From IMG/VR virus record IMGVR_UViG_3300008116_000114, positions 1 to 37,496 of that record: DNA of 37,496 nt; one strand, given 5' to 3'. The notes beneath the pieces are model-generated. The model did not search any database and was not told where the DNA came from. It was given only the letters and a program-made list of their open reading frames with translations. Positions within the stretch are counted from its first letter, which is position 1. Each line of letters begins with the position of its first letter. The translations under genes were made by a program, and so were the position numbers. This DNA comes from a virus. Below, one piece after another: positions 1-37,496 of this stretch.

Positions 1-114
1 AGCGTGTCGGGCGTCTGGTTCAGCCAGTCGAGGTTCTCGGCGTCGGGGTCGAGGCCGCCCGGCTGGCGGAAGAAGGCCCAGCCCTCGGGATGCGTCTCCT
101 CGGCCAGCTTGTAC
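1..114. repeat. Terminal direct repeat, left copy (circular closure)
   Basis: These 114 bases are identical to the last 114 bases of the window (37383-37496). The repeat lies inside the large-terminase coding sequence, and joining the two copies restores one uninterrupted reading frame. It is therefore best read as the overlap of a circular or circularly permuted assembly, not as a physical T7-type terminal repeat, which would normally sit between genes. Confidence 0.95.
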
Positions 115-659
115 CACCAGTGGTCGTTGTCGGGCGGGTTGGTCGAGGCGATGATGCCCGACCAGGTGCAGCCGCCCATGGCCGCAGAAGGGTAGCGCCC
201 GACGCGGCCGGTGAGCCCGTCGACCACCGCCTTGGGCACCTCGCGCGCCTCGTCAATCCAGGCGCCGGTGAGCTCCATGCCCAGCAGCTTGGCGATGTCC
301 TGCGGGCGGTCCAGGCTGACGAAGATCACCTCCAGGTCGAGCTCGCCCTCCTGGATGTGGTGCGTCGGCGGGCCGGTGTCGACCCAGCGGCCGATCGTCG
401 GCGGGATCCATTGATGCCAGGTCTTGATCGTCGTGGTGCGCAGCTCGGGGTATGTGTTGCGGATCACGGCCCAGCGGGTCTTCCGTTTTCCGTCAGACGT
501 CAACTGCTGCTGCTGCGCGCGGCGCAGGATGTCCATCACGCACACCGTGGACTTGCCAGAGCCGAAGGGTCCGAGGATGCCGCGGAAGAATGAGTCGTCG
601 AGCATAAACGCCCGGGCCACCGGCCCAGGCGGGGCGTAGCGGATCTGCGTCGCCGCCAT
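1..659 (-). CDS. terL: Terminase large subunit, N-terminal ATPase part (continues at 37382)
   Basis: This is the motor ATPase that pumps DNA into the procapsid. The ATG at 659 begins a frame that runs off the left edge and continues at the right end of the window; the joined protein is 483 aa. Walker A is visible as GPFGSGKST at residues 30-38, Walker B as AWIDEA followed by Arg-Glu, and a coupling-motif-like IIASTNPP further on. The start overlaps the stop of the small upstream membrane gene as ATGA, so translation is probably coupled. The nuclease domain lies in the fragment at 36590-37496. The T7-type virion set suggests a podovirus terminase, but the packaging strategy (cos, pac or DTR) cannot be read from this sequence alone. 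Confidence 0.93.
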   Translation of the reverse strand, partial: MAATQIRYAPPGPVARAFMLDDSFFRGILGPFGSGKSTVCVMDILRRAQQQQLTSDGKRKTRWAVIRNTYPELRTTTIKTWHQWIPPTIGRWVDTGPPTHHIQEGELDLEVIFVSLDRPQDIAKLLGMELTGAWIDEAREVPKAVVDGLTGRVGRYPSAAMGGCTWSGIIASTNPPDNDHWWYKLAEETHPEGWAFFRQPGGLDPDAENLDWLNQTPDT

Positions 660-751
660 CAGTCGCTGCCAGCGCGGAACAGCGCCGCCAGGCAGAACCC
701 GATGCAGACCCCGGTGCTCAGCCAGGCCAGGTAGACGGCGAACTCAGTCAC
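659..751 (-). CDS. 30-residue single-pass membrane peptide upstream of TerL
   Basis: A GTG at 751 opens a 30-residue frame that is almost entirely one hydrophobic helix (FAVYLAW through CLAALF), ending in a short Arg/Asp tail. It overlaps the end of the DUF3310 gene by 8 nt, and its TGA shares bases with the ATG of TerL. The tight coupling on both sides is the main argument that it is translated. I do not recognise the family. It may serve mainly to couple translation into TerL, or it may be a small membrane protein. The start codon and function are inferred. Confidence 0.55.
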   Translation of the reverse strand: MTEFAVYLAWLSTGVCIGFCLAALFRAGSD

Positions 752-1085
752 GCGGCACCTCCTGCGGGAGGAAGCCTGTGCCCCGGCGCGCGGCCTCGCG
801 CGCATGCACCTGGTCCAGCCACTCGGGGGTTGCCGGAGCGGCCATGGCCTCGGCCAGCGGCGCCGCAATCTCCAGCTCGATCAGCTTGTCGATGTAGTGG
901 CGCGCCTTGCGCAGATCCTCGACCGGCGCGCCCTTCAGGTCGCAGCGCGCCAGGTACTTGATGGCGTTGCCGCGCAGGAAGCCGCGGAACTCGGCCGGCG
1001 TCATCCAGGCGCGCATGGCGTCCCAGGGCTGGATCTCCATGTCGCGGTAGTGGGAGCCGCCCACCTGCTGCTGGCGCGCGCTCAT
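744..1085 (-). CDS. DUF3310 family protein
   Basis: This is a 113-aa protein starting at the ATG at 1085, which overlaps the preceding stop as ATGA. It has the DUF3310 pattern: a short N-terminus with VGGSHY, then IQPWDAM, then a helical stretch with GNAIKYLAR followed by a K/R-rich HYIDKLIELE helix. Proteins with this domain are common in phages and are often labelled nucleotide kinase-like by analogy to T7 gp1.7, but the biochemical role here is not established. The C-terminal 35 residues are an Ala/Pro-rich extension. It sits between TerS and TerL, an unusual place for a nucleotide-metabolism gene, although this whole operon is compact and mixed. Confidence 0.85.
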   Translation of the reverse strand: MSARQQQVGGSHYRDMEIQPWDAMRAWMTPAEFRGFLRGNAIKYLARCDLKGAPVEDLRKARHYIDKLIELEIAAPLAEAMAAPATPEWLDQVHAREAARRGTGFLPQEVPRD

Positions 1086-1282
1086 GCTTGGCCCCTTGAC
1101 TTCAGCAGTTCTTCGGCCGCCTGCACCAACCCCCGCAGGCATTCCAGCGTCACCACGATGGACTCGCTGTCCTGCTCGACGATGAAGAACGTCGGCTGCG
1201 TCGTGAAGCTCTCCGGGTCGATGCGGATGTCTGGCTTCAGCCCGCTGCCGTTGTCCACCTCGAACTCTCTCGGTCGAATCAT
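1082..1282 (-). CDS. Hypothetical 66-aa protein
   Basis: This is a small acidic protein coupled by ATGA overlaps to TerS upstream and to the DUF3310 gene downstream. The middle (TFFIVEQDSESIVVTLE) looks like a pair of beta strands, followed by an amphipathic helix (LRGLVQAAEELLK). There are no cysteines, signal peptide or membrane segment. I do not recognise a family. Its place between the terminase subunits gives no reliable functional clue. Confidence 0.8.
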   Translation of the reverse strand: MIRPREFEVDNGSGLKPDIRIDPESFTTQPTFFIVEQDSESIVVTLECLRGLVQAAEELLKSRGQA

Positions 1283-1674
1283 GCCTTTCTCCCCAGGTCG
1301 ATGGCGATCGACAAGCCGACGCTGCCGCTGTGGTGCTGCTCAATGCGGTCGCCGTAACGCTCGGGCCGCTTCTTGGCGAGCTGCCACTTGAAGGTGTCGA
1401 CCTGCATGCGCTTCCAGGCCACCCATCCAGAGTCGACCTTGCCCTGCATGTCGGCAGGGGGCTCTTCCTCGACGATCTCGCGCAGGCGCTCGAACTCGAC
1501 CTCGGCGCCAGTCGCTCTCGCGCGGGCGTACCGTTCGGCCACATCCTCATCCTGCTCCACCCAATCGAGGAATGTCGGCGCCTTCACGCCTTCCTCACGG
1601 CACGCGCCGCGCAGGCTCTGCCCATCGGCCAGCCTCTCGCAAACACGCGCCACCAGATCTCGGTCAATCGCCAT
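1279..1674 (-). CDS. terS: Terminase small subunit
   Basis: This 131-aa protein fits the DNA-recognition subunit of the packaging motor. An N-terminal helix-turn-helix (residues about 5-40, with LADGQSLRGACREEGV and PTFLDWVEQDE) is followed by the typical small-terminase helical segment YARARATGAEVEFERL. The family-typical ending RMQVDTFKWQLAKKRPERYGD precedes a short variable tail. The ATG at 1674 overlaps the previous gene by 11 nt. TerS binds the packaging site and loads TerL; the two genes are separated here by three small genes. The family assignment rests on the recognisable C-terminal signature. Confidence 0.87.
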   Translation of the reverse strand: MAIDRDLVARVCERLADGQSLRGACREEGVKAPTFLDWVEQDEDVAERYARARATGAEVEFERLREIVEEEPPADMQGKVDSGWVAWKRMQVDTFKWQLAKKRPERYGDRIEQHHSGSVGLSIAIDLGRKA

Positions 1675-1918
1675 GATGGTCCATTCTAGTCATCGGTGGG
1701 GTTTTCGCAACATCATCCTCAAACCACACGCCAGGCTTGCCGCGGTTGCCCCGGCTCCACTGCTCGACGATGGCCGCCTCCAGCTTCTCGCGCCCGGCTT
1801 TTCCCCGGACCTTCTCGACGCCCGCCAGCCAATCCCGCAGCCAGTGCCGGCCACGCTGGACCCGCCAGGCCAGGAGCTGGCGCACCTCGCAGCGGTGGCG
1901 GTGCTGCTCATCCGTCAC
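1664..1918 (-). CDS. Hypothetical 84-aa charged phage protein
   Basis: A GTG at 1918 opens a basic, helix-rich protein (RHRCEVRQLLAWRVQRG, then WLRDWLAGVEKVRGKAG, then VEQWSRGNRG). Similar small proteins occur in Burkholderiales phage early regions, but I cannot assign a function. It overlaps the upstream gene by 11 nt and TerS by 11 nt, consistent with coupled translation. The density of Arg and Trp suggests nucleic-acid or protein binding, which is inference only. Confidence 0.75.
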   Translation of the reverse strand: MTDEQHRHRCEVRQLLAWRVQRGRHWLRDWLAGVEKVRGKAGREKLEAAIVEQWSRGNRGKPGVWFEDDVAKTPPMTRMDHHGD

Positions 1919-2207
1919 GCAGCACCAGAGCCTGGATGTCCCAATGCCCCATGCCGCGCATCATGCCGATCAGCGAGGCGTCGTCGGTCACGCGCCACTG
2001 CCCGTGCTCGATGCCCTTGGTGCGAAAGCGCCAGGCCACCGGGTCCATGGCCTCAAAAGTGGCCAGCCGCATGTCGAGCTCGGTGTTCTGCTCCTGCAGG
2101 CTGGAGCAGTTGCTGCACCGCATCGGCTGCCCCGCAGGCACAGGCGCGCACCGACACTCCCCGTCGATGTAAAGCTCCCAGCAAATTCCGCAGATCTCCC
2201 TGCTCAT
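1908..2207 (-). CDS. Cysteine-rich 99-aa protein, possible zinc binder
   Basis: It starts at the ATG at 2207, overlapping the upstream stop as ATGA. The first 35 residues carry six cysteines in the order CxxC, CxC, CxxC (CGIC, CRC, CSNC), enough for one or two zinc sites. A coiled helix follows (SLQEQNTELDMRLATFEAM), and then a segment FRTKGIEHGQWRVTDD that resembles a short beta module found in other phage small proteins. No signal peptide or membrane helix is present. The function is unknown; a zinc-dependent adaptor or regulator would fit. Confidence 0.8.
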   Translation of the reverse strand: MSREICGICWELYIDGECRCAPVPAGQPMRCSNCSSLQEQNTELDMRLATFEAMDPVAWRFRTKGIEHGQWRVTDDASLIGMMRGMGHWDIQALVLRDG

Positions 2208-2503
2208 GCCAGCCTCAGACCATGCGACGAAGACAGCCCGGTCTGCTCGTTGTAGAGCGTGCCCGTCACCCGATCGGCGAGGTAGGCCTTGCGACCGACC
2301 CGCAGCCGGGTGAACGTCTTGGCCTTCACCTGATCGCCCCAGCGCACCCACACATCACGCTCGATCGGCGCCGCGCCGACCAGCAGCCGCATGTCGTTGT
2401 CCATCACGCAGCCTTCTGCGGTGATGCGGACGTACTTCTGGCCGTGCGGCCGGTACTCCCCAACCTTGGCCTCCAGAAAAGCCGGCTTCTTGTCTGCGCT
2501 CAT
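2204..2503 (-). CDS. Hypothetical 99-aa protein, beta-rich
   Basis: A soluble protein bounded by ATGA overlaps on both sides (2500-2503 and 2204-2207). Alternating hydrophobic and charged residues (KYVRITAEG, RLLVGAAPIERDVWVRWGDQV, FTRLRVGRKAYLADRVTG) suggest a mostly beta fold. I do not recognise a family or motif. It lies between the MazG-like enzyme and the Cys-rich protein in the leftward operon. Confidence 0.8.
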   Translation of the reverse strand: MSADKKPAFLEAKVGEYRPHGQKYVRITAEGCVMDNDMRLLVGAAPIERDVWVRWGDQVKAKTFTRLRVGRKAYLADRVTGTLYNEQTGLSSSHGLRLA

Positions 2504-2808
2504 GCTGCCTCCTTCACAAACACCCCGTCCTCGCGCAGCGTGCCCTTGCGGTCCTTGATCTGCCCATAGGCGTGCTCCAGTGCGTCGACCAGGCTGATGC
2601 CGGCCAGGTCTGCGCCGATGATCAGCGTCACCAGGATGTCGCCGTAGGCGTCGATCGCCTCCTCGCGGTTGCAGCGGTGCAGCGCGGTGAGCAGCTCGCC
2701 CAGCTCCTCGTGCGTCTTGATGGCCTGCGCCATGGCGGTGCTGCGCGGCAGGATCTTGCGATCCTCGGCCCAGCGGATGACCTTCAACTCCAGTTCAGTC
2801 CAGCTCAT
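2500..2808 (-). CDS. MazG-like nucleotide pyrophosphohydrolase
   Basis: This is a 102-aa all-alpha protein of the MazG-like NTP pyrophosphohydrolase type. The metal-binding EExxE motif is visible as EELGE at residues 34-38 in KTHEELGELL. A second acidic pair follows in EEAIDAYGDILV (D53 and D57). Enzymes of this family hydrolyse (d)NTPs to the monophosphate and pyrophosphate; phage versions may tune nucleotide pools or alarmones, but the substrate cannot be told here. I chose the ATG at 2808 because GGAG lies just upstream and it overlaps the previous stop as ATGA; an in-frame start at 2862 would overlap the upstream gene much more. Confidence 0.85.
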   Translation of the reverse strand: MSWTELELKVIRWAEDRKILPRSTAMAQAIKTHEELGELLTALHRCNREEAIDAYGDILVTLIIGADLAGISLVDALEHAYGQIKDRKGTLREDGVFVKEAA

Positions 2809-3014
2809 TCGTTCTCCTTCCAGTCGTTTGGCACCTTCGGCAGCGGGGCCCATCCCCGCCACCAGTCAGACTTGCCGTCCCAGGCGCCATAGACGGCAAC
2901 GCCCCCGCGCCCCAGGAGCTGCACTTTCGCGCTCACGGGGCAGGTCTGCATCGGTCGCCAGTAGTAGGCCTGGTCGACCGCAACGGTCTTGTCGGATGAC
3001 AGCTTGACGCTCAC
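2805..3014 (-). CDS. Hypothetical 69-aa Trp-rich protein
   Basis: A GTG start at 3014 overlaps the preceding stop as GTGA, and the end overlaps the MazG-like start as ATGA. The sequence reads YYWRPMQTCPVSAKVQLLG, then VAVYGAWDG, then WWRGWAPLPKVP. This strand order, ending in W.PLP.P, resembles the DUF551-type small phage domain in layout, but I would not assert membership. Six tryptophans in 69 residues is striking. The function is unknown. Confidence 0.75.
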   Translation of the reverse strand: MSVKLSSDKTVAVDQAYYWRPMQTCPVSAKVQLLGRGGVAVYGAWDGKSDWWRGWAPLPKVPNDWKENE

Positions 3015-3154
3015 GCAAGATCCCCGGTCGCCACCAGCGCCGCGGCGATCAGCGCATCAGGCACGGTGACGCCGGACTTGACCAGGTCGAGGATGCGGTG
3101 GCCCTGGGCGGCGCTCATCGTGGCGCCTGGTAGCCAGCGGTTGCTGCGCATCAT
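3011..3154 (-). CDS. Small 47-aa helical protein
   Basis: The frame starts at tandem ATG codons at 3154 and 3151, overlaps the upstream gene as ATGA, and ends in a GTGA overlap with the next gene. The C-terminal part (ILDLVKSGVTVPDALIAAAL) is an amphipathic helical segment of the kind seen in many short phage proteins. An internal ATG at residue 13 is an alternative start. It fills what would otherwise be a 136-base gap in a perfectly coupled gene chain, which supports it being real. The function is unknown. Confidence 0.7.
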   Translation of the reverse strand: MMRSNRWLPGATMSAAQGHRILDLVKSGVTVPDALIAAALVATGDLA

Positions 3155-3552
3155 TCCTCGGCCTCGAACTTCTGACGCAGGCCCAGCTTTCCACGCAGCG
3201 CAGCCAGCGCCTCCATGCCGCGACGCTTAGCCTCCGGGTTGATCTTCACGTTGGGATCGTAGGCGATGGCCTGCTCACCCTGCCTGGGCACGGCCGGGCC
3301 CTTGTTGCACGAGTCGCGGAAGGCGATCGCGCTCGGCGGGAAGTCTGGGTGCATGGCACGCAGCGCGTAGTCCAAGCTGGGGCGGTAGGTCAGGAACCTG
3401 CCGAGCTGGTCGCGCCAGACCCCGCGCACCAGGCCGGGATCGACGCCGTCCCAGTTGCGGGTGAAGGCGGTGCCGTAAACGGCGGCCATGTAGCCGAAGA
3501 TGTAGTCGAGGCCCTCGTCCTCGGTGCAGTGATCAGCGGATGAGCTTGACAT
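3151..3552 (-). CDS. Hypothetical 133-aa protein next to the replication initiator, possible helicase loader
   Basis: It starts at the ATG at 3552 with a strong GGGAGG site, overlapping the end of the DUF1376 gene by 20 nt. The core (YIFGYMAAVYGTAF, NWDGVDP, VRGVWRDQLGRF, MHPDFPPSAIAFRDSC) is a compact helical domain common in beta- and gammaproteobacterial phages, directly downstream of replication-initiator genes. By position it could play the role of lambda P, loading host DnaB, but I see no motif that proves this. The last third is basic and helical (EAKRRGMEALAALRGKLG). The function is inferred from context only. Confidence 0.8.
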   Translation of the reverse strand: MSSSSADHCTEDEGLDYIFGYMAAVYGTAFTRNWDGVDPGLVRGVWRDQLGRFLTYRPSLDYALRAMHPDFPPSAIAFRDSCNKGPAVPRQGEQAIAYDPNVKINPEAKRRGMEALAALRGKLGLRQKFEAEE

Positions 3553-4282
3553 TGTTGCCTCCCATGATGCCCCGCGTGAGGCCTTGCAAAACGGTGCGGT
3601 TTGCCTCGCCCTGGCGCGTCATGCTGGACCCCTGCTGGTCGCGCACCCATTCCGCCTTGAAGCCAGTCCACCCGCGTGCGCAGCAGTGCTCCAGCGCCTG
3701 CTCCAGGCTGAGCCCGGCTTTCTCGCATTCACGCTGGATCCCAGCCAGCGCAGCCTCGGTGACCGGCGCTTTCTTGGCCCGGCGCAGCGTGAGGAAGCTC
3801 TCCCAGACCTGGTCGGTGACGTCAGCCGGCTTGTCGGTGGTGGCCTTCTTTTTCCCTACTGCGATAGCAGTAGAGGAATGGTGTCTGGTGTCTGGTGTCT
3901 GGTGAGCATTGCCTTCGCTATGCGTTCGCATTGCGTCCGCATTGCCATCGGTATGCTCGGGCTCACGATTCCACCGTGCGTCCGCACTGCGCTTGGCCTT
4001 CGTTCGCTTGTCCTGGTAGCGCGAGATTTCCTCGTCGCACCGCTTGTTGTGCCAGCCGTCATCGGCCAGCACAAAGAACTCTTTCAGGACCACGGCTACG
4101 GCCTCGCGCTCCTCGCGCGTGCGCGCGCCCACGAGCCGCTGCACCGCGGCAATGTTGGCCGGCAGCGGTCGCTCGTCAGCGTAGTATTTGCGGATGCACC
4201 GGCTGTAGGCGGCGTCCTCGACGAACGAGAGATGCGCGGTCGCCTGCGCATAGTCGCCGAGGTGGTGCTCGTAGTAGTTCAA
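3533..4282 (-). CDS. DUF1376-type phage replication initiator
   Basis: The protein opens with the typical DUF1376 sequence NYYEHHLGDYAQATAHLSF and continues through IRKYYADERPLP, VGARTREEREAV and EFFVLADDGWHNKRCDEE; this domain covers about residues 1-95. A hydrophilic linker (about 95-150) carries the DNA repeats described separately. A second helical domain follows (about 155-225, with VWESFLTLRRAKKAPVTEAAL and WTGFKAEW). I prefer the TTG at 4282, giving MNYYEHH, because GGGGA lies 6 nt upstream; a TTG at 4288 is possible but has poor spacing. The layout matches lambda O: N-terminal origin binding, C-terminal partner binding. That role is inferred from domain content, context and the internal repeats. 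Confidence 0.85.
   Translation of the reverse strand: MNYYEHHLGDYAQATAHLSFVEDAAYSRCIRKYYADERPLPANIAAVQRLVGARTREEREAVAVVLKEFFVLADDGWHNKRCDEEISRYQDKRTKAKRSADARWNREPEHTDGNADAMRTHSEGNAHQTPDTRHHSSTAIAVGKKKATTDKPADVTDQVWESFLTLRRAKKAPVTEAALAGIQRECEKAGLSLEQALEHCCARGWTGFKAEWVRDQQGSSMTRQGEANRTVLQGLTRGIMGGNNVKLIR
3856..3960. other. Candidate replication origin: iterons, 7-bp repeats and hairpin inside the initiator gene
   Basis: Five consecutive 11-bp units begin at 3906, 3917, 3928, 3939 and 3950. On the minus strand units 1-4 share a core close to GCAATGC, while the fifth is degenerate. A further diverged copy lies near 3984. Next to them are three perfect copies of ggtgtct (3880-3900) and a perfect 7-bp inverted repeat, ctactgc/gcagtag, with a 4-nt loop (3856-3873), bordered by a T-rich tract at 3848-3853. 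Because 11 and 7 are not multiples of 3, the repeats do not encode repeated amino acids, so DNA-level selection is likely. Iterons plus a palindrome inside the initiator gene is the lambda origin plan. Confidence 0.65.
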
Positions 4283-4287
4283 GATCA

Positions 4288-4433
4288 ATCCCCATCGGTG
4301 GACGGCCCCAGTGTGAGAATTACCGGGGGCGCTCCACCATTGCGGTGGTGATACGGCATCTGAGGCCGTCCCCGATGGAGACTGGTCTGCGATGCCCCTT
4401 TTGCGCTTCTCACGGCGCGTTGAGCATTCTCAC
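4288..4433 (-). other. Structured non-coding segment between ssb and the initiator gene
   Basis: About 145 bases without a convincing gene separate ssb from the initiator, in an operon where almost every other junction overlaps. A long imperfect inverted repeat pairs 4291-4307 with 4364-4378 (ggccgtcc and cgatgg on one arm and their complements on the other, one base unpaired). Inside it a smaller hairpin has ccacc/ggtgg arms near 4334-4348. A further 8-bp pair, gtgagaat (4313-4320) and attctcac (4426-4433), could form an alternative structure. On the leftward transcript a short frame (ATG at 4359, 24 aa, stop 4285-4287; or a GTG further upstream, 42 aa) ends 2 nt before the TTG start. It could be an attenuator, a translational control RNA or an immunity-type RNA; which one is not decidable here. 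Confidence 0.5.
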
Positions 4434-4823
4434 TCAGAACGGCAAATCATCGTCCATATCCTGCAGCCGCGGTGGGGCTTTCCTGGACGGGGCCGGGGCA
4501 GGGGCCGGCGCGCTGGCCTCGCCCTTCGGCGGCAGCTCCACCTGGTCGACCGTCAGCCGCAGCTTGGTCTTGGTGCTCCCGTCCTTGGCCTGGAACTCCT
4601 CCTGCGCCAGGCGCCCGCTGACGGTCAGCTTCTGCCCCTTGGCGATGTAGGCGGCCAGGCTCGTGCCGCGCTTGCCCCAGAGGTTGCAGTCCAGCCACAT
4701 GGTCGCCGGCCTGTCGCGCGTGCCGGTGTCAACGGCCAGCGGCCAGGACAGCACCGGCTCGGCGCCGGCCTGACGCGACTCGGGTTCGCGGCCGACTCGG
4801 CCGGTGAAGACGCAGAGGTTCAT
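4434..4823 (-). CDS. ssb: Single-stranded DNA-binding protein
   Basis: A 129-aa OB-fold SSB. The N-terminus (MNLCVFTGRVGREPE), the central WLDCNLWGKRGTSLAAYIAKG and KLTVSGRLAQEEF are the family pattern over residues 1-100. An Ala/Pro-rich linker follows, then the acidic tip DMDDDLPF, the conserved tail by which SSB recruits host replication and repair proteins. The ATG at 4823 overlaps the upstream stop as ATGA; a longer in-frame version has no family similarity. It coats ssDNA during replication and supports the exonuclease/annealing pathway of the rightward operon. The full C-terminal tip suggests it engages host proteins directly. Confidence 0.95.
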   Translation of the reverse strand: MNLCVFTGRVGREPESRQAGAEPVLSWPLAVDTGTRDRPATMWLDCNLWGKRGTSLAAYIAKGQKLTVSGRLAQEEFQAKDGSTKTKLRLTVDQVELPPKGEASAPAPAPAPSRKAPPRLQDMDDDLPF

Positions 4824-5326
4824 TCCACAATCCTCCAGTCTTCGGCCAGCATGTCGCTCTGGCTGGCCACCCAGCCTGGCAGCATCGCCCGCCTGCCCGA
4901 AGCATTGACCGTCCACATGTCGATGTGCGGCAGGATCTCGCAGAACTCCAAGCCCAAGGCGTTGGCGTATGGCGTGCCAGGCTTGAGCTGCGCAGCCGGC
5001 GTGCCGGGCACAAGCATCAGCCACATTTCCTTGCCGTTCCAGCCGGCGCGCGAGACGCGGCGACCCTGCTTGAGAGCCTCGATGGCATGGCCGAACGTCA
5101 TGCCCGAGGTTTCGCGGTAGGCGCGCGCGAATACGTCGGCCGGCGACCATGAGATGTAGCCGGCGTGGCGGCTATCGTTTCCTTTGCCGCCGTCGTGGTA
5201 CTCCACAAGGAACCCCTCGTCGGCGCCGTTCTCGTTGGCCGGCAGCTCCCAGCCGCGATAGGCGTTGTATTCCGCGCGCGTCATCGGACTGGCGCTGACC
5301 AGCTTGGTGCCAATGTAGGTTTTCAT
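4820..5326 (-). CDS. DUF2829 / Tad2-like protein (candidate anti-Thoeris) with N-terminal extension
   Basis: Residues about 76-168 match the DUF2829 family: MTFGHAIEALKQGRRVSRAGW, NGKEMWLMLVPG, then FCEILPHIDMWTVNASG and a final GWVASQSDMLAEDW. Tad2 proteins of this family sequester the cyclic ADP-ribose signals of Thoeris defence. The first 72 residues (YIGTKLVSASPMTRAEYNAYRGWELP, LVEYHDGG, HAGYISWSPADVF) form a separate domain common in enterobacterial and Burkholderiales prophages and sometimes fused to DUF2829. It is coupled to ssb by ATGA at 4820-4823. The anti-defence role follows from the family, not from this sequence alone. Some DUF2829 members may have other ligands. Confidence 0.8.
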   Translation of the reverse strand: MKTYIGTKLVSASPMTRAEYNAYRGWELPANENGADEGFLVEYHDGGKGNDSRHAGYISWSPADVFARAYRETSGMTFGHAIEALKQGRRVSRAGWNGKEMWLMLVPGTPAAQLKPGTPYANALGLEFCEILPHIDMWTVNASGRRAMLPGWVASQSDMLAEDWRIVE

Positions 5327-5541
5327 GCCGCCACCTCTTCGGCGGCAGATGCGTCCTCGACAGGCGCAGGGGTGTCGCCCGTCAGCAGCGCCACGAGCTG
5401 CTCCTGCGATGCGACGGCAACGCCGAACGTCTCGCGCGCTGCGTGGTTGCGGGCCTGGGCGGCGTTGGCGGCGCGGATCAGGCGCTCGTCGCCGGTTTCA
5501 GTGTTGCGGACCAGGTAGATCCTTTTCGGTGCCTTGCTCAT
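5323..5541 (-). CDS. Hypothetical 72-aa protein
   Basis: This small protein is joined by ATGA overlaps to RusA upstream and to the Tad2-like gene downstream. It begins with a basic strand-like segment (KAPKRIYLVRNTETGDERLIRA), then a helix rich in Ala (ANAAQARNHAARETFGVAVAS), and ends in an acidic Ala-rich tail. Similar small proteins sit among phage replication genes, where the first half looks like a short beta hairpin plus helix. I do not know a function. Confidence 0.8.
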   Translation of the reverse strand: MSKAPKRIYLVRNTETGDERLIRAANAAQARNHAARETFGVAVASQEQLVALLTGDTPAPVEDASAAEEVAA

Positions 5542-5909
5542 AGTTGCTCCAAGTTGCGGATGGTGATCGCCACCGACCCAGGCGCGGCCGGCGGCATGCG
5601 GGTGATCGACAGGCGGTCGATCTGCTCGTCGTCCTCAAGCACGCCAGCATGCACCAGCGCGTCGAGGAGAGATTTCAAGATGTTGTCGAGGTCACGCCGG
5701 CGGCGGTCGGGTGGACTCGCTTCGATGGCGACGTCAAGGCGCCCCGTCATTGGCCTGTGGATTGCGTGGAGAAGCGCCGACTGCGCAACCAGAGCGCGAT
5801 ACACGCGGCCCTCTGTTGACACAAGGTGACGTCCAGCAAGGGTGCCACTCGACGGGTGGCGCCAGTAACGGTTGACCGAGGGAGGCCAGCCCACGCGCAT
5901 CGTGATCAT
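5538..5909 (-). CDS. rusA: RusA-type Holliday junction resolvase
   Basis: This 123-aa endonuclease fits the RusA family in length and motifs. The N-terminal GWPPSVNRYWR is followed by basic residues and by RRRDLDNILKSLLDAL, which holds the conserved Asp residues D73 and D75 and Lys79. GVLEDDEQID then supplies the further acidic residues D93 and D94. RusA cuts four-way junctions; in phages it resolves branched replication or recombination intermediates before packaging. The ATG at 5909 overlaps the Cro-like stop as ATGA, so it is the second gene of the leftward transcript. It probably works with SSB and the exonuclease/Erf pair. Confidence 0.92.
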   Translation of the reverse strand: MITMRVGWPPSVNRYWRHPSSGTLAGRHLVSTEGRVYRALVAQSALLHAIHRPMTGRLDVAIEASPPDRRRRDLDNILKSLLDALVHAGVLEDDEQIDRLSITRMPPAAPGSVAITIRNLEQL

Positions 5910-6133
5910 GCTGCGACCTCGCGGCCCCAGACGATGTCATGCGCTGTCAAGTCCACGCCCGTGTCCCACGCAAGCTGCAGCACCTGCCGCTGCATGCCGC
6001 TTGGCACTCGGCCGGTCGACGACCAACGGGAGATGGTCGATGGGTCGACGCCTAGCAGGCGCGCCAGTTTTCTTACGCCGCCAAAAGTCTGCACCACCAA
6101 AGCGCCAGGTGGAATCAGTCGAGTGTTTGACAT
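5906..6133 (-). CDS. Cro-like helix-turn-helix repressor
   Basis: A 75-aa DNA-binding protein encoded as the first leftward gene, divergent from the CI-like repressor. The helix-turn-helix is visible at residues about 18-45: GGVRKLARLLGVDPSTISRWS, followed by GRVPSGMQRQVLQLA, the pattern of P22 Cro-type proteins. I chose the ATG at 6133 over the in-frame ATG at 6151 because the shorter form starts close to the family norm. A possible extended -10 element (TGC then TATCGT, minus strand 6148-6140) lies only 6 nt from this ATG, so the message may be nearly leaderless. It probably competes with the repressor for operators in 6134-6216. Confidence 0.85.
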   Translation of the reverse strand: MSNTRLIPPGALVVQTFGGVRKLARLLGVDPSTISRWSSTGRVPSGMQRQVLQLAWDTGVDLTAHDIVWGREVAA

Positions 6134-6216
6134 TCCGCAACGATAGCACATTGTGGTGCGTCAATCGCAACAGTTTCCCGGCTTGCGAATCGTGCTGGGC
6201 TGAGCAATGGTGCGAC
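6134..6216. promoter_or_regulatory. Divergent immunity control region (cro/repressor)
   Basis: The 83 bases between the two divergent regulators must hold both promoters and the operators. A palindromic site, TGCG-tcaat-CGCA, lies at 6157-6169. The element TTGCG or its complement recurs at 6136-6140 (cgcaa), 6166-6170 (cgcaa) and 6184-6188 (ttgcg), roughly three half-sites, as expected for phage operators. On the minus strand an extended -10 (TGC TATCGT) is visible at 6148-6140. I cannot place a convincing -35 at the right spacing, nor a clear rightward promoter. Confidence 0.6.
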
Positions 6217-6801
6217 ATGCCCATCGATACCGAATGGTTCCGCGACCGTCTGGCCTCCCGCAAGCTCTCGCAGCGCGGGCTGGCCAAGGCCATGGGCGTC
6301 GACCCCAGCGCCGTCTCGCTGATGTTCCGCGGCAAGCGCCGCATGACCGTTGATGAGGCCAGCCAGGTCGCGGTCCTGCTGCAGTCCACGACCAACGAGG
6401 TGCTGGCCGCGGCCGGCGTGGCCGTGCAGGGTGGCCAGCGCGTGCGCATCATGGGCTATGTCCAGGCCGGTGGCCGCGTCACCCTGGAGGCCGAGGGGCT
6501 GCACGACACCGTCGAGGCGCCGCCAGGCCTGCCGGTCGACGCCGTCGCCATCCAGGCCCGGCACGGCGGGCAGGAGGACGGGTGGATCTACTACCTGTCA
6601 GAGACGCACGCGGCGCCGGCCCAGGCGCTCGGCCAGCTCGCCGTCTGCGCGGTGCGCGACAACGGCCTGCTGCTGGCGCATGTGCGCCGGGGATACCGGG
6701 GAGGGGCCTTCAACCTGGCGCCCACCGGCAGCGCAGAGCAGACCAACGTGGCGCTGGCCTGGGCCGCGCCGGTGCTCTGGATCCGAACCTCTCCACCGTA
6801 A
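6217..6801 (+). CDS. CI-like repressor (XRE-type HTH, LexA-like C-terminus)
   Basis: A 194-aa protein with an N-terminal XRE helix-turn-helix at residues about 5-62: LASRKLSQRGLAKAMGVDPS, then AVSLMFRGKRRMTVDEASQVA. The C-terminal half (about 74-190) has the strand pattern of a LexA/S24 dimerisation domain, including GYVQAGGRV where an Ala-Gly cleavage site would be expected. However, no Ser-Lys catalytic pair is apparent; the C-terminal half contains no lysine at all. It likely maintains lysogeny by binding the divergent operators. Prophage induction by RecA-stimulated self-cleavage looks unlikely, so an antirepressor or another route may be needed. The ATG at 6217 has a weak ribosome site. 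Confidence 0.88.
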   Translation: MPIDTEWFRDRLASRKLSQRGLAKAMGVDPSAVSLMFRGKRRMTVDEASQVAVLLQSTTNEVLAAAGVAVQGGQRVRIMGYVQAGGRVTLEAEGLHDTVEAPPGLPVDAVAIQARHGGQEDGWIYYLSETHAAPAQALGQLAVCAVRDNGLLLAHVRRGYRGGAFNLAPTGSAEQTNVALAWAAPVLWIRTSPP

Positions 6802-6806
6802 TCCGA

Positions 6807-6863
6807 GGGAATTGCAGGGAATTGCACGACCCTATTGACGCGCCCCTTGTGTTGCGATGAAAT
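6807..6863 (+). promoter_or_regulatory. Rightward promoter with upstream tandem 10-bp repeat
   Basis: A sigma70-like promoter is visible: TTGACG at 6835-6840, a 17-bp spacer, and TGAAAT at 6858-6863. Immediately upstream lie two perfect head-to-tail copies of gggaattgca (6807-6816 and 6817-6826). The 10-bp period would place two protein contacts on the same DNA face, as for an activator or repressor. The first downstream gene starts at 6903 with AGGA at suitable spacing. It probably drives the small early genes separately from the repressor. Confidence 0.65.
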
Positions 6864-6902
6864 CAACACCGTCGCTTCTGACACATCACAAGGAACCGCG
6901 CC

Positions 6903-7337
6903 ATGACACCTCTGCAAATCGCTCAATCCGCCTGGGACAACATGCTCCCGCGTGACCACCACGACGACGCCACCGAGGCCGAACTCTCTGAGGCCGCTGA
7001 CGAATTTCGCACCGACACCTTCGCCACCAGCATGTGGCTGTGCGACAACCTGCGCCAGCCCGAGGGCGAAACCACCTGCACCCGCCAATGGTGGGGCTGC
7101 CACAACAGCGAAGACATCGACGTCAGCAGCGCCACGGTCGACCAGCTCTGGGTGCTGATCATCGACGGCACCGAGCAACAGTGCCTGGCCGCCCGCGAAG
7201 AACTGCGCGACCGCATGCAGGCAGACTGCGCCGCCCAGATCGAAGCCCGCGTGCCATCCATCCGCGCCAGCAACATCCAAGACGCCCGCGAATACCAGGC
7301 CGATTGCTACCGTGACGACGCGCACCACTGGTTCTGA
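6903..7337 (+). CDS. Hypothetical 144-aa acidic early protein
   Basis: This is the first gene behind the promoter at 6835-6863, with AGGA 8 nt before its ATG. It is an acidic, soluble, mostly helical protein (ATEAELSEAADEFRTDTF, SMWLCDNLRQPEG, SSATVDQLWVLIIDGTEQQ, LAAREELRDRMQADC) with five cysteines. No family comes to mind. As the first gene of an early operon in a temperate phage it could be a host-interaction or lysogenic-conversion protein, but nothing in the sequence shows that. Confidence 0.8.
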   Translation: MTPLQIAQSAWDNMLPRDHHDDATEAELSEAADEFRTDTFATSMWLCDNLRQPEGETTCTRQWWGCHNSEDIDVSSATVDQLWVLIIDGTEQQCLAAREELRDRMQADCAAQIEARVPSIRASNIQDAREYQADCYRDDAHHWF

Positions 7338-7446
7338 CCCGTGGCCTTTCCCTCGGCGGCTGCTCGACTACCCCTTGCTGCCGCCGATCCCGAAAGCCCC
7401 GCCGCCTCCACCACCACAACTGCCGGATGAGCCGGCCCTGTTCTGA
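7312..7446 (+). CDS. Possible 44-aa proline-rich peptide
   Basis: A GTG at 7312 opens a frame overlapping the end of the previous gene and continuing through the 118-base gap to TGA at 7444-7446. The product is strongly proline-rich (PWPFPRRLLDYPLLPPIPKA, then PPPPPPQLPDEPALF). Third-position GC in this frame looks like that of neighbouring genes, but the start has no clear ribosome site. It may be translated by coupling to the upstream stop. If it is not real, the gap 7338-7455 holds no other gene that I can see. Confidence 0.35.
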   Translation: MTTRTTGSDPWPFPRRLLDYPLLPPIPKAPPPPPPQLPDEPALF

Positions 7447-7455
7447 AAGCACACC

Positions 7456-7653
7456 ATGCACACCATCGGACTTCACAACATCGTCTCCGTCCAAATCACG
7501 CCAACCAAGTCGCTGGGCATCCAAAACGCCGAGCACATGCGCGAGTGCTACCACCGCGACATCATCCTCACCGACGACCGCGGCAACAAGACCACGATCA
7601 CCATCTTCGCGGACGAATTGCCCGAGCAGATCAACCTGGAGGCCAAACAATGA
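7456..7653 (+). CDS. Hypothetical 65-aa protein
   Basis: A small beta-rich soluble protein: HTIGLHNIVSVQITPTKSLG, a histidine-containing middle HMRECYHRDIILTDDRGNK, then TTITIFADELPEQINLEAKQ. It is followed by an ATGA overlap with the small membrane protein gene. The alternating pattern suggests a short beta sheet. No family is recognised. Its ribosome site is weak (GAAAG). Confidence 0.78.
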   Translation: MHTIGLHNIVSVQITPTKSLGIQNAEHMRECYHRDIILTDDRGNKTTITIFADELPEQINLEAKQ

Positions 7654-7832
7654 GCACGCCCACAACCCGCAAGTTTCCCCGCACCATGGCCGAGGCTTTC
7701 CCGTCCGACGCCCGGCACGCCTACGCCATCGAGCGCACGAGCCGGCGCATGGAGTCGGTCGGCAGCGTGCTGCTGGCCTGCGCCATCGGCATCGGCTTTG
7801 CGCTGGCCCTCGTCCACTGGTGGAGCGCCTGA
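7650..7832 (+). CDS. Small single-pass membrane protein, 60 aa
   Basis: It starts at the ATG at 7650, overlapping the upstream stop as ATGA. The N-terminal 34 residues are soluble and charged (TTRKFPRTMAEAFPSDARHA, then YAIERTSRRM). One transmembrane helix follows (SVGSVLLACAIGIGFALALV), ending in HWWSA. The positive residues just before the helix suggest that the N-terminus stays in the cytoplasm. A small early membrane protein could act in superinfection exclusion, but that is only a positional guess. Confidence 0.75.
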   Translation: MSTPTTRKFPRTMAEAFPSDARHAYAIERTSRRMESVGSVLLACAIGIGFALALVHWWSA

Positions 7833-7834
7833 TC

Positions 7835-8056
7835 ATGGAGCGGCACTACACCAACGGCACAGAACCCGACGTTCTGCCGCACTGGGAATGCCACGGACCC
7901 TGTCACCAGGGACGCATTCCATGCCCGACGCCGCACGCCTGCGAGCGCCCAGAGAACGACAGCCCCTACGGAACGAGCACCCTCTTCCTGGCGGCCGTCT
8001 GCATCATCATCGCCGCCTTCTTGGCCGGCCTTACCTACGGAGTGATCTTTCGATGA
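7835..8056 (+). CDS. Small membrane protein with Cys/His-rich N-terminus, 73 aa
   Basis: It begins two bases after the previous stop codon and ends in an ATGA overlap with the exonuclease gene. The N-terminal half holds a cluster of possible metal ligands (HWECHGPCHQGRIPCPTPHAC). The C-terminal half is one transmembrane helix (STLFLAAVCIIIAAFLAGLT). Together with the preceding gene it forms a pair of small membrane proteins in the early operon. A zinc- or disulphide-stabilised head on a single membrane anchor is the simplest reading. The function is unknown. Confidence 0.75.
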   Translation: MERHYTNGTEPDVLPHWECHGPCHQGRIPCPTPHACERPENDSPYGTSTLFLAAVCIIIAAFLAGLTYGVIFR

Positions 8057-8712
8057 ACCTCACCGACACCGGCGCCGAGCAGCGCACACACGCCTGGCTG
8101 ATGGCCAGGCTCGGCCACGCCACCGGCAGCCGCTTCAAAGATGTCATCGCGCGCAAGAAACCCACCGAGGCCCAGCAGAAGAAAAACCTGCCAGGCGATT
8201 TCATGAAGGTCCGCACCGACTACCTTGTCGAGCTGGCCGTCGAGCGCATCACCGGAGAGCCGACGCAGCACTTTGTCAACAGCTACATGCAGTGGGGCAT
8301 CGACAAGGAGCCCGTCGCCAAGGCCCGCTACATGGAGCACACCGGCCACGAGGTCGAAGAAGTCGGCTTCATCCGTCACCCCGACCTGCACGCCGGCGTC
8401 AGCCCGGACGGCCTCGTGCCGCTGGAAGGCGCGATCGAGATCAAGTGCCCGAGCTCGGCAAACCACTTGGCCACGCTGCGCGAAGGTATGCCCGACGACC
8501 ACATGGCCCAAGTGCAAGGCTGCATGTGGGTGACTGGCGCCGCCTGGCTCGACTTCATCAGCTTCGACCCACGCTTCCCGCGCGGCCTCGACCTCTACGT
8601 CCAGCGCATCCACCGCGACGAAAAGTTCATCTCCGCGCTAGAGGCCGAGGTCCGGCTTTTCCTCGCCGAGCTCGATGAGATTACCGCATCACTGAAGGAG
8701 AGAATGCAATGA
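8053..8712 (+). CDS. YqaJ / lambda Exo-type recombination exonuclease
   Basis: A 219-aa nuclease of the YqaJ viral recombinase (PD-(D/E)XK) family. Motifs: an N-terminal RLGHATGSRFKDVI (residues 19-32), MQWGIDKEPVAKARY (79-93), the catalytic Asp in GVSPDGLV (D119), and EIKCPSS with E129 and K131. A helical C-terminal part includes LYVQRI and FLAELDEI. It digests 5' ends of double-stranded DNA to leave 3' overhangs that the next gene product can anneal. The ATG at 8053 and the ATGA junctions on both sides mark a coupled recombination module with the Erf-type gene. Length and motif spacing are normal for the family. Confidence 0.93.
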   Translation: MNLTDTGAEQRTHAWLMARLGHATGSRFKDVIARKKPTEAQQKKNLPGDFMKVRTDYLVELAVERITGEPTQHFVNSYMQWGIDKEPVAKARYMEHTGHEVEEVGFIRHPDLHAGVSPDGLVPLEGAIEIKCPSSANHLATLREGMPDDHMAQVQGCMWVTGAAWLDFISFDPRFPRGLDLYVQRIHRDEKFISALEAEVRLFLAELDEITASLKERMQ

Positions 8713-9335
8713 GCGCCCCCGCCGTTTACGCCGCCATCGCGGCCTGCACCAAGGCATTGAGCCGCACCGGCATTGAGAAGAGCCGCCAGAACACGCAGCA
8801 GGGCTTCGCCTTCCGCGGCATCGACGACGTCTACAACGCGCTGTCGGGCGTGCTCGCGCAGCACCAGCTCTGCATCATCCCGCGCGTCGTGCGCCGAGAG
8901 GTGACCGAGCGCCAGACCCAGCGCGGCGGCGTGCTGTTCTACGTCGTCGTCGAAGTTGAGTTTGATCTGGTCTGCGCAGTGGACGGCAGCACGCACATGG
9001 CGCGCTTCTGCGGCGAGGCGATGGACTCAGGCGACAAGGCCACCAACAAGGCCATGAGCGCCGCCTACAAGTACATGGCGCTGCAGCTCTTCTGCATCCC
9101 GACCGAGGCCGACAACGACGCCGACGCCAGCCACCACGACGTCGCGCCGCAGGACAACGGACCTACCGAGGCCGGCAAGGCGGTGCTGGAGGCAATCGCC
9201 GCAGCCGACACGCAGGCTGCCGTGCAGGCCATCAAGCCGCGCATCATGGCGCTGTCAGGCGCCGACCGACAGGCCGCCATCGCAGCCGGCACAGCCCGCA
9301 TGGCCGCACTGCGCCAGCCGGAGGCCGCTGAGTGA
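8709..9335 (+). CDS. Erf-family single-strand annealing protein
   Basis: A 208-aa protein. Residues 1-145 carry the ERF family pattern: KSRQNTQQGFAFRGIDDVYN, ALSGVLAQHQLCIIP, FYVVVEVEFDLV, then GEAMDSGDKATNKAMSAAYK and LQLFCIPTE. The C-terminal 60 residues are an Ala-rich helical tail. Erf proteins pair complementary single strands and, with the upstream exonuclease, can recombine or circularise phage DNA after infection. This would matter for a terminally redundant genome. It overlaps both neighbours (ATGA and GTGA). Confidence 0.92.
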   Translation: MSAPAVYAAIAACTKALSRTGIEKSRQNTQQGFAFRGIDDVYNALSGVLAQHQLCIIPRVVRREVTERQTQRGGVLFYVVVEVEFDLVCAVDGSTHMARFCGEAMDSGDKATNKAMSAAYKYMALQLFCIPTEADNDADASHHDVAPQDNGPTEAGKAVLEAIAAADTQAAVQAIKPRIMALSGADRQAAIAAGTARMAALRQPEAAE

Positions 9336-9664
9336 ACTGTCCCGAATGCATGGCCTGGTCCGAGGTTCTTCTGACCCGCGCGCCCAGGCGGCGCCGGGAG
9401 TGCGCCAACGGCCACCGCTTCACAACCCGCGAACACTACGAGGATGAAACCGTGACCATGACCTACCTCACCCCAGGCGACCTGGCCCAGCGCTGGCGCA
9501 TGGACGTCAAGACCCTGAGCAACTGGCGAGTCCAGGGCAAGGGCCCCGCCTACGTCAAGCTCGGCGAAGGACGAAACACCAAGGTGCTCTACCCGAAAGA
9601 AGCCATCGAGGCCTACGAGCAGGCCGGCATTCGCCTGCCGGCCAACGTGGAGGGCGCGGCATGA
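9332..9664 (+). CDS. Zinc-ribbon plus helix-turn-helix DNA-binding protein
   Basis: The GTG at 9332 overlaps the Erf stop as GTGA. Residues 1-35 form a zinc-ribbon-like unit (C3, C6, C24 and H28 in NCPECMAWSEV and ECANGHRFTTRE), resembling the ribbon of NrdR without its ATP cone. Residues about 43-95 form a MerR/HTH_17-type domain (YLTPGDLAQRWRMDVKTLSN, then KLGEGRNTKVLYPKEAIEAY). A GTG at 9453 with GAGGA upstream could start the HTH domain separately, so one gene may give two products. HTH_17 proteins include excisionases and regulators; no integrase is present here. A regulatory role is more likely, by inference. Confidence 0.8.
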   Translation: MNCPECMAWSEVLLTRAPRRRRECANGHRFTTREHYEDETVTMTYLTPGDLAQRWRMDVKTLSNWRVQGKGPAYVKLGEGRNTKVLYPKEAIEAYEQAGIRLPANVEGAA

Positions 9665-9897
9665 ACGACCAGGTGCAGACTTTCGCCACCGCGCTGCTGC
9701 GCGACTGGCCCGACCAGGTGGGCGTCGAGGGCTACGACCTACTGCACATCGCGCTGCGCGCCGGCCTGCTGGTCGAGACGACCGAGCGCCGACCCTGCGG
9801 CGACAACTGCCGGTGCATCACCGCATACGACCCGCACGAGTGGAGCTACGGCGTCACCTGCTACCGCATCAACCCATCACTGAGGATCCCGGCATGA
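9661..9897 (+). CDS. Hypothetical 78-aa protein
   Basis: A soluble protein in an unbroken ATGA-overlap chain. The first half is helical (QVQTFATALLRDWPDQVGVE, GYDLLHIALRAGLLVETT). The second half has a CGDNCRC cluster, followed by YDPHEWSYGVTCYRI, which could bind metal or form a small beta unit. No family is recognised. Confidence 0.78.
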   Translation: MNDQVQTFATALLRDWPDQVGVEGYDLLHIALRAGLLVETTERRPCGDNCRCITAYDPHEWSYGVTCYRINPSLRIPA

Positions 9898-10184
9898 ACG
9901 CACCAGATCAAGCGCTGCAGGCCGCGCTGACCAGCGTCGAGGCCTCGGCCCCAGCCGACTGGAAAAACGCAGCCACGGCCGTCCTGGCGCGCCTGGCGGC
10001 CAGCGGCGAGCCGTTCACCACCGACGAGGTGTGGGCGATGCTGCCGCAGCCGCCAGAGCCGCGCGCGCTGGGAGCGCTGATGCGCCACGCCGCCAGGGCT
10101 GGGAAGATCCGGCGCGTGGGTTGGCGCGCCAGCTCGCGGCCCGAGTGTCACTGCCGGCCGGTGGCCATGTGGACGGGCGACTGA
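9894..10184 (+). CDS. Hypothetical 96-aa protein, possible winged helix
   Basis: The last gene of the rightward operon, starting at the ATG at 9894 (ATGA overlap). The middle reads like a winged-helix unit: FTTDEVWAMLPQPPEPRALG, ALMRHAARAGKIRRVGW, then a strand ending in CHCRPVAMWTG. An Ala-rich helix precedes it. Similar short proteins end early operons of other temperate phages, where they are uncharacterised. DNA binding is plausible but not shown. A terminator hairpin follows at 10214. Confidence 0.78.
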   Translation: MNAPDQALQAALTSVEASAPADWKNAATAVLARLAASGEPFTTDEVWAMLPQPPEPRALGALMRHAARAGKIRRVGWRASSRPECHCRPVAMWTGD

Positions 10185-10187
10185 CCC

Positions 10188-10199
10188 ACTAGATCTAGT
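10188..10199. other. 12-bp perfect palindrome between operons
   Basis: ACTAGATCTAGT, a perfect palindrome, lies 3 nt after the stop of the last rightward gene. It is AT-rich against a high-GC background. It could be a protein-binding site, part of an unrecognised attachment site, or chance. The flanks do not extend the symmetry, so it is far shorter than the telomere sites of linear plasmid-prophages. Confidence 0.35.
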
Positions 10200-10213
10200 A
10201 CGAATTTCCGATT

Positions 10214-10243
10214 GGCCTGGCTCACGCCGGGCCTTTGTCATTT
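10214..10243 (+). terminator. Intrinsic terminator of the rightward operon
   Basis: An 8-bp stem, ggcctggc (10214-10221) with gccgggcc (10226-10233) including one G-T pair, has a tcac loop and is followed by tttgtcattt. It lies 30 bases past the last rightward stop codon. The rest of the gap up to 10313 holds no gene; it includes an AT-rich patch (ataatcgatatac near 10280-10292). Confidence 0.75.
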
Positions 10244-10313
10244 CAAGGGGTTAGGGGCCTGAATGCAGGGTCCATTCGCATAATCGATATACGGGTACAG
10301 TGGCTCTGCCCTA

Positions 10314-10586
10314 CTAGAACTTGTTGCGCGAGCGCTTTGGCCGTCCCCTGCTGCGGATCGCGTCGAGCCGCTTGTTGCACCGGCTGGCCATCATCCGCAC
10401 CTGTAGCATGACCACGCCAGGCTTGTCATTCGACAGGCGCGCCAGGTGATCCAGTTGCGTGGCAAGGCCGTGCAGCTCGTCGGCCACGCGGCGCAGGTTG
10501 CACACGCTCTTGAGCGGGATCTCCAGGCGCACGACGTCGCCGATGTAGGAAGCCTCGACCTGGTCGATCTCGTCTCGCTGGTGCAT
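10314..10586 (-). CDS. Hypothetical 90-aa basic protein, isolated leftward gene
   Basis: It starts at the ATG at 10586 and lies beyond the terminator of the late operon, so it probably has its own promoter; TTGAGA near 10619 on the minus strand is a possible -35, but I see no good -10. The protein is helical and basic: VEASYIGDVVRLEIPLKS, VCNLRRVADELHGLATQLDH, then RMMASRCNKRLDAIRS and an Arg/Lys tail RGRPKRSRNKF that could contact nucleic acid. Its position between convergent operons is where lysogenic-conversion genes are often found. The function is unknown. Confidence 0.6.
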   Translation of the reverse strand: MHQRDEIDQVEASYIGDVVRLEIPLKSVCNLRRVADELHGLATQLDHLARLSNDKPGVVMLQVRMMASRCNKRLDAIRSRGRPKRSRNKF

Positions 10587-10643
10587 GAGACAGACCTACC
10601 ACATCTGGTGCGATTTTCTCAAGGCTGATGCGGCATCGCCCAC

Positions 10644-10673
10644 AAAGAAAAACCCCGGCGCAAGGGCCGGGGC
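10644..10673 (-). terminator. Strong intrinsic terminator of the late operon
   Basis: Read on the minus strand, CCCCGGC and GCCGGGG (10666-10672 and 10653-10659) form a perfect 7-bp GC stem with a 6-nt loop, followed by TTTTTCTTTG (10652 down to 10643). It lies about 60 bases after the holin-like stop codon and marks the end of the leftward late transcript. Confidence 0.9.
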
Positions 10674-10733
10674 GAAGCTCCTGGTGGGAGCAGGGGGAGG
10701 AGACAACGCGAAGGATCGCGCAGCAAGTCTACA

Positions 10734-10901
10734 TCAGGCGCGGCGCTTGTCCCACACAGACCAGCCCACGCCGGCAGCAGCCGCGGCGCCGCCGATGATG
10801 GCGTCCATGGTCTGGCCGTCGACGCCGTACTTGACGGCCATGCCGCCAGCCAGGGCGGTCAGGATGTGGCGCACCAGCGCCTGGATCACGAGAGCATTCA
10901 T
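10734..10901 (-). CDS. Small holin-like membrane protein, 55 aa
   Basis: It starts at the ATG at 10901, two nt after the endolysin stop codon. The sequence has two hydrophobic segments, ALVRHILTALAGGMAV (residues 8-23) and MDAIIGGAAAAAGVGWSVW (32-50), joined by a short polar turn, and ends in DKRRA. This matches small phage holins with two membrane helices (Pam3-gp28-like in character). Holins open the inner membrane to release the endolysin. The lysis position supports the call. Its GC-rich, Ala/Gly-rich helices are typical for high-GC phages. Confidence 0.75.
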   Translation of the reverse strand: MNALVIQALVRHILTALAGGMAVKYGVDGQTMDAIIGGAAAAAGVGWSVWDKRRA

Positions 10902-10903
10902 CT

Positions 10904-11380
10904 TCAAGACTCCATCAGGTCCGCGATGCGCCTGGCCCAGCCGCGGGAGAACGCTGGCCAGTTGGACAGCGAGGCCATCATGCGCAGGCGCTGCGCGAGG
11001 ATTCGGGATTTCAGGGCGGCGCCGTCCAGCAGGTGGACAGCCTCCATGGTCTTCGGGCCGATCACGCCATCAGCCAGCACGCCGGCCGCGCGCTGCAGCC
11101 ACTTGATGGACTGGCCCACACCGCTGTTCACGGCAGCGTCGAAGACGACGTAGCGCACCTGCATGGGCAGCTCGTCGGCGCGCACCGCGTCCCAGTATTC
11201 GGAGCGGTAGATCCGCTTGGCCAGGTCGAGGGGCAGCTCGGCCATGTTGCCACGGTAACCGACGCGCCTGGCAACGGCCTCGGTGATCCCGTAGCGGGTC
11301 TTGCCGCCACGGTCGTCCGGGTGGTCGCTAAAACCGCCCTCGTGGTGCAGCACCTTGCCGCTCGCCGTCTCGAAGTCCAT
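10904..11380 (-). CDS. Endolysin, glycoside hydrolase 108 muramidase type
   Basis: A 158-aa lysozyme. The N-terminal signature HHEGGFSDHPDDRGGKT followed by RYGIT (residues 12-33) is that of GH108, with Glu14 in EGG as the expected catalytic acid. SEYWDAVRADELP and VVFDAAVNSG follow. The C-terminal third, including LQRAAGVLADGVIGPKT, is a PG_binding_3-type domain. There is no signal peptide, so release needs the holin. A strong GGAGG site precedes the ATG at 11380. The length is normal for the family. Confidence 0.93.
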   Translation of the reverse strand: MDFETASGKVLHHEGGFSDHPDDRGGKTRYGITEAVARRVGYRGNMAELPLDLAKRIYRSEYWDAVRADELPMQVRYVVFDAAVNSGVGQSIKWLQRAAGVLADGVIGPKTMEAVHLLDGAALKSRILAQRLRMMASLSNWPAFSRGWARRIADLMES

Positions 11381-11412
11381 GAGAGATCCTCCTCGGTGGT
11401 GAGGCTATCGCA

Positions 11413-11661
11413 TCAGCGCGGCCCCGGCAACGTCGACAGGAAGGCCACGATCTTCATGGCGACCGCCGTGATGGCGCTGCTGAACCCGGCAATGGCCAGC
11501 AGGGTCTTCCAGCCTCCGCGGGCTTCTGCCAACGTGCGGTTGATCTTGGTGAGCTGGTCGAGCACGCTGGCCATGTCGCCATGCAGTCGGTCGACCTGGG
11601 CCTGCAGCGCCTCGATCTGGGCGTCATGCTTGCCAAGGTCACGGTGGACTTCCATCTCCAT
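11413..11661 (-). CDS. Coiled-coil plus transmembrane protein of the lysis region
   Basis: An 82-aa protein. Residues 1-48 form a coiled coil (DLGKHDAQIEALQAQVDRLH, VLDQLTKINRTLAEARGGWK) and residues about 49-77 a hydrophobic helix (LLAIAGFSSAITAVAMKIVA, FLSTL). The layout matches XhlA-like or DUF1515-like lysis-associated membrane proteins, with the soluble part probably cytoplasmic. It could be a holin accessory or antiholin. It lies between the fibre and endolysin genes. Two ATGs two codons apart (11661, 11655) are both possible starts. Confidence 0.8.
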   Translation of the reverse strand: MEMEVHRDLGKHDAQIEALQAQVDRLHGDMASVLDQLTKINRTLAEARGGWKTLLAIAGFSSAITAVAMKIVAFLSTLPGPR

Positions 11662-11668
11662 CGGGGCC

Positions 11669-12334
11669 TCACTCGTAGTGGATGTTGATCGTGCCGGCGT
11701 CGAAGGTGTCGGTGCCGTTGCTTGTGGTCAAGCGTACCTGCGTCAGCGCGCCCGACAGCGTAACCTGGCCGCCGGTGACGAACGTGCGGGCCGAGGATGT
11801 CTGCGCAAACGTGCCGCTCGCAACCCAGATGTGATTGGTTGGGTCCACGCAGGTGAACTCGATGGTGCCACAGTAGATGTCAGCGGCGGCCGGCGCGCTG
11901 TTGTAGATGTCGAAGCCGGCCGTCTGGTTGGCCGTGGCCACCACTGCAGCGATCACGCTGCCGGCGCCCAGGTAACCGCTGGTGGCAAAGCCGCCAGAGG
12001 TGCCGAGCCGGAACCTCAGCAGCGCCGTGCTCGACAGCGACACGCCGTTGAGCGAGACGATGATGCGCCGCACCCAGCTCGGGATGCCGGTGAAGTCCTT
12101 TTCGGTTCCCGAGGTCGTCGTCGTCGGCGTACCGTGCGTGAAGGGCTGGCTCATCTTGGCCGGCGTCACGGCATTGGCCGCGAGCTTCGCGGTCGTGACG
12201 TTGAGGTCAAGGATCTTGGCCGTCGTCACCGCATCAGTGGCCAGCTTCGCGGCCGTCACCGCGGTGTCCGCGATGTCGACCGTGACCACCGCCTGGTCGG
12301 CGATCATCGGCGTGGTGATCTGGGTGAGCGCCAT
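11669..12334 (-). CDS. Tail-fibre-like protein with repeat N-terminus, 221 aa
   Basis: The first 60 residues carry a short repeat of the type VTTAKLA (AVTAAKLATDAVTTAKI, LNVTTAKLAANAVTPAKM), a feature of trimeric phage fibres. The C-terminal 150 residues are beta-rich and include WVRRIIVSLNGVSLSS, LRFRLGTSGGF and FTCVDPTNHIWVASGTF, a receptor-binding or decoration-like domain often seen at the end of podovirus tail regions. It lies just downstream of the tailspike and may attach beside it. The function is inferred from repeats and context. Confidence 0.8.
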   Translation of the reverse strand: MALTQITTPMIADQAVVTVDIADTAVTAAKLATDAVTTAKILDLNVTTAKLAANAVTPAKMSQPFTHGTPTTTTSGTEKDFTGIPSWVRRIIVSLNGVSLSSTALLRFRLGTSGGFATSGYLGAGSVIAAVVATANQTAGFDIYNSAPAAADIYCGTIEFTCVDPTNHIWVASGTFAQTSSARTFVTGGQVTLSGALTQVRLTTSNGTDTFDAGTINIHYE

Positions 12335-12382
12335 TCATCGGCCCTGCCTTTCGTCAATGGTAAGAATGCCCTTCATTTCGCG

Positions 12383-14686
12383 TCACAGCCAAGTGAAGGT
12401 ACTGGCGCTTGCACCAACGCCGACAACCTCTGCCAGCAGCGTGACGTTGCCGATGGCGCCGCTTGCGCCTGGGGTCATCGAAACTGTCCACACGCCACCA
12501 GCGTTGGAGATCGAGTAGGTTGGCGTGCTGGTCAAGCCGTTACCGGCCTGCGTGGTGTTCACAATGGACGAGTTGCTGTAGTAGCTGCCGTCTTGGTGGA
12601 AGGTGAACACCACTTCCTGATAGATCGCGCCGTTCTGGAACGAGCTGTCGTTGCCCAGCATCTTCAGCATGACAAAGGCGCTGACGGGGTTGCCCGTCAT
12701 CGAGAAGCTGAAAATGTTGGTCGCGGTTGCGCCGATCGCTTTGGAATACTTCTCTTGGCGCAAACCAGAGGTTTGAGATCGCAGCGCGTATTGATTGCCT
12801 GTGGCGTTTTGCAAAACGTCGATGCCATTTCTCAGCCAAATCGACCCGCCGCCGTAGCCGATGAATGTGTTTCCGTTCGTCGGCCAGGTGCTTCCGTTGT
12901 CAACCAGGGTTGCCCCGTTTTGGATGACAAGGTTGAACGAAGTGCCTGCGGTTTGGAAATTATCAAACTGGCACGAGTTTGCCGTGGTGATGCCGCCGTC
13001 ACTGTAGAAAAGTGCCGTTGTCCCGCTTGACGCGCCGAATACATAATATGACCGACAGGTGTTCAAAGTTATGCGGGAACTGATGTTTGCCAGCGCGCCA
13101 ACCGCAGAGGCAATCTGCACGTTTTCAAAACCGCACCCGTTTAGGGTCAGCCTCGAAAGTTCGAAGTAGTACGCGCAGTTGCTGATGTTGTCAGACCCGC
13201 ACCCGTTCAACACGCTGTAGTCAAGGCCGTACAGCGACCAACCGAAATGACAATCCCGGGCCCAACAGTTGTTGGCGCAGACGCTGGTCCCAGTCACCCC
13301 TCCGGTTCCGTCGTTTGCCCACACAAACCCGTAGGTTGTGCTAGCCCAGCCGTAGTTGTTTCCGTTCAAGCCTCGCTGCGTGTTTGCATTGCAAATCACG
13401 CGCGTCATTTCAATCATCCACGCATCGTGGCAATACACGCCGTAGCGGCACTGGAACACCGTGACGTCTTCCAGTTTCCATTGCGACATGCGTGGCGCAT
13501 AGATTCCGTAGTCAACAATATAGCCGTCGCTATACAGCGTCAGCCCACTGATGACGCAATCGTAGTTGTAGTCGTTGTTGGGGTGGCGGCAGATAATGAT
13601 GCAGTTCTTGACGTAGGAGTCAGTCACTGCGCCGCCGCGCGCCGTATTGCTCCCAACCCCGGATGTGGTTGTGGTTTTCTTGATGACGACGTTGGACTTG
13701 CCGGATCCAAACAGAACCGCCTCGCTGTCCAAATAAAGGGGCGAGGTTGTCTTGTAAGTTCCGTCTGGCAGATAGACGCTGTTGCCAGTGTTCAGCGCGG
13801 CCTGGATTGCTGCGGTGTCGTCTGCAACGCCATCTCCAACAGCGCCGAAGTCTTTGACACTCACGGTTTCGCGCATCTTGTCTTGCGCCGTGCGAATAAC
13901 CGCGCCCGTTCCGGCTTGCAAGAACGAACTGGCAGCCGAGTCCGTCGTGCCCTGCGGCAGCGCCTGGGCGTAGCGCACCAGCATCTGCACGCCATTGGGC
14001 ACCGCCGAGGTGGTGGTCAACGTCGTGCCGCTCGACCAAAGGTAGTCCACCCCGGGGAGTTGCGTCACGCCGCCAATGCTGACGTCAAGGTTGGCCAGCG
14101 CGCCAGGGTTGGCCGCCAGCGTCCAGGTGGTCTGCACGCCGTTGCCGGTGAACGTCTGGGCGTAGGTGGTGCCGGCCGAAACGATGGTGGCCAGCGTCTG
14201 CGGCGTGACGTTTTGCAGCCCGGTGGCCGTCGAGTTCCAGCCGATCACGTTGTTTGCCGCAGGGCTGGGCAGTTGCGTCGAGGCGCCCGAGGTGTCGCCA
14301 TCCGACAGCGTGAAAGAGCGCGCGATCAGATCCTTCAGCCGCTGCGCGATCATGGTCAGCTTGTCCAGCGCGCGCTCGTGCGTCTCGGCCGGGAAAGGGT
14401 CGTTGGGCTGGTAGTCGGTGAGCTGCGTCTCAGCGGGCGCGCGGAAGATCACCAGCGACTCTCCACCAGCCGGCGCCACCGTGCAGGTGACAGAGCCGCC
14501 AGCCGGCACGCCTGCGCCGGTGACGGTGTAGTCCGTGTTCAAAACCAGCGTGGTCTGCACGCCGGCCGAGGTGGTCTTGATGACCGTCAGGTCGGCCGAG
14601 GCCAGGAAGTAGAACGGGACCGAGAAGGTCACCGTGGATCCGTTGCCGGCGTAGGCAACGCGGGAGCTTGTGGTGCTGACGGTCAT
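12383..14686 (-). CDS. Tailspike with pectate-lyase-like beta helix
   Basis: A 767-aa receptor-binding protein. Residues 1-150 resemble the N-terminal anchor domain of T7-type tail fibres (RVAYAGNGSTVTFSVPFYF, PAETQLTDYQPNDPFPAE, ERALDKLTMIAQRLKDLI). Residues 173-244 repeat a similar beta unit (FTGNGVQTTWTLAANPG, then YAQALPQG). VSVKDFGAVGDGVADDTAAI (275-294) is the classic start of a right-handed beta helix, running to about residue 620, with many Asn/Cys/Tyr turns. The last 120 residues may be a trimerisation or binding tip. It probably binds or cleaves surface polysaccharide. The coding region for the beta helix (about 12700-13750) looks lower in GC than its neighbours, a sign of module exchange. 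Confidence 0.9.
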   Translation of the reverse strand: MTVSTTSSRVAYAGNGSTVTFSVPFYFLASADLTVIKTTSAGVQTTLVLNTDYTVTGAGVPAGGSVTCTVAPAGGESLVIFRAPAETQLTDYQPNDPFPAETHERALDKLTMIAQRLKDLIARSFTLSDGDTSGASTQLPSPAANNVIGWNSTATGLQNVTPQTLATIVSAGTTYAQTFTGNGVQTTWTLAANPGALANLDVSIGGVTQLPGVDYLWSSGTTLTTTSAVPNGVQMLVRYAQALPQGTTDSAASSFLQAGTGAVIRTAQDKMRETVSVKDFGAVGDGVADDTAAIQAALNTGNSVYLPDGTYKTTSPLYLDSEAVLFGSGKSNVVIKKTTTTSGVGSNTARGGAVTDSYVKNCIIICRHPNNDYNYDCVISGLTLYSDGYIVDYGIYAPRMSQWKLEDVTVFQCRYGVYCHDAWMIEMTRVICNANTQRGLNGNNYGWASTTYGFVWANDGTGGVTGTSVCANNCWARDCHFGWSLYGLDYSVLNGCGSDNISNCAYYFELSRLTLNGCGFENVQIASAVGALANISSRITLNTCRSYYVFGASSGTTALFYSDGGITTANSCQFDNFQTAGTSFNLVIQNGATLVDNGSTWPTNGNTFIGYGGGSIWLRNGIDVLQNATGNQYALRSQTSGLRQEKYSKAIGATATNIFSFSMTGNPVSAFVMLKMLGNDSSFQNGAIYQEVVFTFHQDGSYYSNSSIVNTTQAGNGLTSTPTYSISNAGGVWTVSMTPGASGAIGNVTLLAEVVGVGASASTFTWL

Positions 14687-14710
14687 AGTGTGGCCTCGTC
14701 GGTTGTCGGA

Positions 14711-17700
14711 TTATCGTGGCTGCTCGCGCCGGAACAACAGGTCATGCAGCGCCTGTTGCGGTGTTTCCGGGTGCGCCTGGTTGGTCAGGACGTCGGTGAT
14801 GTACTCGCCGGTGATGCGGACCTGTGCGGTCGGCAGGCCGAGCACGTAGCCGCTGGCCTCCAGCGTGTCCCAGGCGACGTCGTCCCACGGCCGCTGGCCC
14901 TGCACCGCCTCGGGGATCCGCATGAAGGTGATCCGCGCCAGCTTGTCCATCGCGCCCACCACGGGCGACAGGCTGAAGGAGGGCGCGAACTTCATCTCGC
15001 CGTTTCCGGCGATGGCGATGAGCCTGGCCTCCAGGTAGCTCGACAGGTCGCGCACCACGGGGATGCTGGCGATCGGGTAGAGCAGGGCCTTGCGGATCGC
15101 CCACCAGATCCCGTCCTCGTCGTCGCCCGGGCCCTTGGCGGCCAGCAGGTCGCCGAGCACGGCCGGCAGGATCACGAGCGCCATCACGCGGGCCACGGCG
15201 CGCGGCATGTCCTCGACCCGGCGCGTGGTGTGCCCCAGGTCGCGCAGCCGCGCGTAGAGCACCGAGAAGGGCGAGTAGTACATGGTCAGCAGGCGCATCA
15301 GCTCGTTGTCGCGCTGAACCGCCGCCAGATCCTTGGTGCCGCCAGCGCCCTGCGACAGGCGCACGGCGCGATCGCCGGCCCGCACCGCGGCCTCCTCGGT
15401 CAGCCCCTCGGCCAGGCCCTGGCGGTAGGCGCCCAGCCAGGTCGGGATGGTCACCTGACGGTCGGCCATGGCGGTCAGGTAGAAAGCCGTCTTGCGCACC
15501 GCGGCCAGCGGGGAGTTGTCGCCCTGCATGCGGCGCAGCGAGTCGCGCACATCGCGCTCGATGGTGTCGGCGCGGAACTTCATCTCGCCCGACTTCTCGT
15601 AGACCATGTTGGTCAGCGTCTCGCGGTGGCTCGACCAGGGCCCGTAGCGGTTGAAGTCCACCAGCGCCTGGGTGAGGTAGCGGGGCTTGACCAGATCCAT
15701 CGACGGCCCGAAGCCGGCGAACTGGGCCATCATGGTGCTGATCTTCCAGCCCATGGTGACGATGGCCATGTTCGTGCGGAACTGCATGATCAGCTTCGCG
15801 GCGCCCGTGGCCTGGTGCAGCGTGTCGGCACGGTCAGCCACCAGCACCTGCACCCACTTGTTGAGCTCGCGGTATTGCTCCTCGCCCACCGTGTCGATCA
15901 GGGCGGCCTTGATCTCGCCGTCCTTGAGGATCTTGTTCAGCGAGTAGATGGCCTCGCGGTGCGAGACGTCCTTGATCACGCGCGTGAGGTGCGAGGTCAG
16001 CACTTGCTCGAAGTCCAGCAGCACCGGCGCCTTCAGCGTCTCGACGCGCTGCTTGGTGTAGCCGCGGTCAGTGCGCGCGCGCCCGTAGGCATTGGCCAGG
16101 AACTGGCCCACCGACTCGGTTGCCTCGGCCTGCTTCTCGCCCACGGCCGACAGGCGCGAGTCGTAGACCAGCGGGAAGTAGCCGCCGGCCACCTCGACGC
16201 CGCCGATGGTCACCGGGGTGGCCTCGACCTTCGGGGGCGCGATGCCGGTGACGCGCTTCTCCAGCGCCACGATCTCGGGCCACAGCGAGTTGACCGTGTC
16301 CCACACGCCTTGCACGAAGCGCGCATCGTCGGCGGTGAGCTCGCCCAACGCTGATGCGATCGCCGCATCATTCCAGCCATAGCCATCGCGCAGGCGCTGC
16401 AGGTTGCTGGCGTTTCCGGTGTTCAGCGCCAGCGACAGCAGGGTGTAGCGGGTCACCGGGCCGTCGATGCCCGGCAGGCTGATGCCGGTCTTGTCGGCCA
16501 TGCTCTCGCGCCACTCCTTGGGCATCGACTCGGCCAGCTCTTGCAGCTTGGCGGTCACCATGGCGTGCAGCTCGTACTCGCGGGTCTGCGCGTCGGCCGC
16601 CTGGTCGAACAGGTAGCGCGCCCAGGGGCCGTCGATCTTGCCGCCGTCCAGCCACTCGACGAGCTGCTCGACCTTGAGGTGCTTGGCGTCAAACCACTTC
16701 CACAGGCGGGCGCCCTTGTCGCGCACCGTCTCGCCCTTGCGGTTGGGCTTGCCGAGCTCGCCGGTAGGCTTGAAGTTGTCGCGCGCAGAGTCGAGGAGCT
16801 CGGTCTTCACGGCGTCGAACTCGATGGCCTCGCGCTTGCGCAGCAGCTTGTTCTTCAGCGTGGCCAAGTGCTCGATGTTCTTGACCGTGTCGCGCACGGC
16901 GCGCAGCTCGTCCACCGTGGCCTCGCGGTAGTTCACCCGGCGCACCTCGTCCAGCAGGGCGTCGGGAATGTTCACCAGCAGGCCCTGGCTCTCCATCTCC
17001 TCGACGAACTCCAGCAGTGACTTGCGCTTGGACAGCGCGGCCATGCTCACGCGCTTGAACTCGTAGCGCTCCAGGATGGCGTCGATTTGGTCGAGGTAGT
17101 CGGCGCCGGCCTTGCCCAGCTTCTCGCGCGTGGCCGCCTTCTGGAAGCGGCCCATGTAGTCGTAGACCTTGTCGATCTCCTGCTTGGCCTTGGTCGCCTC
17201 CAGGTAGAGGTAGTGGTTCATCAGCTCGCGCTGCTTCTCGGTGGCGGCGGCGACGTAGTCCTTCTTGGCGGCGGCCTCATAGGCGGCCTTCGAGGCGCGG
17301 CGCTCGGCCAGCAGGTACTGGTGCGGGTTGATGTCCTTGGCCTGCATCAAGCCGATGCGGCCCGCGGCGGCGGCGCGGAACACGGCCACCGATGGCAGAT
17401 CCAGCGCCGTGCGCCTGGCCTGCTGCTCCTCACGCGACAGCGCGGCCAGCACCGGCTGCACCAGGCTCTGCTGCCGGCGCAGGGCGCGCAGCTCGGCGGC
17501 GATGATCTTGGCTCGCTCCTCGTTGTGGATGGCCTGCATGGCCTCCTCGGCGATGGTGCCGTCCAGCATCATGTCGCCGTACTCGCGCGCCATGCGGGCG
17601 TCCGTCTCGGCCTCGATGAGATCCTTGCGCGGCCGCATGTTGACCAGGGCCTCGACCAGCGCGGTGCCAGACTCGAAACCCAGCGTCTCGGCGGCGACGT

Positions 17701-20700
17701 CCAGCGTGGTGCCACCCTCCGCGGCGTAGATGCGCTGGAACCCGCGCGGCAGGCGCTTGAGGTACTCCTCGCCGTAGCGGCGCACCAGGTCGGCCTTGTC
17801 GAGCTTGATGGGCGTGCCGTCTGGCAGCTTGCCATCGGCCAGCGCCTTGAAGGCGACGTAGACCGGCGTGGCGTCCACCTCGGCCTCGACGTCCAGGCGC
17901 ATCGCGGCGCGCTGCTCCTTCCACCATTTCTCGCGGGCGCGCTGGTACTCGCGCATGAGCTCGCCCTGCAGCTTCTCCTTGGCGGCCTCGCTCGCGGCCT
18001 CCACCGTCTTGCGGTAGGCGGCAAACTCGCCCTCGGTCATGCCAGCCTCGGCCGCGGTGCTGAACAGCGGCGCCGCGTCGAGCTGGCGCTTGGCGGCCTC
18101 AATCTCTTCGTCGGTGGCGTAGATGCGGTCCAGCACGCCGCGCACATCGTCGTTGAGCTGCACGTTCAGCGACTTCATGCTGCGGTAAATTAGCGACAGC
18201 CAGGCGCGGAAGCGCTGGAAGATCCCGCGCAGCTCGGCGCTCGGGGCCTTTCCCTCCATGAGGTAGGCCTCGTTGGCCCGGGCGAACTTCTCATGGTGCT
18301 CGACAGTGATCTCGGCGCGCGACTTGACGCCGAACCAGTCGAGCAGGGTCTGGTAGTCGGCCTTGATCTGCTCGGTCGCGTCGGCGCGCTCGGCCAGGTC
18401 GCCCAGCACCTCCAGCCAGAAGTGCCCGCTCTCGTGCAGGAAGGTCGAGAGGTCTGCCTTCTCCAGCAGGCCGATGGTGAACTTGCGGTCGGCGCCGAAC
18501 TGGATGAAGCCGCGCTTGTCGCCGCTGTCGGCCTGGAAGAGCTTTACGTCGCCTTGGTCGCCGGCGCGCTGCGCATCCCCGCCGAGTACATCTGCACCGG
18601 GTTCTCCGACCGCGGTTTCTCCAGACTGGCGATCTGCGCTTTCAAGCCCTGAACGTATGGGTTGTCCGGTCCAAACTTGGCCTCCAGCTTGGGCAGCTTG
18701 ACCTTCAGGAGTTCCAGTTGCGATGGCATCGATCTTCTCCTGATACTGATGGCTGAACGCCACCTGCGTGTCGTACCAGAACTGGCCGGCAAACGACACG
18801 CCTTCCACTGACGCAGAAACGCGCGCGGCAAGAGCATCGAGCTCGTCCGCTTTCTCTTGCATCCTAGCAGCAAGCGCCGCATCGTCCAACCCATTTAGGC
18901 TGTCCATGCCGTAGCGCTGCTCAAATTCGGGCACATACTGTAGCCGCACGCCAACAGCGGCCGGCATTGCGCCTGACCTTGCGTCAGCCATGCGGCGACC
19001 GTCGACGATGACGGTCAGAAACTCGACGCCTTCTTTGGCCAGGTCGGCCAGCAGCTTCTCCAGTTGCGCCTGCGCGGCCGCACTGCGGAAGTAGATCTCG
19101 ACGCCCGGGCGATGCCGCAGCGGGTCGACCTGCTCGTTTTCGCGCAGCACCCGCGACAGGAAGGTCGAGTCCTGCTTGGCGGCCTGCGCCTGGCGCAGCA
19201 TCTCCAGCCACAGCTTGTTGGCGTCGTAGCCCTCGCGCGCTACCACCTCCAGGTCAAGCGAGCGCTCGACGCCGCCGTAGCGGCCCTCGGTCGACACGGC
19301 CTTCGAGCCCAGCACCATGGCGCCGTTGTCGGCCTCGTAGATGGAGCGTCGGATCGCCTCGGCCAGCCGGGCCATGTCGGCGTTGGCGGGCACAAAATCC
19401 ACGCCCTGCGTGTCCATCGACATCTGGATCGACAGGCCGCCGACAAACCGATCGACCTCACGCTCCAGCGCGGCGAGCTCGGCTTTGGCCGCCACCTTGC
19501 GAGCGTTGAACTCTTCCAGCTTGCCCCTGGCGCGCTCCACTGCGGCCAGCAGCTTGACGGCCTCGGCAGGCGGGCGCACCAGCTTCTGCAGCTCTTCCAT
19601 GCGCTTCCTCGACCCCTTGTAGGGCTCGATCTCGCCGCTGGTCAGCTTGCGCAATTCTTCGATCTCGGCGGCGTATTTGCGCTCGTGCTCCTCGATGGCC
19701 TGGCGCGCGGCGGTCGTGTCCTGCGCAGCGGTCGTGACGTCGGCGCTCGGCGGCGAGGCGTCGATGATGGTGCGCAGCTCCTTCACGCGGGCCTGCTGCG
19801 AGGTGCCGGTGAGGTTGGCCTCCAGCTCAAACGAGCCGCCTTCGCCGGCGGCGTTCGTCCAGTCGTTGACCGTCCACAGCTCCTTCTCGACAAACCACAC
19901 CACAGCCTGCAGGTCGTCGTCGTTGATGTTGGCCAGCGTGCTGTCGGTCTTCAGCTCAGCGTCGTTGCGGATGGCGTCGGCGGCCTTGTTGAACACCTCC
20001 TGGCCAAAGCCGAACTGCAGCGTTGTCGAGGCATCTTGGCGCATCTCGCCAGACACCGTCGACTCTGCCATGCTCGGGATGCGCCGGCCACCGGTCAACC
20101 GCTGCAGCATGCGCGCGGCCCAGACGTCGATGGTGGCGCGCTCGCGGAACCCGATCAGGTTGCCACTGAAGTTGAGCGCCTTTGGCGCGGTGCCGCCGCG
20201 AGCAATGTCGGGGTCGGCGTCTTTGACGATGCGCCACAGGTCGACCATCGCCCTGATGACGTTCTTGCCGTTGAACCCGTACTTGGCGCCGGACTCCTTG
20301 GTCGGCAGCAGGTTCTCGGGGATCTCGCGCGCGGCTCGCACTTCGGCCAGGCGCTGCTCAAATTCCTCCGACGTCAGCAGCGCGCGCTTGCTGTACTTGG
20401 AGGCCTCGTCGCGGATCGCCTTCTTGTCGGCGTTGCGGTTAAGATCCTTCCACCCTTGCTCAGTGCGGATCTCGCCGACCGTCTTGGCTTTTGGCTCGGT
20501 CGTGACCGTGCCGTCCTTTTCCTTGCGAAACCCGGTGGGGTTGTCCTGCTCCTCGGCCAGGCGCCGCGTCTCGTACTCCTTGCGCGCCGCCGCGACTGCA
20601 TCGTCGATCTCGGCCAGGCGCTTTTGGCGATCGGGCTCGGTGGCCTGCTCTTCGGCCGTGAGGCGCGCCAGGTTCTCGTTGACCCACGCGCGCAGGTCCG

Positions 20701-23686
20701 TCTCGGTTGCTTCGACCTTGTCGGCCCACGCCTCCCACTGCGGGATGAGCTCGTCGAAGTCCCCGCGGCTCGCCCGGCGCAGCGCATCGACCGCGTTGAA
20801 CCAGTTGTCGCGCACCGGCGTGTTGGGGCTCGTGGCGCCCAGCAGGTCAGCAAACAGGTCGCCCAGGCCGCCGAACTCCTTGCGCAGCCTCGCGCGCATG
20901 GCCTTGTACCAGCCGGCTTGCGCCAGGATGTTCTGCGCGTTCTTGTCGCCTGCGGCGGCGCGCCGGAACACCTTGCGCACCTCTTCAACCATGGCCTTAG
21001 CGGCGGCATTGGCGCGGCGCGCGTAGTTGGCGCTGCCTGCTTCGAGTTGCTTGCCTTCGGGGTCGGCGCTGAACCCATAGGGCACGTTCTTGTACTGGTG
21101 CTGCGCCTTGCCATCTTCGACGAGCGTGCGAACGTAGACCAGCGGCTCCCAGCCCTGCGCCACAGGGTGCGCCAGCTTATGCGCACGCACCGCCGCCTCG
21201 ATCTCGGACACGGGCAGGCCTGTCGCCTTGGCCGATGCCGCGATTGCCGCGCGCTCTTCGGCGCTGATGATCGAGCGCGAGCCCATCTCGCGCTGGCCGC
21301 GCTCGGCCACCATCTGCAGGCGCTCGACCGCAGCCTGGTCGAACTGCTGCCCATCCTCGCCCGTCTGCTCCGACGCCTTAAGGATCAGCGCCTTCAGCGC
21401 CGCGTTGTCCATGTTGGCGACGTCGCCGCCCATCTGCTCGATGAACTGCGCCAGGGCCGTGAGTTGCTCGCGCAGCGCCGCGGCCTGCTCGTTGCGGAAC
21501 TGCGGGCTGAATTGCCGGTTGCCGGTGACGTCCTCGGCCAGGGCGTCCAGCAGCTCCGTCTCGCCCAGCATCTCGTCGCCGCGCTGCATGAAATAGCCGG
21601 CCTCGACGGCGGCCTCCATGGCGGTGTCCAGGCTCATGCCGTTGGCCTGGGTGATCTTCTTCTGGAAGGCGCGGCGCGAGACGTTCTCGTCCATCGCCTT
21701 CGTCTCGCCCACCGGCTGCAAGCCGCCACGGTCGCGGATGAACTCGAACAGGCTCGGGCCGAAGGCCGCCGCCTCGGTCGGGATGTCGGCCGCGCGCAGC
21801 CGGTCGAGCAGGGGGTCGAGCGCCGTGTCGATGTTGGGCTGCTGCTGCAGGATGTCTGGCAGCGGGGTGACCACGCGCAGGCCGTAGGTGCGGTGCAGCT
21901 CCATCGGGTCGACGCCGGCGCGCTGCGCCAGGGTGGCGATGCTCTTGGCGTAGGTCGTGGCGTAGGCTTCGGCGGTGCTGCGCTCGAAGCGCCCGACCAG
22001 CTCGCCCATCACCTCCTGCTTGAGCTGCTCGATCACCGGCGTGGCCACCTGGCCAGACTCGGCGTCGATCATGGCTTCCAGCTCGGCCTGCAGCTCCTGC
22101 TGGCGCTGCTCCATGGCCTTGGCCTCGCGCATGGTCAGGTCGCCCTGGTGCAGCTTGACGTCCTGCATCAGGCCGGCGTGGTGCTGCGTGGCCGCCAGCT
22201 TCTCGGCGTAGTTCTCCAGCGGGATGACGACGTCGGTGCCGGCGGCCGCCGCTTCGGCGAAGTTGGCCGCGCCCACCTCGGCGGCCACCGCGGCCGGGTC
22301 GACGTTCTGGCTCTGAAAGTAGCGCGCGAACTGGTCGGCCGGGATGTAGACGTTCTCGACCGGGCCGCCCTCGCGCGCCTTCTTCACGAAGTCTCGGAAC
22401 ACCTCGGGCAGGCGCTCGCGCAGCTTGCTGGCCTGAGCCGACTCGCCCAGCGCGGTCATAAAGTCCTGGTTGCGCTGCGCGATCCGCACCTCGCGGATGT
22501 TCATGCCAGCGCGCACGCCGGTGGCAGGTGCGCCCACGCCAGCAGCGCCAGCAGCGCCCTCGGCCGTGGCCTGCAGCACGCGCTCGACGTCGCGCTCGAT
22601 CGGCGTAGCCGGGAACTGCTGCCCGGGCGTAACACCCTGCGCCAGCTCGCGGCCCAGGATGACGGTGATCTCCTGCAGACCCTCGGTCAGTCCCTCGATG
22701 CTCGCGGCCTTCATCCACCTCTTGCCGGCGTCGGCAATGGCGGCGCGGAAGGTGGGGCGCTGCAGCAGGGCCTTGATCGCCTGCTTGGAGCCGCCGGCCA
22801 TCAGCTTGTCCAGGCCTGGCACCAGCTTCAGCAGCGCGAGCTCGCCCACCGTCTCCAGGCCGGCGTTGAGCAGGCCCACCGCAGCGGCGGCGCCCTGCGC
22901 CACATCGCGGGGCATCGGCTTGCCGTTGACGTCCTTTAGCCCCTCGAACTCATCGAAGGCGAAGCCGGCCTCGGTCTTGTAGTTGTAGACCGTGGACATG
23001 GTGATGTATCCGGCCCGCGCGCCCAAGATCGCGCCGCCCGTCGCCGTGACCGGGGCCACCGGCGCCGCCAGGCCGCCGACAGCAGCGCCTGCCGTTGCGC
23101 CAGCCAGCGCGCCAGGCGCGGCCTGCGTCACGCTGGTGACCATCTGCCGGCCGGTGTAGCCGGTGACGTTGAGGAACCACGACAGCGGCGAGTCGCCCTT
23201 CTCGGGAAGCGCGTCCAGCGCCTTCATCTCGTCGGAGAGCTGCTTGCGCCGCGCCTGCTCGGCCGGCGTGATCGTGCCGACCATGGCCTTGTAGTGCAGG
23301 GGCCCGAGGTCTTCCTGCAGCGAGCCCTTGCTGATGCCCTGGCCGAAGGCGGTGAAGGCGCGCTCGATGCGCGTCAGCGTGCCGACGTCGTCGCGCGCCA
23401 CCGCCGCCTGCTCGGTCAGGAAGTTGGCGGTGATCGGGTTGTCGCGCACCATGCGGCCGTAGTCGATGGAGCCGATGGCGGCGCGGCGCTCGGCCTGCGG
23501 CGGGTCCAGGCGCACGCTGTCCAGCGGCACGCCGACCTGCTTGGAGAGCTGCCGCAGCTTCGCCTCGACGTCGGGCTGGGTGTTCACAGCACCGGCCATG
23601 GCGCCCTGCAGCGCCTGCGCCTGGTCGCCCTGGATCAGGGCGCGATAGGGGTCTTCGTCGCGGATCAGCTTCGCGTAGTCGGTCAC
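14711..23686 (-). CDS. Giant 2991-aa ejection protein, polyvalent, with HExxH motif
   Basis: One quarter of the genome. Position after the transglycosylase gene (ATGA overlap at 23683-23686) and size point to a T7 gp16-like ejected core protein. Visible parts: a Gly/Ala-rich hydrophobic region at about 189-228; a domain near 890-1280 with LGDLFADLLGATSPNTPVRD and VIRAMVDLWRIV, of the type seen in phage polyvalent proteins; AEAIRRSIYEADNGAMVLGS near 1450; a zincin-like FLHESGHFWLEV with H1751, E1752 and H1755; long helical stretches; and C-terminal membrane-like segments (VMALVILPAVLGDLLA, about 2835-2850). It is likely injected with the DNA, possibly spanning the envelope and carrying enzymes into the host. 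Domain names and the catalytic role are family-based inference. Confidence 0.88.
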   Translation of the reverse strand: MTDYAKLIRDEDPYRALIQGDQAQALQGAMAGAVNTQPDVEAKLRQLSKQVGVPLDSVRLDPPQAERRAAIGSIDYGRMVRDNPITANFLTEQAAVARDDVGTLTRIERAFTAFGQGISKGSLQEDLGPLHYKAMVGTITPAEQARRKQLSDEMKALDALPEKGDSPLSWFLNVTGYTGRQMVTSVTQAAPGALAGATAGAAVGGLAAPVAPVTATGGAILGARAGYITMSTVYNYKTEAGFAFDEFEGLKDVNGKPMPRDVAQGAAAAVGLLNAGLETVGELALLKLVPGLDKLMAGGSKQAIKALLQRPTFRAAIADAGKRWMKAASIEGLTEGLQEITVILGRELAQGVTPGQQFPATPIERDVERVLQATAEGAAGAAGVGAPATGVRAGMNIREVRIAQRNQDFMTALGESAQASKLRERLPEVFRDFVKKAREGGPVENVYIPADQFARYFQSQNVDPAAVAAEVGAANFAEAAAAGTDVVIPLENYAEKLAATQHHAGLMQDVKLHQGDLTMREAKAMEQRQQELQAELEAMIDAESGQVATPVIEQLKQEVMGELVGRFERSTAEAYATTYAKSIATLAQRAGVDPMELHRTYGLRVVTPLPDILQQQPNIDTALDPLLDRLRAADIPTEAAAFGPSLFEFIRDRGGLQPVGETKAMDENVSRRAFQKKITQANGMSLDTAMEAAVEAGYFMQRGDEMLGETELLDALAEDVTGNRQFSPQFRNEQAAALREQLTALAQFIEQMGGDVANMDNAALKALILKASEQTGEDGQQFDQAAVERLQMVAERGQREMGSRSIISAEERAAIAASAKATGLPVSEIEAAVRAHKLAHPVAQGWEPLVYVRTLVEDGKAQHQYKNVPYGFSADPEGKQLEAGSANYARRANAAAKAMVEEVRKVFRRAAAGDKNAQNILAQAGWYKAMRARLRKEFGGLGDLFADLLGATSPNTPVRDNWFNAVDALRRASRGDFDELIPQWEAWADKVEATETDLRAWVNENLARLTAEEQATEPDRQKRLAEIDDAVAAARKEYETRRLAEEQDNPTGFRKEKDGTVTTEPKAKTVGEIRTEQGWKDLNRNADKKAIRDEASKYSKRALLTSEEFEQRLAEVRAAREIPENLLPTKESGAKYGFNGKNVIRAMVDLWRIVKDADPDIARGGTAPKALNFSGNLIGFRERATIDVWAARMLQRLTGGRRIPSMAESTVSGEMRQDASTTLQFGFGQEVFNKAADAIRNDAELKTDSTLANINDDDLQAVVWFVEKELWTVNDWTNAAGEGGSFELEANLTGTSQQARVKELRTIIDASPPSADVTTAAQDTTAARQAIEEHERKYAAEIEELRKLTSGEIEPYKGSRKRMEELQKLVRPPAEAVKLLAAVERARGKLEEFNARKVAAKAELAALEREVDRFVGGLSIQMSMDTQGVDFVPANADMARLAEAIRRSIYEADNGAMVLGSKAVSTEGRYGGVERSLDLEVVAREGYDANKLWLEMLRQAQAAKQDSTFLSRVLRENEQVDPLRHRPGVEIYFRSAAAQAQLEKLLADLAKEGVEFLTVIVDGRRMADARSGAMPAAVGVRLQYVPEFEQRYGMDSLNGLDDAALAARMQEKADELDALAARVSASVEGVSFAGQFWYDTQVAFSHQYQEKIDAIATGTPEGQAAQAGGQVWTGQPIRSGLESADRQSGETAVGEPGADVLGGDAQRAGDQGDVKLFQADSGDKRGFIQFGADRKFTIGLLEKADLSTFLHESGHFWLEVLGDLAERADATEQIKADYQTLLDWFGVKSRAEITVEHHEKFARANEAYLMEGKAPSAELRGIFQRFRAWLSLIYRSMKSLNVQLNDDVRGVLDRIYATDEEIEAAKRQLDAAPLFSTAAEAGMTEGEFAAYRKTVEAASEAAKEKLQGELMREYQRAREKWWKEQRAAMRLDVEAEVDATPVYVAFKALADGKLPDGTPIKLDKADLVRRYGEEYLKRLPRGFQRIYAAEGGTTLDVAAETLGFESGTALVEALVNMRPRKDLIEAETDARMAREYGDMMLDGTIAEEAMQAIHNEERAKIIAAELRALRRQQSLVQPVLAALSREEQQARRTALDLPSVAVFRAAAAGRIGLMQAKDINPHQYLLAERRASKAAYEAAAKKDYVAAATEKQRELMNHYLYLEATKAKQEIDKVYDYMGRFQKAATREKLGKAGADYLDQIDAILERYEFKRVSMAALSKRKSLLEFVEEMESQGLLVNIPDALLDEVRRVNYREATVDELRAVRDTVKNIEHLATLKNKLLRKREAIEFDAVKTELLDSARDNFKPTGELGKPNRKGETVRDKGARLWKWFDAKHLKVEQLVEWLDGGKIDGPWARYLFDQAADAQTREYELHAMVTAKLQELAESMPKEWRESMADKTGISLPGIDGPVTRYTLLSLALNTGNASNLQRLRDGYGWNDAAIASALGELTADDARFVQGVWDTVNSLWPEIVALEKRVTGIAPPKVEATPVTIGGVEVAGGYFPLVYDSRLSAVGEKQAEATESVGQFLANAYGRARTDRGYTKQRVETLKAPVLLDFEQVLTSHLTRVIKDVSHREAIYSLNKILKDGEIKAALIDTVGEEQYRELNKWVQVLVADRADTLHQATGAAKLIMQFRTNMAIVTMGWKISTMMAQFAGFGPSMDLVKPRYLTQALVDFNRYGPWSSHRETLTNMVYEKSGEMKFRADTIERDVRDSLRRMQGDNSPLAAVRKTAFYLTAMADRQVTIPTWLGAYRQGLAEGLTEEAAVRAGDRAVRLSQGAGGTKDLAAVQRDNELMRLLTMYYSPFSVLYARLRDLGHTTRRVEDMPRAVARVMALVILPAVLGDLLAAKGPGDDEDGIWWAIRKALLYPIASIPVVRDLSSYLEARLIAIAGNGEMKFAPSFSLSPVVGAMDKLARITFMRIPEAVQGQRPWDDVAWDTLEASGYVLGLPTAQVRITGEYITDVLTNQAHPETPQQALHDLLFRREQPR

Positions 23687-25803
23687 TGCAGTCCCTTGGC
23701 CAGCTTGAAGTAGTAGAGCACGCGCTCCTCGGTCACCGGCTGTCTGGCAGCCTTGAGTGCGGCGATGATCTGGTTGCGGTCAGCGTCAGGCACCACAATC
23801 TGGTCAGTGGGCTGCAGCTCGTAGGCGCGGCGGTCGTTGGTGCCAAACAGCACGCCCTTGACCGGCACCTGCGTGAACAGGCGGTCGACCTCCTTGTCGA
23901 GCTCCTCCGGGGTGAGCTTGCGTTTTGCCGCCACCTCGGCCGCGCGGATGTTCTGGTCGAGCATGCTGTAGACCTGCGCGACCTTCTTGGCGTCGTTGCT
24001 GCCGGGTTTCGGCGTCGGGTCCACGCCGGCCTCGTTCAGCCGCAGCGTCATGCGCTGCGAGGTGTTCATCACGCGCGTCTGCGCATCGCCGGATTTCATG
24101 TCCTCCTGCAGCTTCACGAGCTCCTTGAACTCGGCGTCGCCCAGAGCGCCCTTCAGAGCTCCGAGGTTCGTGCGCGCCAGCAGGCTCATGTCGGTGCGCA
24201 GGGGGTAGTAAATCTCCCAGTTGGTTTTCACCGGCTGGCCAGCGCTGATCTTGGTGGCGAAGTCGCGCACCGTGCCGATCTTGTCGCCGGGGATCTGCGA
24301 GCGCAGGCTGGCGGGCATGGCCTCGTAGGCGCCGCCGTTCGTCTCCAGCCACTTGTAGGCGCGGTCCAGCGCCTGCTCCTCGCGGGTCTTGTCAGCCTTC
24401 TCCAGGTCGGTCCATTGCCTGGTGGCCTCGTCCAGCGCCAGCTTGAGCCGCTGCGGGTTGTCCATGCCCACGCGCGTGCGCACCGCGTCATGCACCTGCT
24501 GCAGCGTCGGCCGATCCGGCGCGCCCTGGCCGTTGACGTACTGCGGCAGGATGGCGCCGACGTAGTCGCGCGTCTCCTTGGGCAGCAACTCCAGCCAGGT
24601 CATCTGCTTGACGGCGGGGTCGTTCTTGGCCAGCTCCACCGAGCGGTTGGCGCGCTTGACGGCGTCCTGCACCCGGCCGGGCCCGGCGTTGTAGGCGGCC
24701 AGCGCCTTGCCGACGTCGCCGCCGAAATCCTGGAGCTGCTTGGCAAGGTAGGCCTGGCCGAGGCGCCGGTTGTAGTCGGCGTCGGTCTTGAAGCGCTTTT
24801 CGTCCCACGGCAGACCGGCGAGCCTGGCCGCCTCGGGCCCGGTGCCAGGCATGACCTGCATCACGCCGGTGGCGCCCTTTGGCGACACGGCGGCTTGGCC
24901 TTGCGATCCAGACTCGCGGCGCTCGACCAATGCGGACAACCGCTGAAAGTCGTTGGGCATCGCCTGCGGGGCTTTCTCTTGCACCACCTGTGTGGCGGTG
25001 CCGATGGCCACGCGCGCGTCAAACTCCTTAGTGACCTTGCCTTGCAAGTCCAGCAAGTCCGGTGCGTTGATCTGCGCCGCGTTGTGCTTGAGGTAGGCCT
25101 GGGCGTAGGCTGAGTTGCCGGCGTCCAGCGCAGACATGATCACCTTGGAGTGAACCTTGGAGCGCGCATCCTGCAGCACTGCCGCGGCCGCATCTCCGAC
25201 AATGCCCAGGCGTTTTGTCTCGCGTTGAACCGCCCCATCAATCCGCTCCAGGCTCATCTGGATCGTGTAGGGGTTCTGCCAGTCGCGCGTGGCGTTGTCC
25301 GTCTCGACGGCCAGCGTGCCCTCGTAAACGCTGCGGGCGTAGCTGTTGGACTGGTCGAGCACATGGCGCGCCAGGGCGTTGCGGTATTCGGCCTCAGCGT
25401 TGCCGGCGCGGCGCCGGAACATCTGGCGCTGCTCGTTGCTCGTCAGCGACTGCTCAATCTCCGACACCGCCGCGTTGAACCCGTTGGTGTAGGTCGGCAC
25501 GACATCGGGCGCGATGGCGGCAGCGCCGCGCCGCGCGAGAAACCCCTTGTCGGGGTCCATCATCAGCGACACCTGGCGCTCGCGCAGCTTGTTGTAGGCG
25601 TCCTCGGCGCGCAGCGTGTCGAACTCCTGGCGCTCTTTTTCCTGCACGTTGTAGACGCGCACGGCGGCGTCTTCTGCTGCGGCGCCGAAGCGCTGCAGGC
25701 CGCGACCGATGGCGTCGGACACCTCGGGCGCGCGCGCCTGCGGCACCACGCCAAAGCCGCTGGGCGTCTGGCGCTCCTGGTAGACGGGAATGCGCACAGG
25801 CAT
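23683..25803 (-). CDS. Ejection protein with lytic transglycosylase domain
   Basis: A 706-aa internal virion protein. Residues about 1-285 are helical (VQEKERQEFDTLRAEDAYNK, RHVLDQSNSYARSVYEGTL). Residues 288-385 are an SLT-type lytic transglycosylase: LSALVERRESGSQG with catalytic Glu297, then GATGVMQVMPGTG (311-322) and AAYNAGPGRVQ (369-379). The remaining 320 residues are helical. Such proteins are ejected from the head and open a local gap in peptidoglycan for DNA entry. I chose the ATG at 25803, just past the previous stop; longer in-frame versions have no family logic. It is coupled to the giant protein gene by ATGA. Confidence 0.92.
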   Translation of the reverse strand: MPVRIPVYQERQTPSGFGVVPQARAPEVSDAIGRGLQRFGAAAEDAAVRVYNVQEKERQEFDTLRAEDAYNKLRERQVSLMMDPDKGFLARRGAAAIAPDVVPTYTNGFNAAVSEIEQSLTSNEQRQMFRRRAGNAEAEYRNALARHVLDQSNSYARSVYEGTLAVETDNATRDWQNPYTIQMSLERIDGAVQRETKRLGIVGDAAAAVLQDARSKVHSKVIMSALDAGNSAYAQAYLKHNAAQINAPDLLDLQGKVTKEFDARVAIGTATQVVQEKAPQAMPNDFQRLSALVERRESGSQGQAAVSPKGATGVMQVMPGTGPEAARLAGLPWDEKRFKTDADYNRRLGQAYLAKQLQDFGGDVGKALAAYNAGPGRVQDAVKRANRSVELAKNDPAVKQMTWLELLPKETRDYVGAILPQYVNGQGAPDRPTLQQVHDAVRTRVGMDNPQRLKLALDEATRQWTDLEKADKTREEQALDRAYKWLETNGGAYEAMPASLRSQIPGDKIGTVRDFATKISAGQPVKTNWEIYYPLRTDMSLLARTNLGALKGALGDAEFKELVKLQEDMKSGDAQTRVMNTSQRMTLRLNEAGVDPTPKPGSNDAKKVAQVYSMLDQNIRAAEVAAKRKLTPEELDKEVDRLFTQVPVKGVLFGTNDRRAYELQPTDQIVVPDADRNQIIAALKAARQPVTEERVLYYFKLAKGLQ

Positions 25804-25804
25804 C

Positions 25805-26332
25805 TCAGGGCCCTCTGTAGTCTCGGTTGACGACCGGCGCGTTGTTGGTTCCCTGCGGCAGCATGCCGTAGGCCTTGCTCGCACCGCCCAGCAGGCTTGC
25901 ACCGGCGTTGAGGTAGGCGCCGGTCATGGCGTCCTTCGCTGCGCGCCTGCTGGCCTGGGCCTGCATGCGGTCGAGTTCAGACTGCGCCATCAGGCCGCGC
26001 GCCTTCATCTGGCTTTCGTAGCGGATGGTCAGCGCGTCGAGCTCGGCGGCCACAGCGTTCTGCTTGATGACGTCGGCGTTGCTGCCCTCCAGGCCGGCGC
26101 CAGACTGCGCGGCAGCGGCGATGGCCGCGCCCTCGAAGGCCCGGAACTGGCGGCGCTGCTGCTCCTCGGCGGCGCTGCCCTGCATGGCCGCGACGTCGGC
26201 GTTCATGCGCGTAACGGTGGCGTTGTATTCGGCTGCGTTGGCCGCGGCCTGCGCTTGCGCAGACTGCGCCTGGCCCTGCTTGATCGCGCCCAAGGCCTGC
26301 ACGGCGCTTGATGCGATGACGATGGCTTCCAT
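25805..26332 (-). CDS. Internal virion protein, T7 gp14-like
   Basis: A 175-aa Ala/Gln-rich helical protein starting at the ATG at 26332, one base after the upstream stop codon. A short hydrophobic N-terminus (AIVIASSAVQALGAIKQGQA) is followed by long helices (SAQAQAAANAAEYNATVTRM, EEQQRRQFRAFEGAAIAAAA) and a Gly/Ser-rich end (NAGASLLGGASKAYG). This is the usual composition of gp14-like ejection proteins, which form the outer-membrane part of the DNA channel. The identification rests on composition, length and gene order. Confidence 0.85.
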   Translation of the reverse strand: MEAIVIASSAVQALGAIKQGQAQSAQAQAAANAAEYNATVTRMNADVAAMQGSAAEEQQRRQFRAFEGAAIAAAAQSGAGLEGSNADVIKQNAVAAELDALTIRYESQMKARGLMAQSELDRMQAQASRRAAKDAMTGAYLNAGASLLGGASKAYGMLPQGTNNAPVVNRDYRGP

Positions 26333-26333
26333 G

Positions 26334-26768
26334 TCAGTGCTCCTCGCGCACGAGCGCGTAGAGGTCGCAATCACGACCGTCCGGGGTGTAGGCGCGCATG
26401 CGGCCCTCGCGCTGGAAGCCGAGCATCTTCGCCCAGCGGTGGCCCTCCTCGAAGTCGGTCACCACGCCAGTCTCGACGCGCCGAAAGGCGTGAACGTCCA
26501 GCGCGCGTTTCACGGCCCGATGCACGCCGAAAAAGTGCGGGCCCGCAGCGCCGCTGATCAGCGCCCAGGCCACCGCGCGGCCAGGCCACTGCGGGATCAA
26601 CCCAGCGCAGGCGATCACCACGCCGTTGACCACCGCGGCGTAGCAGGGCCCAGCCTGCGCCAGGCTCTGGCCATAGGCGGGGTCGCCCAGCACGGGACGC
26701 ATGCTCTCCTGCGCCGGCTGCAGCAGCAGCGCCTGCAAGTGCTCGGGGTGGAAGGGCTGGATGTTCAT
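26334..26768 (-). CDS. GNAT-fold acetyltransferase-like virion protein
   Basis: A 144-aa protein between nozzle and gp14-like genes, coupled by ATGA at 26765-26768. The strand-helix order (CYAAVVNGVVIACAGLIPQW, AVAWALISG, then TGVVTDFEEGHRWAKMLGFQ and REGRMRAYTPDGRDCDLYAL) is that of the GNAT fold. The acetyl-CoA loop (usually R/Q-x-x-G-x-G/A) is not obvious, so catalytic activity is doubtful. Podoviruses often have a GNAT-like or gp13-like small protein here, probably an internal or assembly protein. The call is fold-level only. Confidence 0.75.
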   Translation of the reverse strand: MNIQPFHPEHLQALLLQPAQESMRPVLGDPAYGQSLAQAGPCYAAVVNGVVIACAGLIPQWPGRAVAWALISGAAGPHFFGVHRAVKRALDVHAFRRVETGVVTDFEEGHRWAKMLGFQREGRMRAYTPDGRDCDLYALVREEH

Positions 26769-29700
26769 TGGCGGTCGAAGGTCATCACCTGCGGCATGAT
26801 GGCCACCACCGTCATCGGCAGCGGCTGCGTCTGGCGCACCATGCAGTATCCGTCGAAGTCGTAGCCTCCGGGCCATTCCATGAGCTTGTCGCCGGTGAAT
26901 AGCGGCGGCGGCGCGTCCATGGGGTCGGAGCCCGAGCGGAACTCGATCGTGTCGAGCGTGCTGGCGTTGGGGCCCGCCTTGGCACCCAGCGTGTTGAGGA
27001 AGCGGATCACCGTCTTGTTGATGCGCTTGGTCTTGCCCTGCGCCGTGCCGTCGCCTGCGCCGGCCTCGATGCGGTTGGTCTGCAGCGTCGAGGTGTAGCC
27101 CAGGCCGACCTGCACCGTGGAGGCCGGCACCTGCAGCGTGATGGCGCCGCTGGTCACCACCCGGTCAGGGTGCGCCGCGCCGTCAGTCAGCACCTGCACC
27201 GTCTGGCCCTCCAGCCAGGTCAGGCCCGAGATGGTGGTGGCCGGCGCGCCAGAGTAGGTGGCGCCGCTGTCGACGTAGTAGCAGGATGCCTGCGTGTCGC
27301 CGTCGCGGTATTCGCGCTCCAGGTATTCGACGTAGCGCTTGGTCGTGCCGTTGATCGTGCGCTTGACGATCACCCACAGCTCGTCGCGGTCGCGGTCGGG
27401 CGCCGAGATGGTGCAGACAGACTCGACCTCTGCATCGCCGGATGTGTAGGTCACAACATCGGCTGCACGGGTCACGGCGGCGTTGGTGGTGGGGATGTAA
27501 CTGGTGGGGAAGGCTCCGACTTCGAGTTGAGCGCCCCAGACAAGCGTTTGGCTTGCCGTGGTTTGAGCTCCAACATTGCCAGGATATACAAGTGCCGTAA
27601 TGTTGCTCGGCGCGGTAAGCGTTGCATAGATAGCGCACCTATACCAACCGTTGCCAACCGCTTGAATCGTTGGCGAGGCAGCAGACACTCCCGTTCCGCT
27701 AACAGATGCCGCACTCGCCGTGCCAGCGCCAGATAAAGTAAAGTCTGCTCTTACGGTGTTTGCAACTCCTGCATCACCAGAAAGAAGTATTCTGCAAAGT
27801 GTGTCCGTAGAGTTTGCTTTACAAAAAACGCTGTAGGCGTAAGTACCCGCTGTCGTGCTTGCGGTTCTGTAAAACATCGCGTTGAATGATGTGGCGGCGT
27901 TAATAGCCAGCAGTGCAGCAGTAGTTGTTCCGTCTGGCGCAACTGCGGCGTTTACCGTTGTGTCAAGCGTGGCAAACGTTTCATACCACGCATTGTTCCC
28001 AGCCACAGTGCCGATGCTTGAAAAGTTCGACGGGTAGATGCTGTTGGCGCTGGATGGCTCAACCAACAGGCCCAGGGAATCGAGCGTCACAGGGTTGTAG
28101 CCGTAACGCGGCTCATCCACTGCGGCCGTCCGCAAAACTCCAGAGGCATCGAAATAGGTCGCCGTGCTGGCGCGCGCAAAAGTGTCGATGATGTCTTCAC
28201 GCGAGCCGCCCAGGATGTGCCGGTGCCAGCCGACCGTGTCCTGCTCCTTGTTGTAGGTGAACCCGAGGAGCTGGCCGTCGCCGCGCACCGCCCACACCGC
28301 GAGGTAGGGCTCCTTGTGCCAGGTCGCCTGCTGGATGCCGCCAACCGTGACATGCTCGGCCAGCACGGTCAGATCCTGCGACTGGAAGCCGTTGCTCTGG
28401 ATGGCGAATGTCAGCTCCTTGAGCTTGCGCCCGGACTTCTGCACCGCCAGCACGGAGTTGCCCACCCGCAGCGGCGTCACCGCGCGAGAGCCCTCGTTCG
28501 TTTCCTGCTCGATCTTGATGTTGCCAGGGGCGAATGGTTCGCTGGTGCTGTTCTCCGAGCAGGAAAACTCTGTGCCGGCAGTGCCGATAAGGAGCTGCTG
28601 CGCGGGCGCCAGCCACTGCACCTGGTTGACCTGGTCGGAGGAGATCGTCGCCTGGATCGCGCGGTCGGCCACGATCTGGCCCGAGTCGTCCTTGGCCGCG
28701 AAGTTCTCGAAGTCGGCCGCCACCGAGAAGTAGAGGGTCTGATCCTTGGCCAGCGTCAGGCGCTCGCGGAAGAAGGTCACCCGGTTGGGGTAGCCCTCGG
28801 CGCCACTGAACGAGCCCAGCGCCCAGCGGAAGGTGGCATTGCCAGATCCCACCACGCCGGCCGGCAGCGGGTTGTCGCCCATCACCGTGGCCGTCACCAC
28901 CGTGCCAGAAGTGAATCCGGTGATCTTGGCGTAGCCGTAGCCCGAGTCGACGAACTGCCAGGTCAGGCCCTCCAGCTCGATGTTGGTGCCGACCTTGCCG
29001 CCGCCGCCGCCATCGGCCGCCGATCCGTAGGTGTGAATCGGCTTGTCCGGGCCCGTGCGCCAGGCCTTGCCGGCTGTCGGCGTGCCGCTGGTCGTGCAGT
29101 TGTAGGTCTTGCCGTCGCTGCGCCGCTTGGTGTTCACCGGGTTGAGGACGAACTCCTCGCCGGCCGTCCAGGGCTTGATCGTCGACAGGTCGGCAGGCTC
29201 CAGGTAGACGTAGCTGCCCACCATCGCCGCCGTGAAGATCGCCGAACTGGCGGTCAGCGTCACCGAGCCGGTCGTGGCGCTCGCGTAGACCGTCTTGGCC
29301 CGGTCAGCGTTCTGCGTCTTGAACGGGCCGTTCAGCAGCTCGACGGCGCCCAGCGTCCACTTGGTGGCCGAGAAGCGGGAGAGCTTCTGCAGCGGGTAGC
29401 TCGGGTGCGCGATGTAGAGGACGTCGCCGGTCTGCGCGAGAGACAGGCGGAAGGTGCCGTCGTTGGCGTCGGTCAAGTCAGCCGTCGTCCAGGGCGTCGG
29501 GATCTCGTAGACCGTGCCGGTCAGCGGATACCAGTAGGTGGCGTTGGGCGGCGCGTTGCCGGTGGTCGCGGCGATGCAGTAGTAGTTCACCCCGCCAGAG
29601 GACGCGAGGTCGCCCACCGCATAGGCCGTGGCGCCGTTGTAGGCCGTCACCGTGCCCGTCTGCAGTTGCCCGTGGTTCGTGTAGAAGCGCAGGTACTGGT

Positions 29701-29953
29701 TGCCGAACTCCAGGATGTAGGCCTGGGCGGTGGAGAACTCGAAGCGCGCCAGCCAGGTGCGGTTGGCGCTGGTCTTCACCTCGGCCACGAAGCGCGTGCC
29801 GCCGCGGCGCACCGCAGGGCCCTGCACGGTGGGGATGAAGTTCTCCAGGACGCGGCAGCCGTTGCTGTACTTGGCGATGTCGACGCGCCCGTCGAGCAGC
29901 GGCGAGAGCTCCCCGGCGTTGAACGTGGACCGAATCGGCGATGCCTTGGGCAT
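26765..29953 (-). CDS. Tail nozzle (tail tubular protein B-like) with inserted module
   Basis: A 1062-aa tail protein. The N-terminus (STFNAGELSPLLDGRVDIAK, then YSNGCRVLENFIPTVQGPAV and RRGGTRFVAEVK) and the middle (GYPNRVTFFRERLTLAKDQT, VQWLAPAQQLLIGTAGTEFS) are typical of nozzle proteins in BPP-1/BcepC6B-like phages. The core is interrupted: HRHILGGS (about residues 577-584) would normally run on into AEVESVCTI (about 841-849), but a 250-residue module lies between them (separate entry). After that, DRDELWVIVKRTINGTTKRY and EYLEREY continue the nozzle. It forms the distal tail tube, through which DNA and ejection proteins leave. The stop overlaps the GNAT-like start. Confidence 0.88.
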   Translation of the reverse strand: MPKASPIRSTFNAGELSPLLDGRVDIAKYSNGCRVLENFIPTVQGPAVRRGGTRFVAEVKTSANRTWLARFEFSTAQAYILEFGNQYLRFYTNHGQLQTGTVTAYNGATAYAVGDLASSGGVNYYCIAATTGNAPPNATYWYPLTGTVYEIPTPWTTADLTDANDGTFRLSLAQTGDVLYIAHPSYPLQKLSRFSATKWTLGAVELLNGPFKTQNADRAKTVYASATTGSVTLTASSAIFTAAMVGSYVYLEPADLSTIKPWTAGEEFVLNPVNTKRRSDGKTYNCTTSGTPTAGKAWRTGPDKPIHTYGSAADGGGGGKVGTNIELEGLTWQFVDSGYGYAKITGFTSGTVVTATVMGDNPLPAGVVGSGNATFRWALGSFSGAEGYPNRVTFFRERLTLAKDQTLYFSVAADFENFAAKDDSGQIVADRAIQATISSDQVNQVQWLAPAQQLLIGTAGTEFSCSENSTSEPFAPGNIKIEQETNEGSRAVTPLRVGNSVLAVQKSGRKLKELTFAIQSNGFQSQDLTVLAEHVTVGGIQQATWHKEPYLAVWAVRGDGQLLGFTYNKEQDTVGWHRHILGGSREDIIDTFARASTATYFDASGVLRTAAVDEPRYGYNPVTLDSLGLLVEPSSANSIYPSNFSSIGTVAGNNAWYETFATLDTTVNAAVAPDGTTTAALLAINAATSFNAMFYRTASTTAGTYAYSVFCKANSTDTLCRILLSGDAGVANTVRADFTLSGAGTASAASVSGTGVSAASPTIQAVGNGWYRCAIYATLTAPSNITALVYPGNVGAQTTASQTLVWGAQLEVGAFPTSYIPTTNAAVTRAADVVTYTSGDAEVESVCTISAPDRDRDELWVIVKRTINGTTKRYVEYLEREYRDGDTQASCYYVDSGATYSGAPATTISGLTWLEGQTVQVLTDGAAHPDRVVTSGAITLQVPASTVQVGLGYTSTLQTNRIEAGAGDGTAQGKTKRINKTVIRFLNTLGAKAGPNASTLDTIEFRSGSDPMDAPPPLFTGDKLMEWPGGYDFDGYCMVRQTQPLPMTVVAIMPQVMTFDRQ
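27440..28195 (-). other. Inserted lectin-like module in the nozzle gene
   Basis: Residues about 587-838 of the nozzle protein: IDTFARASTATYFDASGV, then YGYNPVTLDSLGLLVEPSSA, a jelly-roll-like middle (AYSVFCKANST, GNGWYRCAIYATLTAPS), and the end WGAQLEVGAFPTSYIPT. This start (RAST-ATYFD) and end (GAQLE-G-.PTSYIPT) are familiar from concanavalin-like carbohydrate-binding domains at the tips of many phage fibres. The DNA here is visibly lower in GC, with more A/T at third positions than the flanking nozzle sequence. It looks like an acquired binding module. Confidence 0.75.
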
Positions 29954-30552
29954 CAGAGCCTCCCGAAGATCCAGGTCGTGTCGGCCTGCAGCACCGGCTG
30001 GCGCTCGATCGATCCCGCTTTGACCGCAAGGTTCACGGCCTGCTTGTATTCGTCCCAGGCCTGCTGGCGCTTGGGCGTGGACTGCGTCAGATCCTCGGCG
30101 ATCTCGGCCGCGATGCGGCAGGCCAGCGCCTCGCGGAACAGCGCGTCCCAGGCGTTGGGGTCGGTGATCTGGGCGACGTAGCGCAGCTTCAGCGGCGCGC
30201 CGATGCTGGTCAGGATGACGTTGCCTTCGAGGACGTAGTCGAGGAACTCGGCATTGACGTAGCCGTCAAGGTTTACATCGGGAAACCGATCGTCGACCAT
30301 GTCCAGCTTGAGGAAGTCGGCCGGCACCTGGTACTGAAAGTTGTAGCCAAAGGTCGGCGCCGCCACGAGCGCGGCCAGCTCCACCCGCTTAAGGCTGAAC
30401 TGCCAGCGGTGCGCGCGCAACTCGGCGTCACGCAGGTCGTCGAAGCAGGACGAGACGGCCCGAGCCTGCTTGTTGTCGTCGGCCAGCGAGGTGATGCGCG
30501 CTGCGCCGAGCTTGGTCAGCGCGCGGTTGGCGACCTGGATGACGGAGGCCAT
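29953..30552 (-). CDS. Tail adaptor (tail tubular protein A-like)
   Basis: A 199-aa protein starting SVIQVANRALTKLGAARITS, the usual opening of gp11-like adaptors that join the portal to the tail. The body includes CFDDLRDAELRAHRWQFSLK, YQVPADFLKLDMVDD, LKLRYVAQITDPNAWDALF and REALACRIAAEIAEDLTQS, all matching this family. The end shares one base with the nozzle start. The length is normal. It probably forms a 12-fold ring under the portal. Confidence 0.92.
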   Translation of the reverse strand: MASVIQVANRALTKLGAARITSLADDNKQARAVSSCFDDLRDAELRAHRWQFSLKRVELAALVAAPTFGYNFQYQVPADFLKLDMVDDRFPDVNLDGYVNAEFLDYVLEGNVILTSIGAPLKLRYVAQITDPNAWDALFREALACRIAAEIAEDLTQSTPKRQQAWDEYKQAVNLAVKAGSIERQPVLQADTTWIFGRL

Positions 30553-30565
30553 GGGCCGGCCTCCG

Positions 30566-31279
30566 TCAGTTCACAACGAAGAAGTCGAAGACGGTCGTGG
30601 CCGTCGCGGCCGCGTTGCCGGTGACGGTGAACGAGCCGGCAGCCGGCGTGACACGCACGCTGGTCAGCGTTGCATCGCCGCCGGCCAGGCTGACGAAGAC
30701 CTTGCTGGCCGCCGTCACCTTGCTGTTGGTGATCACGACCGTCGAGCCCGCCGCCGCGAAGGCCGCGCGCCCTGACAGGTTGTTGTTGGTCGCGTTGCCG
30801 GGCGTTCCACTGCTGTCGGTTGACACTACGGTGAAAGTGTCCAGTCGCGTCAGCGTCGTCAGGCCGGTTGTCGTGGCGCCGAGCGTGACGTTGGCGGTCG
30901 TTGCTGTCAGCGTTTTCGCGCCAGTGCCGCTGCATGAGAATGTGCCGTTGCTTTGGGAGTAACTCCCGAATACGCTCAGAGCTCCACCGACAGTGAAGTT
31001 GTCGACCTGGCCGTTGCTCTGAAAGAACGTATACGTTAGCGCTCCAGCCGACCCCGCATCGTTGACGATGAAGATGTCTCCCGCCACGCCAAAGGGGCCA
31101 AAAGTCTGGTCGATCGCCAGAGGGCCAAAGCTGCGGCTGCTGTTGCTTGGCGGCGGCGCCTCTGGGTTAGTCGGCACGAACCAGATGCGGCCACTTTGGT
31201 TGTGGCTGGTCTGGATGCGGATGCGCTGATTTTCAGGAAGGCCTTGCGTGTATTGCGCGCCAGGATTGAGCGTTGGCAT
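30566..31279 (-). CDS. Structural protein with beta-rich C-terminus, 237 aa
   Basis: A Gly/Ser/Thr-rich virion protein. The N-terminal 110 residues (GLPENQRIRIQTSHNQSGRI, WFVPTNPEAPP, FGVAGDIFIVNDAGSAGALT) may form an attachment domain. The C-terminal half (NVTLGATTTGLTTLTRLD, GRAAFAAAGSTVVITNSKV, SKVFVSLAGGDATLTSVRV, FTVTGNAAATATTVFDFFV) resembles a small beta domain found at the ends of phage fibres and decoration proteins. It probably decorates the head or tail. The precise role is unknown. Confidence 0.82.
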   Translation of the reverse strand: MPTLNPGAQYTQGLPENQRIRIQTSHNQSGRIWFVPTNPEAPPPSNSSRSFGPLAIDQTFGPFGVAGDIFIVNDAGSAGALTYTFFQSNGQVDNFTVGGALSVFGSYSQSNGTFSCSGTGAKTLTATTANVTLGATTTGLTTLTRLDTFTVVSTDSSGTPGNATNNNLSGRAAFAAAGSTVVITNSKVTAASKVFVSLAGGDATLTSVRVTPAAGSFTVTGNAAATATTVFDFFVVN

Positions 31280-31296
31280 GTGTGTGCTCCTTCAGA

Positions 31297-31614
31297 TCAG
31301 CCGCAGCCGACAAGGAAGGCCGAGAGGCCAGACGGCGTGCCGCCAGACACGGCAAAGCGCACCTGCCCGGCTGGCAGCGAGATGCCGCTCTGGTTGGCCG
31401 GCAGCGCCGTGAAACGCACCAGCGAGCCCGTGAACACCTGAACGGTGGTCCAGGTGTTGCTGGGCGACAGCATTTCGAGCTGCACGGTCGCGCCCCCGAT
31501 GGTGCCGTTGGCGAAAAACATGTACTCGCCGCCGCGGATGTTGACGCCGCTGCCAGTGGCGGCGCCGTTACTCAGCAGCGTGTAGGAACTATCGTCCCCG
31601 CGACGGATCGGCAT
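31297..31614 (-). CDS. Hypothetical beta-rich structural protein, 105 aa
   Basis: A small protein with jelly-roll-like strands: YTLLSNGAATGSGVNIRGGE, YMFFANGTIGGATVQLEMLS, TTVQVFTGSLVRFTALPANQ, LPAGQVRFAVSGGTP. It has one cysteine near the end and no signal peptide. It lies in a group of three small genes between the cement protein and the adaptor. The repeated G-x-V-x-L-E pattern is typical of head or tail decoration proteins. Function inferred from position. Confidence 0.8.
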   Translation of the reverse strand: MPIRRGDDSSYTLLSNGAATGSGVNIRGGEYMFFANGTIGGATVQLEMLSPSNTWTTVQVFTGSLVRFTALPANQSGISLPAGQVRFAVSGGTPSGLSAFLVGCG

Positions 31615-31626
31615 GGTCGGCCTCCG

Positions 31627-31815
31627 TTACCAGGGCTTGCCCTGTCGGATGATGAAGTTCTCCAACTGCCGCAGGCAGGTGATCAGATCCTGCAGGCTGG
31701 GCACGTTGGCGTTGGTGTTGATGACAACCTCGACGTCGCGCGAGGTCGTCGTGGCGCCTTGTGCGGGCGGCGTGTACTCGTTCTGTCCGGTGTTCAGGCC
31801 GAAGTAGTAAGGCAT
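31627..31815 (-). CDS. Small virion-region protein, 62 aa
   Basis: It starts at the ATG at 31815 with a clear GAGGAG site 7 nt upstream. The N-terminus (MPYYFGLNTGQNEYTPPAQG) is followed by a strand (SRDVEVVINTNANVPS) and an amphipathic helix (LQDLITCLRQLENFIIRQG). It lies directly after the hairpin at 31842-31865. No family is recognised, but short proteins with this layout are common between capsid and adaptor genes in related phages. Confidence 0.82.
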   Translation of the reverse strand: MPYYFGLNTGQNEYTPPAQGATTTSRDVEVVINTNANVPSLQDLITCLRQLENFIIRQGKPW

Positions 31816-31841
31816 CGTCTTGCTCCTCTGAGAGTAGAGAA

Positions 31842-31865
31842 AGGGGCCAGGTCACCCCGGCCCCT
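31842..31865 (-). terminator. Intrinsic terminator or attenuator after the capsid genes
   Basis: On the minus strand AGGGGCC (31865-31859) pairs perfectly with GGCCCCT (31848-31842) around a 10-nt loop and is followed by TTCTCTACTCTC. It lies in the 56-base gap after the cement protein gene. The pyrimidine tail is weaker than at 10644-10673, so partial termination is likely, giving more capsid and cement mRNA than tail mRNA. Confidence 0.6.
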
Positions 31866-31871
31866 GATGCG

Positions 31872-32324
31872 TCAGGTCGCGTCCGAGAAGAACAGGTCGA
31901 TGACCAGCGTGCCGGAGGCCGGCAAGCTCGCAGCGCCGATCGTCACAAAGACGCTCTCTTCTGCCGTCAGCGCCGGATCGACAGCGCCGATCTGGGCGGC
32001 CGGCCCGAACATCGTCGGCGTGTCCACCGCGGTGAACACCGCACCCGCGCGGTACTTGCCGGTCGTGCCGGTGATACCGACGGCCACGGTGGACGAGCCC
32101 AGCGACACCGTCGAGGTGATCACCCCGAAAGCGAACGTGGCGCCAGCCGGCAGGTTGCCGACGACCAGCGTGTCCGAGGTGGTCTGCGTGCCCAGAGTGA
32201 ACGTGGCGCGCAGCCGGCGCAGGTTGGATTGGTAGGCGCTGGCGCGCGACCTGTAGCCGACAGGGGCTGCCGTCTGGTTGGCGGTAGTGGTGCCAGCCAG
32301 CTCTTGGGAAAGGTATGCAGGCAT
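31872..32324 (-). CDS. Capsid cement/decoration protein, probable
   Basis: A 150-aa Thr/Ala-rich beta protein directly after the major capsid gene. It reads PAYLSQELAGTTTANQTAAP, LRATFTLGTQTTSDTLVVG, LPAGATFAFGVITSTVSLGS, VFVTIGAASLPASGTLVIDL. In BPP-1 the gene after the capsid gene encodes a jelly-roll cement protein of similar size that locks capsomers together; by gene order and fold type this is the likely counterpart. The assignment is positional; I cannot measure similarity here. Confidence 0.75.
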   Translation of the reverse strand: MPAYLSQELAGTTTANQTAAPVGYRSRASAYQSNLRRLRATFTLGTQTTSDTLVVGNLPAGATFAFGVITSTVSLGSSTVAVGITGTTGKYRAGAVFTAVDTPTMFGPAAQIGAVDPALTAEESVFVTIGAASLPASGTLVIDLFFSDAT

Positions 32325-32334
32325 GTCAGGCTCC

Positions 32335-33291
32335 TCAGACGCAGTTGATGATCACGCAGCGGCGCTCTTCCAGGCGAGTCGCACCGAACGTGCCGGTGAC
32401 GTAGACCTGGTAGGAGTTGCGCTTGTCGGGCCGGCGGTCGATGGTCGTGGTGATGTCGTTCCACACGCCCATGGACATGCCGCTCTTGGCGAACACCGGC
32501 ACCATGAACCGCGAGCCGGTGGTGTACTGGCCGTCAGAAGAGCCGGTCGGCACGCTCGGGTTGATCGCGGCGTTGAAGCCGGCGGCGCCCGGGATGCGCT
32601 CGCTGATGATGAAGTTGATGCCCATGAAGGCAGAGATCCTGCCGTCGACCAGCACCGGCTTGGTGTTGTAGTCGAGGCTGATCGCCTGCGCTTCGTTGAG
32701 CAGGTCATCGTGCTGGCGGGCGCTGATCACGGCGCAGAGCTGGTCGTTGTCGACGTCAACCAGGCCTTCCATCAGGATCCGCTTGGCGCGGCGCAGCTTG
32801 GCGATGTTCAGACCCGTCGCCGCCGAGGCGCCGACAGTCGCCGCCACCATCTGCGAGCCAGAGTTGAACGCCGACAGCAGACCCGTGGAGGTCGTGCCGT
32901 TCTCGCCGGTGTTGTTGGCGTTGAAGAACCCGCTGATGATTTCGTCGTCGATGGCGCGACCCATCGCCCACGCGCCGGCCATGGCGTAGGAGCTGGTCGG
33001 GTCGATCAGCATCCGCAGCTTGTCCTGGTTGTCCACCAGGTCGGCCCAGTCGTAGTCGTTGGGGTACATCCACCGCTTGTCTTGCGGGGTGCTGATCAGC
33101 GGCGTGTCCGAGTGCCGAGATTGGTTGCGCACAGGGCTGACCGAGCCGAACTGCTCAGCGACCGAAGCGGCCTTGCCCATGTACTTGTAGGACTGCACAG
33201 CGTTGCGCAGCTTCGAGCCCTGCTGCTGCAGGAGCATCATCACATTCGTCGAGTATTGTTGGACGAATGCGTTATTGACGTTGAAAGACAT
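32335..33291 (-). CDS. Major capsid protein
   Basis: A 318-aa capsid protein of the HK97-like phage capsid family found in BPP-1-like phages. Recognisable parts include FNVNNAFVQQYSTNVMMLLQ, SRHSDTPLISTPQDKRWMYP, DYDWADLVDNQDKLRMLIDP, SYAMAGAWAMGRAIDDEII, LRRAKRILMEGLVDVD and, near the end, RNSYQVYVTGTFGATRLEER. No N-terminal cleavage propeptide is obvious. Scaffold lies upstream and cement downstream, as expected for a head module. The ATG at 33291 has an AGG-containing site 6 nt upstream. Confidence 0.93.
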   Translation of the reverse strand: MSFNVNNAFVQQYSTNVMMLLQQQGSKLRNAVQSYKYMGKAASVAEQFGSVSPVRNQSRHSDTPLISTPQDKRWMYPNDYDWADLVDNQDKLRMLIDPTSSYAMAGAWAMGRAIDDEIISGFFNANNTGENGTTSTGLLSAFNSGSQMVAATVGASAATGLNIAKLRRAKRILMEGLVDVDNDQLCAVISARQHDDLLNEAQAISLDYNTKPVLVDGRISAFMGINFIISERIPGAAGFNAAINPSVPTGSSDGQYTTGSRFMVPVFAKSGMSMGVWNDITTTIDRRPDKRNSYQVYVTGTFGATRLEERRCVIINCV

Positions 33292-33326
33292 GATCTACCT
33301 TTCGAAGGTGGAGTTGAACCTGCCGC

Positions 33327-33575
33327 TCAGGCGGCGCTCTTCGGAAGGCTTGTCCGGTGTTGGGCCGGGGCCGTATTTGTCGCTTGACCCGGCCCTTGTG
33401 GGGTTGTCGGGCCTTGCGCACCACAGATCCAGGTCAGGTACTCGCGGGCCATCGCAATGACCTCGCTCGGCGCCAGCCCTGGACGGTGCGCTAGCTGCAG
33501 GCATTCTAGACGCAGCATTGGATCCTGCACGGGATTTCTCGACGGTGTTGCGGCTTTCGCATCACTGGCCGCCAT
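33327..33575 (-). CDS. Hypothetical 82-aa protein between scaffold and capsid genes
   Basis: It starts at the ATG at 33575 with a good GGAGG site and overlaps the scaffold end by 14 nt. The core (MLRLECLQLAHRPGLAPSEV, then IAMAREYLTWICG) is two helices with a pattern seen in short proteins of many phage head modules. The rest is Pro/Gln/Ala-rich and probably disordered. It might assist capsid assembly. The function is unknown. Confidence 0.78.
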   Translation of the reverse strand: MAASDAKAATPSRNPVQDPMLRLECLQLAHRPGLAPSEVIAMAREYLTWICGAQGPTTPQGPGQATNTAPAQHRTSLPKSAA

Positions 33576-34422
33576 AGGCCACCTCCATCAGGCGCTGCAG
33601 CTCGGCCTTCGCGTCGGCGTTGCCGCCCAGGTACTTGGCAGACCAGTCGCGGTCCTCGCGCAGTGAGGAGATCCTCTGGCGCGCCGCCTCGGGGGTCAGG
33701 CCGAAGGAGTTTGTCGAGCGCCCGCTCTCGAAGGTGTGCTCGGTCAGGCCGCGGCCGATGCGGCTCATGAACTTCAGCATCTCGGCGGTGCCGAAGGCGT
33801 TTTCCAGCGCTTCGAGCTTGCCCTGGTCGAGGCCGAACTGGCGCGCGGCGCGGCGGCCCAGCTCGACGTTCTCCTCCCAGGCCTGGCCCCATTCGCCCTT
33901 GAGCGCCTGGATGTCCTGCTCGACCTTGGCGGCCTGCGCCTGCTGCGCTGCGCCTACCTGGCCGGTGGCCTGCTCGTTGTACCAGTTGGCGAGCTCGGCG
34001 GCCTGCGCCTTGCTCAAACCCAGCTCGTGGAACTTGCCGGCGGCGGCCTTGAGGAAGTCGCCGTTGCCGCCCTCGGGGAGCTGCAGGCCGTAGTCGTCGG
34101 CGCTCTTGGGCCGGCCCAGCGCATCGTAGACGCGGGACCAGCCGTCCTTGTCCTCGGCGCCCTTGGGCATCGGGATCTTCTCCGAGCCCAGCAGCTTCTC
34201 CAGGTTGCGGTAGCCGTTGGCCAGCTCGACGGGATCCTTCCAGCCCTTGTTCTGGACGTAGCCCTTGAGGTCGCCGTCCTCAATCCCGTCGTACCAGGCG
34301 CCAGGCGCCGGGGCTGGGGCAGGGGTAGGGGATGCGGCCCCCTGGCCGCCCTCGTTTCCGGCGGCAGGAGCTGCAGCCGGGTTGCCCGCCAGAACCGCGG
34401 ACCCGCTCATCGCATCAGACAT
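33562..34422 (-). CDS. Scaffolding protein
   Basis: A 286-aa protein with an Ala/Pro-rich disordered start (residues 1-40), then DLKGYVQNKGWKDPVELANG, YRNLEKLLGSEKIPMPKGAE and DALGRPKSADDYGLQLPEGG, which are highly characteristic of podovirus scaffold proteins. Long helices follow (LSKAQAAELANWYNEQATGQ, QQAQAAKVEQDIQALKGEWG) and a basic, helical C-terminus (EAARQRISSLREDRDWSAKY) that usually contacts the capsid protein. AGGAA precedes the ATG at 34422. It guides procapsid assembly and leaves before maturation. Confidence 0.92.
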   Translation of the reverse strand: MSDAMSGSAVLAGNPAAAPAAGNEGGQGAASPTPAPAPAPGAWYDGIEDGDLKGYVQNKGWKDPVELANGYRNLEKLLGSEKIPMPKGAEDKDGWSRVYDALGRPKSADDYGLQLPEGGNGDFLKAAAGKFHELGLSKAQAAELANWYNEQATGQVGAAQQAQAAKVEQDIQALKGEWGQAWEENVELGRRAARQFGLDQGKLEALENAFGTAEMLKFMSRIGRGLTEHTFESGRSTNSFGLTPEAARQRISSLREDRDWSAKYLGGNADAKAELQRLMEVAYGGQ

Positions 34423-34723
34423 CGTCGTTCCTTTCGCCCTCTGAGGGCTCGACCAGGTTGAACACTTGCTTCTCGTCAACGTGCAGGTGCGCCATCAGGC
34501 GCATCCACACCTCACGCCGACCCTCGGCCATTGCCATGGCCAGGGGGTCGATCGTCTTGCTCACCGGCGACAGCACCATGGTCGAACCAGTCGCGCGGCA
34601 GAATCGTCGCAAGTCTGCGAGCACAATCTCTGCGCTTGGGTGCAGCCGGCCCTCGGCGTCCATGAAGGTGCGCCGGTAGGCCAGCTTGCGGCGCAGGACT
34701 CGCTGGATCAGCTTGTGGATCAT
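34415..34723 (-). CDS. Bbp19-type head-region protein
   Basis: A 102-aa protein coupled to the portal gene by ATGA at 34720-34723. Its sequence (LIQRVLRRKLAYRRTFMDAE, GRLHPSAEIVLADLRRFCRA, SKTIDPLAMAMAEGRREVWM, RLMAHLHVDEKQVFNLVEP) is that of the Bbp19 family, named after a BPP-1 gene in the same place. The N-terminus is strongly basic. The family is associated with the head module but its role is not established as far as I know. This gene links the phage to the BPP-1-like group. Confidence 0.88.
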   Translation of the reverse strand: MIHKLIQRVLRRKLAYRRTFMDAEGRLHPSAEIVLADLRRFCRATGSTMVLSPVSKTIDPLAMAMAEGRREVWMRLMAHLHVDEKQVFNLVEPSEGERNDDV

Positions 34724-36369
34724 GCGGGGAAGATGGCAGGCGCTTGCTGCGGCGGCGCGGCGCCGGCCAGGCTCTGGGCCTGCGCCAGGTCACGCACGGT
34801 GCGGCCCACCACCGGCGCGGCGGCCAGCAGTTGCTGCGCCTGCGCGGCCTGGGCCTGCGCCTCCTCGATGGCGGCGATCTGCTGCTTGCTGCGCAGCACC
34901 TTGGCCGGCACGCCGTTGATGTCGGCCAGCTCGCGCGCCACCGCCTCGGGGTCGAACAGCATCATCACCTTCGGGTCGATCTGCGCCAGCGGCGTCACCG
35001 CCTCCAGCGTGCGCATGATGGCCACGCCCTCGTCGGCGCGCTGGGCACGGTTCAGCGGCGAGACGTATTCGATTTCCACCGAGCCGCCAGCCTCCAGCAT
35101 CGCGTCTGGCATCGGCGGCAGCGCCCCGGCGTGGCCGAGGATGTCGATCTCGCGCTCGATCAGCGGGCCGAGGAACTCGCTCTGCTGGCGGCCCATGGTC
35201 GGGGCCAGCAGCGCGCCCTTCTCCTGCGCGCGCAGCATGGCCTCGGTGGCCGTCATCTGCGGGCTCTCCACCAGGATCTGGAACAGCGTCACCAGGAAGG
35301 CGTCGTTGATGACGCGGCGGCGCTGCTCCATCATGTCCAGGCCGATGTCCACCCGGGCGTTGGTCTGCAGCGGCTGCACCGTCTGCCGGCCCTGCTCGTC
35401 GACGCCGCCGTAGTTCAGCGCGCCAGGCCGAAGGTCGAAGGCCTGCAGCGCGCCGTCGTCCTGCAGCAGCAGCGGCGGATCGACGATCTTGTGCGCGGCG
35501 CGGATCACCGTCTTGCTCATCTCGTTGAGCATCTTGATGTCGGGCAGCACCGTCATGGCCGGCGATCGCCCGTAGACCTCGCGCGGCCCGGTGACGTAGC
35601 GGCCGATGGCGTAGGGCATGGTGCGGAAGCCGCCCTCGCTCACCAGCTCGCGGCCCTCGATCGAAACGTAGCAGGACGCAAAGGCCATGCCCTTGTAGTC
35701 CTTGCGCCCGTAGTCGGCGTCCTCGCGCGGCATCACCGCATGCACGAAGTCGAAGTTCTGCTCGGGGTTCTTCTCGGCGGCGTCCTTGATCCGCTGCGGG
35801 CACTTGTCGCCAAAGCGCTGCATGGCCTGGCGCGCCGTCATCGGGAAGCGCCGATGCACCGTGTCGACCACGCCCTGGTGGTTCTCGGCAATGTAGAGCT
35901 CGGACAGGTGGACCGTGCGGTAGCGCAGGCCCTGGCCCAGCGTCTCATCGATGAACACGCCACCGGTGCCGAAGGCGCCCAGGCTCATGTAGGCCTCGTT
36001 GGCCTGGCTGGCGAAGTTGGCCCGCGGCGAGTAGCGCGCCGTGAACAGCACCTGCGTCACCTGGTCAAGGTAGGCCTGCACCTCGGGGTCTTCCTGCAGC
36101 CGCTCGTCGGTCACCCGCAGCTTGTGCCAGCGCTGGGTGCGCGGCGTGAGCATCGACTCCATGGCCGCGGCAAAGCGCTCCAGCGCCAGGGTTGCCGTGG
36201 CATCGAACACCTTTTCCGTGCGCTTGTCGCCCGGGTTTCGCACCACGCGGAAGAAGTTGGCCCTCGGCAGGATGCGCTCGGCGATCTCTCGCCAGTGCTG
36301 ATCCCAGATGGCCCGCATGTCGGCCATCCGCTCCTGACGCTGGATGATGTCGAGGGCGCGGCTGTCCAT
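34720..36369 (-). CDS. Portal (head-tail connector) protein
   Basis: A 549-aa T7-type portal. Motifs seen include RMADMRAIWDQHWREIAERI, LPRANFFRVVRNPGDKRTEK, VFDATATLALERFAAAMESM, EAYMSLGAFGTGGVFIDETL, PYAIGRYVTGPREVYGRSPA, LNEMSKTVIRAAHKIVDPPL and, in the C-terminal part, MTATEAMLRAQEKGALLAP. The Ala/Gln-rich C-terminus resembles the barrel region. It forms the 12-fold ring through which DNA is packaged by TerL. I use the ATG at 36369 (GGGAAG upstream); a longer in-frame version would overlap the previous gene fully. Confidence 0.95.
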   Translation of the reverse strand: MDSRALDIIQRQERMADMRAIWDQHWREIAERILPRANFFRVVRNPGDKRTEKVFDATATLALERFAAAMESMLTPRTQRWHKLRVTDERLQEDPEVQAYLDQVTQVLFTARYSPRANFASQANEAYMSLGAFGTGGVFIDETLGQGLRYRTVHLSELYIAENHQGVVDTVHRRFPMTARQAMQRFGDKCPQRIKDAAEKNPEQNFDFVHAVMPREDADYGRKDYKGMAFASCYVSIEGRELVSEGGFRTMPYAIGRYVTGPREVYGRSPAMTVLPDIKMLNEMSKTVIRAAHKIVDPPLLLQDDGALQAFDLRPGALNYGGVDEQGRQTVQPLQTNARVDIGLDMMEQRRRVINDAFLVTLFQILVESPQMTATEAMLRAQEKGALLAPTMGRQQSEFLGPLIEREIDILGHAGALPPMPDAMLEAGGSVEIEYVSPLNRAQRADEGVAIMRTLEAVTPLAQIDPKVMMLFDPEAVARELADINGVPAKVLRSKQQIAAIEEAQAQAAQAQQLLAAAPVVGRTVRDLAQAQSLAGAAPPQQAPAIFPA

Positions 36370-36371
36370 GA

Positions 36372-36593
36372 TCAGCTTCCCAGGAGCTGCTTGGCGCCGC
36401 TCGTCGGCGGTGTCGACAGGTCGCCGCCCACGCCGGTGAGGATGCTGGCGGCGCGGCCGCGGCGGCCGGCCAGGCGGTCCTGCGCCTGCTGTGCCTGGCG
36501 CGCGTTGTCCAGCGTCGGCACCGGCAGCGGGGCAGGGGGCGGCGGGGGCGCAGGGATCTTGGGGCTTGAGAAGATTCCGCTCATGTTGGTCAC
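36372..36593 (-). CDS. Small proline-rich protein between TerL and portal
   Basis: A 73-aa protein with a Pro-rich N-terminus (SSPKIPAPPPPPAPLPVP), a charged helix (LDNARQAQQAQDRLAGRRGR), and the short pattern AASILTGVGGDLSTPPTSGA followed by KQLLG. Proteins ending in a similar ATILTG...GTKQLLG pattern lie between terminase and portal genes in many podoviruses. A GTG at 36593 overlaps the TerL stop as GTGA; the ATG at 36584 is an alternative start. It is probably a minor virion or assembly protein. Confidence 0.82.
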   Translation of the reverse strand: MTNMSGIFSSPKIPAPPPPPAPLPVPTLDNARQAQQAQDRLAGRRGRAASILTGVGGDLSTPPTSGAKQLLGS

Positions 36594-37496
36594 CCGAGGA
36601 TTGCGTAGTCGGAGATCGCGGTCGCCTGGCGCATGGCTGGGCGATCGCGGCGAACGAGGGTCCGCGCTTCACCGGCGCCGACCAGAAGGTATTGTGCCGC
36701 TTCCGCAACGTGCGAATACGGGCCTTTGTCCGGAACGTCGCGGTAGCGCTCGTCGCCCGTCACCTGCACCCGCTTGAACTGGTAGCCGCCGGCCATGGCC
36801 TTGCGCAGCACCGTGCAGCGGGGGTGGATGAGGAGCCCGGGCGCGCCGTCGATCAGCCGGCTCAGGCAGGTGGCGACGCTCTCGCGCCGCTTGGTGAAGT
36901 CGTTGGTCGGGGCAGGGCGGGCCTCGACGCCGGCGGCCTGCAGGATCTGAAACGGCGTGCGCTCGTCAGTCTGCGCGCGGCCCTCGCCGGCCGGATCGCC
37001 GGTGATCGACCCGAAGGCCATGCCGGGGTAGCGCTCGTGCATGGCGTTGCGCAGCAGCTCGGCAAAGCGCACCGCGCCCATGTCCTCGGTGACCAGCTCG
37101 GAGTGGATCCGCCAGCCGCCCATGGGCAAGCGCTGCCCGAACACCGCGGCCGGCGTCAGGCCGAAGTCGATGCCGATGTGGATCGGCTGGCCAGGCAGAA
37201 GCTCGAACTCCTTGACATGCACCGAGTCGCGGAACTCCGGGTAGACCGGCTTGCCGTCGCGCACGAAGCCGTAGTCGGCGTGGACGTAGACCTTGACCCA
37301 GTCCTCGCTCTTGCCGGCCACTTGGCGCTTGTAGTAGCCGCGGCCGGCCTCGCGCCGCACCGGGTCGCCCTCGGGCAGCACCAGCGTGTCGGGCGTCTGG
37401 TTCAGCCAGTCGAGGTTCTCGGCGTCGGGGTCGAGGCCGCCCGGCTGGCGGAAGAAGGCCCAGCCCTCGGGATGCGTCTCCTCGGCCAGCTTGTAC
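36590..37496 (-). CDS. terL: Terminase large subunit, C-terminal nuclease part (continued from 1-659)
   Basis: This fragment enters at the right edge and encodes the last part of TerL (joined length 483 aa). The nuclease fold is visible: IHIGIDFGLTPAAVFGQ with the first catalytic Asp, then FGSITGDPAGEGRAQTDE with a further Asp, then LLIHPRC and YSHVAEAAQYLLVG near the end, which carries the late acidic/His element of the family. The last 114 bases repeat positions 1-114. The stop overlaps the next gene start as GTGA. Confidence 0.93.
   Translation of the reverse strand, partial: YKLAEETHPEGWAFFRQPGGLDPDAENLDWLNQTPDTLVLPEGDPVRREAGRGYYKRQVAGKSEDWVKVYVHADYGFVRDGKPVYPEFRDSVHVKEFELLPGQPIHIGIDFGLTPAAVFGQRLPMGGWRIHSELVTEDMGAVRFAELLRNAMHERYPGMAFGSITGDPAGEGRAQTDERTPFQILQAAGVEARPAPTNDFTKRRESVATCLSRLIDGAPGLLIHPRCTVLRKAMAGGYQFKRVQVTGDERYRDVPDKGPYSHVAEAAQYLLVGAGEARTLVRRDRPAMRQATAISDYAILG
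37383..37496. repeat. Terminal direct repeat, right copy (circular closure)
   Basis: Identical to positions 1-114. Removing one copy leaves a 37382-bp circle with intact TerL. Confidence 0.95.

Follow-up and report, generated by a model that had tools for sequence, protein, structure and literature searches.

The window analysed here is the whole 37,496-nucleotide stretch of the viral record IMGVR_UViG_3300008116_000114 (IMG/VR), and it carries on its minus strand a gene of the DUF1376 family with tandem repeats and a hairpin inside the coding sequence, between a gene for a single-strand binding protein and a small gene proposed to encode a helicase loader. The features of this locus are as follows.

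3151-3552, minus strand: proposed P-like DnaB helicase loader, its start overlapping the end of the initiator gene (family link and fold match)
3533-4288, minus strand: DUF1376 gene, proposed replication initiator, 251 amino acids from the first TTG (Pfam PF07120, 9.7e-30; phrog_678, 5e-19)
3644-3829, minus strand: C-terminal helical domain, lambda-O-like, residues ~154-215 (phrog_678 match; near-invariant columns P154 to W214; pLDDT mostly >85)
3852-3878, minus strand: hairpin with a 4-nt loop, CTACTGC-TATC-GCAGTAG on the coding strand, flanks TTCC/GGAA (single-stranded DNA folding; C(TNN[CA])G hairpins conserved among relatives)
3879-3904, minus strand: heptamer tract, CACCAGA on the coding strand and A+C rich there, proposed strand-opening region (lag-7 maximum of the window)
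3906-3960, minus strand: iteron array of five 11-bp units, core GCAWTGC (direct sequence reading; class word in relatives)
3962-4006, minus strand: basic 'SADARW' segment, residues 95-109, at the end of the long helix (mutual information with the DNA word peaks here)
3984-3990, no strand assigned: possible extra degenerate site GCACTGC, in segment-coding DNA and off the 11-bp register (low confidence)
4025-4279, minus strand: DUF1376 domain, predicted winged helix, residues 4-88 (AlphaFold2 pLDDT >90 nearly throughout; PDB fold matches at Z 4-6)
4434-4832, minus strand: single-strand binding protein, upstream of the initiator (Pfam SSB, 6.6e-17)

DUF1376 is the sole domain in the Pfam scan of the initiator, in which PF07120 scores 103.2 bits against a gathering score of 30.1 and the Phage_rep_O N-terminal domain is absent. 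Residues 113-224 match the PHROG annotated as 'replication initiation O-like' (phrog_678), and several PHROGs hit by the DUF1376 part carry the annotation 'primosomal protein'. The AlphaFold2 model (52 sequences, mean pLDDT 82) comprises a winged-helix-like N-terminal domain with a long last helix and a helical C-terminal domain, and residues 121-146, in the linker whose coding sequence contains the repeats, are predicted to be disordered. Direct PDB sequence searches found no relative, and comparison of the N-terminal fold with the PDB returned mostly winged-helix proteins, including the ORC2 and DnaD N-terminal domains, at Z 4-6 only, so that the general fold alone is supported. An earlier sequence-only reading had taken this protein for a replication initiator, and the O-like C-terminal match, the predicted winged-helix domain and the replication genes directly downstream support that assignment.

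The same reading had the small downstream protein recruit the host helicase. This protein has no direct Pfam or PHROG match of its own, and 6 of 30 members of its family match phrog_109, 'P-like helicase loader' (best 1e-16), while one relative matches PF06992 (E 0.046). The two top PDB matches of its structural model are both lambda P bound to DnaB (9oa1) and both weak (probabilities 0.97 and 0.89, rmsd 2.5-2.7 Å, E 0.3-0.5; the best with 2.5 Å over 79 columns, E 0.3). The family links and the fold match favour recruitment by a P-like loader, with delivery of the helicase being inferred. Homologues of this protein sit directly downstream of DUF1376 in many loci, and the gene following DUF1376 in sequenced phages is annotated as a helicase loader (AH02) or an IstB-like ATPase (Vibrio 1.052.A), and elsewhere as a replicative DNA helicase (AB_SZL4) or a 'replisome organizer' (MW202801). 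On the other side, the single-strand binding protein and the initiator are adjoined by a Tad2-like protein with a Thoeris anti-defence domain (4820-5326, minus strand, 2.7e-24).

Repeats and hairpin within the DUF1376 gene

The 11-bp units start at 3906, 3917, 3928, 3939 and 3950 (GCATTGCCTTC GCTATGCGTTC GCATTGCGTCC GCATTGCCATC GGTATGCTCGG). On the minus (coding) strand, three of the first four cores are GCAATGC and that of unit 2 is altered (GCATAGC), and the fifth unit is degenerate (GCATACC), as had been claimed. The lag-11 self-similarity of the whole window peaks at 3902-3910, with 24 of 33 matches against a maximum of 22 in 30 Markov simulations, and the lag-7 peak lies at 3879-3880, with 18 of 18 matches against at most 15 in simulations, within about 3.6 copies of a GGTGTCT repeat spanning 3879-3904. 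Four GCAWTGC-like words (at most one mismatch) in 11-bp register occur in the window only at 3906-3960, compared with a maximum of two in 20 simulations. The positions given previously for the 11-bp array, the 7-bp repeats and the palindrome (3856-3873) were borne out by direct reading of the sequence, and the two repeats are the strongest lag-11 and lag-7 signals of the window.

A T-rich tract had also been described. GC content is 53% in the 7-bp tract and 47% at 3841-3855, compared with 64% for the gene, so that a local drop in GC stands, but the tract is 'AT-rich' only relative to a GC-rich gene and is weak. The hairpin, with its core CTACTGC-GATA-GCAGTAG at 3856-3873 and an extended stem at 3852-3878, folds as single-stranded DNA at -9.2 kcal/mol (z = -5.6 relative to dinucleotide shuffles), and an Rfam search of the window gave no matches.

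Conservation of the DNA elements among relatives

Comparison was made with a collection of 225 unique DUF1376 genes, which came from viral and bacterial contigs and included E. coli K-12 ydaU, using as a null model shuffles that preserve the protein and are drawn from the codon usage of each gene. The first set comprised 124 non-redundant linkers (the region after the DUF1376 domain), and the second set 62 independent genes sharing <35% of linker 8-mers with the first. Relatives without 11-bp periodicity at this place would have refuted the earlier reading, and the outcome went in its favour. In the first set, excess self-similarity was present only at lags 7, 14, 21 and 28 (mean z 1.55, 1.49, 1.07 and 0.82) and at lags 11 and 22 (1.69 and 1.15), and the second set repeated it at lags 7 and 14 (1.19 and 1.12) and at lags 11 and 22 (1.50 and 1.06), with a smaller peak at lag 6 and little at 21 and 28. 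The 91 genes with strong heptamer tracts have a median coding-strand A+C fraction of 0.86 in the tract, compared with 0.55 for whole genes. These comparisons suggest that the putative origin layout, with a subtype-specific repeat word, recurs in most of nearly 200 non-redundant phage and bacterial genes; some DUF1376 genes have no recognizable array, and the genes are related, so the counts are not fully independent events.

The hairpin is conserved in form, with stem sequences that vary almost freely among relatives. Hairpins closed by C-G with a 4-nt loop TNN[C/A] and a stem of at least 6 number 25 after the domain, compared with 0.85 expected, and 0 in the domain control. Of 40 non-redundant genes encoding an xPxGV peptide, 35 show complementarity between the two synonymous third positions, compared with 18.8 expected. 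The rule is weaker in the independent set (3 compared with 0.2 expected), some genes of which carry C-rich/G-rich hairpins instead, as judged by eye. Tandem hairpin pairs with loops 15 nt apart and unrelated stems occur in six linkers (L237, L205, L014, L107, L201 and L236).

Association of the repeat word with protein subtype

De novo 7-mer enrichment assigned a class word to each type of segment: GCAWTGC to 'ARW', the type of the window, GTTSAAC to 'AGKAS', and a CCCA..GGT-type, CCCANNGGT-like word to 'GGRP'. Own-class words exceed protein-preserving shuffles in all three classes (ARW 66 compared with 13.4, AGKAS 77 with 11.9, GGRP 47 with 14.9), and GCAWTGC and GTTSAAC are nearly missing from the other main classes. 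The own word is present in 74 of 92 genes, compared with 29 expected with permuted labels, and sorting genes by DNA word alone places 58 of 60 in the matching segment class, the two exceptions being a GAAKRW protein, which likewise ends in RW, and one assigned to 'other'. The classes were defined after the first set had been seen, and the second set is the fair test, dominated by AGKAS; here the own word was found in 5 of 7 ARW, 25 of 29 AGKAS and 1 of 6 GGRP genes, and the GGRP word is, on this sequence comparison, poorly defined. The expected kind of word was also recognized by eye in Acinetobacter phiAC-1, Vibrio 1.052.A, Pseudomonas AH02, Rb1, Mcat18 and IFTN2, six sequenced phages that are also in the pool supplying the second set. 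Another repeated word, GTCACGC, occurs in only 6 of the 18 genes left unclassified, many of which have a segment rich in arginine. Six linkers following an arginine-rich segment (L118, L119, L123, L125, L149 and L152) have the palindrome TGTCACGCGTGACA in common, perhaps representing a further iteron class.

Mutual information with the DNA word peaks at residues 95-109, at up to 1.19 bits, exceeding both the winged helix, whose bins average 0.03-0.22, and the C-terminal domain, and it marks this segment as a candidate determinant of site specificity. The array itself encodes the residues beyond ~113, which are therefore not independent in this association, and the segment physically adjoins the linker array, so that co-inheritance contributes to it. 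Simple linkage of segment and adjacent array is argued against by the presence of the class word in the part of the gene encoding the folded domain, in 21 of 29 AGKAS, 8 of 35 ARW and 6 of 28 GGRP genes, in excess of synonymous shuffles. This second array came to light as an unexpected lag-11 excess over synonymous shuffles in the in-domain control, which is consequently not a clean control, and the orientation of the in-domain words means little because they are near-palindromic. The in-domain array is absent from the window and its own subclass. In L013, L083, L175, L221 and L247 the O-like C-terminal domain is apparently swapped for unrelated domains, with the class word kept in several, and the N-terminal module of DUF1376 proteins looks exchangeable.

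It could be supposed that the repeats are kept for the protein, since relatives repeatedly show the peptides NANAMRTHSEGNA and NQEPITNNHKP. The sequence-only reading had objected that periods that are not multiples of 3 cannot come from protein repeats, and the objection is strengthened by the word giving a different peptide in each of the three reading frames (VQP, RST and PLN from GTTSAAC; GNA, AMR and TQC from GCAWTGC) and by a codon choice that goes beyond synonymous shuffles. Protein-level repeats are refuted as a full explanation by the three-frame reading and the shuffle excess, and we leave them hardly any likelihood. Neutral tandem duplication or slippage without function could likewise generate 7- and 11-bp periods in a disordered linker. 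It predicts neither the variable 4-nt spacers between cores (~0.2-0.8 bits, the core itself being fixed by site selection), nor a class word inside the domain, nor its recurrence in divergent genes that share a protein segment, nor covarying hairpin stems, and it can be given only slight credence.

The distribution of the words along the gene bears on another explanation, in which the DUF1376 protein binds within its own gene as an autoregulator and the hairpin acts in the mRNA, without any origin function. The elements are indeed conserved at the DNA level, a winged helix could be that of a repressor and a short hairpin could act in RNA, but own-word density in the two main classes reaches ~15 per kb in the 300-400-nt bin compared with 0-1.1 in the flanking bins, so that the sites concentrate ~300-400 nt into the gene with almost none upstream, where an operator would be expected. 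The genes that come next encode helicase loaders or helicases, the DUF1376 protein ends in an O-like domain, and an operator is accordingly considered improbable.

A proposed origin and its relation to known systems

What the computational analysis establishes is the DNA elements, their conservation at the level of DNA rather than protein, the way they go with protein subtype, and the assignment of domains and neighbours. Very probably these reflect a theta-type replication origin lodged, lambda-style, within the gene for its own initiator; the binding of the protein, the opening of the strands, the delivery of the helicase and the activity of the origin are all inferences. The DUF1376 protein would bind the 11-bp iterons through its winged-helix domain and the following basic segment, with one nearly palindromic 7-bp site per helical turn, and an O-some-like complex would form on them. 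Strand opening would probably take place in the heptamer tract, one strand of which has A/C where the other has G/T, and the adjoining hairpin may be a conserved structural element of the origin in its opened or cruciform state. Tethered by the disordered linker, the O-like C-terminal domain would then recruit the lambda P-like loader from the next gene, which would bring host DnaB. Counting against an origin are the weak AT-rich region, the lack of a clear GC-skew switch at 3.9 kb in the window, the weakness of the folds (winged helix at Z <6, lambda P at E 0.3), the existence of array-less DUF1376 genes and the degenerate sites of YdaU. An origin of the oriC/DnaA type was rejected, as no DnaA boxes (TTWTNCACA, one mismatch allowed) are present within 8 kb of the element.

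A partition (centromere-like) or incompatibility site is another conceivable reading, and the predicted winged helix also resembles the centromere-binding TubR, AspA and pNOB8 proteins at Z 4.7-4.8. These scores are unspecific, no ParA/TubZ-like gene is annotated beside the DUF1376 gene in sequenced phages, and the O-like C-terminal domain and loader neighbours also speak against a partition function, which appears very unlikely.

Within the origin interpretation, we tentatively propose a DUF1376 recognition code, a possibility worth considering but one that we would not yet expect to hold in full. In such a code, the ~15-residue segment ending the long helix of the winged-helix domain would read a 7-bp near-palindrome, repeated with every helical turn in the codons that directly follow the segment and often again in the domain, and specificity and target would travel as one exchangeable cassette.

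In the iteron plasmids R6K, P1 and RK2, a winged-helix initiator binds direct repeats beside an opening region, with the iterons usually located outside the gene for that initiator. The DUF1376 iterons differ in lying within the initiator gene and in varying with protein subtype.

The likeness to lambda that had been suggested holds for the repeats of iteron type inside the initiator gene. It is only partial for the downstream neighbour, which is P-like by family link and fold without a profile match of its own, and for the AT-rich stretch, which is weak and biased by strand more than by AT content, and the arrays and hairpin depart from those of lambda in detail. In lambda, as in Stx phages, iterons and a strand-opening region lie in the middle of the initiator gene, between the DNA-binding and loader-contact domains, and the helicase-loader gene comes next; the lambda record (NC_001416) places four 18-bp iterons at 20-24 bp spacing within O, between 39034 and 39118, with P after it, and binding of O to its iterons is reported (PMC7466680). 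The present arrangement differs in having DUF1376 in place of Phage_rep_O as the N-terminal domain, 7-bp near-palindromes at 11-bp spacing in place of 18-bp units at 20-24 bp, a tract of A/C-biased 7-bp repeats in place of the AT-rich region, and a small hairpin with a defined loop, as well as an in-domain second array in many DUF1376 relatives. As far as can be judged from sequence alone, it shares the logic of lambda ori, with a protein that is not a Phage_rep_O member.

The Rac prophage, reported to have an active origin oriJ (PMC3945230), encodes the pair YdaU-YdaV, the first of which belongs to the DUF1376 family and has a segment of the AGKAS type. E. coli K-12 ydaU (L081:5120-5977) has degenerate GTTCAA sites in its linker-coding region and one GTTGAAC in the part encoding the domain, and differs in the 33/12/12 spacing of its degenerate sites and in having a 6/12-bp tract and no heptamer tract. 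No placement of oriJ inside ydaU was found in the literature searched, which was accessible only in part; if the interpretation is correct, it predicts that this long-known origin may lie within ydaU. The sequence-only reading was aware of no iterons described for this family, and in agreement with this no report of iterons or an origin in DUF1376 genes was found in the same partly accessible literature, which left subscription papers out of scope and is not proof of novelty.

DUF1376 is a large family of 'unknown function' in phages and prophages, and would, if the proposal is true, gain an initiator function. The replication origin of any phage with a recognizable array could then be read at base resolution from its sequence, and the pairs of segment and word would form a natural specificity set, explaining how origin and initiator remain matched through phage mosaicism.

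Elsewhere on the minus strand of the window, a head-tail adaptor (34720-36708; phrog_332, 2.4e-163) accompanies terminase, capsid and nozzle-like proteins in a podovirus-like virion module. A 2991-aa ORF (14711-23686) encodes a giant polyvalent phage protein whose N-terminus bears LPD22 (large polyvalent protein associated domain) and lies beside an SLT transglycosylase protein, and a pectate-lyase-like (rhamnogalacturonase/epimerase) tail protein (12383-14686) has a weak T7 tail-fibre N-terminal match.
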